From Synechococcus sp. A18-25c (GTDB taxonomy: Bacteria; Cyanobacteriota; Cyanobacteriia; PCC-6307; Cyanobiaceae), in contig NZ_CP047957.1 of assembly GCF_014280035.1 (NCBI RefSeq), forward strand, positions 1,860,001 through 1,924,000: a stretch of DNA of 64,000 nt, written 5' to 3'. Shown here one piece after another: positions 1 to 64,000 of the stretch; the stretch's first letter is position 1; each line of letters starts with the position of its first letter. The notes beneath the pieces were generated by a model. It was not told the DNA's origin, did no database searches, and saw only the letters and a program-made list of their open reading frames with translations. The translations under genes and the position numbers were made by a program.

Positions 1-843
1 GGTGACGTCCGCTTGATCACCAACCCGACTCTTGACCCGGGTGTGATCTTCGGTTACCTGTTCCGCGCCCCCTTCGGCGGCGAAGGCTGGATCATCGGTG
101 TGAACTCCATGGAGGACATCATCGGTGGCCACATCTGGTTGGGCTTGACTCTGATCTTCGGTGGCATCTGGCACGTGATCACCAAGCCTTTCGGCTGGGT
201 GCGTCGCGCCTTCATCTGGAACGGTGAGGCCTACCTGAGCTACAGCCTTGGCGCTCTGAGCTTCATGAGCTTCATTGCCTCGGCTTACATCTGGTTCAAC
301 AACACGGCCTACCCTTCGGAGTTCTACGGCCCCACCAACGCCGAAGCTTCCCAGGCTCAAAGTTTCACCTTCCTGGTGCGTGACCAACGCCTCGGCGCCA
401 ACATCGGCTCGGCCATGGGCCCCACAGGCCTCGGTAAGTACCTGATGCGCTCCCCTACCGGCGAGATCATCTTCGGTGGTGAAACCATGCGTTTCTGGGA
501 CTTCCGTGGCCCTTGGCTTGAGCCTCTGCGTGGTCCCAACGGTCTGAGCCTCGACAAGCTTCAGAACGACATTCAGCCCTGGCAGGTTCGTCGTGCTGCT
601 GAGTACATGACCCACGCTCCCAACGCGTCGATCAACTCTGTGGGCGGCATCATCACCGAACCCAACTCGGTGAACTTTGTGAACATCCGCCAGTGGCTGG
701 CTGCAACACAGTTCGTGCTTGCTTTCTTCTTCCTGGTGGGTCACCTCTGGCATGCCGGCCGCGCCCGTGCTGCTGCTGCCGGTTTCGAGAAAGGGATCGA
801 CCGCCAGGCCGAACCGACCCTCGCCATGCCCGACCTCGACTGA
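1..843 (+). CDS. psbC: Photosystem II CP43 chlorophyll apoprotein, 3' part
   Basis: This is the C-terminal 280 residues of CP43, the inner antenna protein of photosystem II in the thylakoid membrane. The reading frame is open from base 1, so the 5' part lies outside the window; the full family length is about 460 residues. Typical CP43 stretches are visible: [14 protein letters not shown], the large lumenal loop with [13 protein letters not shown] and [34 protein letters not shown] with the conserved arginine near the manganese cluster, and the C-terminal [20 protein letters not shown]. psbD normally lies just upstream and overlaps psbC. A hairpin with a T run follows at 888-914. Identity is certain. 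Confidence 0.98.
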
Positions 844-887
844 TCATTCCGATCAGCCGATTCAGTTCCTCAAGCGATTGTCATTCA

Positions 888-914
888 CCCTCGCCTCAAG
901 GCGGGGGTTTTTTA
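888..914 (+). terminator. Rho-independent terminator after psbC
   Basis: CCCTCGCC and GGCGGGGG form a stem around a short TCAA loop, followed directly by TTTTTT. It lies 45 nt after the psbC stop codon and fits the end of a psbDC transcript. Confidence 0.8.
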
Positions 915-1017
915 TTGCAAGCCACGACCGCTGATCAGCGCACCCACTCCAGCCAACAGAAAATCGACTTGCTGCACAACGTGCTGGGGCGATGGCTGGA
1001 GTCCGGTGGTGTTTCCC

Positions 1018-1278
1018 TCAGAAACCCATATCCATGAGGGTGTGGCTCGCCGGTGGTTCATGGCGTTCTTGACCAGCCGAGGGCGGCGCCTGACCAGCAT
1101 CAGCTCGACTCCGCTCTTCACTGGACTGCATGAAGTAATCCTGTTCAGCAGACAGATTCAATGCCGCTGAACTCGACTCTGTGGAATGCACCGACAACGG
1201 CTCCATTCCCGAAGCGTTGAGGGCCAGGGTTCCTGCGAGCAACAGTGCACCCGTGACCGGGAGAAGACAACGAAGCAT
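1018..1278 (-). CDS. Small exported hypothetical protein
   Basis: The 86-residue product begins MLRCLLPVTGALLLAGTLALNASG, which has the basic start, hydrophobic core and small residues of a Sec signal peptide. The mature part is short, polar and rich in Ser, Glu and Ala. An in-frame TTG lies two codons upstream, but the ATG at 1278 gives the cleaner signal peptide. It points away from maf and towards psbC. I do not recognise a family, and the remainder could be a chance reading frame, so confidence is moderate. Confidence 0.45.
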   Translation of the reverse strand: MLRCLLPVTGALLLAGTLALNASGMEPLSVHSTESSSAALNLSAEQDYFMQSSEERSRADAGQAPPSAGQERHEPPASHTLMDMGF

Positions 1279-1357
1279 GGCCAAAAGTGTGAGGAGGGGC
1301 CTGCCTTCGGATTAGCTACGGGCGTCAAAAAATGGCAATGCCGTTGCCGGCGGTGCG

Positions 1358-1933
1358 TCATGGCACAGACGACAACCATCGCCGCAACAGCGGAAGACTC
1401 AAACCGATCACATTGGAGTAGCAGCCATCAAGGCGCTCCACACAACTGCCACCACGGCCTTCAAGAGCGAAGCCTCCGGCACATTGCAGCGGCTCACCGC
1501 TGTTGACGTAAGCCTCAATCTCCTGATCGCTGAGGTCAGAAAACAGCACGCGGGTTGTCACGCAGGTCAGCTGCGGACTGAAGGAAGCGTTCGAGGCCGG
1601 TGCAAGCAGGCAATGCCCGGTGTGCAGCTCCCCCCAGCCGCCGCGCATGCGGCGCCAGCGCTCGGCCGCCTGTTGGGCATCCGCCGGCTTGCCGAACACC
1701 ACACCGTTGAACACCAGCACCGAGTCGCACCCCAACACAACGGAGATGGCTGTGTCTGCCAGCTGCGTCGCCACCGCTTCCGCTTTCGCCTTGGCCAGCA
1801 GCTGAACCAACGTGGTGGGGTCCGAATTGTGGATGGTGGACTCATCCACACCGCTGACCTGCACCCGATGAGGGATGGCCGCTTGCTCAAGCAGACGACG
1901 TCGTGCCGGAGACGCAGAAGCCAACAGCAGCAT
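1358..1933 (-). CDS. maf: Maf-like nucleoside triphosphate pyrophosphatase
   Basis: This cytoplasmic enzyme of the Maf/Ham1 fold hydrolyses non-canonical or modified nucleoside triphosphates to monophosphates and pyrophosphate. The N-terminus [17 protein letters not shown] is the family signature for phosphate binding. [17 protein letters not shown] carries the catalytic Asp region and Lys, and [10 protein letters not shown] is the second conserved block. At 191 residues it has the usual family length. psbC followed by maf is a familiar order in marine Synechococcus. It is transcribed divergently from the next gene, with which it shares its upstream region. Confidence 0.93.
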
Positions 1934-1965
1934 GGAGCCCTCAATTCAGGAAGCTGACCACGAGA

Positions 1966-2379
1966 ATGGCATTAACAGCCTTCACCAGGACCGGTCGCGT
2001 GATCCTTCAGGACCCCAGTGAGTTAACGCGGCACGCTCTGCAGAGAGCCCGTCAAGCCGTTCGTTGCTTGCCATTTCAGCGCAACTTTTACCGTCACCTG
2101 GAGTCGGGTGCCATGAGCAGTGGCGAACTGGTGGCTCTCGACGACTGGCCAGCCATGACGCGGCAACGGCTCAATGCCAGCCAGACCGAGGATCACCTGA
2201 TCTGGCTGATTCAACTGGGGGTTCTGCGCAGGGAAGTGGATGGGCAGGGCCTGACCGAACGGGTGCGACTCACGCCGCTCGGCAGGGATGTGCTGATCAA
2301 CTGGCCGGAGTCCATTCCCTCAGCTGGATTGACCCACCGACTGTTTCACTGGTGCCGCCGCCACCGCCCCAGATGGTGA
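1966..2379 (+). CDS. Conserved cyanobacterial protein, Npun_F0494-like
   Basis: This protein of about 137 residues contains ALTAFTRTGRVILQDPSELT and a helix-rich C-terminal half with LIWLIQLGVLRREV and RVRLTPLGRDVLINWP, which looks like a winged-helix-type segment. I recall a cyanobacteria-only family with this look but cannot name a function. The frame is open further upstream (to 1903), but that part overlaps the start of maf, so I chose the ATG at 1966. Its last 20 codons overlap the 3' end of the convergent lanthionine synthetase gene. This is unusual and suggests that the synthetase operon was inserted here. Confidence 0.7.
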   Translation: MALTAFTRTGRVILQDPSELTRHALQRARQAVRCLPFQRNFYRHLESGAMSSGELVALDDWPAMTRQRLNASQTEDHLIWLIQLGVLRREVDGQGLTERVRLTPLGRDVLINWPESIPSAGLTHRLFHWCRRHRPRW

Positions 2380-5300
2380 GAGAAGTCCAATCGACAGCAC
2401 GGACTGCAAACGATCATCACGAGTCACCTGATCGATCAAAGCAAGGCCGATTCCGGAGAGACCGGTGAAGCACCCCGGAAGCAACACGTTGCTGCCAGAG
2501 GTACCGAAGCATCGATACGATCCACCAAGACACCTTGCTCGAGCAATGGACTGATTTACCAGCCGCGACGAGCGCTCGATAGCCGCAGAGCGCAACGCCG
2601 CAGGCAACTGATCAGCCCAGGGCCCCTCCGCCACGATCCGCAACAGAGAGGCATTCCCCATCGTTCCGCAACAGAGGTGGTCCATCTCGGTAAAAGGGAA
2701 CGCAGTCAAGGTTTGAAGGGCCGTGGTCATCTCGTCAAGGCAGATCGCATCCCAGAGAGGAGTACCAAACAAACAAGCGCGGCTGAGGGCAATGCCGGGT
2801 GCACCGTGGCACCAGGAGGTCATGAAGGTCGAGGGCTGGTCAGGTTTGTAGTCGCGATAATCGGGCCAATTGCCATGGTCGGCATCAAAACGCTCCCGCT
2901 CATAAGCCAAGGCGCGCGACGCCCCCTCGATGAAACGGGATTCACCCACACGCTGGCCAATCTTGACCAGCGCGGCGGCGAATCCGGCGGTGCCATGGGA
3001 GAACCCGAGCAGGGGGTGACGATCTAAACCACCCAAGGACCACCCCCCTTCCTCCTTTTGATGCAGCAGAAGCTGATCGCCACAGAGCAAAGCGCACTCC
3101 AAGGCCCGCGCCGAACCGTTCTCCAGAAGCGGGCCGATGAGACCAGCGACGCCTCCGATCACATCAAGGGTGAGATCAGACCGAATGTGATCTGGCAGCA
3201 GGGCAGAAATCAACGACGACTCCAGCTCTTGAAGCGACTCGCGAAGGTCTTGTTCGCTGGAGGCCGCCAGTTGCTGAAGACAAAGCAACGTGCCTCCACA
3301 GCCGCTCAACCCCAAGGCCTGATCGCGCCACCAACGCAAACGCATGCCATCACGAGTGGACTCCCCCATCTGCAGGAGGGGAGGCATCAAGGCCTTCAAG
3401 AGGTCAGACCGGGCAGCGTCTTCAGGGAAATGGGCCGCCAGCAGGGCGACTCCGGCCGTCCCGCCATAGAGCGAATTACCGACGGGGCCGAAGGAGAATT
3501 TTTCGCCATCACTACCGAGATCCATCCCCAACCAATCGACCAAGCCGTCGGCATCTCGGATGGCAATCTCTGCCAGACCATCCAGCAGGCGACCTGCTTC
3601 TAAACGCAACTGCTCAGGCGTCAAGACGGCAACATCAATCTCTTCGAGCGCGGGTGCCACCTCCTGCCAACCGTCCTCGCGGGTGACACGCGCGCGACTG
3701 GTGCCACGAATCAGCTGCTCCTGAAACTGAACCTCTACGGCATCCAACGTCTCAATCCGTTGCCGACTGGATTCAAGGCCACTGGTTTCAATGAAGTTTT
3801 CAACAGGTGCGAATCCATTGCTTAGGGGGAGGTCGTTGCCGTCGATTGCATGCACAAAAAAGGGAATATCAAGCCTTTCCATCTGGCGCACTTCCTCATC
3901 GAACACCGGCCAATGCTTGGGCTGATCGGTCGCCATCAGAAAACTGCGACTGAGCTGCTCCAGCACCAATCCCTGGCTCAATGGTGAACGCAGGGCCGCG
4001 GGCTCCAGTTGTTGACGCTGCAACGCGAAATAGACGCGGGTTGCCCTCAGCACGATGCGCCGCGGAAGACCACGGAAGCGTTCGAGCACACCGTTGGATC
4101 CGATCCAGTGATCACGGGTCTGTTCAAAAGCAAGGCACTGTTCACGAAAGCCTTCACAGAACACCTCGAGATGCCTGTTGAGCCCATTGGTTTCACCAAA
4201 CCCCACCGGAAGGCTTGTGGGCACCTCAGAAGGGACCATGATGCGACCGGCCATCATTCCATCGCTGTTGAGACCCAACCAACCGGCGCTCTTCATGGTG
4301 GTGGAGGCGGGCGGAGCGATGCCAAGCGCACTGATATCAACAGCAGTCCGAGCCTGACCGATAAACATCCAGGTAGGCAGAAGACCAGAACGAAGAATGG
4401 AGTTCTGACAGCGTTTCTGGAGATCCGACTGATTCAGAGTGGTCTGATACTCCGACGCATCACTGATGTGATCCGTTAGATCGGCCTCCAGGAGAGTTTC
4501 CGTGTCAATCAACAACAGCTGATCACCACAAGCGATCAGGTTCTCGTGATGACAATCGGTACAACCGAGGAGATGCAAGACGGCCGTCAGACGACCCGCA
4601 TTGCGATAGAAAAGCTTGAGTTCATCCTCTCCACGACAGAGACGATGTTCCACAAACTCCATGTAGCCGTAGTCATCACCGCAGTGAATGCTCAGTCTCC
4701 TCAGGGGGGGCAACGCAGTGTTGCGATTGAGATGGTCAAGAGCTTGTTGATACGCAAGGTCAACCCCCATGTCCTTGGGTTTGTAGACCAAGCGTGATGT
4801 GCTGTCGCCATCCGGGGTCGCAAAGGTCAGAACACTGACCGCCTGCCCTCCGTTATGGGGGTCACTCAAGCCCTGCTTGATGTGGATGAGTGCAGCCGTG
4901 GGTGCAATGCCGAAGGTCTGCTGCAAGGGGGCGACATCCGCATCAATCCTGCGCAGCATCCCTTCGTTGGACTGGCGCCAATACAGGCACACCAAACCGA
5001 GATACCGGCCCAGCACAGGGAAGGTCTTGAGCAAACCGTCCAATCCATCAGCACGATGGTGCCGAATGAAGCGCTCGTAGTACTCGCGCACCGGTGGTCC
5101 CTGACCATCGCCTCCCGCACCGAGGTGGGCCAGAAGCATCACACCAGGAGGTCGCAACAGGTTGAACTGCTCAAACAGCACCTGCTCAGAGACGCTGCAG
5201 AGTCGGCTCAAGAGTGATTGACCTAGAGCCTGAAAAGCGCCGTCGTTGAATGATCGCGTCTGCAAATCGGAAAGGCTGTCGCGCAGCCTGGCCACAGCAT

Positions 5301-5700
5301 CGTCGACAACCGGCAGCCAGAGGTCTTGAAACGGAAGCTGCTGCGCGTCCGAATCCTCAGCGACGTAGGGATGCAGGGCACGATCGGGATCGGATCGCAA
5401 CGCGGTCTGCAGCGCCTTCAGTTCATCCCACCAGGGTTCAATATCGGCTGCTTGTTCAGGCTTTGAGGCACGGGCCAAGACGCGAAGCAAGGTGTCCGCA
5501 TCAAGGCCTGACCAAGCAAAGCGACGCGACAGCTTGTGGTCTTCTTGAGGTGCGATCGCGTCGAGCCAAGTTTGACCGAGGCCTTGCTGAAAGCCGTTGA
5601 GGTCATCACAGCTGACCGCTGAGTCGTTCGCTGGATTCTTCTCCGCTTGCAGTAGTTGATGCAAGGAAGGCCATATCTCCTTCTCGGATATCAGCGTCAC
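2320..5700 (-). CDS. procM: Class II lanthionine synthetase, ProcM type
   Basis: This bifunctional enzyme of 1126 residues dehydrates Ser/Thr in a precursor core and then adds Cys thiols to make (methyl)lanthionine rings. The N-terminal dehydratase has the kinase-like motifs LVYKPKDMGVDLAYQQAL, CTDCHHENLIACGDQL and LLIDTETLLEADL. The C-terminal cyclase has GFSHGTAGFA, SWCHGAPGIALSRA and HLCCGTMGN. Zinc ligands are C964, C1010 and C1011: the His of the usual CHG is replaced by Cys. This three-cysteine site is the mark of the ProcM group, whose known members accept very many different substrates. It is the last gene of the export operon, overlaps the upstream ABC gene by 4 nt and overlaps its convergent neighbour by 60 nt. 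A short non-family tail follows the last cyclase motif. Confidence 0.95.
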   Translation of the reverse strand: MTLISEKEIWPSLHQLLQAEKNPANDSAVSCDDLNGFQQGLGQTWLDAIAPQEDHKLSRRFAWSGLDADTLLRVLARASKPEQAADIEPWWDELKALQTALRSDPDRALHPYVAEDSDAQQLPFQDLWLPVVDDAVARLRDSLSDLQTRSFNDGAFQALGQSLLSRLCSVSEQVLFEQFNLLRPPGVMLLAHLGAGGDGQGPPVREYYERFIRHHRADGLDGLLKTFPVLGRYLGLVCLYWRQSNEGMLRRIDADVAPLQQTFGIAPTAALIHIKQGLSDPHNGGQAVSVLTFATPDGDSTSRLVYKPKDMGVDLAYQQALDHLNRNTALPPLRRLSIHCGDDYGYMEFVEHRLCRGEDELKLFYRNAGRLTAVLHLLGCTDCHHENLIACGDQLLLIDTETLLEADLTDHISDASEYQTTLNQSDLQKRCQNSILRSGLLPTWMFIGQARTAVDISALGIAPPASTTMKSAGWLGLNSDGMMAGRIMVPSEVPTSLPVGFGETNGLNRHLEVFCEGFREQCLAFEQTRDHWIGSNGVLERFRGLPRRIVLRATRVYFALQRQQLEPAALRSPLSQGLVLEQLSRSFLMATDQPKHWPVFDEEVRQMERLDIPFFVHAIDGNDLPLSNGFAPVENFIETSGLESSRQRIETLDAVEVQFQEQLIRGTSRARVTREDGWQEVAPALEEIDVAVLTPEQLRLEAGRLLDGLAEIAIRDADGLVDWLGMDLGSDGEKFSFGPVGNSLYGGTAGVALLAAHFPEDAARSDLLKALMPPLLQMGESTRDGMRLRWWRDQALGLSGCGGTLLCLQQLAASSEQDLRESLQELESSLISALLPDHIRSDLTLDVIGGVAGLIGPLLENGSARALECALLCGDQLLLHQKEEGGWSLGGLDRHPLLGFSHGTAGFAAALVKIGQRVGESRFIEGASRALAYERERFDADHGNWPDYRDYKPDQPSTFMTSWCHGAPGIALSRACLFGTPLWDAICLDEMTTALQTLTAFPFTEMDHLCCGTMGNASLLRIVAEGPWADQLPAALRSAAIERSSRLVNQSIARARCLGGSYRCFGTSGSNVLLPGCFTGLSGIGLALIDQVTRDDRLQSVLSIGLLSPSGAVAAAPVKQSVGQSS

Positions 5701-7841
5701 TGACCTTTAGAAATCATCTGCGCAAGGTAGCCGTACTCGCACAATTCGTCCCAGGTGCCATTTTCGGAGATTTCACCGTCTCGGAGCACCAGAATTCGAT
5801 CGGCATCTTTGATCGTCGCCAGCCGATGCGCAATGCTGATCCTGGTGATTCCAAGGGATTGAACAGTGGCATTGATGCGCTGCTGCGATGCAGGGTCAAG
5901 AGCACTGGTGGCCTCATCCATGATCAACACCTGAGGTTGATGGATCAGAGCTCTGGCGATGGCGATGCGCTGCGCCTGTCCTCCCGACACATTACCCGCA
6001 CCGTCCATCAGAAGAGTCTCAAGTTTCATCGGCATGGCCTCCACCTCATCAGCCACGGAGGCCGCGCGTAATGCCTCCCAGATCGTGTCCTCATCGAGCG
6101 CAAGGCCTCCGCAGACAACGTCGTAGATCGAACCACCATTCAGATGTGCCGTCTGCAGCACAACGCCGAGTTGTCGTCTGTAGTGCCGAATCGAAAGCTG
6201 AGGCAGTGGAATGCCATCCACCAACACTTCACCTGCTTGGGGATCAACAAATCCCAGGAACATGCGCACCAACGTCGACTTGCCACAACCGCTGGGGCCG
6301 GTGATCACCGTGTGTTCACCCGGAGTGATCTCAAAGCTGAGATTGCGCAGAATGGGCCCAGACGCTCCTGGGAAGGTGTAAGTGACATCGCGAAATCGAT
6401 AGTGCCCTTCCACCTGATGGTGCACTGCGTCAGGTTCATAACCGCGTTCCACCTCTGCATAAAGAACGGGCTCTGCCCGTTTCCACAGAACGCTGGCACG
6501 TCCAAACGTGTTGGCCGTGAGGTTGGCCGCCTGGGACAGCGATGCATTGAACCCCGAAAAGGCAGCATTAAACGAAATAAAACTCACCAAAATAGCTTCG
6601 AATTCGGCCGAGCTATTGGCGTTGGCCAACAACCGATGGGTCACCACCGTGAACATCATCAGCGAGGCCAGAGGGCTGACCAAGGTTCCGAACATTTCAA
6701 TCCCGTCGCTGTAGATGTTGCTGCGCAGCTGCAATAGTGCATAACGATTCACTTCCTTCAACCAACGAAGCAGCACGAAGGGCTCGGCCGCGGCACTGCG
6801 GATCTGGGAGAGTCCGAACACAGACTGAAGCGAGAAATTAGTAATTTCTGCGCCTGTCTCCAAGAGTGGTTTTTGCAGTTCAATGTCACGAATGGTGAGA
6901 ACCAGCAGCCCCAGCAGTGAGACCAGGGTGAACAATGCGGCCCAGATCGCCAACTTGCTGTCGTAAACAAGCATCAAAATGAAATAGCCGAGGCTGAAGA
7001 CAGCTGACAGCAAGGTGGAAAGGACGCCGCTGCCCAGCACCTGACGCAATTGACTAATGGAGTTGGCGCGTGATGCGAGGTCACCAGTGGTGTATTGCGA
7101 GACAAATCGCATCGGCAAACGCATCACGCGGTCGAACACAGCGGTTTGCAACCTGAGATCCGTGATGCTCTCGATCCGCAACATCATCATCGTCTGTAGA
7201 TATTGCGCCGCGGCCACACCAGAGACCACCACAAGCACAATGGCCAACCCCTGCAATAACAGAGCGCTGTCGTTTTCCGGCAAGACACGATTCACCAGAA
7301 GATTGGTGAACACCGGGATGCTGAAGTGAAAACCCATCACCGCTGCCGATGCCAGCACCAAGGCCCAGATAGCCCTCCATTCGGTATCGAAAGCAAACGA
7401 AATCACGCGGAGAGGTCCGGTGACCTTGGCAGGCAACGACGGATAAATTTCGAAAGCATCACCATCGAGGCGCGCTGATTTCGGAACGGGCCAGCGTTGA
7501 TCCCGATCAGCGGAATAAAACCAGTTGCGCCCTTGATCACGGAACAGCGCCAGCGCTTCTCCGGAGCTCTGATCGTGAACGATCAACATCGGGAATTCAC
7601 TGCTCCAAGGCTCGCGCGGTGGATCCACACGGCGATGGTGAATGTCGTTGTGATCGAGCTGAACACTGATGTCGGCATCAGGGATGGCAATCAAAGGCCG
7701 CCATGGAGCCTGCAGATGGCGCAGACAGAAGCCAATCAGTCGCAGCTCGTGCTGCGGCAACAGATCCTCGCTGGACTGCAACAGGAGATCGCTCTCCAGA
7801 GCATCCACCTGCTGGAGCGCGCGCCGACGGGCCTCGCTCAT
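5697..7841 (-). CDS. NHLM-type lantibiotic export ABC transporter, permease/ATPase without peptidase
   Basis: This 714-residue inner-membrane half transporter is the second ABC subunit of the NHLM (Nif11/nitrile-hydratase-leader microcin) export system. About 140 N-terminal residues form a soluble domain with no C39 cysteine. Transmembrane segments follow (from VISFAFDTEWRAIWALVLAS), then the ATPase with Walker A ITGPSGCGKSTL, signature VSGGQAQRIAIARAL and Walker B VLIMDEATSALD. It probably pairs with the peptidase-containing transporter encoded just upstream. It shares 4-nt overlaps with both neighbours, so translation is probably coupled. Confidence 0.92.
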   Translation of the reverse strand: MSEARRRALQQVDALESDLLLQSSEDLLPQHELRLIGFCLRHLQAPWRPLIAIPDADISVQLDHNDIHHRRVDPPREPWSSEFPMLIVHDQSSGEALALFRDQGRNWFYSADRDQRWPVPKSARLDGDAFEIYPSLPAKVTGPLRVISFAFDTEWRAIWALVLASAAVMGFHFSIPVFTNLLVNRVLPENDSALLLQGLAIVLVVVSGVAAAQYLQTMMMLRIESITDLRLQTAVFDRVMRLPMRFVSQYTTGDLASRANSISQLRQVLGSGVLSTLLSAVFSLGYFILMLVYDSKLAIWAALFTLVSLLGLLVLTIRDIELQKPLLETGAEITNFSLQSVFGLSQIRSAAAEPFVLLRWLKEVNRYALLQLRSNIYSDGIEMFGTLVSPLASLMMFTVVTHRLLANANSSAEFEAILVSFISFNAAFSGFNASLSQAANLTANTFGRASVLWKRAEPVLYAEVERGYEPDAVHHQVEGHYRFRDVTYTFPGASGPILRNLSFEITPGEHTVITGPSGCGKSTLVRMFLGFVDPQAGEVLVDGIPLPQLSIRHYRRQLGVVLQTAHLNGGSIYDVVCGGLALDEDTIWEALRAASVADEVEAMPMKLETLLMDGAGNVSGGQAQRIAIARALIHQPQVLIMDEATSALDPASQQRINATVQSLGITRISIAHRLATIKDADRILVLRDGEISENGTWDELCEYGYLAQMISKGQ

Positions 7842-10051
7842 GGAATCACCTCCATTGACTCGCGACGTTCGGCAGCCACGAGTTTTGAAAATTCACTCAG
7901 AGGATCCTCCAGAAGCCGCTCAGGATGACCACGCTCGATCACCTGGCCCTTGGCCAGAACAAGCACCTGGTCACTGGCCAGAGCAGCATCAAGCCTGTGC
8001 GCAACGCTCACCACCGTGATCCCCCGCTGCTGAACGGCATCAAGAACCCGTCGCTGACTGAGGTTGTCGAGGGAACTGGTGGCTTCGTCGAGCAACAGGA
8101 TCGAAGGTCGGCGGATCAAGGCCCGGCAGATTTCCAGGCGCTGCCGTTCGCCACCACTGAGATCACTACCGTTGTCGCGCAACTGCCGCTGAAAGGCATC
8201 GGGATGACCAGTCACGGTCTCCAGGAACTGGGCATCAGCCGCGGCTTCTTGCAGATCTTGATCGGTGTACTCGGGGTTCCAAAGCGTGATGTTGTCGGCA
8301 ATGGAGGCGTTAAACACGAACACCTGTTGAGGCACGTAGGCGATGCTGCCCCGCACGAGCTGATCATCCAACTGTTCCCACGTCTTGCCATCGAACAGAA
8401 TTTGACCGTCCAACGGGTCCAAGAGCCCGGCAAGCATCCGGATCAAGGTGGTCTTGCCGGATCCACTTCCTCCCACAAGGGCCAGGCGTGACCCCGCAGG
8501 AACATCGAGATCCAGTGATGGGAGGAAGGGCGGATCAATCGCATTGAATCCATAGCTCACACCTTTGAGCGTGATCCGACCCTGAAGACGTTGATCGTGA
8601 TCAAGCGTTGACTCAAGACCTAAACGCGCTGATTGGAAGCTGCGCACATGGGGGTCATCGGCTGTGGACGTGAGATCCACCAGGCGGCCAAGATCACCGA
8701 TCAGTCGCTGAAGCGTGGAGCTCAACTGCGGCAAGGTGGAAATCGGAGCAATCAACTGTGCCTGCAGGAACTGAAACGACACCAACAGGCCAAGGGACAT
8801 GCGTCCCTGGATGATCAGCACCCCGCCCAATGTGATCACCAGGGCCGACAGCAACAGGGTGGCGGTACTAGCACTGATGCTTGACCAGGCGAGCTGCGCG
8901 CCAAGCAACTGGTTTTGCTCGACGACCGAACCGAAATTGCCCTGCCACTGGCTGAGGAAATCAAACTCAAGTCCAGACGCCTTCAGCGTTTCAATCGTGT
9001 TGATACCTTGCAGCGCTCGGCCCTGAGCTTTGCCCTGTTCAATCGCGAGCTTACGGTTGGCGTCGTAACGCTGAGCCGTCAGCCACCAGTTGAGCAGCAG
9101 ATTGAGGGCGAGAACAACCGCCACCAACATGGTGAGCCAGAACGAGATCAAGCAGCTCACCACCAACAACAACAGCGCAGCCCAGGTGCTCACCAAGAAC
9201 CGCAGCAACTGCGCCACCACCACCTGGGTGGTTTGCATGCCGAGCAGCATCCGCGACGACAATTCGCCGGCCATGCGCACCTGAAAAAAGGCCCACGGCA
9301 CCGAGAACAGCTTTTCAAACAGTTCAGCGGTGAGCTTCTTGGAAAGCAGCAGCTCCAGGCGCCTCAGCACCACAAACTGCACTGCCATCAGGATCAGCCA
9401 CATCAAGCAACTGAAGGCCAACAGCCACACAATGGGAATCCCGAAATAGAGCCGCTCCTCCTGGAGGAAATCCGTAATGAAGGATGCGGTGAGACCCGCC
9501 ACCAGCAGATTGGGCACGAGGAGGGCCGAGGCCACCACCATCAATCGCAGCAGCTGGTTGCGGTAAGGAAACAGCAGGCCGGGCAGCATCCACAACGGCG
9601 AGCGATCTTGACCGCCTCGATGGAAATCCGAACCTGGTGAGAACTCCAGCACCACGCCGGTGAAATGATCGAGAAATTCCTCCATCAGAACGCGCACGCG
9701 TCCTTGCGCTGGATCGCTCAGAAACGCGTGCGTTTGGTCGAACCCCTCGACCACAAGGAAATGATTGAAACCCCAGAAGATCACGCAGGGAAACTGACCT
9801 TGAAGCATCAGCTGCTCACCGGAGCAGCGATAGGCCTTGGTTTGAAGCCCGTATTGACGGGCGGCTACCAAGACACGCTGGGCATTCGAACCGTCGCGAT
9901 TGATGCCACAGGCACGACGCAGCTCCGTCAAGGGCACAATGCGGCCGTGATAGCGAAGGATCGTTGCCAAAGAGGCAGCTCCGCATTCGGCGGCCTCGTA
10001 TTGCAGAACAGTTGTGGCCTTGACCCGTCTTGATGTTGCACTGGCCATCAA
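7838..10051 (-). CDS. NHLM-type peptidase-containing ABC transporter (leader protease and exporter)
   Basis: This 737-residue protein cuts precursor leaders after a double-glycine motif and drives export across the inner membrane. The N-terminal C39 peptidase is intact: Q17, C23 in QYEAAECGAASL, H97 in FNHFLVVEGF and D113 in LSDPAQGR. Transmembrane helices follow, then an ATPase with Walker A LVGGSGSGKTTL, signature LSGGERQRLEICRAL and Walker B ILLLDEATSSLD. The precursors at 26-31 kb end their leaders in GG, exactly what this peptidase class recognises. Overlaps of 4 nt on both sides place it inside the operon. Confidence 0.95.
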   Translation of the reverse strand: MMASATSRRVKATTVLQYEAAECGAASLATILRYHGRIVPLTELRRACGINRDGSNAQRVLVAARQYGLQTKAYRCSGEQLMLQGQFPCVIFWGFNHFLVVEGFDQTHAFLSDPAQGRVRVLMEEFLDHFTGVVLEFSPGSDFHRGGQDRSPLWMLPGLLFPYRNQLLRLMVVASALLVPNLLVAGLTASFITDFLQEERLYFGIPIVWLLAFSCLMWLILMAVQFVVLRRLELLLSKKLTAELFEKLFSVPWAFFQVRMAGELSSRMLLGMQTTQVVVAQLLRFLVSTWAALLLLVVSCLISFWLTMLVAVVLALNLLLNWWLTAQRYDANRKLAIEQGKAQGRALQGINTIETLKASGLEFDFLSQWQGNFGSVVEQNQLLGAQLAWSSISASTATLLLSALVITLGGVLIIQGRMSLGLLVSFQFLQAQLIAPISTLPQLSSTLQRLIGDLGRLVDLTSTADDPHVRSFQSARLGLESTLDHDQRLQGRITLKGVSYGFNAIDPPFLPSLDLDVPAGSRLALVGGSGSGKTTLIRMLAGLLDPLDGQILFDGKTWEQLDDQLVRGSIAYVPQQVFVFNASIADNITLWNPEYTDQDLQEAAADAQFLETVTGHPDAFQRQLRDNGSDLSGGERQRLEICRALIRRPSILLLDEATSSLDNLSQRRVLDAVQQRGITVVSVAHRLDAALASDQVLVLAKGQVIERGHPERLLEDPLSEFSKLVAAERRESMEVIP

Positions 10052-11445
10052 CGGGCCCCTTGAGTCGCTGAACGGTTCGACGGTGAAGGCTGGCCCAAGA
10101 TTTCCTCCGACCCATCTCGCGTTTCCGGCGGCACGATCCCGAACCAGCGGCGCAATCGTGGAATCACCAATGCGATGGGGGCGACCTGACGGGTCGTAAT
10201 CGCCACGGTGAGCTGATCGGCTGTTTTAGGAGCAAAGGGGGGATTCCCTTTGGAATTCCAGACGTAACCAGCACGGTTATCGCGTTGATCGGTGACGGAG
10301 CGCTCGAGCTCCACCACGGCCAGTGTGGGACTGGGTTCACGCTTGCGGATCACGGTCGCTAGTTCACTCACACCCAGACGCGCTTCGAGCTCCTGATCGC
10401 CGCTGGGTAATTCAGCCAGCTGCACCACACGCCCTTGGATACCGCCCACCTCGGAGCGACGCATCCCCACCGGTGTCACCAACACCGACATCCCCACGGC
10501 GACCTGGGCTGATTCACGAGCCGAAAGAAACACAGGCACCCGAGCAGGGTTAGCCAGCGATTCCCGGCTCAGCAGGAGGAGTGAATCACCTTTGGAGACT
10601 CCTTCACCATCATTGGGAACAACCTGACGGATGTAGACATCGTGATCAGCAAAAATCAAACCATTGGAGATCATTTGAGCCAATGACCGTCGCAGCTTGA
10701 TAGATGACTGCTCCAATTGGGCTTGAAGATTGGCAAGCGAATCTTGATTGGAAAAAATCTGGGATTCGAGATTATCGACCTCAGCTTGATTTTGAAGAAT
10801 GGTGGGTTTACTGACATATCCCTTCGCAGCGAGAGCTTGCATTGAACTAAAAAACGCCTGACGACTCTTCAATTCTTTCTCAAGAATCGTTTGCTTTTCT
10901 GCCAGGGTTTTTTGTTGAACTCGAGTGAGAACACCCACAGAGGTGAGGGTGTCGAGCTGTGACTGCAATGCCTCTTGCTCTTGAAGAGATTGCAACCACA
11001 TCAGCAGCGTTCCTTGTGCATACGACGTCTGGCCAGGCACCACAGCATCGGAGCTCAATCGCTGCCGCGATTGTGAGGATGCATAGGAACGAAGAATGCT
11101 GCGAGACAGCTCCATCACTTCGGCATTGGACAGTGATTCCGGCTCACGTTGAAACCGCAAGGCGTCATCAGCCCAGTCATAGCTGGCATCTGCAAACGTC
11201 CATCGCGCTCTGCCATCGACGGCAGCACGAACACGATTGATCACACCAACGGGCAAAAGAACGCCCGTGCCAGTGACCTCGATCGGAATTCGTGCCAGCA
11301 CCGACCAGAGCACACCAACGCATGCCAAAACCACCCCAAAACCAAGGGTGAGACGCAACGGTGGTGACAACACAACGATTGGATTTTGTTTGTCTCCCGA
11401 CTGATGGCGTTTCCGCAGGGCGCGTGTTTCAAAAATCTGTCTCAT
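10048..11445 (-). CDS. HlyD-family secretion adaptor of the lanthipeptide exporter
   Basis: This 465-residue periplasmic adaptor would connect the ABC transporters to the outer-membrane channel. One membrane anchor lies near the N-terminus (LTLGFGVVLACVGVLWSVLA). Next comes a short beta segment and a long coiled coil rich in Gln, Leu and Ser around residues 120-270 (for example LQEQEALQSQLDTLTSVGVL), then the beta-barrel part with VYIRQVVPNDGEGVSKGDSL. The layout fits the NHLM secretion-protein branch of HlyD. It overlaps the TolC-like gene and the peptidase-ABC gene by 4 nt each. Confidence 0.9.
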   Translation of the reverse strand: MRQIFETRALRKRHQSGDKQNPIVVLSPPLRLTLGFGVVLACVGVLWSVLARIPIEVTGTGVLLPVGVINRVRAAVDGRARWTFADASYDWADDALRFQREPESLSNAEVMELSRSILRSYASSQSRQRLSSDAVVPGQTSYAQGTLLMWLQSLQEQEALQSQLDTLTSVGVLTRVQQKTLAEKQTILEKELKSRQAFFSSMQALAAKGYVSKPTILQNQAEVDNLESQIFSNQDSLANLQAQLEQSSIKLRRSLAQMISNGLIFADHDVYIRQVVPNDGEGVSKGDSLLLLSRESLANPARVPVFLSARESAQVAVGMSVLVTPVGMRRSEVGGIQGRVVQLAELPSGDQELEARLGVSELATVIRKREPSPTLAVVELERSVTDQRDNRAGYVWNSKGNPPFAPKTADQLTVAITTRQVAPIALVIPRLRRWFGIVPPETRDGSEEILGQPSPSNRSATQGAR

Positions 11446-12989
11446 CGCAACCGCTGCTCTTGTTCACGCACCAACGCACCACTGTCTCCAGGCCAGGTCG
11501 CCGAGAAGCGGTACAACTCGGCGACGGCCTTGTTGTAAGCCAGGGTTGCCTGTGAAAGTTGCTGCGATGACGTTCCCCACTGTTCAATTGTTTGCACGAT
11601 GGTGGTGATGTCACCAACACCGATGTCAAAGCGTGCACGTGCAGCCTCTTGTGCCGTCAGAGCTGCTTGATACGCCATCCGTGCACTGTCAACAGCCACC
11701 TGAGACGCCTCATAGTCGCCGTAACTGGAACGGATTTGCTGAACGGTCTGCAGACGATTTGACTCAGCCACGGATCGCTTCTGCTCAGCTTGAGCGTATT
11801 CGGATTGGGCCTGGGCTGCATCAATGCCGCCATCGAACAATGTCCAGTTGAAGCCGATGCCAACAGCACCATTCCATGTTTTCAACCCCGACTGAGCAAA
11901 CGTGGTGTCACGACCAGGGACCCCATTGATCACACCACTCTCCAGCCGAAGGCTTCCCGTGCCCACCACCTGAAAGACGGGAAGGTATTGATTCATTTGC
12001 GCGATCCCACTCCACTGCGCCGACTCCGCAGCAGCAAGGCTGGCGAGGATCTCCTCACGCAGCCGCGTGGCACGGGCAATGGTTTCCGGGAGTGGAACCA
12101 TCCAGCTGTTGTAAAGCTTGGCCTTCTCCGCGGGCAACACCAAGCTGTCGTCCGGCAACCCGAGCTGGCGGGCCAATTGAGCGGCTTCTGTGATGTACGA
12201 CTGCGTGAACGAAACCAGCTGATTGAGTTGATTAAACAGCTGGGACTCCGTCTGGGCCAGATCCAAAACGGTGGCCAATTGAATTCCATAACGGGCTCTG
12301 ATCACCTCCATCTGGCGACGGTTGATGTCGTAAATCTGCTGGAAATCAGTAATGAGCTGACGGGTACTCTGCAGGGTGTAATAAGCAGTCTGGATCTGCA
12401 GGATCAGATTTCTGGCGCTGACATCAAACAACAGCTTCTGTTGACGCAGTGCCTCTGAAGCGGCATTGATATTGGGCTGCCGCGTGGGATCGATGAAGCT
12501 CCAGGACGCGGTCGCACCCGGCTGCAAAACGGCCGTGGTGGTGAATTGCTTCACCTGGCTTGGTGCGTTCGGAGCACTACCGAGAGTCGAGATCACCTGC
12601 TCCTGTTGTGAGTTGTAGAAACGCTGGATGTAGGTATTCGCGTTTAAACCAACGAATGGCGAGCCATTGGAGAGCTCAAGCGTGGGATACCACTGACGTT
12701 GCGCGGCGATCAGTTGCCACTCGTAGTCCTGAATCGTGCGAAATGCAGCGACAAGATCAGGGTTATTGCGCAGTCCCAGCTCAATCGCCTCCTCAAGGGA
12801 GACCTTCCTTGAGGAGGCATCAACGCGATCCCGCAGTTGCTGAAGCTTGTCGACTAAGGCATCAGCCTTCTGCTCGTTTGCTCGAGGGTCTCGCTGATCC
12901 AACGCATGCGGCTCCGCTCTCAGAGGCGTCAAAAAGCCTGTAAGCAAGGCGAGCACCAAAGGAAGCAGAGCCACACGCTTCACCGGCAT
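11442..12989 (-). CDS. TolC-like outer-membrane efflux channel
   Basis: This 515-residue protein begins with a signal peptide ([20 protein letters not shown]). It has the duplicated layout of TolC-type proteins: [24 protein letters not shown] near residue 65, a first helical half, and a second half containing [18 protein letters not shown] and [21 protein letters not shown]. It would give the exporter its exit pore across the outer membrane. It is the first gene of the minus-strand operon. Its start lies about 150 nt from the divergent cobQ start, so the operon promoter is expected in that gap. Confidence 0.9.
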
Positions 12990-13140
12990 TGGTCAGCGTG
13001 CCCTCACTCGACAACTGCCCGTATCGAACCACAGGTTTTTCAGCTGTCGAGTCTGTGATCACGTGCCATTCACGACGACGCAAACCGTCGATGGGTGGCT
13101 TGCGATGCTCAACATCAGCCGATCGCAGCAACCCATTCGA

Positions 13141-14655
13141 ATGAGCAGCCCCTCGCCAGCCCCCCTGATGGTGCTTGGCACCAGCAGCGGTGCCGGCAAA
13201 TCGTTGATGACAGCTGCCCTGTGTCGCGTGCTCAGGCGGCGCGGTGAACGTCCGCTGCCCTTCAAGGGCCAGAACATGAGCAACAACGCCTGGGTGGACC
13301 AAGGCGGTGGCGAAATGGCCTATTCCCAAGCACTCCAGGCCTGGGCCGCTGAGCTGGAACCCGATCATGCAATGAATCCCGTGTTGCTCAAACCGCAGGG
13401 CGACTCGACCAGTGAAGTCATTCACCTTGGGGCTTCGGTCGGGCAGTGCCGTGCTGAGCACTACTACCGCGACTGGTTTCGCCCAGGCTGGGTTGCGATT
13501 CGCGAGGGTCTGAGAACGCTTCAGGAGGCGCATCCAGGCGGACGCCTGGTGTTGGAGGGAGCTGGTAGTCCGGTGGAGGTGAACCTGCAGGCACGCGACC
13601 TGACCAATCTCCGCCTGGCGCAGTACCTCCGAGCCCATTGCCTGCTGGTGGCTGACATCGAACGGGGGGGCGTGTTCGCCCAGATTGTGGGAACGCTGCA
13701 GCTTCTGAGGCCAGTGGAACGACCTCTGATCCGCGGGCTTTTGATCAATCGTTTTCGTGGCCGCCGGGAGCTCTTCGACGAAGGCCGCCGCTGGCTGGAA
13801 GCCAACACTGGCGTGCCGGTGGTGGGCGTGATGCCATGGCTCGATGAGCTGTTTCCCCCCGAAGATTCGCTTGATCTCCTGGAACGCCGCGGACGCAAAC
13901 GCGCCGCTGAGCTGGACATCGCCGTGCTCAAGCTGCCATCACTGAGCAACTTTTCCGACCTGGACCCCCTAGAGGCGGAGCCGACGGTTCAACTGCGTTG
14001 GGTCTCCCCTGGGGACTCGCTTGGCACCCCCGACGCGGTGGTCATTCCAGGCAGCAAACAGACCTTGCGGGATCTAGCCAGCTTGCGCCGTACCGGCCTC
14101 GATGCCGCGTTGGTTGATTTCGCCATGCAGGGAGGAGAGGTGTTCGGTATTTGCGGCGGCATGCAGATGATGGGCGAATCTCTGCAGGATCCGGACGGGC
14201 TTGAGGGCGAGCCTCACAGCAACACGCCCAGCGGCCACGAACCAGGATTAGCGCTGCTGCCCATTCGGACCGTGTTCGGCGGAGCCAAAGCGCTGCGACA
14301 ACGTCAGAGCCCTGCACTTTGGCCACCGCAGATGCCGCCGCTCCGATTGGAGGGATTCGAACTGCACCGGGGACTGACCGACGTCTGTGGTGACTGCACA
14401 CCACTTTGCGGCGACGAAGAACTCGGGTGGATCAAGCACCACAACGGCCAGGCTGGAGCCGCCGCAGGAACGTACCTACACGGAATCTTCGACAACGGTG
14501 CCTGGCGTCGTCGCTGGCTGAACCGGTTGCGACGTCGACGCGATCTGCCCGAACTGAACGAGGATCAACCCCATCACAGCCGACAGCGTGAGGCACTGCT
14601 CGATCGTCTCGCCGATGCGTTCGAGCAGCATGTGAATCTGGACCCATTGCTGTAA
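13141..14655 (+). CDS. cobQ: Cobyric acid synthase
   Basis: This cytoplasmic glutamine-dependent amidase converts adenosylcobyrinate a,c-diamide to cobyric acid in (pseudo)cobalamin synthesis. The N-terminal P-loop domain reads [20 protein letters not shown], followed by [13 protein letters not shown]. The C-terminal amidotransferase-like domain has [12 protein letters not shown] with the catalytic Cys, and [10 protein letters not shown] with the His. The length of 504 residues is normal. In-frame ATGs also occur at 13063 and 13105; I chose 13141 because family members begin close to the P-loop. A divergent export operon shares the upstream gap. Confidence 0.95.
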
Positions 14656-14661
14656 TCCCCC

Positions 14662-14913
14662 TTGAGCGCCAGGCCCCCAAAGGTGGAGATTCACTGGCCG
14701 AATGGCCGTCGCAGCGTCTGCTGCCAAGGAGAGGACTGGCTTCAGGCGGCGCAACAGGCGGGGATGCACATCCCAACCGGGTGCCTTGGTGGCAGCTGCG
14801 GTGCCTGCGAGATCGAAGTGAACGGAACCGTGGTGAGGTCCTGCATCAGCACCGTGCCTGCGCCAGCATCAGGCCAGCTGAGGGTGGAGTTGGCCACCGA
14901 CCCCTACTGGTGA
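14662..14913 (+). CDS. Small plant-type [2Fe-2S] ferredoxin-like protein
   Basis: The 83-residue product has the iron-sulfur loop TGCLGGSCGACEIEVNG: C41, C46 and C49 in a C-x4-C-x2-C pattern, with a fourth Cys at 61. The fourth Cys is much closer than in classic photosynthetic ferredoxins, where it lies about 29 residues further on, so this is a short, divergent member. It may carry electrons in the cytoplasm; its partner is unknown. The proposed TTG start lies 6 nt after cobQ, and a GTG at 14683 is the alternative. Its stop overlaps the next start (GTGA). Confidence 0.8.
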   Translation: MSARPPKVEIHWPNGRRSVCCQGEDWLQAAQQAGMHIPTGCLGGSCGACEIEVNGTVVRSCISTVPAPASGQLRVELATDPYW

Positions 14914-16112
14914 TCACCTCCTCCACATCAAAGCCGCGTTCTCTCCTGTGGTGGAGTCTGCGCGCCCTGCTGGCCGGCGCTGCAGGAGGGGCGATGGCCG
15001 CCGTGGTGGTGAGCCTGGCCCTCACCGTGCAGCATTGGATCTGGGGTGCTGCTGTGCTGCGAGGTCTCCCCAGTGAGCGTCCGTTGCTCTGGTGCCTGCT
15101 TTGGGCGGGCGGGATCGGCCTGATGCTGAGCCTTTTGCAACGGCAACAGCTGGACCGCGGCTTGCCTGAAATGAAAGAGACCCTGGCCCAGTTGCGAGCA
15201 CCTGAAGGACTGAACACGCACAACGGACTCACCCAACTGCTTGGAGGAGCGCTGGCGCTCGCAGGTGGCGGCACTCTGGGCCCGGAAGCACTGATGACCC
15301 GTCTGGTGGCCGTGGGCAGCCACCAGATCTGGAAGGGTGCCGATCGCACTCTGGTGGCAGCCGCGATGGCGGGCTCTCTGGGCCTGTTCCACTCACCCCT
15401 GGTGGGAGGAGCCGCCCTGGCCGGAAAGAAATGGCAGCTGATCTGGCGCTGGCTGCCGGGCACAATCGGCGGCGTTGCCGGTTTCGTGGCCTTTCACGGT
15501 CTGAATGATTTCGGCGGTGGCATGCGCGGTGTTCCCTACCTCTGGCCCACCGGCCAGGAGCAACGCCTTGGTGCCATGGTCGCTGCCGTGCTGGCTGGCC
15601 TGGTGGGCTGGCTTGCGGGCCAGATGATGCGGCGCTGGCGTCAGTGGCTGCGCCAGTTCCACTTGCTAGAGCGGTTCTGGTGGACTCCGATCGCCACCGG
15701 CCTGGTCGTGGGACTCTGCCTTTGGGGGCTGCCCTTGGCGGCCTTCTCTGGCGAAAACCAACTGAAACCGCTCGTGCTCGGCGCCTGGACGCTGAGCACG
15801 GAAATGCTGGTGCTCTCAGCCATCGGCAAGTTGCTGATGGTGGGGCTGTGCCTCGAGACCGGATGGCGTGGCGGGCAGTTTTTTCCAGTGATCCTGGCCA
15901 GCAGCGCCCTGGGCATGGGGCTGCACCAATGGATTCCCTGGATTGGCGGTCTCGACAGTTGGAGCGCAGGGGTGGTCGGGGGCAGCCTCTCGGTTCTGCT
16001 GTCCTCTCCTTTGCTGGGACTGGTTCTAGGTCTAACCCTGCTGCAAGGCCACGGTGCCGGAGCGCTGGTCATCGGGCTCTTGGTGGGACAACTGCTGCAG
16101 CGCGTCCATTGA
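14910..16112 (+). CDS. ClC-family chloride channel or transporter
   Basis: This membrane protein of 400 residues has about ten hydrophobic helices. GGGTLGPEALMTRLVAVGS matches the second ClC signature (GxEGP), and GGQFFPVILASSALGMG matches the third (GGxFxP). The Glu in LGPEA is shifted relative to the classic gating Glu, so whether it is a channel or a proton-coupled exchanger cannot be read. I set the start at the GTG that overlaps the ferredoxin stop. The frame is open upstream, but that part overlaps the ferredoxin coding region. Confidence 0.85.
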   Translation: MITSSTSKPRSLLWWSLRALLAGAAGGAMAAVVVSLALTVQHWIWGAAVLRGLPSERPLLWCLLWAGGIGLMLSLLQRQQLDRGLPEMKETLAQLRAPEGLNTHNGLTQLLGGALALAGGGTLGPEALMTRLVAVGSHQIWKGADRTLVAAAMAGSLGLFHSPLVGGAALAGKKWQLIWRWLPGTIGGVAGFVAFHGLNDFGGGMRGVPYLWPTGQEQRLGAMVAAVLAGLVGWLAGQMMRRWRQWLRQFHLLERFWWTPIATGLVVGLCLWGLPLAAFSGENQLKPLVLGAWTLSTEMLVLSAIGKLLMVGLCLETGWRGGQFFPVILASSALGMGLHQWIPWIGGLDSWSAGVVGGSLSVLLSSPLLGLVLGLTLLQGHGAGALVIGLLVGQLLQRVH

Positions 16113-16999
16113 CCGGATTGATCGCCGGCCTGGTTGCGGCCCTGGCCTGGACCCTGGCCAGCAGCCTCTGGCGCAGTCTGTCCACGTCGTTGAACGCCAT
16201 TCAACTGAATGGTCTGAAAAATGCTTTAGCCAGCCTGGTGCTGCTCCCGGTGTTGATCACACTGCCTTGGGTGCAGCAGTCCCAGGCACTGTTCTGGCTT
16301 CTGATCAGTGGAGGGTTGGGGATCGCCTTGGGAGACAGCCTGTATCTCGCCGCACTGAGGCGTCTTGGCACCCGCCGCACGCTGACGATGGAATCCCTGT
16401 CGCCCCTCATTGCAGCGAGCAGCGGTTGGTTGACCCTGGGAGAACAACTTCCGGCAGGAGCTTGGGGTGGCGCTCTGTTGGTCACGGCATCCGTGATGAT
16501 CGTCGCCCTGCAGCAACCGCCTGAAACCACCGTCCAACGCGACCGCCAGAGCAGAGTTCAACGTCAGGGCGTTCTGATGGCACTGCTAGCGGTGGCCTGC
16601 AGCGTGGCCGGTGCCGGCGTCTCGCGCAGCGTGCTGATCAGTGCCGATCTAACCCCGCTGCAGAGTGCCGCCTGTCGGCTGCTGGGGGGGTTGGCATTGC
16701 TTTTGCCATGGATGCGCATCCGATGGCGACGCATGACGATGCCTTGGCCACAGCCGCATCCCCGCAAACGGCGTTGGCCGACTGTGCTGATGGCCACCCT
16801 GCTGGGCACGGTGCTGGGCATTTTGCTTCAGCAAATTGCGCTGCAGAAGCTGCCTCTGGGGATTGCGACCACCGTGCTGAGTACAGCGCCAGTCATGGCG
16901 ATTCTGGTCGCCCGCGCCGAGCAAGACCGCCTCGGCTGGAAGGGTCTGATGGCCTCTCTGCTGGCAGTCAGCGGCGTAGCACTGGCCGTGCTGAGTTGA
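16109..16999 (+). CDS. EamA/DMT-family membrane transporter
   Basis: This protein of about 296 residues has ten predicted membrane helices in two repeats. The first starts LTGLIAGLVAALAWTLASSL and the second GVLMALLAVACSVAGAGVSRS, the typical pattern of the drug/metabolite transporter superfamily. The substrate cannot be inferred. The TTG start overlaps the stop of the channel gene, and no better start is available without running through it. The two repeats are linked by a polar stretch rich in Gln and Arg. It lies in the cobQ-led run of abutting plus-strand genes. Confidence 0.82.
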   Translation: MTGLIAGLVAALAWTLASSLWRSLSTSLNAIQLNGLKNALASLVLLPVLITLPWVQQSQALFWLLISGGLGIALGDSLYLAALRRLGTRRTLTMESLSPLIAASSGWLTLGEQLPAGAWGGALLVTASVMIVALQQPPETTVQRDRQSRVQRQGVLMALLAVACSVAGAGVSRSVLISADLTPLQSAACRLLGGLALLLPWMRIRWRRMTMPWPQPHPRKRRWPTVLMATLLGTVLGILLQQIALQKLPLGIATTVLSTAPVMAILVARAEQDRLGWKGLMASLLAVSGVALAVLS

Positions 17000-17028
17000 C
17001 TACGGTCTGCGGGTTTAATGCAACCGAG

Positions 17029-17772
17029 ATGTCCGATCAAGCCACGTACTACGGCGCCAACGGGTGGTTGTTGGAGTTGGGTGATCGACGCATCCTCGTC
17101 GACCCATGGTTGACCGGTCCATTGGTGTTTCCACCGGGCGCTTGGCTGCTGAAAGGAGAACTGCCCCAGGATCAACCCGTCCCTGAGGAGCTCGATCTGA
17201 TCCTGCTCACTCAAGGGCTACCGGACCACAGCCACCCCGAAACCCTGCGGATGCTGGACAAAACAGTGCCCGTTCTGGGCTCCCCTGCTGCAGGGAAGGT
17301 CGTGCAGCGATTGGGCTTCGAACGCATCAACACCCTTCGCCCCGGTGAGACCCACTGCATCGGTGATCTCAGCGTGCGCGCCACCGCTGGCGCGGCCGTT
17401 CCAATGGTGGAAAACGGATACCTCTTGGATTGGCCCGGAGGCTCGCTCTACCTGGAGCCCCATGGGGTGCTCGATCCTGAACTGCTGTCGCGCAGGGTCG
17501 ACACCGTGATCACGCCGGTGGTCGACCTTGGTTTGCCGCTCGTTGGATCGTTCATCACGGGTGCCACGGTGATGCCTGAGCTGATCAAGCGATTTCAACC
17601 CAAAACCGTGTTGGCTAGCACCACCGGTGGGGATGTGCGCTTTAGTGGTTTGATCAGTCGTCTCCTCGATGGAGGCGATGCGGCACAATCCGCACCCCAG
17701 CCAGCGAATGACTCGGGTTTTGTAACCCCCAGGGTGGGGAAACCAATCCCATTGTCCTCCGAACAGCGCTAG
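17029..17772 (+). CDS. MBL-fold metallo-hydrolase-like protein
   Basis: This 247-residue cytoplasmic protein opens with TYYGANGWLLELGDRRILVDPWLTGP, the first strands of a metallo-beta-lactamase fold. The metal motif HxHxDH is degenerate: the corresponding place reads TQGLPDHSHPETL, keeping only DH and a later His. The catalytic status is therefore uncertain. A second conserved block is PGGSLYLEPHGVLDPELL. It follows the DMT transporter after 29 nt. The ATG at 17029 follows a stretch with no similarity to the family, which supports this start. Confidence 0.8.
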   Translation: MSDQATYYGANGWLLELGDRRILVDPWLTGPLVFPPGAWLLKGELPQDQPVPEELDLILLTQGLPDHSHPETLRMLDKTVPVLGSPAAGKVVQRLGFERINTLRPGETHCIGDLSVRATAGAAVPMVENGYLLDWPGGSLYLEPHGVLDPELLSRRVDTVITPVVDLGLPLVGSFITGATVMPELIKRFQPKTVLASTTGGDVRFSGLISRLLDGGDAAQSAPQPANDSGFVTPRVGKPIPLSSEQR

Positions 17773-17797
17773 AGAGACATCAGAACGTGGAGCCCTG

Positions 17798-18463
17798 GTG
17801 ATGGCGCTGGATCAGCTGCTCACGCAACTGGAGGTCTGCACCGACGGCCCAGGATTCACACCACTCAATCATCAACTCAACCAGCTGATCAGCGATGCAG
17901 GATTGGGGCATGGCGTGATCCATCTCACTTGCCTGCACACCAGCTGCAGCCTCACGATCAACGAGAACGCCGACCCAAGGGTGCTGAAGGATCTGGCGGC
18001 ATGGATGGACGCTGTCGTTCCACAGGATGGTTCCGGCCCTACGGATCCGGATGGGCGACGACGACGCTACTTGCATGATGACGAAGGTGATGACGACATG
18101 CCGGCTCATATCCGCACGGCTCTCACCACACAAACGATGAGCTTGAGTGTGGTGGAAGGACGACTGCTGCTGGGCACGTGGCAAGCGATTTACTTGTGGG
18201 AGCACCGTGCATCCCCCCATCGGCGGCGTCTGTCCTGTCATCTGATCGGTGACCTCGATGGCGACACCACGCCGGCAGAGCCGAGCGCAGTGGCCATGCG
18301 AAGCAACACAGCCGCAATGCTGCAACGCCGAAATGCGTCCAAACTCAACGACCTGGTGCAGGCACGCCATGTGCCTGAAGCCTGGGCGGAAGACGGCGGC
18401 ATCGACACGGATGTCGACCTGCTGATCGACCGCCTGCATGAGATTTCTGATCAGCCGCAGTAA
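17798..18463 (+). CDS. YjbQ (UPF0047) family protein
   Basis: The N-terminal 155 residues match the YjbQ/UPF0047 family: GVIHLTCLHTSCSLTINENADPRVLKDLAAWMD, then LHDDEGDDDMPAHIRTALT and LLLGTWQAIYLWEHR. Some members have weak thiamine-phosphate synthase activity; the physiological role is unclear. A further tail of about 65 residues, absent from typical members of about 140 residues, extends the C-terminus. The start is GTG immediately followed by ATG, and either is possible. It lies just after the MBL-fold gene. Confidence 0.85.
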   Translation: MMALDQLLTQLEVCTDGPGFTPLNHQLNQLISDAGLGHGVIHLTCLHTSCSLTINENADPRVLKDLAAWMDAVVPQDGSGPTDPDGRRRRYLHDDEGDDDMPAHIRTALTTQTMSLSVVEGRLLLGTWQAIYLWEHRASPHRRRLSCHLIGDLDGDTTPAEPSAVAMRSNTAAMLQRRNASKLNDLVQARHVPEAWAEDGGIDTDVDLLIDRLHEISDQPQ

Positions 18464-18501
18464 TGCTTCAGGCCTGCCTTCTCCCTGATCTGCGCCAGGC
18501 G

Positions 18502-18750
18502 ATGACAAGCCTTTCAACGCCACGAAACACCACCCGTATGTACTTGACCGGTCTGCTCAGCAACGTCATGGAGTGGTAGGACTTCGCGGTGTAGGGCGAC
18601 GTCACCACAGCGATCGGACGACTGTTGTTCCCCTCGTCCTGTCCAACGACATCACTGACTGGCGCTTTCGGCGCATTTGCCGAAGTTGTTCTGGTGCGCA
18701 ACGGCGCAAAGCGAAGCTGCCGGGAGCCTGAGTGGCTGCCAGTGGATTGA
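18502..18750 (+). pseudogene. Remnant of an MFS (metabolite:H+ symporter, ProP-like) transporter
   Basis: One continuous frame starting at ATG 18502 reads LTGLLSNVMEW, a stop, DFAV, a stop, then IGRLLFPSS and TGAFGAFA. This matches the first helix and loop of MHS-type transporters, where the consensus is NVMEWYDFAVYGY. The two stops are TAG at 18577 and 18592, each exactly where the family has Tyr. Similarity fades after GAFGAFA and the frame ends at 18748-18750. The family has about 430 residues, so nearly all of it is lost. It is clearly non-functional. Confidence 0.7.
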
Positions 18751-18864
18751 TCACCTTGATCACCATCGCAGGATGCACAAGGCAAACCTCCTTTCGACCG
18801 ATCGATGCATGACGTGCTGGTGGGGCGACACGGCTACAACGTGGTGAGTGATCGGACTGCACTG

Positions 18865-19152
18865 ATGTGTCTTGTTGGACTCCTCGGCCTGATCACACCG
18901 CGCCTGATCTTGATCTTGATGTGGCTGTTCAGCCCGGAATTCGTCCTTCAGCCGTTTGCCGATCTACCCATCCCCAATCCGATCATGCTGGTGCTGGGAC
19001 TGGTGGTGCTACCCACCACCACGCTGGGCTATTGCTGGGCCGTCGCTTCATTAGACGGCATTGCATCACTTAGCGGTTTGCTGGTGGTATTAATCGGACT
19101 TTTGATTGATGTGGGGTTGATTGGCAATGGCCGAGGAAAGGGCCGACGCTGA
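18865..19152 (+). CDS. Small membrane protein, unknown function
   Basis: The 95-residue product has three hydrophobic segments: LVGLLGLITPRLILILMWLF, then IMLVLGLVVLPTTTLGYCWA, then LSGLLVVLIGLLIDVGLIG. The order of a proline-arginine in the first helix, WLF, LPTTTLGYCW and a final ...D.G helix is familiar from a widespread family of small bacterial membrane proteins of unknown role. I chose the ATG at 18865; an upstream in-frame ATG (18805) would add 20 polar residues that do not fit the family. It lies downstream of the MFS relic. Confidence 0.65.
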   Translation: MCLVGLLGLITPRLILILMWLFSPEFVLQPFADLPIPNPIMLVLGLVVLPTTTLGYCWAVASLDGIASLSGLLVVLIGLLIDVGLIGNGRGKGRR

Positions 19153-19154
19153 TC

Positions 19155-19250
19155 TCAATCGCTCTGGCCGTCGTCCATGCCGCGGCGCACCAGCATTTGA
19201 GTGAGCAACAGGAAGGCCAAAAAACCCGCAACAACAATCAGGAGTTTCAC
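19155..19250 (-). CDS. 31-residue single-helix membrane microprotein
   Basis: This short frame begins with GTG and encodes a basic start followed by KLLIVVAGFLAFLLLTQML, then VRRGMDDGQSD. It has one membrane helix and a charged cytoplasmic end that follows the positive-inside rule. It lies 12 nt downstream of the 55-residue microprotein gene on the same strand, suggesting one transcript. A TTG one codon upstream is an alternative start. There is no recognised family. It is too short for confidence from reading alone. Confidence 0.4.
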   Translation of the reverse strand: MKLLIVVAGFLAFLLLTQMLVRRGMDDGQSD

Positions 19251-19262
19251 CAACGCTAGAAA

Positions 19263-19430
19263 TCACGATCGATCTTGGATCAGCCTATTGAGGCGCTGAC
19301 GCATGCGATTCACGCGTGCACGCTCTTGTTCAGCTTGATCGGTTCGTCTGGCTGCAACCCATAACACGGTCAGTGTGCTGAGCATCCCGACCATGAACAG
19401 AACCAAGCTGACCGGCTGGAAAGGTTCCAT
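19263..19430 (-). CDS. 55-residue membrane-anchored coiled-coil microprotein
   Basis: ATG at 19430 opens a 55-residue frame. Its N-terminal helix (VSLVLFMVGMLSTLTVLWVA) is followed by a strongly charged stretch rich in Arg, Gln and Glu, with Leu/Val at heptad-like spacing (QERARVNRMRQRLNRLIQD). It would be anchored in a membrane with the helical tail on the cytoplasmic side. A second microprotein gene follows on the same strand. The organised composition supports a real gene; the function is unknown. Confidence 0.5.
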   Translation of the reverse strand: MEPFQPVSLVLFMVGMLSTLTVLWVAARRTDQAEQERARVNRMRQRLNRLIQDRS

Positions 19431-19611
19431 GGCTGGACCCTGGCATTGGGATGCCCTGCCAACTTAGAGGGGACGCAAAACAGCTCCACGGCCAGGTGAA
19501 CACGCAACCACCAGCAGCAAACGACTGTGGATCCGAGGGCAATTCGCCATGTTCATGGCCTTGCGAGGCAATTAAGCCCCTCCGGCAGAATGTCCAAATC
19601 AGTGGTTCCCC

Positions 19612-19821
19612 ATGGCTGCCGAACATGTCATCAATGGCCAGACCCTTCGGCTGAAGGCGAAAAGTGACGTGCTGGTTGCTCAGCGTGTCGCCAGGCACAT
19701 GCAACGACGGATCGACGAAAACGACTGGCGGCCCTACAGCTCAAAAGAGCAAGCGCTCCAGGCCTGGAAAAGACTTGGAGGGATCCGACTACAGGTGATG
19801 CAGGCTTTAGGGCTGGTTTAA
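19612..19821 (+). CDS. Small soluble hypothetical protein
   Basis: The 69-residue product is polar and probably helical: MAAEHVINGQTLRLKAKSDV, then VARHMQRRIDENDWRPYSSK and QAWKRLGGIRLQVMQALGLV. No membrane segment or signal peptide is seen. The many charged residues in an amphipathic pattern argue for a real soluble protein. It stands alone, just before the start of the A/T-richer island, and I do not recognise a family. Confidence 0.5.
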   Translation: MAAEHVINGQTLRLKAKSDVLVAQRVARHMQRRIDENDWRPYSSKEQALQAWKRLGGIRLQVMQALGLV

Positions 19822-20053
19822 GTGCCACGAGCAGTGGATCTCAGCCTTCAGCTGCCATCACACCAATCACTCACGCCCAGGACGAGCTCAGTCCTGTCTT
19901 TCTCGACGTGACGAGATCTTCAAGATGCATCAAAACCCACCCTGTGACCAAGATCACAGAAGCGTGTGACGCTGATCATCAGGTTTGCTGTTGATCGCTG
20001 GGATTGTGTGTGCATCGACAGGGAAGTCTTCAACGACTACATCCCTGAACCTT

Positions 20054-21052
20054 ATGCTCATGCCAATCAATCTTTCCGACTCTCTTGAAAGCGTTGTTGA
20101 AAGTCCTGCTGATCAGTCAACCCGAGGTGACTGTCCTTGCAGTGCCTGTCGATTTGGCAACGAGAACATTGAATTTCAGAACACATCGCAGCGCTCTAAC
20201 ACGAGGGGAGGAGGTGCTCTAACAACCGACATGTTGACGGAGCCAGCCTTCGTCGATCACACCCAGAGCGCTGTAATGAGAAGTGGAGAAACCCTGGAGT
20301 ACTACATTCATAACCCACAGGGAGATTTGTTTTTCGACGACGCTTCTTCAGGTTTTTCCCTTGGACACTCCCAGGAAGAAGCTGATTTTATCCGTTCAAT
20401 CTTCCAGACGCTAGATCCATTAATCGACCTTGATTTCAACGAGGTCCAAGACTTCAGCAACAGTGATCTGGACATTTACTGCCTTGAATCTCAAAGCACC
20501 TGGAGCGAAGACGTTGTGGGCAGCGTCAATCCGCAAGGGAGTGGAGGCGGAGCTTATTGGGATATCTATTGGAAAGACACAGACAACCTGGCTTCCCTAA
20601 GCGAATTTGATGCCAGCACAATCGTGCATGAGATCGGCCACATGCTTGGTCTTTCGCACCCCAACGATGATCCAAGCAACCCCGCCTGGACAACGGATGA
20701 CACCATCATGTCCTACAACATCAGTCCTGATGGATGGGACATCTGGTTCTCTGATGCCGACTTGATAGCACTGCAATCAATCTGGGGCGCCGAAAACGAT
20801 CCAACACCAAAAAATCGTGAATTCAGCGAATTTAAAACCACTACGAATATCAATCAAGCACTGATGAGCACCTCCAGGGGCATCAACTTTCAACTCTTTG
20901 AAACTCTTCCAATGCTCATCAGCGAGGCTACAAATGAGACTCTTCAAGCATCGAGCAACAACAGTTATTCACAACGCACTGAAGAATTTTTTTTCTTCGA
21001 TAGCTGGGAACTGACCTTTGGAATCCAAACTGATCTCCCTAGCTTTGTCTAA
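20054..21052 (+). CDS. Metzincin-type zinc metalloprotease, short form
   Basis: The 332-residue protein has the metzincin zinc site HEIGHMLGLSH (H192, E193, H196, H202) and a Met-turn DTIMSYN about 20 residues later, as in matrixins and serralysins. Unlike serralysins it has no RTX repeats: only about 80 residues follow the catalytic domain. No classical signal peptide is visible. The N-terminal 90 residues are polar and contain a cysteine cluster, DCPCSACRFG, which could act as a pro-segment. The ATG at 20054 was chosen over upstream in-frame codons. Base composition is visibly richer in A/T than the upstream genes, marking the start of the island. Confidence 0.75.
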   Translation: MLMPINLSDSLESVVESPADQSTRGDCPCSACRFGNENIEFQNTSQRSNTRGGGALTTDMLTEPAFVDHTQSAVMRSGETLEYYIHNPQGDLFFDDASSGFSLGHSQEEADFIRSIFQTLDPLIDLDFNEVQDFSNSDLDIYCLESQSTWSEDVVGSVNPQGSGGGAYWDIYWKDTDNLASLSEFDASTIVHEIGHMLGLSHPNDDPSNPAWTTDDTIMSYNISPDGWDIWFSDADLIALQSIWGAENDPTPKNREFSEFKTTTNINQALMSTSRGINFQLFETLPMLISEATNETLQASSNNSYSQRTEEFFFFDSWELTFGIQTDLPSFV

Positions 21053-21264
21053 TCCAAAGGGACCCATGGCTTGTTGAGCCTTTGACCAGCCCTGAGTGGC
21101 TGGCATTCCCAGGCCAATGCAGCGACAAGCAGCTGGATCCAACGGTAAGCGAGAGAAAGGCTTGAGTCGCGCTCTCCCACCACGTTTTCTTCCAAAGCGT
21201 CCGCTTGAAGCGTGACAAAGCGACCTCAGGGATGCCATGACAAAGGAATCCGGCTTTTCTCAAC

Positions 21265-21483
21265 TTGAAGACCACCCAGTTGCTGACTCAGCGACCCAAA
21301 GAAGACACCCTCATCGATGCCTTGAGGGGTTGCAGAACCGTGCGGGAGCTGAAGACCATCGAGCAGCGTCTCACCACCACTGACTCAATCCCGCTCTTTG
21401 ACTGGATCTGTGACCTGCTGGTGCAGCGCAGAATTTCGCGTGGTCTCGCCGCACGACTGTTGAGCCAACTGCACAACAGCTAA
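21265..21483 (+). CDS. Small hypothetical protein
   Basis: The 72-residue polar product reads MKTTQLLTQRPKEDTLIDAL, then RTVRELKTIEQRLTTTDSIP, then DWICDLLVQRRISRGLAARL. The helical pattern of charged and hydrophobic residues suggests a compact soluble protein. The start is TTG, so the exact beginning is uncertain. It follows the metalloprotease by about 210 nt. No family is recognised. Confidence 0.45.
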   Translation: MKTTQLLTQRPKEDTLIDALRGCRTVRELKTIEQRLTTTDSIPLFDWICDLLVQRRISRGLAARLLSQLHNS

Positions 21484-21487
21484 TCGC

Positions 21488-21515
21488 ATAAAAAAGGAGG
21501 GCGACGCACCCTCCT
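21488..21515 (-). terminator. Terminator for the minus-strand gene at 21632-21841
   Basis: AGGAGGG and CCCTCCT pair around an 7-nt loop. Read on the minus strand the hairpin is followed by a T run (the A run at 21488-21494 of the plus strand). It lies downstream of the minus-strand small membrane protein gene and just past the stop of the plus-strand 72-residue gene. Confidence 0.65.
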
Positions 21516-21631
21516 GGCTTCCCCAAGGTCAGAACGCCGACGCAACGGTGTTCATGGCTCAATTTTGGTATCTTAATGATACAAACTGCATGCGTCGAAA
21601 TACCTGTCCTGCTTGATGTCGCTCGAAGAGA

Positions 21632-21841
21632 TCAATCAGAGATGCCGCCCTCATCAAGCGACGAGGAGTCATCACAAGCGCCCTCGGCACGAAACGCCCG
21701 TTCAAGCGCGCTGACCTGTTGGGCACGTTCCGGGGTTTCGATAATCACAGTCGCCTGACGCATCGCCACAAACTTGCGCCACAACAACACCACCAACCAA
21801 GCAGCGGTAAAAACAACAGCCCCGAAATACAGCAAGTGCAC
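21632..21841 (-). CDS. Small membrane protein, unknown function
   Basis: The 69-residue product starts with GTG and has one N-terminal membrane helix, LLYFGAVVFTAAWLVVLLW, followed by basic RKFVAMRQATVI and an acidic Ser/Asp-rich tail. The positive-inside pattern predicts a cytoplasmic C-terminus. A minus-strand hairpin terminator lies about 115 nt downstream, which supports expression in this direction. No family is recognised. Confidence 0.5.
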   Translation of the reverse strand: MHLLYFGAVVFTAAWLVVLLWRKFVAMRQATVIIETPERAQQVSALERAFRAEGACDDSSSLDEGGISD

Positions 21842-22282
21842 GATGTCGGCGAATTCTTGTCAATCCATTTCTAATCGAGGTGAGGCCTGAACGGACGAGA
21901 CCCTTGCATATCGCCACCCATCCGTTCATCAGCCATCACTCCAGCTGGCGAAGCAACACCCAGCTGGATCAAGCCGACACCGTTGACCGACAATCAGTGA
22001 CTGCAACGCCAGCCCATGATCGTTGCGACGGTCAACCCATCGCAAATCGCAACTGAACGAAAACAAGAACACATTCAGCACCAACATAGAGGCTCCAAAG
22101 CTGAAGGCATTAAATTTTGACTTTGCAATCGTGAGCCAATAGACCGGAGTAATTAAAGTTCAAATCACCATCGAGGAGTCGTCTACGCATTGTCGAGCGT
22201 GGTACGTGTTCGGGGGGACATGCCTTAAAGGTGGCGGGACAACGTCACTAGTGCTGAGCACAAGGATGCATCACTCGTGCAT
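21842..22282. other. Gene-free stretch
   Basis: I see no credible reading frame, tRNA or strong hairpin in these 440 bases. The sequence is moderately A/T-rich in its right half. Confidence 0.5.
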
Positions 22283-22651
22283 TTAGATCGCCCCTGGACG
22301 AGGCAACAACTCCCATTCGCCTTCGTCTTTCACTGCCTGGGCACACGTTTTATAGAACTCTGAATAATCCTCACCATCCTGATGCTCATCCCAACGATCC
22401 ATAATCACCGTCCAATTATTGCGATCACTTTCTGCATCTTGATATTTAATGGAAACAATGGATTCGACAAATTCTTGCTTGGTTATAGTGCCATTGACGT
22501 AGTGAATACAATTTGTAAAAGCACGAGCCTTATCGTATCCATAGGAATACCCGGCATCCCAACCTTCTTCATAAGCCACCTTTTGTGAATGGGCATTGAC
22601 AGGCAGTACAACGAAGCTTGTTGCAGCAAAAAAACTCAAAAGTTGACGCAT
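22283..22651 (-). CDS. Exported hypothetical protein
   Basis: The 122-residue product begins MRQLLSFFAATSFVVLPVNA, a good Sec signal peptide with a likely cut after NAHS or NA. The mature part has aromatic and acidic character (YEEGWDAGYSYGYDKARAFT; WDEHQDGEDYSEFYKTCAQA) and two cysteines that could form a disulfide. The open frame extends to 22771, but the upstream 40 residues disrupt the signal peptide, so I chose the ATG at 22651. No family is recognised. Confidence 0.6.
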   Translation of the reverse strand: MRQLLSFFAATSFVVLPVNAHSQKVAYEEGWDAGYSYGYDKARAFTNCIHYVNGTITKQEFVESIVSIKYQDAESDRNNWTVIMDRWDEHQDGEDYSEFYKTCAQAVKDEGEWELLPRPGAI

Positions 22652-23442
22652 TGATTGTGTTCGAACGAAGAACAAGACAGCCTGGTCGGATGATAGCCAA
22701 AGACCTGCGATTATTTTGAACAAAGCAAACAAGGCTGGCGACGCTGAACGTGCACGGCTGGCTTGCATCAATCAGTCAACTGCGAAACGAGGGACAACTC
22801 ATGAAACAAGCGTCTTTGAGCCATCGGACTTGGTCCAATCCATTCCGGTGACACAACGCCTGGGACGCGCCATCAAGAACGGACATTGCCATCGCGGTAG
22901 AGGCTGATCCAAACATTGAGTGATGAGAGAGATAGGGATTGGATGAGTCGTCGATCGGGAGAGAAGGTCACGATCAGACTTAACTGAAGAGATGCACTCG
23001 ATGGTGCGAAAGGATGGTGCCGACGTCCAACACAAGCCTCTCAGACCTTGAAAACGGGATGCTGACGATCAAGCGACATCCACTGCTGACACTGAGAATC
23101 TGGATTGATGGAATGATCTCTTGATCATTCGATCAGTGCCCTCTTGATCCCTCAACGCAAGCCCCGATTGAAGGGAGAGCGCCAAATGAGTGCGACTGGC
23201 AAAAGATCTCAGCAAGGGCAGAGGCTAGAGAATGGCTCTGGAGGGCTCGGAGAGTTCAGAACAATGCTAAAAAAGCTGGCCATGGGCAAAATCAACATCG
23301 TTTCGTTTGATTAGTTTTATACTTTTTAGCTTGCAAATTCTATCAAAATTTTATGTTGTACAACTATTTTCTAGCTAAGATATGTTCACGAGTCAATTTT
23401 TTGACCCTCGCTATCCTGCCAAATTTTTTTAGGACTGAAGCA
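22652..23442. other. Long intergenic stretch, A/T-rich at the right end
   Basis: There is no well-supported gene. A 42-codon frame (ATG 23186 to stop 23314), preceded by a purine-rich AAGGGAGAG, is the only candidate and I rate it low. The last 130 bases are strongly A/T-rich and probably hold the promoter of the DJ-1-like gene. Confidence 0.4.
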
Positions 23443-24432
23443 ATGTCACCCAAATCAGCCAGGAGAAAAAGACCGTCATTCAAAAGAACTGTCCACGCGC
23501 ATTCGCCAACAGCAGCTGAAGAGATCGTTGCGCTTGATGCACTTGTCAACGCCTCCGGGATGCACAGTGAACACTTCGACGTTCATTACCATGAAGGAAA
23601 ATGGTCTGCATTTGCCAAGCATGACGGTCTTCATCTCGCCGAGGTATTCACAAATATTGAAGAGGACAAATCAAATCAATTCACTATTCATTGCGATCCT
23701 CACGCATTGAATCACCTCGACGGTCGACTCGACGATGTCGAGCCAGACCCAGAGCTGATGGCTCGAAAGCCGCTGGATGGCTTGAAAGTCTATGTGCTCA
23801 TGGAAAGTCAGTTTGTTCCCCAGGAAATCGATCTTTATGAGCACAGATTCGCCCAATATGGGGCAACTGTGGAACTTGTTTCCCATTTGTGGGGGACAAA
23901 AAGCCTGTGCTTTCACAGTCATTATGATCAAGGCCTGATCCCAAAGATCAGGCACGCAGTCGTTCACATTGATATCTCTGAAGTTGATATAAATTCTCCA
24001 GAAACAGCCGCTGTTATTGCACCAATCGACGTGCACCAACGCCTTTTGTATGATCCTAATATCGTTGCTTCGAAGGATCCCGTGAAGGCAGCACGCTCGG
24101 CTCCTGCTGTCGATTTAATGAAGAGAGCACTTGAACAGCCAAAAGTTGTTGTAGGGGCTTTTGGTCATGGTGTTGAACTTCTTTCCCCTCTGACAGACCT
24201 GATTAAGGACGCTGCCATCACCGCGAGTCCTGGAAGTTTATGTGCTCTTTGTAATGCTGGAGCTCAATGGTCTCCACCAGAGAACCCTGACGAGTGGGCT
24301 ACACATGTCGTCAAACAGATTTCCACAAAACACCACAAAAATTTAAATTTAATCACTGGCACTTCTGTATTGTCAGGGGGCGTACAGGCCTTTGTTGACG
24401 AAATGACGCGCTTTATCATTGAGATTAGATGA
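23443..24432 (+). CDS. DJ-1/PfpI-like (class I glutamine amidotransferase fold) protein
   Basis: This protein of about 329 residues has a polar, basic N-terminus, a first domain of about 100 residues (ALVNASGMHSEHFDVHYHEG), and a second domain from about residue 110. The second domain reads LDGLKVYVLMESQFVPQEID, YEHRFAQYGATVELVSHLWG and KVVVGAFGHGVELLSPLTDL, which resembles the DJ-1/PfpI fold. The nucleophile-elbow Cys of that family is not obvious (GAFGHGVE in its place), so it may be a non-catalytic relative. The start at 23443 follows an A/T-rich leader; the open frame extends 30 codons further upstream. Confidence 0.55.
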   Translation: MSPKSARRKRPSFKRTVHAHSPTAAEEIVALDALVNASGMHSEHFDVHYHEGKWSAFAKHDGLHLAEVFTNIEEDKSNQFTIHCDPHALNHLDGRLDDVEPDPELMARKPLDGLKVYVLMESQFVPQEIDLYEHRFAQYGATVELVSHLWGTKSLCFHSHYDQGLIPKIRHAVVHIDISEVDINSPETAAVIAPIDVHQRLLYDPNIVASKDPVKAARSAPAVDLMKRALEQPKVVVGAFGHGVELLSPLTDLIKDAAITASPGSLCALCNAGAQWSPPENPDEWATHVVKQISTKHHKNLNLITGTSVLSGGVQAFVDEMTRFIIEIR

Positions 24433-24471
24433 AGTACCGCTGGTGATTTAATTTAAGAACTATTCCCCATG

Positions 24472-25233
24472 TCAATCAATACATTCTCCATTTAACATTT
24501 TAGACTTTGGCAATCCACACACGCGCTTACATTTTGGTTGGTGGTGAAGGATGTGTCTTGCGATCAGCGTGCCTGCAACAGCTCCCGTCAAGGGACCAAC
24601 AAGATAAACAAATAAATTCGTGTAATTACCAGAGTAGACCGCAGGTCCGATGCTGCGAGCAGGATTAACGCTTGTACCTGTTAGAGGCGCCACCAACGGA
24701 ACAAAGATCATTAAATAAATCAACACTGCCAAACCGGTGTATCGAGATCTGTCATGACAAGCCGTCATCCAGAAAATCATGATGATCAAGATCATGACTA
24801 GCAAAGCTTCAAGGAGAATCGCAACACCAGACGAAATACCTTCGGCAACACTAGTCACTCCATGGCCGACTGATGATGACAAAGTTGGCAACATCATGGC
24901 GACAATCCACGTCCCAGCCAAAGAACCCAAGCATTGACTTGCGATATAAGGAGCCAGCTTTTTTGTTTCTATTTTTCCTTGCATCCAAAATGCAATCGTT
25001 AGAGCTGGATTTAAATGTCCACCACTGGTTTGGCCAAGTGCAGAGTAAACAACAACCACAACACCGAGGCCAAAGCCAGCACCCGCCAATGCAAGGCGAA
25101 CTGTTTCATTGGGGATTAATGAAGCGAGATATGCCTGCTCTCCAAAATTAAGACTGACCGCTGAAATCCCAGCAATCATCAAGATTGCAGTACCGAAAAA
25201 CTCAGACGCGTATGCCTTAAGGTCCTCAGTCAT
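24472..25233 (-). CDS. Aquaporin / major intrinsic protein family channel
   Basis: The 253-residue inner-membrane channel has both half-helix NPA motifs, GGHLNPALT near residue 72 and GTSVNPARS near residue 187, in two repeats of three helices, which is diagnostic of the MIP family. The Arg after the second NPA, part of the selectivity filter, is present. Whether it passes water, glycerol or another small neutral solute cannot be read. A short Cys- and Lys-rich tail follows the last helix. It is convergent with the DJ-1-like gene, with 40 nt between the stops. Confidence 0.9.
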   Translation of the reverse strand: MTEDLKAYASEFFGTAILMIAGISAVSLNFGEQAYLASLIPNETVRLALAGAGFGLGVVVVVYSALGQTSGGHLNPALTIAFWMQGKIETKKLAPYIASQCLGSLAGTWIVAMMLPTLSSSVGHGVTSVAEGISSGVAILLEALLVMILIIMIFWMTACHDRSRYTGLAVLIYLMIFVPLVAPLTGTSVNPARSIGPAVYSGNYTNLFVYLVGPLTGAVAGTLIARHILHHQPKCKRVCGLPKSKMLNGECID

Positions 25234-25695
25234 ACTGAAGTCATTCTTGGTTGATCTTCAACCTATCAATTCTGGATTCATTCGTCGACCTTTTTGTGTG
25301 TTCGGCATCAAGGAGCCGTGTATCAAGAGTCATCATGTGTTTTCACTTGCCAATTCGATCCCACTCCTCACTTGATGGTGACGCGTTAATGGATGAGTTC
25401 TGTTGCAGCACAGTGCTTCTCCCTGTTCTAAATCAGTGCAAGAGAAGGGTCCGAACAACAGTTACAGCATCGAGATAATTCAGGGCGTAGCAGAAAAAAC
25501 GTGATCAAGAAAAAGCTCTAGGGGCCAGATCGTCGACTATTGGGTTCTCCAACCAAAGCAAATCCATAAAGCCAAAGAAACCAGCATTGTCGAGCAAACC
25601 ATGAGAGGCGCCACCAGAGCAGTCGCTACTCAATCAGCAGGGTGCTGAACGGTTGCCGTATCGCAGCTACTACGGAGTGACGTGCAGTTCCCCAA
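25234..25695. other. Gene-free stretch before the broken precursor
   Basis: I see no gene here. A minus-strand frame of about 26 codons with one hydrophobic stretch (near 25540-25620) is too short to call. From 25641 onward the sequence is a diverged copy of the DNA upstream of 28819. Confidence 0.45.
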
Positions 25696-26145
25696 ATGGC
25701 AACGCTGGACGCATTCAAGGCAATGCATGATGCGGTGCCGAGAGTGTGGAAGGAGAGCTGTTCAAGCTGATGACCTCAGACCCCTGATGCCTCCATTCAG
25801 CGCATGGTGGAGATTTCGACAGAGCAAGGGACGACAGTAACCGCCGATGAGGTGCGTGGGGTCCTCAGACAGATGGATGACGATGACGAATTTGATGATT
25901 TCGAACTCGATGCCTTCGCTCTCGCTGCCATTGCTGATGAGGTTAAGAGTGGGGGCGGGTGCTGACACGAGGAAGCGCATGACAAGCCTCAGGGCGACGA
26001 TGTGGGATGCGATCCATGCGCGAGTGGCTGTTTAGTGGCTCATCCATGACCGTTTGAGTCGTTGAAGCCGACCGTGTCTACAAAAGAGCTGTAGCTCCAC
26101 GCCCTCCATTGTCAGAAGAGCAACTCAAAGCGTTCCTTGAGAAGG
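25641..26145 (+). repeat. Copy 1 of a duplicated precursor-gene segment
   Basis: This segment, from GCTGAACGGTTGCCGTATC through a Nif11-like precursor and its downstream DNA to the first codons of the next precursor (MSEEQLKAF), matches 28763-29275 at high identity with scattered substitutions and small indels. This copy contains the broken precursor gene. It shows that whole gene-plus-spacer units were duplicated. Confidence 0.8.
25696..25965 (+). pseudogene. Broken second-class lanthipeptide precursor (relic of the 28819 type)
   Basis: It starts MATLDAFKAMHDAVP like the intact gene at 28819. It then loses one base near 25741 and gains one base in CCCC near 25785, so the middle is out of frame before DDDDEFDDFELDAFALAAIA returns. 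The double glycine of the leader is also lost (AIADE instead of AIAGG), and the end reads KSGGGC. Both frameshifts and the missing cleavage site mean it is no longer functional. It lies in copy 1 of a duplicated segment. Confidence 0.8.
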
Positions 26146-26387
26146 TCAAAGGCGACACCAGCCTTCAAGACCGACTTAACGCAGCTAAGTCAGCAGAGGA
26201 TGTGGTGTCTATTGGTGAGGGGCACGGTCACGAATTTGGAACCGAGCACATCAGCCGACTCAGTGAAAAGGAGCTTGGAGGTGTATCAGGCGGCACTACG
26301 ATGACAATTGTTACTCCAGTCATTGCTGCAAGCAATGCATTGAAAGCCGCTGGCAGAAATTGCTCACCTTCAGCCTTAATCAAATAA
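26109..26387 (+). CDS. procA: Prochlorosin-type lanthipeptide precursor 1
   Basis: This 92-residue precursor has a Nif11-like leader starting MSEEQLKAFLEKVKGDTSL and ending LGGVSGG at residue 62; the peptidase should cut after GG. The 30-residue core has Thr at 1, 2, 4 and 7, Ser at 13, 24 and 26, and one Cys at 23, so only one thioether ring can form, probably a large one, plus unreacted dehydro residues. It starts with TTG where its paralogues use ATG. The next precursor follows after 4 nt, so the two are probably co-transcribed. The maturation enzymes would be those encoded at 2.3-13 kb. Confidence 0.88.
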   Translation: MSEEQLKAFLEKVKGDTSLQDRLNAAKSAEDVVSIGEGHGHEFGTEHISRLSEKELGGVSGGTTMTIVTPVIAASNALKAAGRNCSPSALIK

Positions 26388-26391
26388 AACC

Positions 26392-26649
26392 ATGTCCCTA
26401 GAGCAACTCAAGGCGTTCCTCGCCAAGATCAAAGTTGATACCAGTCTTCAGGAGAAACTAAAAGCAGCCAAGTCGTCTGATGAAATTGTTTGCATTGCCA
26501 AAGAACATGGTCATGAGTTCACCGCCGACAGAATTACTGAACTCAACATGGATGAGCTAGAAGGCTTGAGCGGAGGAGGCGGTACCAATGCAAAATACAA
26601 TGGGGCCTGTGGAGCGACCCATGGTTTTGGAATCTTTTGCCGAGGGTGA
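26392..26649 (+). CDS. procA: Prochlorosin-type lanthipeptide precursor 2
   Basis: The 85-residue precursor has the leader MSLEQLKAFLAKIKVDTSLQ through LEGLSGG. The 23-residue core (starting GGTNAKYNGAC) has Thr at 3 and 14 and Cys at 11 and 21. The simplest product has two non-overlapping methyllanthionine rings (3-11 and 14-21), though ring order must be measured. The core is rich in Gly and aromatic residues and shares nothing with precursor 1, although the two leaders are close. It forms a two-gene unit with precursor 1. Confidence 0.9.
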   Translation: MSLEQLKAFLAKIKVDTSLQEKLKAAKSSDEIVCIAKEHGHEFTADRITELNMDELEGLSGGGGTNAKYNGACGATHGFGIFCRG

Positions 26650-26810
26650 AGTCGAACAAAGTCAAATAAAATCTAAATTTTCCGGCTTGTCGGGTGGTTT
26701 TTATTTCTTCAGCACCACCATTAAGACTGGAATGCTCCCATTAACAGTCACTATCAATTGTCTGTCAGCCACTGCGCATCCACCAGATCTGAGCAGAAAT
26801 CAGGCTTACG

Positions 26811-27290
26811 TTAGAAACCTAATGCCTTATTTGGTAGGGGACAACCAGCAAATAATTGGCCGTCAAATGCCATTGCATCATCCTCTTGAAAATAATCAGC
26901 CATCGCTTGAGGTCCACCTTCTAGAAGCTCAATAAGCTTTGAGAAAGTTTTATCCGCCTCAGGAGTGGGGTTTTCAAGGCCATAGTTTTTGTAGAGCGTG
27001 CGATAAGCCTCTGGCAATTCAGACTCAGCAAAGAATCCCTTCTTATAGAGATCACATGCAGCCCCTAGTCGCGGTAGCCAAACCATCATTGCGAAGGCCA
27101 CTGCAACTTGTTCGAAAGCCTCCTGTTCAAGAACCTCTTCTTCCAACGCATCTTGCACAGACGCCGTTTCAGCTGAAACGCTAAATGGCGATGCAATCGA
27201 AACAAAGCTGGAAATCGCTAATGCAGCAGTGATGCTGAGGCAAAGACGGTTGAGAGGGACCAAGGCTCCAATCCAGACATCGAGGGTCAT
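26811..27290 (-). CDS. Exported hypothetical protein within the precursor array
   Basis: This 159-residue product on the opposite strand to the precursors has an N-terminal signal-like segment (LCLSITAALAISSFVSIASP) and then an acidic region (VQDALEEEVLEQEAFEQVAV). The C-terminal half is soluble and helical, with two Cys (RLGAACDLYKKGFF, LFAGCPLPNK) that could form a disulfide. I chose the ATG at 27290. Its location between precursor genes and a phage relic suggests accessory cargo; the function is unknown. Confidence 0.55.
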   Translation of the reverse strand: MTLDVWIGALVPLNRLCLSITAALAISSFVSIASPFSVSAETASVQDALEEEVLEQEAFEQVAVAFAMMVWLPRLGAACDLYKKGFFAESELPEAYRTLYKNYGLENPTPEADKTFSKLIELLEGGPQAMADYFQEDDAMAFDGQLFAGCPLPNKALGF

Positions 27291-27350
27291 GCCAATGATG
27301 ACAGCGCTCACAGTCTTTGAGAACGGTGTGAGACACCAAGTCAATCAACG

Positions 27351-28694
27351 TTGATCCACGCAATAACGCCGGTCTCAAAGTATTCCAAGTCAAAACGGAA
27401 ATGGCGGCTGAGTAACGGCGGCACTATCAGGCTGATCCACATGGATGCTGGCGATGCGTTCAACAAGATCCAGGGTGAAGACCTGAGCCATATCTTCTGG
27501 GATGAACTGGGTCAGGAAGCTGATCCGCAGGTGGTGCTCAGGGCTCGTTCATCGATGAGAACGACCGATCCGACGGTGGTGCCGAAGTTCATCGCGACAG
27601 CTAACCCGCTGGGACCTGGCAGCTGGTGGATCAGGGATTATCTGGTCACCAAGGCGATGCCAAACCGCATTTTTAATTGTGAGTTCTTTGGTGCGCAGCC
27701 TGCGGTTTGGGTGAAATCGACGCTCAGAGACAACCCTTATCTGAGCAATCCTGATCAGTACGAGCAGGAGCTACGCGCCAGCTGCTTTGGCGATGAATCA
27801 AAGATTGCGGCTGAGGTTCTGGGTGAATGGGGTCAGATCACTGCAGGATTCTTTGGCTCATGCCTGAGTGTTGAGCGATCGATGCTGCCTGGTGATTTTG
27901 AGATCCCGTGGTATCCGGACAAGAGCGGAAGTTTTACCGAGAAGACCAAAGCTCATTGGTGTTGGATCGGTGGCGACTGGGGCACGGCAAGCCCTGCCTG
28001 CGTCGTGTTGATGTGTCAGATCCAAGAGCCAATGATGATCGGAGAGGTCCATATCGCCAGGGGCAGTTGGGTGTGTGTGGACGAAGAGTATGTGTGTTCA
28101 GTGCAGCCTGATGGATCAAAAGAGTGGAATAGGGGTGATCGAAGTTTGACGGCACCACAGTTTGTAGAACGCGTGAAGAAGCTCTACATGCGCAATGGTT
28201 TTACGAATTGGGTGATTCCGCATCGCAGAGTGATCATGGATTCAGCGGTTACAGCACAGCTGGGTTTTGGCGGTCACTCCGATCCAGTGACGTTGAGCAC
28301 GGAGTTCAAGAAGTATGGATGGCAGGTGACGGGTTCACCGAAGAGCAGCCGTGCGGTGGGATGGCAGCTGATGAAATCACTGCTGTATCAAGCAGGCAGT
28401 GAAGAGCCTGGTTTGTATATCTCTGAGCGATGCGAGAGCTTGTGGGCGACGTTGCCTTATTGCATCAGTGATGATCGCAATCCTGAGGACATGGAGAAAT
28501 CAGCGCCAGACCATAGTGCTGATGCAGTGAGGTATGTATTGACTGCAGCGAATCAAGGTCAGCACAGCTATCGGCAATCACAGCGAAGCGCAGCGCATCC
28601 GTTGATGTGGGCGAAGGATGAAACTCCTAGACGGTATATCGGTGGAGTGAGGACGTATGGAAGTTTGCAGAGTAGGCAACTGAATAGGCGTTAG
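27351..28694 (+). CDS. Phage terminase large subunit, 5'-truncated
   Basis: This 447-residue frame has the back half of a terminase ATPase (IQGEDLSHIFWDELGQE as Walker B, then KFIATANPLGPGSWW as the coupling motif). A nuclease domain of RNase H fold follows, with three acidic positions: GGDWGTASP, IMDSAVTAQL and APDHSADAVRYVL. The Walker A part, about 100-150 residues in complete proteins, is missing, and the apparent TTG start is arbitrary. Without the P-loop it cannot package DNA as a motor, though the nuclease domain looks intact. No other phage gene is next to it. It is a relic or a captured nuclease half between precursor genes. Confidence 0.82.
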   Translation: MIHAITPVSKYSKSKRKWRLSNGGTIRLIHMDAGDAFNKIQGEDLSHIFWDELGQEADPQVVLRARSSMRTTDPTVVPKFIATANPLGPGSWWIRDYLVTKAMPNRIFNCEFFGAQPAVWVKSTLRDNPYLSNPDQYEQELRASCFGDESKIAAEVLGEWGQITAGFFGSCLSVERSMLPGDFEIPWYPDKSGSFTEKTKAHWCWIGGDWGTASPACVVLMCQIQEPMMIGEVHIARGSWVCVDEEYVCSVQPDGSKEWNRGDRSLTAPQFVERVKKLYMRNGFTNWVIPHRRVIMDSAVTAQLGFGGHSDPVTLSTEFKKYGWQVTGSPKSSRAVGWQLMKSLLYQAGSEEPGLYISERCESLWATLPYCISDDRNPEDMEKSAPDHSADAVRYVLTAANQGQHSYRQSQRSAAHPLMWAKDETPRRYIGGVRTYGSLQSRQLNRR

Positions 28695-28771
28695 CAGATT
28701 GCGGATCTAAGGCATTCATTCGAACTGGTGGTGTTGAACACCACTGTCCCGGTTCGATCCGGGTGGCTGAA
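28691..28771 (+). tRNA. tRNA-like relic, class II (Ser/Leu type), degenerate
   Basis: The order of parts is tRNA-like: a 7-nt acceptor strand TTAGCAG that pairs at six positions (two wobbles) with TGGCTGA at the 3' end; a D-arm-like TGC..GCA with CTAAGG; a long variable arm GTGGTG..CACCAC; and a T arm CCCGG..CCGGG around TTCGAT. The T loop is one base short and I find no clean anticodon stem, so it is probably dead. It begins inside the terminase stop codon, which suggests a phage or integrative-element origin. Confidence 0.35.
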
Positions 28772-29275
28772 CTGTTGCCGTATCAGGGCTACAACGGAGT
28801 CACGCTGCAGATCCGCTGATGGCAACGCTGGAAGAGTTCAAGGCAATGCGTGATGCGGTGCCGATGAGTGTGCAGGGTGAGCTTTTCAAGCTGATGACTG
28901 CCGACCCTGATGCCTCGATCCAGCGCATGGTGGAGATCGCTGCAGAGAAGGGGATGACGGTGACCGCCGATGAGGTGCGTGGCTTCCTCAGGCAGATGGA
29001 TGACGATGACGAGTTTGATGATTTCGAGCTGGATGCGGTTGCCCTCGCTGCCATTGCTGGTGGCGGGGAATTTTCAAGTGCAGGGCAAAATTGCTGACTG
29101 CTACTACATGACGAGCCATGGGGGCGTTGCCCTGGCATGCGACCCATGCGCAAGAGGCTCTTTGGTGGCTCATCGATGACCGTTTGAGTCGTTGAAGCCG
29201 ATCGTGACTATCAAAAGGCTGTAGCTCCACGCACTCTCATGTCAGAAGAACAGCTCAAGGCTTTTATCGCCAAAG
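28763..29275 (+). repeat. Copy 2 of the duplicated precursor-gene segment
   Basis: This copy matches 25641-26145. The precursor inside is intact and its double glycine is preserved. The match continues through the spacer (GACCGTTTGAGTCGTTGAAG) and CTGTAGCTCCACGC into the leader of the following precursor, where it merges with general leader similarity. Confidence 0.8.
28819..29097 (+). CDS. Second-class Nif11-like lanthipeptide precursor
   Basis: The 92-residue product has a leader unlike the other precursors: MATLEEFKAMRDAVPMSVQG, then IQRMVEIAAEKGMTVTADEV, an acidic tract RQMDDDDEFDDFELDA and ALAAIAGG. The expected core is GEFSSAGQNC, with Ser at 4 and 5 and Cys at 10, allowing one lanthionine. 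The helix-rich region and double glycine fit the Nif11 leader superfamily, but the Asp run before the cleavage site is special. The DNA upstream carries the tRNA-like relic. A broken sister copy lies at 25696. Confidence 0.75.
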   Translation: MATLEEFKAMRDAVPMSVQGELFKLMTADPDASIQRMVEIAAEKGMTVTADEVRGFLRQMDDDDEFDDFELDAVALAAIAGGGEFSSAGQNC

Positions 29276-29478
29276 CGAAGAATGATCAGTCCATTCAGGA
29301 GAAACTCAAAGCAGCGAAATCACCCGAAGATGTTGTAGGCATCGCTAAAGAACATGGTCATGAATTCACCGCTGATAAGATCAACCAGCTCAGTAATGAA
29401 GAGCTGGAAGGCGTGGCTGGGGGCGGAACGTGTCTGACGAAGTGGCAGCAGGGGCTTCAATCCTGTCTAGGAATGTAA
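29239..29478 (+). CDS. procA: Prochlorosin-type lanthipeptide precursor 3
   Basis: This 79-residue precursor has the leader MSEEQLKAFIAKAKNDQSIQ through LEGVAGG and the core GTCLTKWQQGLQSCLGM. Thr at 2 and 5, Ser at 13 and Cys at 3 and 14 could give two rings, for example 5-14 and one with Cys 3, or an overlapping pair. Cys 3 stands next to Thr 2, so its ring partner is not obvious. Two hairpin terminators follow at 29526 and 29589. Confidence 0.9.
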   Translation: MSEEQLKAFIAKAKNDQSIQEKLKAAKSPEDVVGIAKEHGHEFTADKINQLSNEELEGVAGGGTCLTKWQQGLQSCLGM

Positions 29479-29525
29479 TGTAACTCCTGGGTAGCTAAAC
29501 GGCTGCTGAGGTAGCCTACACACTC

Positions 29526-29553
29526 AAAGCCCCTGCAACCGCAGGGGCTTTTT
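29526..29553 (+). terminator. Terminator after precursor 3
   Basis: AAGCCCCTGC and GCAGGGGCTT form a 10-bp stem with an AACC loop, followed by a T run. Confidence 0.8.
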
Positions 29554-29588
29554 ATTTCATCAATCACCCTCCAATACCTGGCACCATC

Positions 29589-29612
29589 GCCCGCACTTAG
29601 CGGGCTTTCTTG
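29589..29612 (+). terminator. Second, tandem terminator-like hairpin
   Basis: GCCCGC and GCGGGC pair around ACTTA, followed by TTTCTT. It lies 36 nt after the first terminator and is repeated in the cassette at 30757. Confidence 0.65.
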
Positions 29613-29673
29613 ATTGCTTGCAGACATCGCTGCCGACCGTTGCTATGACCAGGCTGTAGCTCTATGCGCTCCA

Positions 29674-29829
29674 ATGTCAGAAGAGCAACCCAAGAAGCAG
29701 GAAGTCAAGGAAGAGCCAGCTAAGCAAGAGCTGTTAAAGGAAGAGTTGAATGAAGATGAGTTAAACGGTATTGCCGGAGGTGTTGTTGCCAACGGTCTAA
29801 TTACTCCAATCCTTCCAAATCCTGGATAA
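29674..29829 (+). CDS. Miniature precursor-like gene without cysteine
   Basis: The 51-residue product keeps the start MSEEQ and the end LNEDELNGIAGG of the precursor leaders. The Nif11 middle is replaced by a Lys/Glu-rich low-complexity stretch (PKKQEVKEEPAKQELLKEE). The predicted core, VVANGLITPILPNPG, has one Thr and no Cys, so no lanthionine ring is possible within it. It may be a decayed precursor or a peptide exported unmodified. It is preceded by the usual precursor upstream region and followed after 5 nt by a lipoprotein gene. Confidence 0.65.
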   Translation: MSEEQPKKQEVKEEPAKQELLKEELNEDELNGIAGGVVANGLITPILPNPG

Positions 29830-29834
29830 TCCTT

Positions 29835-30299
29835 ATGTCTAAAACCACAGTTCTTGCATTGGGAGGAGCACTACTCCTATTCACTGGTTGTGCCACTGTT
29901 ACAAAAGCGCCACCACAGGCAGAGTTCTCGTCCTTGGCAGCGGAACCTGAACCTGTAGTGGAGGAGGAGGTAGTAGCACCAGACACCACGATAAAGGGTT
30001 CGTTTGTCAATGTCACTTATTTGTTAGATGCTCCACCTAAAACGACGACGGGTGAGGCAACTTGGAACCCAGACACCAACACCGTCACTTATTACGACCA
30101 GTTTACGGAAGGCAACTACAAGGGATACATATCCAACTACCAGTGCCAAGGACGTTTCCATTTTGAGATAAAGAATGGCACACCCAAAAAGACTTGGTTG
30201 GCGTGTGACACTAAGATGGTGGATGGTAAACCAGTCAGCACCACCGTCACTTACCCAGAAGATGGTTTCTTCTCATCTAAAGTCACCTTCAAGTTCTAA
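29835..30299 (+). CDS. Lipoprotein of unknown function inside the precursor array
   Basis: The 154-residue product starts MSKTTVLALGGALLLFTGCA, a signal peptide with lipobox LFTGC (lipidated Cys at 19). It continues with an acidic linker (EPEPVVEEEVVAPDT) and a beta-rich domain of about 100 residues with two Cys (YQCQGRFHFEI, WLACDTKM). It would be attached to a membrane on the periplasmic side. It begins 5 nt after the miniature precursor and lies before another precursor, so linked expression is likely. No family is recognised; a self-protection role is only a guess from position. Confidence 0.7.
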   Translation: MSKTTVLALGGALLLFTGCATVTKAPPQAEFSSLAAEPEPVVEEEVVAPDTTIKGSFVNVTYLLDAPPKTTTGEATWNPDTNTVTYYDQFTEGNYKGYISNYQCQGRFHFEIKNGTPKKTWLACDTKMVDGKPVSTTVTYPEDGFFSSKVTFKF

Positions 30300-30347
30300 T
30301 TCCCAACGGGTGTTGAACCACACGCTCCAAGCAATGTTCGGTTTCTA

Positions 30348-30605
30348 ATGTCAGAAGAGCAGCTCAAAGCATTTCTAGAAAAGGTCAAAGGCGACACAAG
30401 CCTTGAGGAAAAGCTTCAAGCAGCTGCTGATGCCAATGCTGTTGCTGAGATTGCGAAAGAAGCTGGGTTTGATCTCTCGGCTGATTGCTTGAAAAAGGCT
30501 CAATCAGATATTGAAGACGCAGAGTTGGAAGGCGCGGCTGGGGGCTGGCTGGGGACTTTGGGAGGGATCCTTGCTAAAGGAGGCTGGGGTCTCTTGCTTT
30601 GTTGA
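30348..30605 (+). CDS. procA: Prochlorosin-type lanthipeptide precursor 4
   Basis: This 85-residue precursor has the leader MSEEQLKAFLEKVKGDTSLE through ELEGAAGG. The core WLGTLGGILAKGGWGLLLC is very hydrophobic and Gly-rich. Its only Thr (4) and only Cys (19, the last residue) would close a single 16-residue methyllanthionine macrocycle. Such a peptide could insert into membranes, but that is inference. A cassette with two terminators follows. Confidence 0.9.
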   Translation: MSEEQLKAFLEKVKGDTSLEEKLQAAADANAVAEIAKEAGFDLSADCLKKAQSDIEDAELEGAAGGWLGTLGGILAKGGWGLLLC

Positions 30606-30672
30606 GGATGGACTTGAGGACTTTTGGATGTTTGATGCGATAGCTAGCACTCAGAGCAGCACCTACACACTC

Positions 30673-30700
30673 AAAGCCCCTGCATTGACAGGGGTTTTTT
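30673..30700 (+). terminator. Terminator after precursor 4
   Basis: CCCCTG and CAGGGG pair around CATTGA, followed by TTTTTT. Confidence 0.8.
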
Positions 30701-30756
30701 ATTGCTTCAATCGTCTGACTAACCCCTTCAATCAGCTTTCAATACCTGGCACCATC

Positions 30757-30779
30757 GCCCGCACTTAGCGGGCTTTTTA
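30757..30779 (+). terminator. Second tandem terminator in cassette copy 2
   Basis: GCCCGC and GCGGGC pair around ACTTA, followed by TTTTT. Confidence 0.7.
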
Positions 30780-30840
30780 ATTAGATACAGACACCGCTGC
30801 CAACCGTTGCTATGACCAGGCCGTAGCTCCACACCTTCCA

Positions 30841-31068
30841 ATGTCAGAAGAGCAACTAAAAGCCTTCTTAGAGAAGGTCAAAGTCGACACCAGCCTGCAG
30901 GAGAAGCTCAAAGCAGAAGGAGCTGATGTTGTTGCTATTGCAAAGGCTGCAGGGTTTTCGATCACCACAGAAGACCTAAACTCTCATAGACAAGGGGTTT
31001 GTGATGATGAGCTTGAGGGTGCGGCTGGGGGTACCTTTTGTTGGCCTGGTCCTGTGGGGTCCTGGTAG
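30841..31068 (+). CDS. procA: Prochlorosin-type lanthipeptide precursor 5
   Basis: This 75-residue precursor has the leader MSEEQLKAFLEKVKVDTSLQ through ELEGAAGG, with a leader a few residues shorter than its sisters around residue 26. The core TFCWPGPVGSW has Thr 1 and Cys 3, which would give an unusually small Thr-x-Cys ring right at the cut site, plus Ser 10 that could stay dehydrated. The rest is Trp, Pro and Gly. A terminator follows 12 nt after the stop. Confidence 0.9.
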   Translation: MSEEQLKAFLEKVKVDTSLQEKLKAEGADVVAIAKAAGFSITTEDLNSHRQGVCDDELEGAAGGTFCWPGPVGSW

Positions 31069-31157
31069 CCTACACACCCAAAGCCCCTGCATTGACAGGG
31101 GTTTTTTATTGCTTCAATCGTCTGACTAACCCCTTCAATCAGCTTTCAATACCTGGC
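31065..31157 (+). repeat. Intergenic cassette, truncated copy 3
   Basis: This repeats the first part of copy 2 (30660-30753) but breaks off after CAATACCTGGCA, before the second hairpin and the promoter part. No precursor follows. Confidence 0.8.
31080..31107 (+). terminator. Terminator after precursor 5
   Basis: It has the same CCCCTG-CATTGA-CAGGGG hairpin and T run as at 30673. Confidence 0.8.
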
Positions 31158-31362
31158 ATAGATAAGGGCAGTTGAGTCAAAGTAGATAAAACGCATTCGC
31201 TAAAATTAGGGTGTCAATTAGGGACATTGCAGCCCGTAAATCATGACACCAAATCAGATTCAATGATTGAATCGTGCTTGCAAGATGGCAGGCATTGATT
31301 CAATCAAGATCAGTCCATCATCCGATCAACTCTCTCCGCTTAGCAATGACACCGGCAATGAT

Positions 31363-31387
31363 AAAACCCCGCCATTCCTGACGGGGT
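31363..31387 (-). terminator. Terminator for the minus-strand gene at 31408-32094
   Basis: On the minus strand CCCCGTC and GGCGGGG pair around AGGAAT and are followed by TTTTAT. It lies about 20 nt after the stop codon. Confidence 0.75.
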
Positions 31388-31407
31388 GATGAAGTGCTTG
31401 TATTGCT

Positions 31408-32094
31408 TCAGAAGTCGATGCCACCAGGGCCGGTGCTGCCGGTAACTTTATTCACGACATCGAAGATTGATGAATCCAGATCAGCAGCTTCAGCATCGTT
31501 CATGCCGCCAGCATCAAGACCCCGCACAAGGTTAACTGGCTCGATGACAAAGCGATTGTCGCTTCTTAGGTCAGTTGTTTGTAATTCGACCTTGACGTCG
31601 CCGAGCTTTATAAAGCCATCCACATCCTCATCGACATATGCATTGGTCTTGCTGGCGGCCTTTGCTGTCAGGTAATTCGAACCAGGACCACCATTAGCTG
31701 CAGTCCAGTCAATGTTCTCCTTAACGCCGATCTCCACATCGTTTGAATCAAAGTCCCCAATCATTCGATCTTCAAAGGATGTGGCACTGCCATTTGTCCA
31801 GACATTCATTGGACGATCTTCACCGGTCAAGGAGTCACCGCCACGACTTGGCTTGAAGTGGTTATCTCCCACGATGACACTGGCTTTGGCCTCAATGTCT
31901 TGAGGGTTGAAGACACCTTCACCACTGATGGGTCCCAACAGCTGCCCATCGGGTCCTTCGATAAAGGTTTGGCCGTCGCGTTGAACGAGAGAGAGAGGTC
32001 CGCTGACAGCAAGTCCGAGAGCATCAGCTCCGATGGCTTCGGGGGCTGGTGCAAATTCACCCTTGATGTCGCCGATCTTGACGAAAGCAGCCAT
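31408..32094 (-). CDS. Hypothetical protein with a duplicated VKIGDIKGE-like motif
   Basis: The 228-residue product begins MAAFVKIGDIKGEFAPAPEA, and a related stretch, GFIKLGDVKVELQTT, recurs near residue 160. The motif resembles the first strand of Hcp-type tube proteins (ylKidGikGE), but the rest does not let me claim that family. The protein is acidic, Gly/Asp-rich and free of membrane segments or a signal peptide. I chose the ATG at 32094; the open frame extends 16 codons further. A hairpin terminator follows on this strand. It could be a self-assembling or surface protein, but that is inference. Confidence 0.65.
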   Translation of the reverse strand: MAAFVKIGDIKGEFAPAPEAIGADALGLAVSGPLSLVQRDGQTFIEGPDGQLLGPISGEGVFNPQDIEAKASVIVGDNHFKPSRGGDSLTGEDRPMNVWTNGSATSFEDRMIGDFDSNDVEIGVKENIDWTAANGGPGSNYLTAKAASKTNAYVDEDVDGFIKLGDVKVELQTTDLRSDNRFVIEPVNLVRGLDAGGMNDAEAADLDSSIFDVVNKVTGSTGPGGIDF

Positions 32095-32204
32095 TGGTTT
32101 ATAGGCGGTGGAGGGTTGTTCGATTGTTCCCTCTCGATGCACACACCCTCTCCGCCATCAACGACCCAAGTGATGACCCAAGTCATCTGTAGCTGTGATG
32201 TTGG

Positions 32205-32456
32205 TCACAGAGCCTCAGAGCCACTGCCATTGCTGGGGCTTAAAGGCTTATACCCCATCCAGCCAACCATCCGATCCGCTTCCTCATCGCTCAGAAGTGG
32301 CAACAGGAAGTCCCATGTCAGCTCATCCACCGTCTCATGGCCATGCTCATCAAGGCAAAGGCTGAGCAGATGCTTGAACGCACCGGCGTCGTTCAATCGC
32401 AAGGCCAGGAGCAGTTCGGTGAGCAGCGTGACGGTGGTCAGGGTCTCGGGGGACAT
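32205..32456 (-). CDS. Small hypothetical protein
   Basis: The 83-residue acidic, helical product reads MSPETLTTVTLLTELLLALR, then GAFKHLLSLCLDEHGHETVD, then FLLPLLSDEEADRMVGWMGY. There is no signal peptide. The organised amphipathic pattern argues for a real soluble protein. It lies upstream of, and in the same direction as, the gene at 31408. No family is recognised. Confidence 0.5.
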   Translation of the reverse strand: MSPETLTTVTLLTELLLALRLNDAGAFKHLLSLCLDEHGHETVDELTWDFLLPLLSDEEADRMVGWMGYKPLSPSNGSGSEAL

Positions 32457-32518
32457 GGGTTGGTTGCAGCTGCCCAGAGTGTTCTCCTCTGATTTGGGTT
32501 AACGGAACGCTCGTTATG

Positions 32519-32872
32519 TCAACGACAAAACGTCCCGGTTGTTACGAGCGTCTGCGTATCCGTGTCCCCTTGGATTGCAGCGAAAACTTCTCCGGTTCGA
32601 CGATCAAGGCTTTGGTGGATAGAAATGTCGGCCTCTCCATCGATAGTGACCACCCAGCTCCAGAGTCCGTCTTTAAATGTGGCCGGGCTGTTGTCCCTGG
32701 AACCGTCGGCATCCCAAATTTGGGTGATTCGACCATTCACTTCGTCGATATACAAAGTCGAATTGGCATACTCGACCTGAGGGTTTTCGCAGCGAAGCTT
32801 CAACTTCACGGCGTTGGCGGGACTAACAACAGTTGCAAGCACCGCTGCTGTGAGAACAGCAATTGACCTCAT
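32519..32872 (-). CDS. Exported hypothetical protein
   Basis: The 117-residue product starts MRSIAVLTAAVLATVVSPANA, a textbook Sec signal peptide with a cut after ANA. The mature part of about 96 residues is beta-rich, with two Cys (KLRCENPQVEY and the penultimate residue of TGTFCR) placed to form a disulfide linking the two ends. It should be periplasmic. The plus-strand frame over the same bases is a shadow. No family is recognised. Confidence 0.65.
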   Translation of the reverse strand: MRSIAVLTAAVLATVVSPANAVKLKLRCENPQVEYANSTLYIDEVNGRITQIWDADGSRDNSPATFKDGLWSWVVTIDGEADISIHQSLDRRTGEVFAAIQGDTDTQTLVTTGTFCR

Positions 32873-33070
32873 AGCTCTGGGACAGACGTGAATGAGTCAA
32901 CTACATCTGTCGTTGAAAAGACCAGCGCGGTGTTCGCCGATCCGGCGGAATTTAATCCTGGAGTCCGTACGGACGGATTTAGAGCAAGCGGCAGTGCAAA
33001 ACGCTTGAGCCAGTGCCTTTTTGCACTTAGCTATGCACTACTTGGAGTGTTCCACAGGCTTGAAACCTAA

Positions 33071-33143
33071 TGGAGCCAAGGAGACTCGAACTCCTGACCC
33101 CCTGCATGCCATGCAGGTGCTCTACCAGCTGAGCTATGGCCCC
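33071..33143 (-). tRNA. tRNA-Ala (anticodon GGC)
   Basis: The minus strand folds into a complete cloverleaf: acceptor GGGGCCA/TGGCTCC, D arm with AGCTCAGCTGGTAGAGC, anticodon stem CCTGC/GCAGG around ATGGCAT (anticodon GGC, alanine), and T arm CAGGAGTTCGAGTCTCC. No CCA is encoded. It marks the right border of the A/T-richer island, the kind of place where integrative elements often insert. Confidence 0.95.
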
Positions 33144-33220
33144 ATGAACGCGGTTGAAGCATTTGGCTTCGCCGTCGTCATGTGGAAGCTTACAACGACG
33201 CTGTCCCATGGGCCCAGCAA

Positions 33221-33844
33221 TCACATCTGCCGCCAAACGGCAGCCAGCTTGCCCTGCACCTGCACCTGATCAGCAGGCAGCTCAATCGGCTCATAAGCGG
33301 GGTTGGCGGCCTCCAAACGAACAGTCACACCATCACAGTGAAAATGCTTCAAGGTGGTGCCGCTCCCCGGGACCAGAGCACTCACAATTGTTCCCTGACG
33401 GAGGCGCCCGGCATCTGTCACCGGCTCCATCAACACCACATCCCCATCCGCGATGTGAGCATCCACCATGGAATCCCCATTTACGGTAAGGGCAAAGAGC
33501 CCGCGGGTTTCGAGCACCGGTCCAAGGTCAAGACGCTCCTGAACATCGTCAAAAGCCTCAACAAGTCCACCTGCGGCAACGGCCCCAAGCACGGGGATCC
33601 CTGACGTGATGCCGCCAAGAAGCTGAAGGGTGCGGGCCTGACCTTCCTGCCAAGTGATCCAGCCCTTCTGCTGAAGGTGACGCAAACGACTTTGCACCGG
33701 CGCAGGGGAACGAAGCCCCATGGCCTGCATCATCTGGCGAATGGAGGGGCTGTGGTGATGACTGCCGATGTAATCAGCAAGCCAGTCGTAAAGCTCTTGC
33801 TGAGCAGTCGTGAGGGGCTCGGGAGATCCAGAAGGCACCGGCAA
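33221..33844 (-). CDS. lexA: LexA repressor
   Basis: This 207-residue protein has an N-terminal winged-helix DNA-binding domain (SPSIRQMMQAMGLRSPAPVQ) and a C-terminal S24 autoprotease. The cut site is A91-G92 in GAVAAGGLVEAF; the catalytic pair is S125 in NGDSMVDAH and K165 in TTLKHF. All key residues are present, so RecA-stimulated self-cleavage is expected. The start is TTG. A near-consensus SOS box lies 15 nt upstream, which suggests autoregulation. Confidence 0.95.
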   Translation of the reverse strand: MPVPSGSPEPLTTAQQELYDWLADYIGSHHHSPSIRQMMQAMGLRSPAPVQSRLRHLQQKGWITWQEGQARTLQLLGGITSGIPVLGAVAAGGLVEAFDDVQERLDLGPVLETRGLFALTVNGDSMVDAHIADGDVVLMEPVTDAGRLRQGTIVSALVPGSGTTLKHFHCDGVTVRLEAANPAYEPIELPADQVQVQGKLAAVWRQM

Positions 33845-33858
33845 TGCATTTGTTCTTC

Positions 33859-33872
33859 AATACATATGTACC
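33859..33872 (-). promoter_or_regulatory. LexA (SOS) box upstream of lexA
   Basis: On the minus strand GGTACATATGTATT fits the cyanobacterial SOS pattern RGTACNNNDGTWC with one mismatch (T for the last C). Its place just before the lexA start supports autorepression. Confidence 0.6.
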
Positions 33873-33906
33873 GATGTTTCTTCGCGATGGCAAGAGCCCA
33901 GCCCGC

Positions 33907-34332
33907 TCAGGGAACGTCACAGATCCAAGCCACCTTCAAGGCAGTGTCATCGCGACCGACGTAATCCAGCCACTGGTTGTCACTCGAGCGGCGCTGGAGC
34001 CTCTGCTGATTACATAGAGCCCGCATGGTCAGCTCCCGCACCTGCCAGTCTTCAGAGCCATTTCGGCGAAGCAACAAAGCGGCTTTGAACTCCACACCCG
34101 CAGTGGTACGGGTGCGATCACTGAGATATTCACCAGCCATCACCGCTGGGGTTTCCAGAGCTTCCATGAACTGCCAAGGACGATCCGTCATCGCTCCAGA
34201 GGCTTGAAGCTGCTGGCGGGTCTGCGACCAGAGGGCGGGTTCCGGACCTGGAGACCAGCCTTCAGCTGCGGCAGGAATGGCGGCGAAACAACCGGCCAAC
34301 GCCAACACAGTGGAGCGGACCGCTGCGCTCAT
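33907..34332 (-). CDS. Exported hypothetical protein
   Basis: The 141-residue product begins MSAAVRSTVLALAGCFAAIP and continues AAAEG, a signal peptide; a lipobox-like AGC is present but poorly placed. The mature part is soluble, with WSQTRQQLQASGAM, AGVEFKAALLLRRNGSEDWQ and two Cys (MRALCNQQRL, VAWICDVP). Its start overlaps the stop of the preceding gene (ATGA at 34329-34332), so it is the third gene of a small coupled set. No family is recognised. Confidence 0.65.
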   Translation of the reverse strand: MSAAVRSTVLALAGCFAAIPAAAEGWSPGPEPALWSQTRQQLQASGAMTDRPWQFMEALETPAVMAGEYLSDRTRTTAGVEFKAALLLRRNGSEDWQVRELTMRALCNQQRLQRRSSDNQWLDYVGRDDTALKVAWICDVP

Positions 34333-34586
34333 TCTTCTGTCTCCGCTTGCGGGTTAGCGGAACGTTGCTTGATCAGCTCCGCCAGCATTTTTAACTTGGC
34401 ATTTTCAGATTCTGATGCTCGGGTTGCCATCCAAGAGCTGGCCACTTTCATTTGACCCAGCTGCTGTAACAACGACAGGGCCGTCTCCCTGAGCGTTTCG
34501 ATGTCGTCGCATTCACGGATGAAGCGCGACAATTTCTCCGCTTCAAATGATTGCTCCAGTCCGCGCTGGAGTGGATCAAGACTCAT
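34329..34586 (-). CDS. Small soluble helical protein
   Basis: The 85-residue product begins MSLDPLQRGLEQSFEAEKLS and is fully helical and charged, with FIRECDDIETLRETALSLLQQ and ENAKLKMLAELIKQRSA. It resembles small cyanobacteria-restricted proteins of unknown role. I chose the ATG at 34586 because its overlap with the upstream stop (TCATGA) is typical coupling. It also overlaps the downstream exported protein gene. Confidence 0.7.
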   Translation of the reverse strand: MSLDPLQRGLEQSFEAEKLSRFIRECDDIETLRETALSLLQQLGQMKVASSWMATRASESENAKLKMLAELIKQRSANPQAETEE

Positions 34587-34729
34587 GATTTTGACTCCCA
34601 CTCGAGCATGGGGTCAGGGTCTCCATTGCAGATGGCCCGAGCACGCACATAAAACGCACTCTCGGTATCGCCAGCAGCTTCAAGAGAGTCGAGCACTCTC
34701 TGCCAGTTGTCACGTTCCTGCTGGTCCAT
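34583..34729 (-). CDS. 48-residue acidic microprotein
   Basis: ATG at 34729 opens MDQQERDNWQRVLDSLEAAG, followed by DTESAFYVRARAICNGDPDP and a short acidic end. The stop overlaps the start of the next gene by 4 nt, so the three genes 34729 to 33907 form one coupled unit. The amphipathic helix and the coupling support a real gene. The function is unknown. Confidence 0.6.
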   Translation of the reverse strand: MDQQERDNWQRVLDSLEAAGDTESAFYVRARAICNGDPDPMLEWESKS

Positions 34730-34754
34730 TCATCCATAACCATTGGTGAAGACC

Positions 34755-35498
34755 TTAGAGGCGTTCCAAAAAGGTCAGCGTCTGATCGGCCACCAACCGC
34801 CATTGCGCATCAGCCGTAATCACATGACCGCTGTTCTCAAGCCAGTGAAGGTCAACACGCCTAGAACCCGTACGACGCTTGAGCCATTCCACCCCCCGCT
34901 CTGTGATCACGCGATCCTTGCGGCTGGCTACCACCAGCAGCGGTTGCTGCAATTCCGCCAGCTGACGTCGCGTCGCCCCGATCAATCCCAGCACACGCAC
35001 GCTGCAACGACTGGGCCAGCGCCCATAGGTCCAGATGCGCTCAGCGGTCGCTGGATCCACAAAGTCTTCGGCCGGACGCGCCACCGAAGAAAACACCCGT
35101 GCCAACAGTGGCGCGATCAACGCCCGCGGATCGCCACTGATGATCGGAGGCGAATAAGCCATCACCGCTTCAACCTCAGGATGGCGCAGGCCTGCCTGTA
35201 GAGCCAGGATGGAGCCCAACGAAAGGCCAGCAACTACCACCCTCTGGCCCTGATTGCGCAGACGAAGCACCAGAGCATCAATCTGCTCCAACCATTGGCG
35301 GGGTTCGATCTCCATCAAGTCTTCAAGCCGGGTGCCATGGCCGGCCAACAAGGGCGCTTCCACCCCAAACCCCCCAGCATTCAGCGCTCGAGCGAGCAAG
35401 CGCAGTTCAGCAGGCGACCCAGTGAATCCGTGCAACAAAACCACGGTCACTGGACCTCCTGACAAAGCGAAAGGATCCGGAGAAGCGGGGCTCTTCAC
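34755..35498 (-). CDS. Alpha/beta hydrolase (carboxylesterase-like)
   Basis: The 247-residue cytoplasmic enzyme has the oxyanion region VVLLHGFTGSPAELRLLARAL, the nucleophile elbow GLSLGSILAL with its Ser, an Asp in VVASRKDRVITERG and a His in NSGHVITAD, completing the triad. The pattern is close to carboxylesterases of the Est30 type and to monoacylglycerol lipases. The substrate is unknown. The start is GTG. It is the upstream neighbour of the coupled three-gene unit on the same strand. Confidence 0.85.
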   Translation of the reverse strand: MKSPASPDPFALSGGPVTVVLLHGFTGSPAELRLLARALNAGGFGVEAPLLAGHGTRLEDLMEIEPRQWLEQIDALVLRLRNQGQRVVVAGLSLGSILALQAGLRHPEVEAVMAYSPPIISGDPRALIAPLLARVFSSVARPAEDFVDPATAERIWTYGRWPSRCSVRVLGLIGATRRQLAELQQPLLVVASRKDRVITERGVEWLKRRTGSRRVDLHWLENSGHVITADAQWRLVADQTLTFLERL

Positions 35499-35640
35499 GA
35501 CTGAGGGGCCGGGCCTGAGCTCAAAACAGCAGATGCATCCCGACCGCTCAAGACTCAGTTGTTGAGGATGTGGTTGTCATAGCGAAGAACAACGTGCCAT
35601 TCCCATCGAACAGATTGGCATTGCGAAAGGGAGGCATGGC

Positions 35641-35742
35641 TCACCAAACGTTGGCGATCGGCAACAGCGCATTGGCCAAACCCGCTTCTGCAGACGTCGA
35701 CAGTGCCAACAACAACGCAGCCATGAGGGCTCTCCATCGCAT
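35641..35742 (-). CDS. Possible 33-residue signal-peptide-only gene or relic
   Basis: ATG at 35742 encodes MRWRALMAALLLALSTSAEA and 13 more residues before a stop. This is a convincing signal peptide with almost no mature protein. It may be the 5' remnant of a longer exported protein, or a chance frame. The region to 35828 holds nothing else I can name. Confidence 0.25.
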   Translation of the reverse strand: MRWRALMAALLLALSTSAEAGLANALLPIANVW

Positions 35743-35879
35743 GACTGGCCTCAGAAGTTCTGTAATTCTTCGAGGCCGCGAGCTGTTGTGCCGTTGTTGA
35801 TCATCTCGCATCCAACTGAGTTCAAGGATTGACTCGAGCACAAGAATTCATCAGTATTGGCATCAAAAGAAAGGTCGCG

Positions 35880-36224
35880 ATGAAGCGTATTTTCCTGTTG
35901 TGCTCACTCATCGCCTTGGGATCAAGTCCTGCACTGGCACGCCCATGGTTGTATCTCTCATCGTTTTCCCACGGCGGCACAGGTGAAGCATGCCTAAGGG
36001 ATGCACGCATCGCTCTTGCAGACTTTGGATTCACACGTGATGTGGAGACAAGCCGCTTTGACAGCCAGGAAGGTGGACATGTTGAAGCTCTGCTCTCCAA
36101 TGCCCCAGTGCGAGCCAAGATCGAATGTGATCCAAAGCTTGGCGTCACCAGTCTTGCTGTGACAGGTCTGAATAACGACCTCACCTACGACAAATATTCC
36201 GATCTTTTCGATGCTGAATGGTGA
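35880..36224 (+). CDS. Exported hypothetical protein with SHGGTGEAC motif
   Basis: The 114-residue product starts MKRIFLLCSLIALGSSPALA, a clear signal peptide. The mature domain has SSFSHGGTGEACLRDARIAL, FGFTRDVE and a second Cys in KIECDPKLGV. It fits a small periplasmic fold with one disulfide. The ATG at 35880 follows a run of about 17 in-frame codons that lack signal-peptide character, so I preferred it. The family is not named; similar proteins exist in proteobacteria as far as I recall. Confidence 0.65.
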   Translation: MKRIFLLCSLIALGSSPALARPWLYLSSFSHGGTGEACLRDARIALADFGFTRDVETSRFDSQEGGHVEALLSNAPVRAKIECDPKLGVTSLAVTGLNNDLTYDKYSDLFDAEW

Positions 36225-36473
36225 TCGCAGGCATCCACCGACGCCTTCGACGCGAATCACAATCGCGACGACGATCGATACGGTCGCATTTCCACTGACA
36301 AGCTCTTGATCAACACAACGTTTCGGATCGGCCCTTGCCAGGCTTCTGATTCCGGCCTGATCTCAAGTTTGTTTTTAGTGCGTACGAATGCTCAAGGCAG
36401 CGCTTTGGTAGTGGCTGCCACATCACACATGCGGTGACCCAAGCCAGACCAAAGATCTTGGCTGTTGGAACCG

Positions 36474-36959
36474 ATGGACTCGTTAACTGCCTTTGCTGCA
36501 ATCGGCTTCGCCGCCGTGTCCTGGGATGGGCACTTCACCAAAGCGGGAACGCGAGCGTTCAGACATGCACTCGACTACCGCGAGCCGTTCTGCCAAATGC
36601 CTGATGCAGAGATGATCGGGTTGCTCGATGAACTCCTGGAACTGCGTCGGGAGGTGGGCTCCCACGACATGATGTTGCGCGCAGCGCAATGCCTGACCCC
36701 TGCGCAACGGATGACGGCCTACGCCATGGCCTCTGAAATCATGCGATCCGATGGGCCGTTCCAACGCCAGGAGCGTGCCTTTCTCGATCACCTGGCGTTG
36801 ATGCTGGAAATCTCAGGCTTTGAAGCACAGCGCATTGATGCAGTGTTTGAGATCTTTCATGCCCGGCTCACCTTGAGCAGCAGGCTGACCATGCCGGTTC
36901 TCGATGAAACCATGGAGCTGGGCGTGGAGACACAACCGGATCCGTCGGTCGTGCACTGA
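36474..36959 (+). CDS. TerB-like protein
   Basis: This protein of about 161 residues contains the TerB/DjlA-type helical domain: LTAFAAIGFAAVSWDGHFTK with the acidic metal-like site, then AYAMASEIMRSDGPFQRQER followed by FLDHLALMLEI. Such proteins occur with tellurite/stress systems and at membranes, but no Ter partner is nearby. The ATG at 36474 follows a TTG nine bases upstream that is also possible. Confidence 0.7.
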   Translation: MDSLTAFAAIGFAAVSWDGHFTKAGTRAFRHALDYREPFCQMPDAEMIGLLDELLELRREVGSHDMMLRAAQCLTPAQRMTAYAMASEIMRSDGPFQRQERAFLDHLALMLEISGFEAQRIDAVFEIFHARLTLSSRLTMPVLDETMELGVETQPDPSVVH

Positions 36960-37094
36960 ACGACCTGACAGAACCAACATTCACTCAAACCAAACTCACC
37001 ACTACCAACATCCAATTGACAATCCGCTGGAGCGGACGTGGCATTCAGTGCCATCCAAGGCAAAGTGCAAAGGCTTTGGGTATTTGCGCAGGTC

Positions 37095-37214
37095 ATGTAT
37101 CCCGATGATGAAATTGTTCCTGTTGTCTTAGTCGCGGTGAGCGTGGTGGTGGTGCTGGTGATCCTGGCGTTCAACGACCCTGGCACCTTCGAATGCGTGG
37201 GTGCTTGCGGGTGA
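37095..37214 (+). CDS. 39-residue single-helix membrane microprotein
   Basis: ATG at 37095 opens MYPDDEIVPVVLVAVSVVVV, continuing LVILAFNDPGTFECVGACG. It has one long hydrophobic helix followed by a short tail with two cysteines. The frame is open further upstream to a GTG at 37038, but the ATG is simpler. It ends 9 nt before the nuclease-like gene and may be co-transcribed with it. The function is unknown. Confidence 0.4.
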   Translation: MYPDDEIVPVVLVAVSVVVVLVILAFNDPGTFECVGACG

Positions 37215-37223
37215 GGCCTCTGA

Positions 37224-37592
37224 ATGTTGCTTGCCGGGCTCGCCGTGGTCGTGATCACCTCCTGTTACGACGGCGACACCTGTCGAACCAGCACTGGAGA
37301 GCGGATCCGTCTGGCATGCATCGACACACCAGAACTGAATGGATCACGGGCCAAACCACACCAAGCCAAAGCAGCACGCAACTACCTGCGCCAACTCGTG
37401 GTGGGACGCGGCGTTGCCATCAAGCGGATCACAACCGACCGCTATGGCCGCAGCGTGGCTGAACTGTTCGTGAATGGGACCAACGTGCAGCAACAGCTGG
37501 TGAGCGCACGCCATGCAGTGGTTCTCAAGCAGTATGCCCATCAGTGCCCCTGGGCTCTCAAAGCCTGTGAGCAAGATCACAGCTGCCGATGA
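37224..37592 (+). CDS. Small exported thermonuclease (SNase)-like protein
   Basis: The 122-residue product has a hydrophobic N-terminus and the staphylococcal-nuclease fold: CYDGDTCRTSTGERIRLACI, DTPELNGS, AARNYLRQLVVGRGVAIKRI and DRYGRSVAELFVNGTNVQQQL. The calcium/active-site Asp, Arg and Glu positions are mostly present. Four extra Cys could form disulfides, suiting a periplasmic or secreted enzyme. It is shorter than typical members (about 150-230 residues), yet no core motif seems lost. Confidence 0.78.
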   Translation: MLLAGLAVVVITSCYDGDTCRTSTGERIRLACIDTPELNGSRAKPHQAKAARNYLRQLVVGRGVAIKRITTDRYGRSVAELFVNGTNVQQQLVSARHAVVLKQYAHQCPWALKACEQDHSCR

Positions 37593-37659
37593 TTGAGGTC
37601 ATCCCCTGCTTCTCGTGAGTGGATTGCTACAAGCAAGGTGACCAACGCGGCATTGGCCC

Positions 37660-37893
37660 ATGCCAGAAGAGCAGCTCAAAGCATTTCTCGAGGCCGTCAA
37701 GGCTGATACGAGCCTTCAAGAGAAACTCAAAAGCTCAGACAATGCGGACGCTGTCGTTGTAATTGCCAAGGAGTCAGGATTCAGCGTCTCCACGGACGAT
37801 TTCAGCAAAGCGCAGTCAGCGCTGACAGACGAGGAACTTGAAAATCTCGCTTGTGGGATCTGGTTGTCCTGCATTTGTTACGACACCGCGTGA
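37660..37893 (+). CDS. procA: Orphan prochlorosin-type precursor with an altered cleavage site
   Basis: This 77-residue precursor starts MPEEQLKAFLEAVKADTSLQ and ends its leader ELENLACG, where its paralogues have GAAGG or GVAGG. The residue at -2 is Cys instead of Gly, so cleavage by the C39 peptidase may differ. The predicted core IWLSCICYDTA has Ser 4, Cys 5, Cys 7 and Thr 10; a reversed ring (Thr 10 with Cys 5 or 7) is possible. It lies alone, 6.5 kb beyond the array and 25 kb from the synthetase, between a nuclease gene and argF. Confidence 0.82.
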   Translation: MPEEQLKAFLEAVKADTSLQEKLKSSDNADAVVVIAKESGFSVSTDDFSKAQSALTDEELENLACGIWLSCICYDTA

Positions 37894-37920
37894 GCGAAGT
37901 TCCCAGCACCAAGCCAGGAA

Positions 37921-38877
37921 CTACAAACCACCGAGCAAAGCAGCGAGCAAAGCCTGCTGGGCATGCAGCCGGTTCTCGGCTTGATCGAAGATGCGGCTGG
38001 CAGGCCCTTCCATCACACCTGCACTGATCTCTTCGCCGCGGTGGGCCGGAAGGCAGTGGAGAACAATGGCCCGTGAATCGGCTTCTGCCAACAGCTCTTC
38101 ATTGAGGCAGAACCCCTGGAACGCCCGTTCCCGTTCGGCCTGCTCCTGCTCCTGGCCCATCGAGGCCCAGACATCGGTGTAGAGAGCCTGAGCACCGCGT
38201 GCAGCCTCCGCTGGATCACTGGTGACCGTGATCTGTGCACCGCCAACCGCCAGGGAGCGAGCTTGCTCGAGCACACCTGGTAACGGCTCGAACCCTTCCG
38301 GACAGCCAATGCGCACATTCACACCGAGCAAAGCGCCACAGAGCATCAGCGAATGGGCCACGTTGTTGCCATCACCCACATAGGTGAGCGTCTGACCTCG
38401 CAAATCTCCGAAGGCTTCCCGCATGGTGAGGAAGTCCGCCAGGGCCTGGCAGGGATGCTCAAGGTCGGTGAGGGCATTGATCACTGGAATCGTGGCCCAG
38501 TACGCGTAATCCGCCAGCTCCTGCTGAGCGAAGGTGCGAACGGCGAGCACGTCACAAAAACGGCTGAGCACCCGGGCGGTGTCTTCCAATGGCTCACCGC
38601 GTCCCAGCTGGGTGACTTGGGGGTTGAGATCCACGGTCTGGCCGCCCAGCCTGGCCATCGCCACCTGGAAACTCACCCGCGTGCGGGTGGAGGCCTTGGT
38701 GAAGATCAGGCCGAGCACCCTATTGCCTAAATCGATGCGTCGATCACCCGACTTGAGCTGACCTGCCAGCTCCAACAGCGCAGCGGTCTGCCCAGCAGAG
38801 GCATCCGCTGAGGACAGAAAGTCGCGACCGCTCAGAGTGGAGAGGTCGGCAGCAACGCTGGTGGTGGCGGACGCCAT
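37921..38877 (-). CDS. argF: Ornithine carbamoyltransferase
   Basis: This 318-residue cytoplasmic enzyme makes citrulline from carbamoyl phosphate and ornithine in arginine synthesis. Motifs: the carbamoyl-phosphate loop ASTRTRVSF, LEHPCQALAD, the ornithine loop region DVWASMGQE (SMG), and VLHCLPAHRGEEI with the catalytic Cys. The length is normal. It is followed upstream on the same strand by ftsH after about 50 nt. Confidence 0.96.
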   Translation of the reverse strand: MASATTSVAADLSTLSGRDFLSSADASAGQTAALLELAGQLKSGDRRIDLGNRVLGLIFTKASTRTRVSFQVAMARLGGQTVDLNPQVTQLGRGEPLEDTARVLSRFCDVLAVRTFAQQELADYAYWATIPVINALTDLEHPCQALADFLTMREAFGDLRGQTLTYVGDGNNVAHSLMLCGALLGVNVRIGCPEGFEPLPGVLEQARSLAVGGAQITVTSDPAEAARGAQALYTDVWASMGQEQEQAERERAFQGFCLNEELLAEADSRAIVLHCLPAHRGEEISAGVMEGPASRIFDQAENRLHAQQALLAALLGGL

Positions 38878-38929
38878 AACCGGACTTCAAAGGAGTGTTA
38901 TCGGAGACAGACAGCGAATTCGTCAAGCC

Positions 38930-40807
38930 TCAAGCCGCAACGGCTTCAGGCAAAACGCTGGCATTGAGCATGTCCTTGAGCTCATCACCCTCGATCACCT
39001 CTTTCTCGAGGATCTTCTGAGCGATGGTTTCCAGCAGGGCCATGTTCTGGCGAAGGATTGCTAGGGCCTGCTCGTGAGCGTTGTCAACGAGCGCGCGAAC
39101 CTCCTTGTCGATGGCCTGGGCCGTGGCATCACTCACGGTACGCCGAGGGTTGTTGCCACCACCCAGGAACTGGCCACCACCCTGCTTGTCGTAGGCGAGG
39201 GGTCCCAGGGTGTCGCTCATGCCGTAAGTGCCCACCATCTGCTCGGCGATGTCGGTGGCGCGCTGCAAGTCGTTGGAAGCTCCGGTTGTGATCTTGCCGA
39301 ACACAATCTCCTCCGCAGATCGACCTCCCAGCAACGTGGCGATCTGACCCTGCAGGTCTTCACGTGAATTGAGGAAGCGCTCTTCCGTGGGCAATTGGAG
39401 GGTGTAGCCGAGGGCACTCATGCCTCGGGGCACGATCGAAATCTTGGCCACCTTGCTGCCTCCGGGCATCAAGTGACCCACGATGGCGTGTCCCACCTCG
39501 TGATAAGCCACCACCTTTTTCTCATCGTCCTGCAACACGCGGCTCTTCTTCTCAAGACCCGCAACCACACGTTCAATCGCTTCGCCGAGGTCTTCCTGCT
39601 CCACTTTGGTGCGCTTGGCACGGGCGGCGAGCAGTGCCGCCTCATTCACCAGATTGGCCAGATCGGCACCGGCGAAACCACTGGTGGCCTGGGCGATGCG
39701 ATCAAGATCCACTCCTTCGGCGAGCTTCACCTTTTTGGCATAAATCCCGAGGATGGTTTTACGGCCCGACAGGTCCGGGCGGTCCACCAACACTTGACGG
39801 TCAAAACGGCCGGGGCGCAGTAGTGCTGCATCCAGCACTTCCGGCTGGTTGGTGGCCGCCAGCACGATCACCGGCTTGTCTTTGGAGGCGAAGCCGTCCA
39901 TCTCGGTGAGCAGCTGATTCAGCGTCTGCTCACGCTCATCGTTACCACCGACCACACCCATCGAACCCGAACGGCTCTTGCCGATCGCATCGAGTTCGTC
40001 GATGAAGATGATGCAAGGCGCATTTTTCTTGGCTTGCTCGAACAGATCTCGCACCCGAGCAGCACCGGCACCCACGAACAGCTCGACGAATTCCGAGCCG
40101 CTGATGATGAAGAAGGGAACACCCGCTTCGCCTGCCACCGCTTTGGAGAGAAGGGTCTTACCTGTGCCAGGAGGGCCTACCAGCAACACACCTTTGGGAA
40201 TACGCGCACCAATTTCGGTATAACGCTCTGACGACTTAAGGAAGTCGACGATCTCGGTGAGTTCGTCTTTGGCCTCGTCGACACCAGCCACATCGGCAAA
40301 GGTGACCCGCGACTGCTCATCGGGCACGTACACCTTGGCTTTGCTCTTGGTGAAATTCAGAGCGCCCTGAGCGCCCCCGGCACCCATGGAACGCCGCGCA
40401 AAGAATTGCAGCACCAGGATGAAGATCAGGGGCGGCACCACCCAGCTGAGGATGGTCGTGAAGATGTTGGGCTTCTTGGGAGGAGCCGCAGCGAACTCAA
40501 CGCCTTTGGTCTCCAGGCGCTGCGGCAGATCCATGTCGAAGATCGGCGTGGTGGCCAACACCGAAGGAGCCCCTTCTTCTGGATCTGACAGCTCGTAGCG
40601 GATCTGATCCTGGGTGATGTAAGCGCGCTTCACAGCGCCATCGTTCACCTGATCGATGAACAGGGAGTAGGGCACCCGTGGCACCTGCTGCATGCCCTGA
40701 TTGGGAAGGAAACTGCTGAGCAGCAGCAGCACACCGAAGCCGATCAACACCAGGTTGATAATCCCAAAGCGGCGATTGGGGCGGTTGTCGTCCTCGCGGA
40801 TCGGCAT
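38930..40807 (-). CDS. ftsH: ATP-dependent zinc metalloprotease FtsH
   Basis: This 625-residue membrane-anchored AAA+ protease degrades damaged membrane proteins; in cyanobacteria relatives remove photodamaged D1. Features: an N-terminal helix ([20 protein letters not shown]), a lumenal domain, a second helix ([20 protein letters not shown]), Walker [15 protein letters not shown], Walker [38 protein letters not shown], and the zinc site HEVGH at 436-440. The sequence alone does not tell me which of the four cyanobacterial FtsH paralogues it is. Confidence 0.97.
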
Positions 40808-40956
40808 AAATCACGTCCAGTCCTTCGCTCAGGCTAAGGCGGAGATTCGTGTCTCGGCTGCCACGCGATGGCGGAGAACCGAACGGAGCTGCCGCAACAC
40901 AAAGCTCGCCAGAGCACGCAAAGCCCGCCATCCTCAGCTCGATGGGAGCAGACGCA

Positions 40957-41700
40957 ATGCGATCGGAACAGCGACAGCAGCCAGGAAGCCACAAGCTCTA
41001 CGCCTGGCTGCTGTCGCTGTGCTTGCTGGTGATGATCAGCTTTGCGTTCCCGAAAATCACCTGGTTGGGCGGTTTGGGCTACGCGCTGATCGCCCTGCTA
41101 CTCACCCAGCTGGTCATGATTCGCAAACGGGTGATCACCCTGCACGACCGCCTGTATCAAGGGCTGGGTGTCTTAGCCCTCGTAACTCAACTGTTGTGGC
41201 TGTTCACCCCTTTGCGTTGGCACAACAGCGGCATTCCCCTAGTGGTGAGCTGGAGTGTGCTGGTGGGTTGGAGCGTGGTGCGTCTGGTGCAACGCCTGGC
41301 CAGGGAAACCAAGGTGACGGCAAGCGTGCTGATGGGAGCAGCTGCGGGGTATCTGTTGCTGGGTCTCACCGCTGGGCTGGTGATGATGGGCCTGGAGACC
41401 ATCCAGCCAGGGAGTTTTGAGCCGATCGAACTGGCCGCTAGCGCCTACGCCGTTGATGCCAGCGTGCTGACGTCTGTGGCAGTGTTCTCTCAGCTCAATT
41501 ACTTCGCCTTCATCTGTCTCACCACAGTGGGGTTTGGCGACATCGAGCCAATGCTGCCCATGGCCCGGATGCTGTCGGTGAGCACCGGCATTGCAGGTCC
41601 GATCTACCTGGCCGTGGTGATGGGAGTGCTGATCGGTCGTTACGCCGCAACGGTGGAACGCCAAGAGGACGATCCCACCCGCAGGGATCTGAGCCGTTGA
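40957..41700 (+). CDS. Potassium-channel-like membrane protein (two-TM ion channel domain)
   Basis: This protein of about 247 residues has six hydrophobic helices. The C-terminal pair encloses a pore loop with FICLTTVGFGDIEPM: the TVGFGD filter is the hallmark of potassium channels. The N-terminal four helices (starting LYAWLLSLCLLVMISF) are not a classic voltage sensor. I set the start at 40957 because a GGGAG stretch lies just upstream; in-frame ATGs at 40942 and 40849 are alternatives. It is divergent from ftsH. Confidence 0.82.
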   Translation: MRSEQRQQPGSHKLYAWLLSLCLLVMISFAFPKITWLGGLGYALIALLLTQLVMIRKRVITLHDRLYQGLGVLALVTQLLWLFTPLRWHNSGIPLVVSWSVLVGWSVVRLVQRLARETKVTASVLMGAAAGYLLLGLTAGLVMMGLETIQPGSFEPIELAASAYAVDASVLTSVAVFSQLNYFAFICLTTVGFGDIEPMLPMARMLSVSTGIAGPIYLAVVMGVLIGRYAATVERQEDDPTRRDLSR

Positions 41701-41706
41701 GACAGA

Positions 41707-42819
41707 TCAAGTCAGCTGGGCTCGCATCAGCAGATCATCACCCAGCCGCATGACGTCTTGATCACGCAGCCGTAGCACTTGATCCATGGCAGTAAAACCA
41801 AAGTCGGCCAGTGGCGTCCGCGCCAGTTCACCGCCAAGCAGCTTGGGTGCGATCACCGCCGCGATTTCCTGCACACAACCCTGCTGGATGGCAGCGGCCG
41901 CCAGACCCGGACCACACTCCCAAAGCACGCGGTTGCAGCCGCGCTTGGACAAGGCTGTCAGCAACAGCTCCGGTTCCGAGGCATCGAGCGCCTCCATCGC
42001 CACCCCTTGCGCCTGCACCACAGCACGCAAGTCGGCGGACAGAGCAGACTCGGCCTGAATCGGATAGCCCAGCAGGGTGCTGGCCAGCTGCTGATCCCAG
42101 ATCTGAGCGCCAGCAGGCAAATCAAGACTGCGGCTAAACACCACACGCAACGGTTCGGGGGATCGCCGCCCCCGACTGGTGAGCAACGGGTCATCAGCGC
42201 GAACAGTGCCACCGCCAACAATCACCGCGTCGCACTGGGCCCGCATGCCATGCACCCAGGAGCGAGCCGACGGTCCGCTGATCCACTGACTCTCACCATT
42301 GGGAAGCGCGGTGCGGCCATCCAGGCTCATGGCCCACTTGAGCACCCCCCAAGGCCGGCCCGTGCGCACCCGATGGAGAAAGGCGCGGTTTTGATGGGCG
42401 GCTTCAGCGGCCAGCACGCCGCTGATCACCTCCAATCCTGCATCCCGCAACCGCTGCAATCCACCGCCGGCAACGCGGGGGTCAGGGTCGGTGAGCGCCA
42501 CCACCACCCGTCGCACTCCAGCCGCGAGGATTGCGTCGGTGCAAGGGGGCGTGCGGCCCTGGTGGCAGCAGGGCTCCAGGGTGACGATGATTGTGCCGCC
42601 ACGGGCGGCGTCACCGGCCTGGTCTAGGGCAACAGGCTCAGCGTGGGGCTCACCTGCACGGGCATGGAATCCCTCACCGACCAGGCGTCCTTCGGCGTCA
42701 AGCACCACCGCACCCACCAGGGGATTAGGACTGGTGTGGCCTTCAGCGAGGGAGGCGAGCTGGAGCGCTCGGCGCATCCAGGCCAGCCAGTTTTGATGCG
42801 AGCCGCCGACGGACTCCAT
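41707..42819 (-). CDS. ribD: Bifunctional riboflavin biosynthesis deaminase/reductase
   Basis: This 370-residue cytoplasmic enzyme does the deaminase and reductase steps of riboflavin synthesis. The N-terminal zinc deaminase has HAEPVAL and PCCHQGRTPPCTDA. The C-terminal reductase has LKWAMSLDGRTA, DAVIVGGGTVRADDPLLTSR and ECGPGLAAAAI. Domain order and length are standard. Its start shares a TGATG overlap with the stop of the DUF3122 gene upstream, so the two are probably one transcript. Confidence 0.95.
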   Translation of the reverse strand: MESVGGSHQNWLAWMRRALQLASLAEGHTSPNPLVGAVVLDAEGRLVGEGFHARAGEPHAEPVALDQAGDAARGGTIIVTLEPCCHQGRTPPCTDAILAAGVRRVVVALTDPDPRVAGGGLQRLRDAGLEVISGVLAAEAAHQNRAFLHRVRTGRPWGVLKWAMSLDGRTALPNGESQWISGPSARSWVHGMRAQCDAVIVGGGTVRADDPLLTSRGRRSPEPLRVVFSRSLDLPAGAQIWDQQLASTLLGYPIQAESALSADLRAVVQAQGVAMEALDASEPELLLTALSKRGCNRVLWECGPGLAAAAIQQGCVQEIAAVIAPKLLGGELARTPLADFGFTAMDQVLRLRDQDVMRLGDDLLMRAQLT

Positions 42820-43316
42820 CAGCTCAGGGGCTGGGTCTGCACGTCACGCCACTCCGCCACCACATAGGGAGGAACGGGCATCTCGTTGAACACCCCCGGC
42901 ATGAACAGCCGCAGCGGACGGTTGTTGCTCAGATCATTGAGCAGAGGATCAAGCGCAAACTCCGCCGCCGCCTCACGGCCATCAGTGGCTAACACCGGAT
43001 TATCGAGGGTGATGTCGTCGAGCTGCCACTCCTTCACACCAGCTTGCACAAGCAGCGGCGCGGGGTGTTCCAAACGCAGCTTGCCCGGGTAGCCCACGAT
43101 GCGCAGAACGACGGGATTGCCGGGCTTGCCAGTGCGGTAGGCCACCGCCTGCCAACTCTGGTAATCGAGATCGCGCAGGCTCTCGAGGCTGCGCAGCATC
43201 GGTGCCCCGTTTTCATCCTGGTGCTCGTGCACCTGCGCGCTCACCGCCATCGGCGTCAGTAGCAACAGCGTTACGGCAACCAGCAGCATGCCAAGCAAAC
43301 GACGCAACGCGAGCAT
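42819..43316 (-). CDS. DUF3122 exported protein
   Basis: The 165-residue product has a signal peptide (MLALRRLLGMLLVAVTLLLLTPM, continuing AVSAQ) and a cyanobacterial DUF3122-type domain: VHEHQDENGAPMLRSLESLR, YQSWQAVAYRTG, NPVVLRIVGYPG and a C-terminal PPYVVAEWRDV. The function is unknown; members are exported to the periplasm or lumen. It is translationally coupled to ribD by a TGATG overlap. Confidence 0.82.
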   Translation of the reverse strand: MLALRRLLGMLLVAVTLLLLTPMAVSAQVHEHQDENGAPMLRSLESLRDLDYQSWQAVAYRTGKPGNPVVLRIVGYPGKLRLEHPAPLLVQAGVKEWQLDDITLDNPVLATDGREAAAEFALDPLLNDLSNNRPLRLFMPGVFNEMPVPPYVVAEWRDVQTQPLS

Positions 43317-43340
43317 GAATCAAGCGCAAACAGTGTTCCC

Positions 43341-43835
43341 ATGATCGAGCATCAGCCCCTGAAAGCGGGGTCCCTGCTGGACGCACGTCTCGAGGCGTGC
43401 GGCACGGCCCTACGCGAGGTGGACGACATGACACCGCCCGGGGAGCAGGACGCGGAGCTGAGCTTCGGGCCCGGGAGGCTGCGTTACTACGTGATGCGCA
43501 TCCCGCGACGGCCGCTGAAGGTGACAGCGATGACACGCCATGTGAACGCCACCCAATGCCTGAGTTCCGCGGAAGGTCGCCCCTTCTGGCTGCTGCTGGC
43601 TCCACCCGACACTGAAGGGCCTGTGCTCGATGCATCCAAGGCCTGGCTGCTGCGCATTGAAGCCGGGGAAGGCATCAAATTGCATCTGGGCACCTGGCAT
43701 GCGGGGCCTCTGTTTGACGCCGACTCCGCCTCTTTTTTCAATCTGGAACTGAGCGACACCAATCAGAACGATCACGAAACCCTGAAGCTCAGTCGCAGCA
43801 TCAACCTTGAACTGAACGAGGCGTTAGAACGTTGA
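43341..43835 (+). CDS. Ureidoglycolate lyase-like protein
   Basis: The 164-residue cytoplasmic protein has the block pattern of the ureidoglycolate lyase (AllA-like cupin) family: AMTRHVNATQCLSSAEGRPF, LLLAPPDTEGP, IEAGEGIKLHLGTWHAGPLF and FFNLELSDTNQNDH. In purine breakdown the enzyme splits ureidoglycolate to glyoxylate and urea. No other purine degradation gene is nearby, so the true substrate is open. It is divergent from the DUF3122 gene. Confidence 0.85.
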   Translation: MIEHQPLKAGSLLDARLEACGTALREVDDMTPPGEQDAELSFGPGRLRYYVMRIPRRPLKVTAMTRHVNATQCLSSAEGRPFWLLLAPPDTEGPVLDASKAWLLRIEAGEGIKLHLGTWHAGPLFDADSASFFNLELSDTNQNDHETLKLSRSINLELNEALER

Positions 43836-44306
43836 GCTAACACCTGAAGACAACGTTGCTCTTGAATTCTTCCTGCGAGGACCAACTGAGCTTGTCTCAG
43901 CCGGACTCTCTCGTTGGCAAGAACCACCCGCAGACCCAACGCAGCGTTTAAGGTCAAAATCATCAAATGCTTCAAAAAGCTCCTTTTCATTGCCTCTCTG
44001 ACCAATGAACATTGGGCCAACACTTGGCGCAATCAACCACTGAGCGAGTTCAATGAATGTGCTTTTCAATCTGAAAAATCAAAAGCCGCAAGACCATAAA
44101 AAAAGTGAAGGAAGGAATCAGCATTGGGTCATTTCGTTTCCACATCACAACTAAGCATTGAGCGTTGCTTGAAATCCTCGGCAATTCCTTGATCTGCCTC
44201 AAAAAAACATCTGAGCCAGCACCATATGAGTCTCCACAATTGACCTCAAGACCACAACAGTTGCTCCAAAGAAAAGCTTTCCAGACATTCTCAATCAATC
44301 AGGTCA
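43836..44306. other. Gene-free stretch
   Basis: This 470-base A/T-rich gap contains no convincing gene. The longest frame, minus strand 44050-44298 (82 codons), has irregular composition and no family look, so I leave it out. Confidence 0.5.
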
Positions 44307-46838
44307 TCAAGCGCACTGACTTCTTTCGGCGCCTGGTATGACCGCCCAATCGGTGTGCGTCGCCCAGAGACCCCAGATCGCCATCGCCCGCAGGTAGTGG
44401 CAAGCCCGGAAGGTGTTCACCGCCGTGATTGCCTCCGGCGTGCGGAATTGCAAACCACCGCTATACACCTGCTCCACCACAGCTGAGCAGATCGCTTCAG
44501 CGGTTTGGCCTTCGCCCATCAGGCGGTAGTAGCTAGCGATGCCGAAGTTGATGCCTGTCCACACCTCCAAGGGATGGGTGCCATTGGGATCCAAAGGTGT
44601 GCCATCGCGGCGCAACCCATTGGCGACACCAAGCTTGCCGCCATCAAAGGCTTCAAAGCAGGCTTCCTTCACGGCTTTAAGCGTGCTGCGGCTGTTGGCT
44701 TCACTCACCACCGGCTCCAGCCCCAGCAGGCGGGCATAGAAGTCCCCGCACAGCTGATCGGCCATCACCACTGGCGTGCCACTTTCAGCATCGATGTCGT
44801 AGTACTCGCCGTTCCACAGCAACGTGTCGAAATTGCTGCGCGATTGCTCCAGCCAACCGCTGAATTGCCGCTGTTCAGCCGAGGTGTCGAGCCCGGTTTT
44901 GAGCTGCAGCGTCTGCCCGATCGCCAATGCCGCTTCCAACGCGGCGATCCACAACGCACCGCAGTAAGCACTCACTCCCTTTAACGGCCAGTCATCAAAG
45001 GTCTGATCCGGCGCACCGCCGTTATCGGGCAGGCCGTCATCGTTCACATCGAAGGTTTTGAGGTAACGCAAGGCCTCCACTGCGGAGGGCCAACACTCCG
45101 AGAGGAAACGCAGGTCTTGCCCACTGGGCGAGAGCTTGTAGGTGCGCCACACCTGAAGCACGTAATCGCTGCCCAGATCTTTCCAGAGATTGCAATCCTG
45201 ATAAGCCGTGTAATTGGTGGCATCCCAGGGCACTTCATTGGGAGCGCCCAGATCATGAGGCGTGGCGCCCTTCACCTTGCGGTCCGCTTCCACCCGGCCC
45301 TTTCCCTGGGTGAAATACCAGCCGATCGGACGCTGCGTGGCATCGGCAGCGGGAATCGCACGGGCAAAGCTGCGCAGCACGGCCTTGTCGAGCTCTGGCC
45401 ACAACTGCAGCAGGGCCAGGGAGCCATACAGGCGCACATCCAAACTTTCATACCAGGCGTAGTCGAGGCACTCGAGCACGCCGAAACGGCCGTGGGGATC
45501 CTCAGGCGACGCCGCACTCCACAGGCTGCCGCCGCTGCATAAGTCGTAGAGCTCGTTGAACAGCGCCATACGCAACGGCTCTGGCAGCTCCGTGCGCTGC
45601 AGCACCGGCTGCTGCCAAGCTTCGATCAGCTCACGCCACCTCTTCCAATCGCGCAGGGCTTCAGCGGCAATCGCCGCGGCCTGATCACCGCCGGTGCCGA
45701 AGAAATCGGTGTAGCGGCGGAGGGCCTGACTGCCGGTGGCAAAAGCCGTCACCGGCAGATCCCAGCTGATCACGACAGGGATCTCGATGCTCTGGCCCGG
45801 CTCGAGATGGCATTGCACTGTCAGCGCCGCACTGAGCGGATCATCGGCCCCACTCCGCCGATCGTTGTTGCTCTCTGGAATCGAGCCATCGGCGCTGAAG
45901 CTGCTCCAGAGCTCACTGCCATCGCCGGCGGGATTCCAACGGCTGCAGCGCTGAATGGTCATGCCTGGCTGATCGTTGGTGGCAATGCACCACTGGCCTT
46001 CACCCTCAGCGACAGGATTGGAGACAGGACCCTCCAAGACGACACCTTTGAGGTTGCCATCGTCAATCCAGCGGTTGCGTTGCCCGTTGGTTTTGCCAAT
46101 CGCCGGGGCGTAGTTGTGCTCTGGGCTGCCGTCGTCACGGAAGTGCACCTCGGCGGAGGAATCGGTGTTGGTGAACCAGCCGGTGGTGTTGCGCCAGCTG
46201 AGCAGCAGCGACAGATCCAGGGGCTTGGTGGTGGGGTTGCGCAGGGTCCACACGAACACCGCTACCGGATAGCTAGTGCGCTGGTAATCGCCCGGCAGAA
46301 TCGGACTGAAGGCCTCGCAACGCACCTCGGCGTCATACACGCCCTCATAGTTCGTCCAGCTCAGCGGATAACGGGCGGCATAAGTGCCGGTGCTGTGCTC
46401 CGCCGTACTGGCGGGATACCAGTCCCAGGCCTGGAGTGGTTCACCGCTCTTAGGGCGTGAGGCATCCCCATCAGGCTTCACCGCCAAGGCATGGGCGCGC
46501 TTGCTGCTGCCGTTGCTCTCAAACAGAGCAAACTGACAGTCGGGCATCACCCCGAACCAGTGCTCGCCGCCATCCAAGTGCCAGAGGTTGACGTTGCCAT
46601 CCGGCGCCCGACCGATGCAGCCTGCTCCGAAGCCCCCCAAGGGCATGCCGTGATTGGGGCCATCGTCGAGATTGCTGGCATAGCGCACCGTATAGGGCTG
46701 CTCCCAGCCCAATCCGAAGGGCTGGCTCCAGCTGGCCTGCGGGGGCTGCCACGCCGTTGTCTTGCCTTGACGACCGAGCAAAGACGTCAGAGCGGAGAAA
46801 CCGAGCGGAGCCATGCCCAAGGCCGAAAGTCGCCCCAC
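44307..46838 (-). CDS. GH116 beta-glucosidase / glucosylceramidase-like protein
   Basis: This 843-residue protein belongs to the non-lysosomal glucosylceramidase (GBA2) family, GH116. The N-terminal beta domain starts around LGGFGAGCIGRAPDGNVNLW. The (alpha/alpha)6 barrel carries the nucleophile Glu464 in AWYESLDVRLYGS and the acid/base Asp (615 or 616) in PDQTFDDWPLKGVSAYCG. Spacing agrees with the characterised bacterial member. The substrate might be glucosylglycerol, a sterol or lipid glucoside, or an oligosaccharide; the sequence does not decide. No signal peptide is obvious, although the first 25 residues are weakly hydrophobic. Confidence 0.9.
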   Translation of the reverse strand: MGRLSALGMAPLGFSALTSLLGRQGKTTAWQPPQASWSQPFGLGWEQPYTVRYASNLDDGPNHGMPLGGFGAGCIGRAPDGNVNLWHLDGGEHWFGVMPDCQFALFESNGSSKRAHALAVKPDGDASRPKSGEPLQAWDWYPASTAEHSTGTYAARYPLSWTNYEGVYDAEVRCEAFSPILPGDYQRTSYPVAVFVWTLRNPTTKPLDLSLLLSWRNTTGWFTNTDSSAEVHFRDDGSPEHNYAPAIGKTNGQRNRWIDDGNLKGVVLEGPVSNPVAEGEGQWCIATNDQPGMTIQRCSRWNPAGDGSELWSSFSADGSIPESNNDRRSGADDPLSAALTVQCHLEPGQSIEIPVVISWDLPVTAFATGSQALRRYTDFFGTGGDQAAAIAAEALRDWKRWRELIEAWQQPVLQRTELPEPLRMALFNELYDLCSGGSLWSAASPEDPHGRFGVLECLDYAWYESLDVRLYGSLALLQLWPELDKAVLRSFARAIPAADATQRPIGWYFTQGKGRVEADRKVKGATPHDLGAPNEVPWDATNYTAYQDCNLWKDLGSDYVLQVWRTYKLSPSGQDLRFLSECWPSAVEALRYLKTFDVNDDGLPDNGGAPDQTFDDWPLKGVSAYCGALWIAALEAALAIGQTLQLKTGLDTSAEQRQFSGWLEQSRSNFDTLLWNGEYYDIDAESGTPVVMADQLCGDFYARLLGLEPVVSEANSRSTLKAVKEACFEAFDGGKLGVANGLRRDGTPLDPNGTHPLEVWTGINFGIASYYRLMGEGQTAEAICSAVVEQVYSGGLQFRTPEAITAVNTFRACHYLRAMAIWGLWATHTDWAVIPGAERSQCA

Positions 46839-46924
46839 ACTGGCAGACCTGGCGGGACTGGCCAGGGGCCGTCTACCAGCCGTTCAGCAGACCCCCGCAG
46901 TCATCTGGATGCCACCCATCCAGC

Positions 46925-47194
46925 TCACACCTCATGCAAGCCGCCAGCTTCGCTGTCGAGCAATGCATCGAGGGTGACGGCGGTGCGCACCATCGCCTGA
47001 TAGCGGTGCAGCACGCGCCGATTCCGATCCAGCCAGCGCGCAGCGTCAGCGGGGCCTTCATTGGAGGCTGCACCGGTCAAACCGACGGGGCCCTCGGCAT
47101 CCATCAACTCCAGATCGTCCTCCCGGGCGATCAAGGCCAGCAACAGCTCATGCAGCCGTTGACGGCGCACCGCCGATGACTCAGTCCCAGGCAT
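46925..47194 (-). CDS. Small helical hypothetical protein
   Basis: The 89-residue product begins MPGTESSAVRRQRLHELLLA and is helical and charged, with DAARWLDRNRRVLHRYQAMV and TVTLDALLDSE-like segments. I chose the ATG at 47194, which overlaps the stop region of the upstream exported protein gene by 14 nt and so looks translationally coupled. The open frame extends much further upstream but lies inside that gene. No family is recognised. Confidence 0.6.
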   Translation of the reverse strand: MPGTESSAVRRQRLHELLLALIAREDDLELMDAEGPVGLTGAASNEGPADAARWLDRNRRVLHRYQAMVRTAVTLDALLDSEAGGLHEV

Positions 47195-47462
47195 TGCCGC
47201 ATTTGTTGCGTACGTAATCTTCCCGCAGCTCACGGAAATCGCGCGACTGTCGCGACAGCTGAGCGCTAGCAGCATCTGCCTGTTCCCGGTTCTCGCCCGT
47301 TTCCTGCGATGCCGCAATGAACATCCGATTGCGGGCCATCGAGGCGCCGATGGAGTTCATCATTCGTGTGATCAGGCTGCAGTCCTCGAAAGCCTCCACT
47401 GAGGGCGAGGCCCCCACCAACAGCAGCAACACAGCGAGGCAAGAGCGAACCACAGCAGCCAT
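47181..47462 (-). CDS. Exported hypothetical protein
   Basis: The 93-residue product has a signal peptide (MAAVVRSCLAVLLLLVGASP, cut after VEA). The mature part is helical and polar, with FEDCSLITRMMNSIGASMAR and RDFRELREDYVRNKCGNAWD; two Cys near the ends could pair. It should act in the periplasm. It is followed, with overlap, by the 89-residue gene. No family is recognised. Confidence 0.62.
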   Translation of the reverse strand: MAAVVRSCLAVLLLLVGASPSVEAFEDCSLITRMMNSIGASMARNRMFIAASQETGENREQADAASAQLSRQSRDFRELREDYVRNKCGNAWD

Positions 47463-47509
47463 CCGGAGTGCAGCGTCAACGTACTGCCTGTGCTGGCCAC
47501 TAAATCCAT

Positions 47510-47695
47510 TCAGGCAGAGATGCGGTCAAAACGCGCATTGATGGGCATGGTGACGCAATGGAGCCACAGCACTTTGGCTTTCGCAGCCAAGGCCACTTCG
47601 CCAAGGCCAATCAACAGCTGTTCGCTGAAAGCCCCATTACGACGCTGAGCCAAGCCTTGAGCCAACGCGCTCTGCGACAAAAGCGTACGCAGCAC
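47510..47695 (-). CDS. Small hypothetical protein
   Basis: The 61-residue product (GTG start) reads LRTLLSQSALAQGLAQRRNG, then FSEQLLIGLGEVALAAKAKV and LWLHCVTMPINARFD. It looks like a folded soluble domain rather than a random frame. It is divergent from the BASS transporter with only 11 nt between starts. No family is recognised. Confidence 0.4.
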   Translation of the reverse strand: MLRTLLSQSALAQGLAQRRNGAFSEQLLIGLGEVALAAKAKVLWLHCVTMPINARFDRISA

Positions 47696-47706
47696 AGGCC
47701 CGATTG

Positions 47707-48576
47707 ATGTCGACCTTGATTTCGGTGGCCCTCTTTCTTGTCATGGTGGCGTTGGGGCTGCATCCACCGGCCATGCCGTTCGGTCGGCTGAAGCACAGAC
47801 CCGCTTGGCTGCTTCAGGTGTTGCTCACCACCTGTTTTGGCATCCCCGTTGCAGCCCTGCTGTTGCTGCGCTCACCGCTCGGCCAGGGCCTCTCGCCTGC
47901 CATGGCGACGGCCTTGATGGTGATGGCAATTTGCCCCAGTGCTCCGCTGATTAGCTTGAAAAGTCGCCAGGTGATTGGGAATCCGGCGTTGGCCACCAGG
48001 CTTCAGTTGTGCTCATCGTGCGCCGCAATCCTCAGCGTGCCGATCTGGATCCACCAGCTGCCGATCGACGCAGCCGAGACCGTCTGGAGCATCTCCGCCA
48101 AAGACGTAGCCGCCCAGGTCTTCAGCGCTCAAGTAGTTCCGTTGCTGGTGGGGATGAGCTTGCGCCAATGGTGCAGCGATTGGGCCGAACGCTGGAATCC
48201 CATCGTGCAGAAAACCGCTTCCACCCTGCTGCTGTTGCTGTTAGCCGTGGTGTTGATTGCAGCGTTGCCCAAGGTGTCGCTGACACTCATTGCCGACCTG
48301 CGCGGAGCCTTTCTGATGCTGCTGCTCACGTTGATTGCTCTACTCCTTGGCTTTGCAGTCGCCGGCAGAGACCGAGCGGAACGAAGCACGATTCCGCTCG
48401 TGATGGCCATGCGCAATCCAGGGTTAGCGCTGCTCTTGGTGCAACGGATGGCACCAGAAGCAAGCGAACTCAAGGCGGCCATAGTGGGCTACGTCTTAAT
48501 GACGGCGATCGGCATGACTCCCTTCCTCCACTGGCGCAAGCGCCTGGCCGGTCCAGTCCATGACGTCAGCCAGTGA
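47707..48576 (+). CDS. BASS-family (bile acid:sodium symporter-like) transporter
   Basis: This protein of about 289 residues has nine or ten membrane helices. Family-like features are the short N-terminus, ALMVMAICPSAPLISLKSRQ (the crossover helix region with Pro), and LVMAMRNPGLALLLVQRMAP, matching the second crossover motif. Known cyanobacterial relatives carry bicarbonate, pyruvate or other organic anions with sodium; the substrate here cannot be told. Its 3' end faces the sulfatase gene, with a terminator between them. Confidence 0.78.
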   Translation: MSTLISVALFLVMVALGLHPPAMPFGRLKHRPAWLLQVLLTTCFGIPVAALLLLRSPLGQGLSPAMATALMVMAICPSAPLISLKSRQVIGNPALATRLQLCSSCAAILSVPIWIHQLPIDAAETVWSISAKDVAAQVFSAQVVPLLVGMSLRQWCSDWAERWNPIVQKTASTLLLLLLAVVLIAALPKVSLTLIADLRGAFLMLLLTLIALLLGFAVAGRDRAERSTIPLVMAMRNPGLALLLVQRMAPEASELKAAIVGYVLMTAIGMTPFLHWRKRLAGPVHDVSQ

Positions 48577-48587
48577 AAGCCAACCAA

Positions 48588-48621
48588 CAAAAAGGGGATG
48601 ACTCCATCCTGGAGTCACCCC
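48588..48621 (-). terminator. Terminator for the sulfatase gene
   Basis: GGGGTGACTCC and GGAGTCATCCCC pair (one bulge) around a short loop. On the minus strand the stem is followed by TTTTTG. It ends the minus-strand sulfatase transcript and lies just past the BASS gene stop. Confidence 0.75.
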
Positions 48622-48649
48622 GCTGGAGGGAGTCAATCACTCCGAGCCA

Positions 48650-51070
48650 TCACTGCTGGGCGACATCGGTGGCTTTGGGATAAATCTGAATTGTCACCTT
48701 GTCGATCTGACCGCCATAGGCGCTGTAACGGCGAGGGCCAATGGTTCTCACCGTGACCGCCGAGCCACGATCAAGGCCAACATCAGCACCTTCATCAATG
48801 GAGAAACGCGAAGCAATCGTGTTCTCCATACGGCCTTCAGCGACCACCTCACCATTCAATTTCAGCCGAACGTCAGCGCCCTTGCCGACGCCACCGCCGT
48901 CGTAGTCGAGCTCAAAGCGAATCTCGGATTTGCCAGCAGGCAACGGCTGGTTGCTGGTGAATGTGAACAGCTCTCCCATGTAGTTGTAAGTGTAGGAGGG
49001 CTTGTTGTTTTCAACATAAAGCGACCAACCACCAAATCGACCGCCCTGAGAGAAGATCACACCATCTTCTTCGCCCCCTTTCACATCCACATAGGCCGTC
49101 ACACTGTTCGAGACGTTCTTTACATTGATGATCGAATCTTCGACCATATTCCAGGCGTAGGGATACAAATCCATGGACGTCCGATCCCCCAGCAGGGTCG
49201 GTCGACCAGCGACGGATGGCACCAGCCGCTCAAGCAAACGATCATCCAGGGGCAACACCTGATTTTCAATCGCCTCTTCCATGAACTTCGCCTTCATGGC
49301 CTCCAAGCGATCGGGATATTGAGCCGCTAAATCGTTGGAGAGGCTGAAATCAACTGTGGTGTCATACAGCTGCCAACCATCATCGGCCTCGACCGTATTC
49401 ATTCGGTTGGGTGCTTCCCATGGGTACATCACCGTGGTGCGCGCCATCCAACCGTTGTGATAGATGCCGCGGTTGCCAATGATCTCGAAATACTGCGTGC
49501 TGTGCCGTTCTTCAGCGCCTGGGTTATCGAATGTGTAAATCAGGCTGGTTCCCTGCATGGGAATCTGCGGGATGCCATTGATCATGGTGGGCATCGGTAG
49601 ATTGGCCGCCTCAAGAATCGTGGGGGCCACATCATTCACATGCGAGAACTGTGAACGAATACCGCCACCTTGCCTGATGCGCTCAGGCCAGTGAATCACT
49701 GTTCCATTGCGTGTTCCACCGAAATCACCGGCCACCTGTTTGGAGAGAGCAAACGGTGAATTGAAGGCGATCGCCCAGCCGAGGTGATACATGGGATAGG
49801 TGGTCGGCCCACCCCATTCATCCAACTTTGCCTCCTGTTCATCCGGCGTTTCTTCAACACCATTGAGGTAATGATTCCAATTCCAATGGCCGCTCATGTC
49901 GCCCTCAACACTGGCACCGTTGTCACCTGTGACATAAATCACCAAGGTGTTATCCAGCTCACCGAGATCATCGATGGCTTGGATTAATCGACCTGCTTGG
50001 TGATCGGAGTGCTCGGTAAAGGCTGCAAACACTTCTGCCTGACGGGCATAGATTCGCTGTTGCTGCGGCGTCAGACTGTCCCATTTGGGAACACTCGCGG
50101 GCGCTTGCGCCATCTGAGTGCCCGGAGGAACAACTCCTGCCTTGATCTGGTTCTCAAGATTACGTGCCCGCAGAACATCCCAGCCCTCATCAAACTTGCC
50201 TCGGTATTTAGCAATCCATTCTTGACCCACATGGTGCGGAGAATGGGCACCGGCTGAGGAGTAATAGATGAAAAAGGGCTTATCTGGCTTGATGGCCTTT
50301 TGTTGACGAACCCAGCCGATCGCCTGATCGGTCATGTCTTCAGTGAAGTGATACCGATCTTTCTGCGGTGCATCCACAACGGTGACACCATCATGGATTG
50401 TGGGCTCCCACATGTTGTCTTCCGCACCCACGAATCCGTAGAACTTCTCGAATCCCTGGCGCGTTGGCCAACGGGTCTGAGGGCCAGCAGCCGTGGTTTC
50501 ACGACCCGGGGTTTCGTGCCACTTGCCAAAGGCCGCTGTGTTGTAGCCGTTGAGTCTGAGGATTTCCGCAACCGGCACGGCGTAATCCGGCACAACGGTG
50601 GAATTGCCCGCATAACCAGTGGCAATCTCTGGAATTGAACCGGTGTTGACCTTGTGATGATTCCGTCCGGACTTCAACGCTGCTCGCGTAGGCGCACAAA
50701 GAGCCGTGGTGTGGAAACGGTTGTAGCGCAGGCCATTCTGGGCGAGCTTTTCAGCGGTAGGCATGTTCACCACCCCGCCAAAAGCGGATGGTGCTGCATA
50801 GCCGACGTCATCGAGAAGAATGATCACCACGTTGGGAGCACCAGCGGGTGCCGTTACCTCCCACTGCGGGGGCATCGGCACCTCGGAGGGGAGCACCTTG
50901 GTGACCTTTTCAGGCCTTGGCTCTGCAATGGGAAGTGTCGTCCGGTCAAATTCACGTGCCTGGGCTTGACCTTGCGTCATGTCGACGATCGACACACTGG
51001 TCGCCAGCAACAAGCCACCACCCACGACCATCCGGCGGAGCAGGTGAGACGTTTTGATCAGACTCGACAT
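48650..51070 (-). CDS. Exported type I sulfatase (arylsulfatase)
   Basis: The 806-residue enzyme has a signal peptide (LRRMVVGGGLLLATSVSIVD) and a metal site D87-D88 in VVIILLDDVG. The sulfatase signature CAPTRAALKSGR has C125, which must be converted to formylglycine. Further metal/catalytic parts are FGKWHETPG, PFFIYYSSAGAHSPHH and VTGDNGASVEG. About 200 C-terminal residues form an extra beta-rich domain. It releases sulfate from organic sulfate esters. The matching activating enzyme is encoded just upstream on the same strand. Confidence 0.95.
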   Translation of the reverse strand: MSSLIKTSHLLRRMVVGGGLLLATSVSIVDMTQGQAQAREFDRTTLPIAEPRPEKVTKVLPSEVPMPPQWEVTAPAGAPNVVIILLDDVGYAAPSAFGGVVNMPTAEKLAQNGLRYNRFHTTALCAPTRAALKSGRNHHKVNTGSIPEIATGYAGNSTVVPDYAVPVAEILRLNGYNTAAFGKWHETPGRETTAAGPQTRWPTRQGFEKFYGFVGAEDNMWEPTIHDGVTVVDAPQKDRYHFTEDMTDQAIGWVRQQKAIKPDKPFFIYYSSAGAHSPHHVGQEWIAKYRGKFDEGWDVLRARNLENQIKAGVVPPGTQMAQAPASVPKWDSLTPQQQRIYARQAEVFAAFTEHSDHQAGRLIQAIDDLGELDNTLVIYVTGDNGASVEGDMSGHWNWNHYLNGVEETPDEQEAKLDEWGGPTTYPMYHLGWAIAFNSPFALSKQVAGDFGGTRNGTVIHWPERIRQGGGIRSQFSHVNDVAPTILEAANLPMPTMINGIPQIPMQGTSLIYTFDNPGAEERHSTQYFEIIGNRGIYHNGWMARTTVMYPWEAPNRMNTVEADDGWQLYDTTVDFSLSNDLAAQYPDRLEAMKAKFMEEAIENQVLPLDDRLLERLVPSVAGRPTLLGDRTSMDLYPYAWNMVEDSIINVKNVSNSVTAYVDVKGGEEDGVIFSQGGRFGGWSLYVENNKPSYTYNYMGELFTFTSNQPLPAGKSEIRFELDYDGGGVGKGADVRLKLNGEVVAEGRMENTIASRFSIDEGADVGLDRGSAVTVRTIGPRRYSAYGGQIDKVTIQIYPKATDVAQQ

Positions 51071-51393
51071 GGCAGACGTTGGAGAGGCAACGAGGCCTTG
51101 GAACTTCTCCTTGCATAGCCATGGGTTGACGTTAATGGAGTGAACATCAACAAATAACGCACCATTCGGATCAGCACCAATGGTTCTTGTCGATCAATCA
51201 CACACCAGCACCACAAAGAAGCCGTGTCCACGATCCACGCAACGGGGAGTGTTCATACATCAAGATTTCTCATCTGTGCCTCTGCTCGCTCGAAGAGCTA
51301 GGGCGGTTTGTGTTGGCCTAGTGGCGTGGACTGCCGCAGACCTCCAACTTGCGCTGAACGTATTGACGATGGTTTGATCAACGACAACCGCAA
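51071..51393. other. Spacer between sulfatase and its activating enzyme
   Basis: No gene is visible in these 323 bases. The space is long enough to hold a separate promoter for the sulfatase. I see no clear terminator. Confidence 0.45.
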
Positions 51394-52242
51394 TCACACT
51401 GAATCCGATATACAGCGAAATCCCATGTGGCAGGTGGCGGTGTCCGTCGTCTGTCCCATCAGTGCAGCTGGTCGGAAGCGGTGGCAGTAGTTGTCCGCAC
51501 ACAGGAATGACCCGCCCTTGATAATCCGTCGTTCCTGTTCACCTTTGGGAACCGGGAACAGCGTCGACGTCCATTCCCAGACGTTTCCACACATGTCGAC
51601 CAAGCCGTAGCCATTGGCAGGGAAACTGCCGACAGGCGAGGTCCATAACCAGCCATCGATCTGCTCATTCCTCCAAGGGAATGGCCCTTGCCAGACATTG
51701 GCCATCCACTGGCCATCTGGTGTCATTTCAGAACCCCAGGCGTAGTCTTGCTCCACCAAACCACCACGGGCTGCCACTTCCCATTCATCAGCCGTTGGCA
51801 GACGTTTCCCCGCCCACTCGGCATAGGCCACAGCATCCTCATAGGCAAGATGCACCACCGGATGCTCCATGCGGTCGTCGATGCTGGTGGACGGTCCCTG
51901 GGGATGACGCCAATCCGCTCCTTCCACCAAGGCCCACCACGACAATGGCTGGCTGCGATCCACGTTGGCCGGCGGTGGAATGAACACCGCCGATTCAGGG
52001 CATTGCTCTTCGGGGGGCAGGTTGGGATACAACACAGGATCAGGTGGCTTTTCAGACACCGTCAAGTAGCCGGTGTCTGAAACGAAGCGGGCGAATTCGG
52101 CATTGGTGACCGGTGCCACATCGATCGCAAACGCCTCCACATGAATGGTGCGCACAGGCGATTCTTCGGGATAGAACGACTCCGAACCGACGCGATAGTC
52201 GCCAGCAGGAATCACCACCATCGGAGCACGTTGATCACTCAT
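51394..52242 (-). CDS. Formylglycine-generating enzyme family protein
   Basis: This 282-residue protein of the SUMF1/FGE family oxidises the sulfatase active-site Cys to formylglycine. Family features: MVVIPAGDYRVGS, EVTNAEF-like PVTNAEFARFV, EHPVVHLAYEDAVAYAEWAG, KRLPTADEWEVAARGG and DMCGNVWEW. The copper-binding catalytic pair is present as C248 and C253 in GGSFLCADNYCHRFRPAA, so it should be a true FGE and not just a fold relative. The match with the neighbouring sulfatase is strong functional evidence. Confidence 0.93.
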   Translation of the reverse strand: MSDQRAPMVVIPAGDYRVGSESFYPEESPVRTIHVEAFAIDVAPVTNAEFARFVSDTGYLTVSEKPPDPVLYPNLPPEEQCPESAVFIPPPANVDRSQPLSWWALVEGADWRHPQGPSTSIDDRMEHPVVHLAYEDAVAYAEWAGKRLPTADEWEVAARGGLVEQDYAWGSEMTPDGQWMANVWQGPFPWRNEQIDGWLWTSPVGSFPANGYGLVDMCGNVWEWTSTLFPVPKGEQERRIIKGGSFLCADNYCHRFRPAALMGQTTDTATCHMGFRCISDSV

Positions 52243-52352
52243 GGCCGACCCAGGATGAAGCAGAGATGATGATCGAAAAACGTCGACCGCATTGACCGGT
52301 TCAAGGGTTGAACGCCATCAAACAGCGAGTTAATGCAATCAGCGAAGCAGCA

Positions 52353-53402
52353 TCAGCTGCCCGTGGGGAACAGGAACTGAACCTGTGCGCGGAAAGTCCA
52401 ATCGCCGATGAGCGTCTGACCCAGCACTTCAGGTTTCACAGCGTTGTAATAGGCACTAAGAGACGCATTAACGGGCTGCGTCCCCAACTTGAACACACGA
52501 CCCACACCGAGGCCAATCGGAACCGTCCAGCCCTTGCTGTCTTCTGAGGTCCAGTCCGCCGTAATGATCGGGGAACTGGTGAGATACCAACCCTTGGGCA
52601 GGTTGTAGTTGAGGAATGGCTGAATCAACATCTTGTTGACATCACGCTTGCCTTCACCGGCAAACGACCAGATGTTGTTAATCAGACCTCCCGCCACGAT
52701 CGGGCCCTTGGTGTAAACCAGAACACCGGCGGGGCCGGCACTCCAACGTTGGGAACTTAGGCGGCTATCGGTTGCGGTTGGCATCACCAGGGTGGGGCCA
52801 ACACCCACGGTGAAATTGCCCTTCAAAGTGGGCACGAAGAACACCGAGGGATTGATATCACCAATCGCCTGAATCGAGGTTCCACGTGCCCAAGGCTGGG
52901 AGATGAAGGGAACGATCGTGCGCGTTACTAAGGTGAGGCCATCATTCACCTTGAAGGGGACCACCGGCTGAACGTTCACCACGTTCTGGGTTTGATTCGC
53001 CTTGAAGTTGGTGGAGATTGGTGGATCGTTTGGATTCGGCGACGGAAGCGTGACGTTCGGTGCCCATTGGGTGTTAGGCGTCGAATTCCACTGAATCGGA
53101 ACACTGATCAGGCTGGCTATCGGATTCTGGGCCGCCTGCGCCAGAGAATCGTTCTCCTGCGCAGGGGATTCGTCAGGGGCAGCGGCGACGGGTGGATTGC
53201 CTGTGCCTGAAGGCTGCTCAACATCCGGGGCCTGAGCCAGCTTTAGCTCAGCAAGCTCCAGGGGAGTGAAATCAAAATCAGCCGGGTTGGCGACCAGAGT
53301 TTGGGGTTGGCCCTGCGCTGCGACTGAGGTGGGAACCAACAGGGCAGCAAGACCGAAAAGCCAGGAGACGTTGCGAGTCATGCGCAGACGGAACAGCATC
53401 AA
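52353..53402 (-). CDS. Outer-membrane beta-barrel protein (neuromedin-U-like annotation class)
   Basis: The 349-residue product has a signal peptide (VSWLFGLAALLVPTSVAAQG), a Pro/Gln/Asn-rich linker to about residue 100, and then alternating strands (TLVTRTIVPFISQPWARGTS, NFTVGVGPTLVMPTATDSR, FRAQVQFLFPTGS). This fits an outer-membrane barrel. The start may be the ATG at 53402 or at 53381. It is the first of three minus-strand genes ending in the sulfatase, so it may admit the sulfated substrate. That role is inference. Confidence 0.72.
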   Translation of the reverse strand: MMLFRLRMTRNVSWLFGLAALLVPTSVAAQGQPQTLVANPADFDFTPLELAELKLAQAPDVEQPSGTGNPPVAAAPDESPAQENDSLAQAAQNPIASLISVPIQWNSTPNTQWAPNVTLPSPNPNDPPISTNFKANQTQNVVNVQPVVPFKVNDGLTLVTRTIVPFISQPWARGTSIQAIGDINPSVFFVPTLKGNFTVGVGPTLVMPTATDSRLSSQRWSAGPAGVLVYTKGPIVAGGLINNIWSFAGEGKRDVNKMLIQPFLNYNLPKGWYLTSSPIITADWTSEDSKGWTVPIGLGVGRVFKLGTQPVNASLSAYYNAVKPEVLGQTLIGDWTFRAQVQFLFPTGS

Positions 53403-53537
53403 TCAAGCTTCAGCAATGGGCGTTGTCTAAAGGTTGATTTACCAGGGACCAATGCTTGCCGCAACAATTCCGTACGGTCGGGACCAGCTTGAAAAGCAGA
53501 GATTCCCTGCCGCCCCTACGGTTCGCGCAATGGATTG

Positions 53538-54566
53538 ATGAGTGCGATGCGAGCGCTGTCTCTGGCTCTTCTGGCATCCCTGAGCACCTTGAGTTTGGGG
53601 GTTTCTGCCAAGCCCCTCGAAACCCTCACTGCTGGCGAGACGAGTGCCGCAGTCTTCACGACTCCGCTGGTGCTCAGCCAAGCCGAAGACCTTGCGCCTG
53701 AGGTGGCACCAACAGAAGACGAAGACGATTCCTGGCGGGTGTATCTCGATCTCTATGCCTTTTTAGTGCCCACCACCTACTCGACCACAGAAATCAACGG
53801 CAACCAATCCAAGGCGGCGCTGTCTCTCTCCGATGTGATCGACACCCTCGATGAGGCACTCACCCTCAAAGCACAGGTGGAATATGGCCGCTTTGGCTTC
53901 ATGGCCGGTGTGTATCACGGCAGCCTGTCCGACAGCCAATCGGCATCCTTCTACACGGAAACCAACAACCCTTTGCGGAATCAGCTCGGCGTCCCTGGCT
54001 TTCTGCGCGAGCGCACCCTGCGTGTCAAGGGTGATCTGGATCTTGACGTCGACGCCAACCAAACGGTCGTCGATCTCGCCTTCCGCTACCGGGGGGGAGC
54101 CATCCAGAAACCACGCATGGAGAAAGGCAGCAGCAGCTTCTTTGGCCTGGTCGGAGCCCGCATCATCGATGCCAACATCCACACCAGCTGGACACTGGAC
54201 AGCGAAGCCTCACTCACTGTTGAAGGACGACGCGTCAGCAAGGAGTACACCCGTGAGCTGCAGAAATCTTCAGACGAAAGCTACGGCAACACCTGGGTTC
54301 AACCCCTGATCGGTGTGTTTGGCACCTACGCCATTAGTGAAGACTGGCAAGCCTTTGCTTACCTTGATGTAGGTGGATTTGGACTGAGCGGAGAGCAAGA
54401 TTTGAGCGGAACCGCCCAGGCAGGCATTGCCTATGCCCTGGGGAACTCAGCTCAAGTCTCCCTCTCCTACAAATATTTCGGTCTTGATTACGCCGGAGGA
54501 GGTGGCAACGCTTACAGCGTGGATCAAAGCGGCGTGAACCTAGGCCTGCGCTGGCTGTTTGACTAA
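53538..54566 (+). CDS. Outer-membrane beta-barrel protein
   Basis: The 342-residue product has a signal peptide (LSLALLASLSTLSLGVSAKP), an acidic linker (EVAPTEDEDDSWRVYLDLYA), and then a series of long amphipathic strands ending in GVNLGLRWLFD, a typical barrel C-terminus with a penultimate Phe. Glycine-aromatic strands such as EYGRFGFMAGVYHGSL fit OMP families of proteobacterial style. It is divergent from the other barrel gene, with about 135 nt between starts, so the two may share regulation. The substrate is unknown. Confidence 0.72.
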   Translation: MSAMRALSLALLASLSTLSLGVSAKPLETLTAGETSAAVFTTPLVLSQAEDLAPEVAPTEDEDDSWRVYLDLYAFLVPTTYSTTEINGNQSKAALSLSDVIDTLDEALTLKAQVEYGRFGFMAGVYHGSLSDSQSASFYTETNNPLRNQLGVPGFLRERTLRVKGDLDLDVDANQTVVDLAFRYRGGAIQKPRMEKGSSSFFGLVGARIIDANIHTSWTLDSEASLTVEGRRVSKEYTRELQKSSDESYGNTWVQPLIGVFGTYAISEDWQAFAYLDVGGFGLSGEQDLSGTAQAGIAYALGNSAQVSLSYKYFGLDYAGGGGNAYSVDQSGVNLGLRWLFD

Positions 54567-54666
54567 TTCCACCGTCTCATCCATTCGGGAGTCTCTGGGA
54601 ATGGCTCCTTTATGAAACCGCGCCAGCCCTGGGCATAGCGTCTGTGAAGAGCCATGCCTGCAACGC

Positions 54667-56220
54667 TCAAATTTGTTCAATCGCTCCCAACGTCCAGGTG
54701 CGGTCAAACCACTCCTGGCCTGGGCCATACAGACGGAAGATGCCAAACCAACCCTTGCCAGGGACTGTTTTCACCCAATTGGTCTCCAAGCCATCCGGCG
54801 CTTCCGGTCCAAAATAGAGCGTGACGCTGCCATCGGCGTTCTCGACCATGTCGGTGTTGCGCTTGTTGTTCTTGCTGGGGTAGGGCATTGCCTCGCTCTG
54901 CAGCATCGAGCGAGTTTGTGGGTCGTAAACCACAAACGACCAAAACCGTTCAGCCGGAGGATTCGCGGGGATGGTGAGTTTGTAGCTGTTGCCGCCGTCG
55001 AGATAGGCACCGCTGCTGTCTCTGGAAACGAAGGCGTATTGCGAACCGACGCCCGGAAGTTCCAGAGCCATTGCCGGGGTATTCACCGTGGCGAGATAGA
55101 AGAACAGCGTGCGTCCATCCATATCGCGTCCACCATTGCCACCATTCACGAGATATTCGTGACTCCCCCCAGGGAATCCGGTCTGCCAGTAACCAGCCTT
55201 GTCCGGATAGATATAGGCCTTGGGGTCCTGGGGAGCAAACAGGATCGAACGTGCGGTGGCGTTGCCAATGGCAACTGCTTCGGTGAGCAAGGCCTTCTGC
55301 GCAGGCGATGGAGCAAAAGGCTTGCCTTTCTGAATGCCAATGGCCGAGGCCATCCCCAGCAATTCAGGTGAGAACACCTCTGACGGTTCACGCTGAATCA
55401 CATCATCCAGCTCCTCGTAAAACTTGAAGTCGTTGGCATGAATGGTGTTCACATTCAAACCGGTGAGGTTCTTGAACGTGTTGGGGGCGGGATTCATCCG
55501 CTGGGCATACGGATAGATCTTCAGATCATTCTGAAATGCATTTTTGGCCGTCTCCGTGCTGCCTTCAGCATCCAAGAAACCACGCAGAATCACCCAGTTG
55601 ATCAGACTCGGCGTGTTAGCCACGTAATAATCATCGGCATCAGCAGGAGCCGACTGACCAGGCCCAAGGATCAGATACTTGCCGCCACGGCCCTTGTCTG
55701 GACCGGGACCGCCCATGTCGATCACGAAGCGGAAAAAGGCATCATTCACCGTGCCCGGGCCCGTTCCGGCGGGCACTTCAACCACCATCGGGCCGTCGCT
55801 TAGGTCAATGAAGGCGGAGGCGTACACCGTGTCGGTGTTGCCTGTAAGCCAAAGAGAGTCTGAACTCATGAGATCTTCAAACACACCGATATCACGGTTC
55901 GTCTGAAGGCCATAGCCATCACGATGGCCCACATGCAGCATCTCAAGCGAAGCTGCAGGCATGAAGTTCAGAAAGGTCTGCACACCGCGGCCCAAGTCCA
56001 CCTGACGGCGGGCCTTGCGCATGGTTTCATCGTCCGGGAAACCATCGAAATAATTGAACGTGCCGATTCGGGTGGTCACCGAATCCGGCGTCAACACATC
56101 CACAGGGATTGGTGTGTTGTAGCCCTTGGGCACGACATCAGCAGCTTGGAGCGCAGAACCACTGCATGCCAAAAACAAGGCGGAAAGGACAGTGGAAGGG
56201 AGGTGCTTGAAACGAGTCAT
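54667..56220 (-). CDS. Exported DUF1254/DUF1214 protein, copy A
   Basis: The 517-residue product has a signal peptide (LPSTVLSALFLACSGSALQA). The N-terminal DUF1254 part has LTGNTDTVYASAFIDLSDGP and VNDAFFRFVIDMGGPG. The C-terminal DUF1214 part has RFWSFVVYDPQTRSMLQ, NADGSVTLYFGPEAPDG and GKGWFGIFRLYGP. It is a periplasmic protein of unknown enzymatic role. It shares most of its length with the next gene, so the pair is a tandem duplication. The intergenic gap is 37 nt, suggesting one transcript. Confidence 0.88.
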   Translation of the reverse strand: MTRFKHLPSTVLSALFLACSGSALQAADVVPKGYNTPIPVDVLTPDSVTTRIGTFNYFDGFPDDETMRKARRQVDLGRGVQTFLNFMPAASLEMLHVGHRDGYGLQTNRDIGVFEDLMSSDSLWLTGNTDTVYASAFIDLSDGPMVVEVPAGTGPGTVNDAFFRFVIDMGGPGPDKGRGGKYLILGPGQSAPADADDYYVANTPSLINWVILRGFLDAEGSTETAKNAFQNDLKIYPYAQRMNPAPNTFKNLTGLNVNTIHANDFKFYEELDDVIQREPSEVFSPELLGMASAIGIQKGKPFAPSPAQKALLTEAVAIGNATARSILFAPQDPKAYIYPDKAGYWQTGFPGGSHEYLVNGGNGGRDMDGRTLFFYLATVNTPAMALELPGVGSQYAFVSRDSSGAYLDGGNSYKLTIPANPPAERFWSFVVYDPQTRSMLQSEAMPYPSKNNKRNTDMVENADGSVTLYFGPEAPDGLETNWVKTVPGKGWFGIFRLYGPGQEWFDRTWTLGAIEQI

Positions 56221-56257
56221 GGTTGAGGTTGGAAAGTGAAATCGATCGATTTAAATC

Positions 56258-57847
56258 TCAACCGAGAGGCTGAATATCATTGAGCTGCCAGGTCTTATCG
56301 AACCACGGCTGCAGAGGGCCATAAAGCCGGAAAACAGCGAACCAACCCTTACCAGGAACAGTCTGAATCCAGTTCGATTCCTTGCCTTCTGGCGCTGTTG
56401 GGCCGAAATACAAATCAATGGTGCCGTCTGCATTCACGACCATGTCTTGGTTGCGCATGCTGTTCTTACTCGGAAGCGGCTGATCGGTCTGTAGCTCAGA
56501 ACGGGTCTGAGGGTCATAGACCACCATCGACCAGAAATCCTTGGCGGGGACGTCAGCATCAACCGTGAATTTGTAGGTCTTGCTGCCATCGAGATAGGCA
56601 CCCGTGGCATCCGTGGCCACTACCCCGTATTGAGAACCAACGCCCACCATCTTCAACACCATGGCCGGCGTATTAACGGTGTAGCCCCAAAAGAAATTGT
56701 TGCGAGCATCGAGATTCCGACCACCCTTACCGCCATCAATCAGCCATTCATGGCTCCCACCACCAAATGGCGTAAACCATTGCTTCCCCTCATAAAAATA
56801 GACATCGGGATTGCGTGGCTTGCCCATATCAGCACGCACATACGCAACACCAACCTGCACTGCCTCCTCCAGCACAGCGCGATCCTGCGCACTGGGTGCA
56901 AATGGCTTTCCTTTTTCCAGACCAATCGCGGAAGCTAAACCCCTTAATTCAGGATCGAGCAGGCTGATCGGCTCTCTCTGAATCACCACATCAAGCTCTT
57001 CATAGAAATGGAAATTATTGGCATGCACTGTATTAAAAATCGCCTCTCCCCCCTGGATAAAGATCATTTCCGGAGGGTTGTCTTTGCGCGAGAGAGGGTA
57101 GAGCCTGAGGCCCTCTTGATAGTTCGAAACAGCCTTGTCAGGCTTCCCCTCATCATCAAGGAAAGCTCTCAAAATCAACCAGTTGGAGTAACTGGGAGAG
57201 CGAAACACAAAGTAGCCATCGGTATTCGCCGGCTCCGCATCATCCGGGCCCAGAATCAAATAGTTGCCACCCTTGCCCCGGTCTGGACCCGGTGCACCGG
57301 TATCCGCAACGAAACGGAAAAAAGCATCGTTGATGGTGCCAGGGCCTAAACCTGCTGGGATTTCGATCACCATCGGCCCTGTCTCCTTCAAATTGAAAAA
57401 GGCGGAGCCATACACCGTGTCAGTGTTGCCAGTTAAAAAAAGCGGATTTGACGTAAGCGGCGCCATCAACATCACTTTGTTGTAGGCATCCACCCCCATC
57501 TCAGCATGGCCTGCACGAAGCATTTCAATGCTGGCAGCAGGCATCAATGTGAGAAAGGTTTCATAAGCACGGATGAACTTGAGATTGTCAAAACTAGTGT
57601 CAACCGTGGCAGCATCGGGCATGCCATCGAAAAAACGGAAGGTGCCCACGCTGGTGTTCACCTGGTCAGGCGTAAACAGCTCTTCAGGGATCGGCGTGGT
57701 GTAGCCCTCAGGCACCTGCGCCTTCACGCCATGGCTGGATGCACCAACAGTGGCCAATGCCAATGCAGACAGGAGCAAGGCTGAGGAACGCCTGCGCCAT
57801 TGGCGGGAAACACCTGACATACCCAAGTCATCGACAATTCTGTTCAT
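56258..57847 (-). CDS. Exported DUF1254/DUF1214 protein, copy B
   Basis: The 529-residue product is a paralogue of copy A with the same blocks: LTGNTDTVYGSAFFNLKETG, INDAFFRFVADTGAPGPDRG, DFWSMVVYDPQTRSELQTDQ and GKGWFAVFRLYGPLQPWFDK. It has a twin-arginine-like or long Sec signal (SRQWRRRSSALLLSALALAT). The ATG at 57847 was preferred over the upstream ATG at 57889. It lies first in the two-gene unit. The function is unknown; members often occur with outer-membrane and sulfatase-type genes in marine bacteria. Confidence 0.88.
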   Translation of the reverse strand: MNRIVDDLGMSGVSRQWRRRSSALLLSALALATVGASSHGVKAQVPEGYTTPIPEELFTPDQVNTSVGTFRFFDGMPDAATVDTSFDNLKFIRAYETFLTLMPAASIEMLRAGHAEMGVDAYNKVMLMAPLTSNPLFLTGNTDTVYGSAFFNLKETGPMVIEIPAGLGPGTINDAFFRFVADTGAPGPDRGKGGNYLILGPDDAEPANTDGYFVFRSPSYSNWLILRAFLDDEGKPDKAVSNYQEGLRLYPLSRKDNPPEMIFIQGGEAIFNTVHANNFHFYEELDVVIQREPISLLDPELRGLASAIGLEKGKPFAPSAQDRAVLEEAVQVGVAYVRADMGKPRNPDVYFYEGKQWFTPFGGGSHEWLIDGGKGGRNLDARNNFFWGYTVNTPAMVLKMVGVGSQYGVVATDATGAYLDGSKTYKFTVDADVPAKDFWSMVVYDPQTRSELQTDQPLPSKNSMRNQDMVVNADGTIDLYFGPTAPEGKESNWIQTVPGKGWFAVFRLYGPLQPWFDKTWQLNDIQPLG

Positions 57848-58052
57848 TCTTTTTCTAGCCACAAGGCAAGAAATGAACAACAAAATCAATCAAAAACTGC
57901 CCGATTGGGAGCAAGCATACAAAAGGCATTCAATAACGGAACGAAAGCTTCTTTACGTCGGCATAAAAACAATGATCCGGAGATTCGATAGGTCTTTCTG
58001 GCAACTTGCATGACAAGGCCTCAGCACCTGTCAGCCAGAAGGCATCCTTCCT

Positions 58053-58418
58053 TCAGGTCCATGCAAAAGCCCGGGTGTGATTCCAGGCTTTCCAAGTATC
58101 GGAGTTCAAGTCCGACCTGATCTGAAGCTCGGGCCAGCCCCATGAACCGTCAAGATCATTGGGTGTCAGGGTGTCGATCCGCAGCGTGGCATTTCAACCC
58201 TGTTCAATCTCAATTGTGGTGTCTTCACTGCAATTTCCGCCCAGGCTGATCACCACATCACCATCAGGGTTGGTTTTGGCGAAGGTGCTGTCGAGGTTGT
58301 CGTTCTTGCTTACAGCAAAACCTTTCTTGTCTCAGACGGTGACCGACCAAACCGCCACACGCCACAGCGACGCCAACACAGCAGAGACATGACGCAACGG
58401 ACGACGTGGCGCAGTCAT
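58053..58418 (-). pseudogene. Degenerate DUF1214 domain gene
   Basis: One minus-strand frame reads VAVWSVTV, stop, DKKGFAVSKNDNLDSTFAKT, NPDGDVVISLGGN, IEIEQG, stop, NATLRIDTLTPND and GSWGWPELQ. This is the C-terminal DUF1214 pattern (WSVTVYD..GF, a Trp expected in EGWNATLRI). The stops are TGA at 58332-58334 and 58194-58196. The N-terminal domain is gone. It lies just upstream of the two intact DUF1254 genes and looks like a third, dead relative of a different subtype. Confidence 0.65.
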
Positions 58419-58577
58419 GGCTGAAACAAAGTTTGCCGACGTCTTAGCCACAACGACCTCTACCGTCAGGCCTCCGTGGGGGCGATTATCGACACTTCCC
58501 ACCACTGGGATTAGCCAATGCAGCACAGGCCTGGAATAAAACCAGGGCCTGGGTCGTCAGCCCAGCACAATGGCTTG

Positions 58578-59858
58578 ATGATCGATGTGATCGGCACCGA
58601 CGCTGGCGCCCCAGGCACGCTCCCGCCTGCGGCTCAGCGTTTGGTGCAGCAGGCCCAGCTAGTGGCTGCACCGAAGCGGGTGCTGCCGGCGTTGCAGCAG
58701 TGGCCGGGATGCCCCCCCAACCTGCGCTGGATGGCTAGCGACGATCCGATTGCTCTCAGCGACATCTTGCTGAAGCTGGAGCCGGGTCAACAGGCTGTGG
58801 TGCTGGCGAGTGGTGATCCGCTCTGGTTCGGGATTGGCAGGATCCTGATCGAACGCTTGGGGCGCGACAACCTGCGCTTTCATCCAGGGCCGAGTTCACT
58901 GCAGCTGGCCTTCGCACGCCTGGGCCGGCCCTGGCAGAACGCTGAGTGGATCAGCCTGCACGGACGCGACCCAGCACCCTTGGCGCGCCGGCTGCAGCAA
59001 CGCCCCAACGCCTTAGCGGTGCTCACCGATCCCAGCCGCGGTGGTGTGGCCGACGTGCGCAGCATTTTGCACACCAGCGGCCTGGAGGCCAGCTACGCCC
59101 TTTGGCTCTGCGAGGCCCTCGGCCATGGGGATGAACGGGTGCAACAACTGGCTCCCACCGATGCGATCCCCAGCGATCTCAACCCCCTACACCTGGTGGT
59201 GCTGCTGGCAGAGCCCGCGGCAGACCCAATCCCAGATCAGCTACCCCTCTTCGGCATCGAAGACGGCATTTACCTCCAGCACGACGACCGTCCCGGCCTG
59301 ATGACCAAGCGGGAGGTGCGCATCCAGCTGCTGGCCGAGCTCGACTTGCCTCCCACGGGTGTGCTGTGGGACCTGGGGGCCGGCACCGGCAGCGTTGGGC
59401 TGGAAGCCCTGCGTCTGCAACCGCAGCTGCAACTCATGGCGGTGGAGCGTCGCAGCGGCGGCGGCAGACTGATCCACGCCAATGCCCGGCGCCTGGGAGT
59501 GGAGCCGGCGGCGGTGATCGAAGGCGATGCGCTCTCCGTTTTGGAGCAGCTGCCCGATCCCGATCGGGTGCTGCTGGGCGGCGGCGGCCGTCAACGCCAA
59601 GCGCTGTTGCAGGCGGTGATCGCGCGCATGAGGCCTGGCGGAGTGGTGGTAATTCCCATGGCCACCCTGGAAGCCGTGGGGGAACTGCGGCCACTGCTGA
59701 GCGAAGCCGGCTGGAGCGTGCGCATGCACCAACATCAGAGTTGGCGCGGGATGCCTCTGGCAGAAGGGACGCGGTTGTCGCCGATGAACCCGGTTCTGGT
59801 GCTGCAGGGCCGCAAGCTCCGGCACGGCCCTCCAGAATCGACGATCACGCACCGCTAA
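58578..59858 (+). CDS. cobL: Precorrin-6Y methyltransferase/decarboxylase, CobL (CbiE-CbiT fusion)
   Basis: This protein of about 426 residues acts in corrin ring synthesis. The N-terminal CbiE-like tetrapyrrole methylase has IDVIGTDAGAPGTLPPAAQR, VVLASGDPLWFGIGRIL and FHPGPSSLQLAFARLG. The C-terminal CbiT-like half, from about 250, has TKREVRIQLLAELDLPPTGV, LWDLGAGTGSVGLEAL and MRPGGVVVIPMATLE, the SAM-binding motifs. It complements cobQ at 13 kb. I chose the ATG at 58578 because it begins directly at the methylase strand. Confidence 0.93.
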   Translation: MIDVIGTDAGAPGTLPPAAQRLVQQAQLVAAPKRVLPALQQWPGCPPNLRWMASDDPIALSDILLKLEPGQQAVVLASGDPLWFGIGRILIERLGRDNLRFHPGPSSLQLAFARLGRPWQNAEWISLHGRDPAPLARRLQQRPNALAVLTDPSRGGVADVRSILHTSGLEASYALWLCEALGHGDERVQQLAPTDAIPSDLNPLHLVVLLAEPAADPIPDQLPLFGIEDGIYLQHDDRPGLMTKREVRIQLLAELDLPPTGVLWDLGAGTGSVGLEALRLQPQLQLMAVERRSGGGRLIHANARRLGVEPAAVIEGDALSVLEQLPDPDRVLLGGGGRQRQALLQAVIARMRPGGVVVIPMATLEAVGELRPLLSEAGWSVRMHQHQSWRGMPLAEGTRLSPMNPVLVLQGRKLRHGPPESTITHR

Positions 59859-59861
59859 TCC

Positions 59862-59984
59862 ATGCCGCTTCAGAAAGACAAGCAGGTCTCGCCGATGCGC
59901 ATGAAGATCACCCTGCTGATCGCGGGTTTTGGCCCGCTGCTCGCCGTCGGCCTGTTTCTGCAGTCCAAAGGCTTCTTCGGCTAG
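59862..59984 (+). CDS. 40-residue single-helix membrane protein
   Basis: ATG at 59862 opens MPLQKDKQVSPMRMKITLLI, continuing AGFGPLLAVGLFLQSKGFFG. A basic N-terminus is followed by one membrane helix and a short tail. It starts 3 nt after the cobL stop, which suggests co-expression. Small proteins of this build are common in cyanobacterial photosystem and NDH-1 complexes, but I cannot match it to a named subunit. A plus-strand gene this short is easily missed in automated annotation. Confidence 0.6.
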   Translation: MPLQKDKQVSPMRMKITLLIAGFGPLLAVGLFLQSKGFFG

Positions 59985-60028
59985 CCATACAACCACAGAA
60001 AGCACGCCGACGTGACGCCTAAAACACG

Positions 60029-60484
60029 TTATTGCGTTAACGACGTGCCAAAAGGTGCGATTTGAACAGCATCACCCACGCGAATACCCAGCCGTGCCGC
60101 CTCACCGGCGCCGATTTCGATCACACCGTCAACGAAGTCTGCACGGGCGTTCTGGTCGGCATCCGCCCAATACGACGGGCATGGGAGTCCAGGACAGACC
60201 GGCACCTGTGCAGCGATGTCCAGCACCTTGCCGTCGCGCACAAACACCATGTCGAGCGGAGCAAGGGTGTTGTGCATCCAAAAGCGCAGTGGCTGGGAGG
60301 GCTTCACCGGAAACCACATGCCACGCAGGGGTGGCAGAGCCGGCCGTTGCATCATTCCCAGCTGCTGCTCCCAAGCCGTGTCGGCCACTTCCAGGGCAAT
60401 GCACAGCGACGGGCGTTGATCCAGACACCACTGCGCTTCGATCGGCAGAGTCTGCGGTGGCAGGGTCTGAGGCGGCAGGTCCAT
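60029..60484 (-). CDS. DUF192 family protein
   Basis: The 151-residue product has the DUF192 fold: LEVADTAWEQQLGMMQRPAL, MWFPVKPSQPLRFWMHNTLA, PLDMVFVRDGKVLDI and VIEIGAGEAARLGIRVGDAV. Most members are exported, but no signal peptide is seen here. The function is unknown. The start codon shares a base with the stop of the response-regulator gene, so the three minus-strand genes from 62108 to 60029 form one overlapping operon. Confidence 0.85.
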   Translation of the reverse strand: MDLPPQTLPPQTLPIEAQWCLDQRPSLCIALEVADTAWEQQLGMMQRPALPPLRGMWFPVKPSQPLRFWMHNTLAPLDMVFVRDGKVLDIAAQVPVCPGLPCPSYWADADQNARADFVDGVIEIGAGEAARLGIRVGDAVQIAPFGTSLTQ

Positions 60485-61203
60485 CAGCGCGGTTCCAGCT
60501 TGGGGAACCCATCACTGAGGCAGTAGCCGCGGCCACGGATGGTATGAATCAGGCGGGCTTCTCCGGATTCCTCCAGTTTCTGGCGCAGATAGCGCACATA
60601 CACCTCGATCACATTGCTGGAGGATCCCTGCTCGTCATTCCAGACCTCGCGCAGAATCCGATCGCGACTAACTACCGTGCCGCGTTGCTCCAACAACAGC
60701 AGCAGCAGGGAGTATTCACGCGCCGTCAAAGCAACCGGACGACTGCCCCGACGCACCTGTCGGGACGCCAGATCGACACTCAGGTTGCCGATCTGCATCA
60801 TGGGGCGCCGCTGCTGACTCTGAGCCTGAATCGCCAGATGCAGGCGCAAGCGCTGGAGCAGATCACTGGGTCCAACTGAGGGGAACCAGAAGTCATCCGC
60901 CCCGCAGGCGAACACGTGCTCCCGAGCTGCCACGCTGTCGTCCCGCACGCCAATCAGGATCGGCAACGCCCCGAACCGGCGCCGCAGATCGCTGACCCTG
61001 TCCGCTTGATCATCGGCAAGAATCGCCGCGACCGGATGGGATGGGCCTTCCGCGGACACTCCACTGGCGGCGCCACTGCCCCAGTCGAGCGGTTGGTAAC
61101 CGGAGGCCTTCAAGCGGTCCGCCAAGGCCACCGCCTGGCCGCCCACCAACAGCACCAAATCCCCGCCGGTGTGAGCAATCGCGTTGGCATCGATGCGCGT
61201 CAT
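60484..61203 (-). CDS. OmpR-type response regulator with an atypical receiver
   Basis: The C-terminal half (from about residue 135) is a winged-helix DNA-binding domain: [40 protein letters not shown] and [15 protein letters not shown] with [12 protein letters not shown]. The N-terminal receiver lacks the usual acidic pair after the first strand (LVLLVGGQA), and the conserved Lys is missing ([13 protein letters not shown]). It may therefore work without phosphorylation. It overlaps NAD kinase upstream by 4 nt and DUF192 downstream. The target genes are unknown. Confidence 0.85.
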
Positions 61204-62108
61204 GGGCGATCCGGCTTGGCCACGTGGGGAAGCCCCCAGCCCAACTTGTTGCGCAACACCTGAAAGAACTCGTGATCGGTGAGCCGCACGAAACGCACGG
61301 GATGGTCACTGCGACGGATCAGCACTCGGTCTTCCGGCCACACATAACAACCTGCGCTGCCATCCACCACCATCATCAGACGCTCGGGCGTGGCCGGAAA
61401 CACGGTGACCGGCTCAGCGTCACTGAACACCAGGGCCCGTGAAGCCAGCGAATGGGGGGCGATCGGCGTGAGCTGCAGCACCGGGCAATCCGGCGTGATC
61501 ACCGGACCGCCGGCGCTGAGGGCATAGGCGGTCGAGCCGGTGGGCGTCGACAGGATCACACCATCGGCAGAGATATCCACCGGCGCATGGCGTCCGATCG
61601 CGATCTCGAAATGGCACATGCTGGTGAGCGGTTCCCGATGCAGGGCCATCTCATTCAGTGATAACGCCTCCCAGCGACGCTGATCCCCTCGCATCACACT
61701 CACCACCAGATTGGCGCGCTCTTCAATCGTCCACTGCTGGGTGAGCACCTGCTTCAGCGCCCGGTCCAGGTCATCGAGGTAGGCCTCGGCAAGAAAGCCG
61801 AGATGACCGGTGTTGATCGTGAGAATCGGCACACCAACCGGCGCCGTCTGACGCGCAGCCGACAGCACCGTGCCATCGCCCCCCAGCACGATCGCCAGCA
61901 CCATCGACTGATCAAATCCCTCGGGCACGCAAGCTGCATAACCAAGCATGCGCAGGTGCTGATCGGGATTGGCAAAGCCGACCATCCCACCCGAGCTACT
62001 GGCGCGCACCACTTCATGGCCACCACGCTCAAGTTGCGACTGAATCGCAGTGGCTGTTTCGACAGCCAATGGCTTGCCATCATTGACGATCAGTCCTACC
62101 CGGGGCAC
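61200..62108 (-). CDS. nadK: NAD kinase
   Basis: This 302-residue cytoplasmic enzyme phosphorylates NAD to NADP. Motifs: [18 protein letters not shown] with the catalytic Asp, [12 protein letters not shown], the NE block [11 protein letters not shown], and [16 protein letters not shown]. The length is normal. Cyanobacteria usually have two NAD kinases; which paralogue this is cannot be told here. It is the first gene of the overlapping set with the response regulator and DUF192. Confidence 0.95.
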
Positions 62109-62243
62109 CGATCGCAGCCAGCAACAGCCCGATCAGTTTATGAGAACACTTCGTCTCTCGACCACAGACTAAGGATTTGTGATTCAGCGCCAGCAGGAAC
62201 GCAGCAGTGACGCAAGAGGCGCCCACTGAGGGCGCACCTCCGC

Positions 62244-62312
62244 CGAAGTGTCGACAGCGAGCCTCGTCCCATGGTGCGCCCATCCGCCCGTGATTTCGAT
62301 CGAAGTGTCGAC
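62244..62312. repeat. Direct repeat of CGAAGTGTCGAC
   Basis: The 12-mer occurs at 62244-62255 and 62301-62312, in the gap between nadK and the exported protein gene. A repeated site in a divergent promoter region could be an operator. Confidence 0.35.
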
Positions 62313-62370
62313 CAACTCGTCATTTCATGTCTATGAAAGAAAAAGCACCGTCCTCGAAGCAGCGACCTCC

Positions 62371-64000
62371 ATGCAAGCCCTTAAAACCCTTGGACGCGCC
62401 CTCGCCCTGAGTGCATTGGCTGTCGGGGCAGCAACAGGATCTGTCGAAGCCCTAGGGCATTCAACATTGAAAGGGCAGATCTCCCTGAAAGGTCAGCCGG
62501 TGAGCGGCTCATCCATCACCCTCTGGCAAACCCAGGCCGGCCAATCCCCCAAACAACTGAGCACCCATCGCTCGACCAAAAGCGGTGCGTTCAGTGTCAA
62601 GGTTCGAGCCACGCCAGGGGTCGTCCACTATCTCGTGGCCCAGGGGGGCGAGATCGGCGGATCCAGCGCCGACCAGCTCACCATGCTCACGGTGCTCGGA
62701 GGAGATGAGAATCAGCAGGTGGCCATCAACGAGCTCACCACCGTTGGATCCGTTTGGCCCAATGCGCAGTTGCTTAAAGGCACAGCGTTGGAGGGGAGCC
62801 AAAGCGCTTTAACGATCGGTTCGAGCCAAGTTGAGAACCTGGTGGATCAGAGCACAGGTCGCTTTGGTGCAACGTTGCTGAAAAGCACCAACCTGCTGAA
62901 TTCCGAAACCGCGGCTCGGATGAATGTGCTCTCAGATCTGGTTGCTTTGTGCGGGCAACCGCAGCAATCGCAAGGGTGCTATCAGCTGCTAGCACTGACG
63001 AATTCAGAGAACACGCTCTCGGCAATGACATCCATTGCCCGTCAACCCTGGAAGAACACCAGCGCGCTCTATGAGCTGTTCCAAAGCTCCTACCCGATCA
63101 ACCAAGCCACGCAGCTGCGCACAACAGCTACGGCTCCCTATCTGCTGTTTCAACCCAAAAGCTTTTCCCTTTCCCTGGTTTTCGACGGTGGCGGCGCTTT
63201 AGCCCTCGGGAAGTTGATGTTTGACGGAAAAGGAAGCATGTGGAGTGGAACCAACTGGATGCCAGGCTCTCAATCCGGCGTGGTGAACAACATCGGCGGC
63301 GGCATGACCCACTTCGGCCCCGGTGGCACTCCCCTCTCACCCGCCATTAGCGGCTACAACGGCCAAGGCATCAACGGTGTGGGCTGGGGGACTGGAGTCT
63401 CAGACAAATACGCCTGGGTTGGTGCGTTCAACAACAGGGTCGGGGTGTTTGATCTCAAAAACGGCAACGCCCTCGGACCAGCCACCATTGACGGGGAAGT
63501 GGGTCAACTTCAAGGCGTCGCCACGGCGCGCAATGGCGACGTTTGGATCGCCGACAACACGGGTAACCACATGATTCAGTTCCCCGGTGGTGATTACACC
63601 CAAGGGAAGCGCCACATCATTGATGGACTGCAAGCCCCCTTCGGTGTCGCCGTTGACGCTCGGAACAGAGTCTGGGTGAGCAGCAGTTACAACAACAAAC
63701 TCACCGTGTTTCCAGGGGACGCTCCTGATCAGGCCAAAACAATCGAAGTGAACCTTGGGGCGCGTGGTGTGGCCATTGACTCAACAGGGCACGTTTGGAT
63801 TGCCCAACAATCCAATTCACCTCAAGGAGCACTTCCTCCAGGCGGAAAAATGCCACCCAATATCCCCGCCAACGCACCACAACCCAAAACCATCATGCAA
63901 GAGTTTGAGGCGGGAGCTGAGTTCTATCTCTACAACCCCAACCTCACTCAGGCTGGGATGGTTGGTTTGATTGCACCCGATCTAACAGTAGTGAAGCAAA
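62371..64000 (+). CDS. Exported beta-propeller protein with N-terminal Ig-like domain, 3' end outside the window
   Basis: At least 543 residues are visible; the frame is open to the right edge. It starts MQALKTLGRALALSALAVGA, a signal peptide. Next comes a carboxypeptidase-regulatory-like beta domain (STLKGQISLKGQPVSGSSIT, STKSGAFSVKV), a helical stretch, and an NHL/SMP-30-like propeller with blades such as GVATARNGDVWIADNTGNH, GVAVDARNRVWVSSSYNNK and GVAIDSTGHVWIAQQSN. It should be periplasmic or surface-bound. The ligand or activity is unknown. Confidence 0.85.
   Translation, partial: MQALKTLGRALALSALAVGAATGSVEALGHSTLKGQISLKGQPVSGSSITLWQTQAGQSPKQLSTHRSTKSGAFSVKVRATPGVVHYLVAQGGEIGGSSADQLTMLTVLGGDENQQVAINELTTVGSVWPNAQLLKGTALEGSQSALTIGSSQVENLVDQSTGRFGATLLKSTNLLNSETAARMNVLSDLVALCGQPQQSQGCYQLLALTNSENTLSAMTSIARQPWKNTSALYELFQSSYPINQATQLRTTATAPYLLFQPKSFSLSLVFDGGGALALGKLMFDGKGSMWSGTNWMPGSQSGVVNNIGGGMTHFGPGGTPLSPAISGYNGQGINGVGWGTGVSDKYAWVGAFNNRVGVFDLKNGNALGPATIDGEVGQLQGVATARNGDVWIADNTGNHMIQFPGGDYTQGKRHIIDGLQAPFGVAVDARNRVWVSSSYNNKLTVFPGDAPDQAKTIEVNLGARGVAIDSTGHVWIAQQSNSPQGALPPGGKMPPNIPANAPQPKTIMQEFEAGAEFYLYNPNLTQAGMVGLIAPDLTVVKQ

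Follow-up and report, generated by a model that had tools for sequence, protein, structure and literature searches.

A prochlorosin precursor array in Synechococcus sp. A18-25c and the putative exchange of its core peptides through leader recombination

Prochlorosins, peptides whose function is given as unknown in passages of PMC10783134, pose the question of how one enzyme system acquires hundreds of unrelated cores. An array of short precursor genes lies in the window, a stretch of 64,000 nucleotides from Synechococcus sp. A18-25c. The array probably consists of prochlorosin precursors processed by a LanM and a C39-peptidase exporter, with cores that were partly exchanged by recombination within their leaders or at the leader edge.

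Precursor genes and processing machinery

The processing genes and the precursors of the first leader family (A) are listed below. Bit scores of A1 to A7 refer to TIGR03798 (NCBIfam leader_Nif11; curated cut-off 32.3 bits).

2320..5700, minus strand: LanM, ProcM-like, 1126 aa; TIGR03897 737.9 bits (cut-off 304), HLCCG present
5697..7841, minus strand: second ABC transporter, NHLM ABC2-like; TIGR03797 532.6 bits, below the cut-off of 709.4
7838..10051, minus strand: C39-peptidase ABC exporter, NHLM ABC1-like, with C39 domain; TIGR03796 700.8 bits, below the equivalog cut-off of 853.3
10048..12989, minus strand: HlyD-like and TolC-like secretion proteins; profile matches below cut-offs
26109..26387, plus strand: A1, ProcA-type, TTG start, 70.2 bits; core TTMTIVTPVIAASNALKAAGRNCSPSALIK, 30 aa, 1 Cys, after GG
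26392..26649, plus strand: A2, ProcA-type, 4 nt downstream of A1, 73.1 bits; core GGTNAKYNGACGATHGFGIFCRG, 23 aa, 2 Cys, after GG
29239..29478, plus strand: A3, ProcA-type, followed by a terminator-like stem, 83.2 bits; core GTCLTKWQQGLQSCLGM, 17 aa, 2 Cys, after GG
29526..29551, plus strand: terminator-like stem 3' of A3
29674..29829, plus strand: A4, shortened leader-like ORF with GG end, 13.0 bits, below the cut-off; core VVANGLITPILPNPG, without Cys
30348..30605, plus strand: A5, ProcA-type, 77.7 bits; hydrophobic core WLGTLGGILAKGGWGLLLC, 19 aa, 1 Cys, one Thr, after GG
30673..30698, plus strand: terminator-like stem 3' of A5
30841..31068, plus strand: A6, ProcA-type, 85.4 bits; core TFCWPGPVGSW, 11 aa, 1 Cys, after GG, with Thr1-x-Cys3
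31080..31105, plus strand: terminator-like stem 3' of A6
37660..37893, plus strand: A7, ProcA-type, beyond the coordinates of the initial annotation, 80.3 bits; core IWLSCICYDTA, leader end ACG in place of GG

The Nif11-leader cut-off is exceeded by five ORFs within 26109-31068 and by A7, which gives six full precursors in the window; A4 falls short of it and is perhaps a decayed or unmodified relative. The leaders of A1, A2, A3, A5 and A6 end in a double glycine and that of A7 in CG, and 401 of the 431 precursors of an extended set described below have the GG end. The cores are hypervariable and contain Ser/Thr and Cys, with A4 lacking Cys. The genome also encodes a ProcM-like LanM with the CCG zinc motif, which is treated as a mark of ProcM in PMC10783134 (passages), and LanM relatives occur in 12 of the 31 genus genomes, A18-25c among them.

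Judged by these sequence features, the array is a prochlorosin (ProcA/SyncA) locus, an already known kind, and its leader/core pattern at the GG is the one described for prochlorosins and synechococsins in passages of PMC10783134. It shares with these systems (ProcA/SyncA, ProcM/SyncM) the Nif11 leader with its MSEEQL start and D/EELExxxGG end and, according to the same passages, the variable cores with Ser/Thr and Cys, the LanM with CCG motif and the arrangement in small scattered clusters plus a LanM-transporter locus. It differs in that the compared sets contain no relatives of the cores of A2, A3, A5 and A6, and in that the array is interrupted by a terminase fragment and a second leader family (B). 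All six full A precursors belong to the Nif11-like leader family by score, whereas the B family is not matched by hmmscan. Other class II lanthipeptide tandem precursor arrays have the same leader/core organization and GG cleavage, but here one LanM match in the genome would serve tens of scattered unrelated cores. As predicted from the protein families, the leaders would be bound by the LanM of 2320-5700, which would dehydrate Ser/Thr in any attached core and link them to Cys in thioether rings; cleavage after the GG and export of the product would then fall to the C39-peptidase transporter (7838-10051).

The initial annotation had described cores of 11 to 30 residues with one or two Cys, which is correct for the five cores at 26109-31068. 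Its single 16-residue ring in a hydrophobic 19-residue core is compatible with the composition of A5, where a Thr4-Cys19 ring may form since Thr4 is the sole Ser/Thr of the core. The proposed Thr-x-Cys mini-ring at the first residue of A6 has its Thr1-x-Cys3 motif, but Ser10 is an alternative partner to Thr1 for Cys3. The 3' flanks of A5 and A6 are 99% alike across 90 nt.

Divergence of leaders and cores

TIGR03798 has 53 matches at E<=0.001 across the A18-25c genome. Among the six full precursors of the window, leaders share 42-69% amino acid identity (47-69% for the five at 26109-31068), so that their earlier description as nearly identical does not hold; conservation is concentrated in an N-terminal stretch and in the D/EELEGxxGG end. 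For 37 precursors of this genome (49 hits minus 12 with incomplete leaders; 666 pairs), mean pairwise nucleotide identity was 0.69 in leaders and 0.385 in cores, compared with 0.377 in shuffled cores. Cores within this genome are thus no more similar than shuffled sequence. A sharp step at the GG, as first noted, was recovered in 32 precursors of this genome: both glycines have a residue identity of 1.00, because the 32 were selected for their GG end, and the first 12 core positions have 0.05-0.09.

Relatives elsewhere were found for two of the six window cores. The A1 core belongs to a family common to G016 and G025, and A7 has a syntenic ortholog in G023 with the core NWSSCICQDTA. No relative above background was detected for the cores of A2, A3, A5 and A6 in a first set of 173 cores (one of them, below 8 aa, left out), nor any scoring >=50 in the extended set of 431 precursors from 13 genomes.

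Substitution rates were compared in 14 families related over the whole gene. Leaders had a pN of 0.024, a pS of 0.116 and a pN/pS of 0.21, and the corresponding values for cores were 0.046, 0.130 and 0.36; the families were chosen by core similarity, a bias that favors core constraint. Cores evolve about twice as fast as leaders at amino acid sites, yet they are constrained. The initial annotation had set its reading against one in which cores are conserved at the same rate as leaders, and this objection applies in part: the cores are faster by pN but not free of constraint. The constraint also bears on the idea that the array is a decaying relic of mostly unexpressed genes with neutrally drifting cores, which would fit the broken B copy, the shortened terminase, the short A4 and an array site that is not the same across genomes. 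A core pN/pS of 0.36 argues against such drift, as do the open and well-scored leaders of the five array precursors and the LanM and exporter genes of the window, whose frames are open, which makes a relic very unlikely.

Mosaic genes between species

The extended set comprised at least 431 precursors from 13 genomes, with 150 of 276 G008 candidates scored; precursors with incomplete leaders or cut by the end of a locus had been removed beforehand, and 7 of the 431 cores, outside 8-80 aa, were left out of the core comparison. Core pairs scoring >=50 numbered 57, compared with one among shuffled cores. They form 39 families, 31 of which contain a cross-species pair. In 10 of these 31 the core lies inside a shared tract that is joined to a different 5' leader, as defined by MaxChi p<=0.01 with a drop and a partner placed no higher than 11th among 430 precursors in 5' leader similarity. 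The tracts measure 81 to >500 nt and are 86-99% identical, with left flanks at 60-78%, and the breakpoints fall between 0 and -162 nt relative to the start of the core. In eight of the ten the tract takes in the 3' leader; the last 70 nt of the leader are 94-100% identical compared with 74-87% in its first 100 nt. In F18 and F29 it spans most of the leader. Four more families pass MaxChi with partner ranks of 1-4 by 5' leader, so that simple descent may account for them.

The same gradient appears across the families as a whole. Leader pS in the 31 families was 0.22 in the last 69 nt, which played no part in picking core pairs, and 0.42 in the first 108 nt; it was lower in the 3' part in 24 of the 31 (Wilcoxon p=0.0003, for pairs selected by core similarity and families that are not mutually independent) and showed the opposite order in seven. 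Random cross-genome pairs are less similar in the 3' leader than in the 5' part (0.61 versus 0.70 nucleotide identity). A MaxChi drop towards the core within the leader alone was found in 8/31 families compared with 4/300 random pairs (Fisher, 9e-7). For the comparison with housekeeping genes, families with core nucleotide identity <0.85 were dropped and 24 kept, and the test was repeated on all 31 unfiltered. Housekeeping pS, measured for nine of the ten mosaics, was 0.26-0.39, and pS of the 3' leader plus core was 0.00-0.14 in eight of the ten. Of the other two, F08 reached 0.76, and F00, the sole mosaic involving A18-25c, had 0.27 against a housekeeping value of 0.34, because its tract is common only in the core and a few codons. 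F21 and F30 likewise have high pS in the 3' leader and core.

Taken as sequence patterns, the mosaics point to recombination within the leader or at its edge, in addition to changes inside the cores. The step at the GG is real, but diversification confined to the core does not give the full picture: in 10 of 31 cross-species families the tract starts inside the leader or where it borders the core. Cores might also diverge in place once genes have been duplicated, through indels and substitutions, with diversifying selection on cores, purifying selection on leaders and no recombination; this is reportedly the main reading of Cubillos-Ruiz (PNAS, 2017). Four families (F09, F11, F14, F36) show just this, core change on an almost unchanged leader, and passages of PMC10783134 name indels together with horizontal transfer. 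However, F05, F10, F12, F18 and F34 carry near-identical cores (pS about 0) on 5' leaders at pS 0.3-0.7 between species, and breakpoints inside the leader are left unexplained, so that divergence in place as a full account is rather unlikely. Whole precursor genes might instead move between species, after which resident paralogs overwrite the 5' leader by gene conversion. F04, F06, F22 and others are related over the full gene, and the recipients' 5' leader has its best match in its own genome in 7/20 cases compared with 3.5 expected. Resident leaders are thus the best match for a minority of 5' leaders only, and the 60 nt upstream are near background in eight of the ten mosaics (identity <=0.60; random mean 0.52). 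This route appears somewhat unlikely; with its breakpoint likewise inside the leader, it amounts to a variant of the preferred explanation.

In that preferred explanation, recombination within the leader or at its edge would exchange the gene's 3' portion, made up of the core, some DNA downstream of it and often the 3' leader. Cores would be unrelated in part because this portion can be exchanged, and also through indels and substitutions. The exchange is seen as mosaics between species, one of them with A18-25c; the window's own cores are absent from the ten, and for its genes we infer it. In A1, divergence increases along the gene. Within genomes, cores as islands between two conserved flanks are unsupported at the thresholds used: among pairs with 3' leader identity >=0.9 and core identity <0.6, downstream identity >=0.75 occurred in 0/12, 0/54 and 0/23 pairs of three genomes. 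A laxer alignment hinted at core islands for single pairs, the closest with a downstream identity of 0.81.

According to passages of PMC10783134, the diversity of prochlorosins may be shaped by horizontal transfer and by recombination-related proteins, and two strains have an identical core in common; no passage was found there on tracts that start in the leader. The word recombination is absent from the passages of PMC11251773 and PMC12328550, and those of PMC7522525 place lanthipeptide genes in genomic islands. The string VALAAIAGG was not found in papers by literature search.

The second leader family and its surroundings

The elements that interrupt the array or precede it are the following.

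25696..25965, plus strand: broken second B copy with 2 in-frame stops; direct repeats D4/D11/D13
27351..28694, plus strand: gene for the large subunit of a phage terminase, shortened at the N terminus to 447 aa; an open copy in G028 has 532 aa
28819..29097, plus strand: B1, second leader family, GG end; core GEFSSAGQNC with C-terminal Cys
29104..29190, plus strand: conserved DNA separating B from A genes (query of 87 nt)

Phage carriage was not supported by two viral-contig scans (terminase; A6), which gave 20 and 52 pattern stretches and 0 confirmed relatives. B1 (28819-29097) has no TIGR03798 match by hmmscan, nothing over cut-off in Pfam or NCBIfam and nothing in PHROGs at E<=0.001; hhalign gives a weak link of the B family to TIGR03798 (E 3e-5, probability 73, over 37 columns). 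Among 24 full-length B cores, 19 have 6-12 residues and 16 end in Cys. B1 has both Ser/Thr and Cys, but eight of the 24 lack Ser and Thr, and B genes occur without a LanM match at E<=1e-20 in G011, G014 (58% complete) and G029. These two findings rule out that ProcM modifies the B family in general. A nif11 radical-SAM maturase was also rejected: the TIGR04064 cut-off was passed in 0/31 genomes, with sub-cut-off matches in 31/31 and likewise in most control genomes.

Tentatively, it is quite possible that picocyanobacteria openly exchange cores between strains and species as a cassette of 3' leader, core and 3' flank, with the conserved leader as the anchor of recombination and ready-made cores reaching a single LanM, and that the B family, present also in genomes without detected ProcM, is a separate diversity-generating RiPP system with another modifying enzyme. 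If cores travel as leader-joined cassettes, the core would take the place of gene or strain as the unit of inheritance. The B family would widen the range of diverse peptides that leaders guide in these cyanobacteria. In G029, a second C39 exporter gene and its three length-matched neighbors are found about 4 kb away from B genes, and in G022 the distance to B-like genes is about 9 kb. G000 has no B match within 50 kb of this exporter gene, so that the link is just a lead.

Rfam detected nothing but the tRNA over gathering score in 22000-38500. Selenocysteine insertion or stop read-through at the B1 TGA was considered, as the frame continues beyond it into a motif that some relatives have open (HDEPWGRCPGMRPMRK). 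It was rejected, as this DNA stands behind other B genes in other frames and so resembles conserved DNA more than an extension of the coding sequence. The conserved DNA at 29104-29190 folds as RNA no better than shuffles (z -0.52). It has 12 matches in the genome, one at about 25978-26060, and since its reading frame changes from one B gene to another, it is probably non-coding.

Array, processing genes and sequence change at the GG boundary

The array is a prochlorosin array, a kind already known, and lies in a genome of 2.51 Mb. Its ProcA-type precursor genes (A1-A6, with A7 further downstream) and the putative processing genes of the window are as follows.

26109-31068: five precursors above the curated cut-off of the TIGR03798 profile
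37660-37893: sixth precursor (A7) above the TIGR03798 curated cut-off
29674-29829: A4, a short relative scoring under that cut-off, with a core lacking Cys
2320-5700: LanM (TIGR03897, 737.9 bits)
In the window: C39-peptidase ABC transporter, below the curated cut-off of its best model
In the window: second ABC protein, below the curated cut-off of its best model
In the window: HlyD-like and TolC-like genes, neither of which reaches the curated cut-off of its best model

Terminator-like stems were located 3' of A3, A5 and A6 (16 observed in the examined stretch against 5.2 expected), so these genes may form separate short transcripts. Promoter-like sites showed no excess in the same stretch. 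A1 and A2 are spaced by 4 nt.

The leaders, which end in GG and precede the core peptide, had been described in the initial annotation as nearly identical. This does not hold, as amino-acid identity between the leaders of the six full precursors in the window, compared in pairs, is only 42-69%. The sharp change at the GG boundary is real: among the 32 GG-ending precursors taken from 37 full precursors of the genome, the first 12 positions of the core show a residue identity of 0.05-0.09. Over 666 pairs from the same genome, mean nucleotide identity was 0.69 for leaders and 0.385 for cores, compared to 0.377 for shuffled cores. Even a pair with 96% identical leaders reached a core identity of only 0.53, close to the shuffled 95th percentile of 0.51.

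Relatives of the cores and probable exchange of gene segments

As far as compared, the core sequences are new. In a first set of 173 precursors from 11 genomes (14,706 core pairs), 24 real pairs scored at least 40 versus 2 shuffled ones. The A1 core has relatives in G016 and G025 (score 65), and the A7 core has one in G023 (score 49), at the same position adjoining argF; no relative above background was found in this set for the cores of A2, A3, A5 and A6. The extended set comprised 431 full-length precursors from 13 genomes, of which 424 cores of 8-80 aa gave 89,676 pairs. Here 57 real pairs scored at least 50 versus 1 shuffled pair, A1 alone of the six window cores being included and A7 falling just short of this line. 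The 57 pairs form 39 core families, 31 of them with a cross-species pair.

As the pairs were picked by core similarity, the core itself is biased, and divergence was therefore tested on a part of the leader unused in the choice, its final 69 nt. Across the 31 cross-species families, silent divergence (pS) was 0.22 in this segment versus 0.42 in the first 108 nt; it was lower at the 3' end in 24 families (Wilcoxon p=0.0003) and in the opposite order in seven. Random cross-genome pairs are less alike in the 3' leader (0.61) than in the 5' leader (0.70). With MaxChi on leaders only, divergence fell towards the core in 8/31 families versus 4/300 random pairs, and rose in 1/31 versus 81/300. On leader plus core, a drop at p<=0.01 was detected in 14/31 families. 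In four MaxChi-significant families the partners rank 1-4 by 5' leader, and descent is therefore possible in those four. In ten of the 14 (F00, F05, F08, F10, F12, F17, F18, F19, F29 and F34) the partner ranked 11th or lower.

Breakpoints in these ten mosaic families lie at 0, -34, -63, -72, -84, -84, -107, -114, -138 and -162 nt, and in eight of them the leader's final 70 nt are 94-100% identical. The shared tracts measure 81 nt to more than 500 nt (the latter, in one case, extending to the end of the examined stretch) at 86-99% identity, against 60-78% in the left flanks; in F00 and F08 they hardly exceed the core. None of the cores in the window falls into these families; F00, which joins the source genome and G023, involves a precursor at 792 kb, outside the window. 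Pooled over 24 families, which are biased by a filter on core nucleotide identity of at least 0.85, pS was 0.38 in the 5' leader versus 0.14 in 3' leader plus core. Housekeeping genes (lexA, two neighbours, and argF where found) gave 0.26-0.45 for the species pairs measured among these families. Against exchange stand the seven families of opposite order, the four with partners ranked 1-4, the absence of window cores from the mosaic families, the high pS in the 3' part of F08, F21 and F30, and the 3'-part value of 0.27 in F00 versus 0.34 for housekeeping genes. Two further results weigh against it: a flanked-island pattern, with a core between conserved flanks, was looked for within genomes and not found, and the best 5' leader match lay within the same genome in 7/20 cases versus 3.5 expected.

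In some families (F09, F11, F36) the core has changed upon a fixed leader. The proposal that diversification is confined to the core covers only part of the picture: the sequence evidence points to an exchange of 3' gene segments in addition to change within cores. Horizontal transfer has already been proposed for prochlorosin diversity in PMC10783134; the addition here is tract-level evidence.

Leader and core substitution rates, a check suggested in the initial annotation, were compared in 14 families whose 5' leader partner was among the top three and at least 80% identical. Amino-acid-changing divergence (pN) was 0.024 in the leader and 0.046 in the core, with pS of 0.116 and 0.130. The core thus changes faster at the amino acid level, but these values indicate that cores are constrained once made.

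A second leader family

A second leader family, termed B, is represented in the window by two copies, one of them broken, and is associated with conserved DNA.

28819-29097: B1, leader ending in GG, core GEFSSAGQNC
25696-25965: broken B copy
29104-29190 and 25978-26060: conserved DNA 3' of B genes and 5' of A genes

The source genome harbors 13 B matches, and 12/31 genus genomes contain matches, several of them weak or broken. Among 24 full-length B precursors from fetched loci, 16 cores end in Cys and eight lack Ser/Thr; the median core length is 8 aa (6-12 aa in 19, 32-37 aa in five). The closest Pfam model to B1 is DUF1456 (17.9 bits, cut-off 27), an NCBIfam search returned one weak, unrelated row, and PHROGs gave no match. 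By profile comparison B has a weak link to leaders of the Nif11 type, over 37 columns at an hhalign probability of 73.

At four places in the source genome, B1 included, a B gene lies at most about 170 nt upstream of a same-strand A gene; in a fifth placement the distance is about 0.9 kb. The intervening stretch has 12 matches in the source genome (E<=0.001), has matches in 5/31 genomes and is probably non-coding; a clear RNA fold was not found. The genus search for LanM, C39 and one radical-SAM model identified no modifying enzyme for B, and some of the genomes that carry B genes gave no LanM match. Another C39-ABC export gene, accompanied by three neighbours that agree in length (L228:2706-9775, L229:1939-8982, L230:3859-10770), is common to G029, G022 and the source genome, and lies near B or B-like genes in G029 and G022 only.

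The genomic site

A phage terminase gene is located inside the array.

27351-28694: terminase large-subunit gene, N-terminally shortened, 447 aa

Precursors and a terminase relative occur within about 20 kb of lexA in G008, G025 and G028. G008 may be strain BIOS-E4-1, whose precursor count and two LanM genes, as given in PMC10783134, it resembles. The lexA-side copies are a fragment in G028 and stop-containing in G008 and G025; an open copy of 532 aa lies on another contig of G028. A scan of viral contigs confirmed no relative. The gene looks like a relic within a variable island. From lexA to the gene at 22283-22771 the distance is about 10.4 kb in the window versus about 6.6 kb in G023, where the interval holds only a partial precursor-like match.

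On the border of the variable region, a tRNA-Ala (GGC) at 33070-33144 adjoins lexA, and this site is a possible insertion hot spot. The gene at 26811-27344 (minus strand), between A2 and the terminase fragment, has no Pfam match; its relative in G023 (locus L132) is found in a different place, close to another precursor-like gene.
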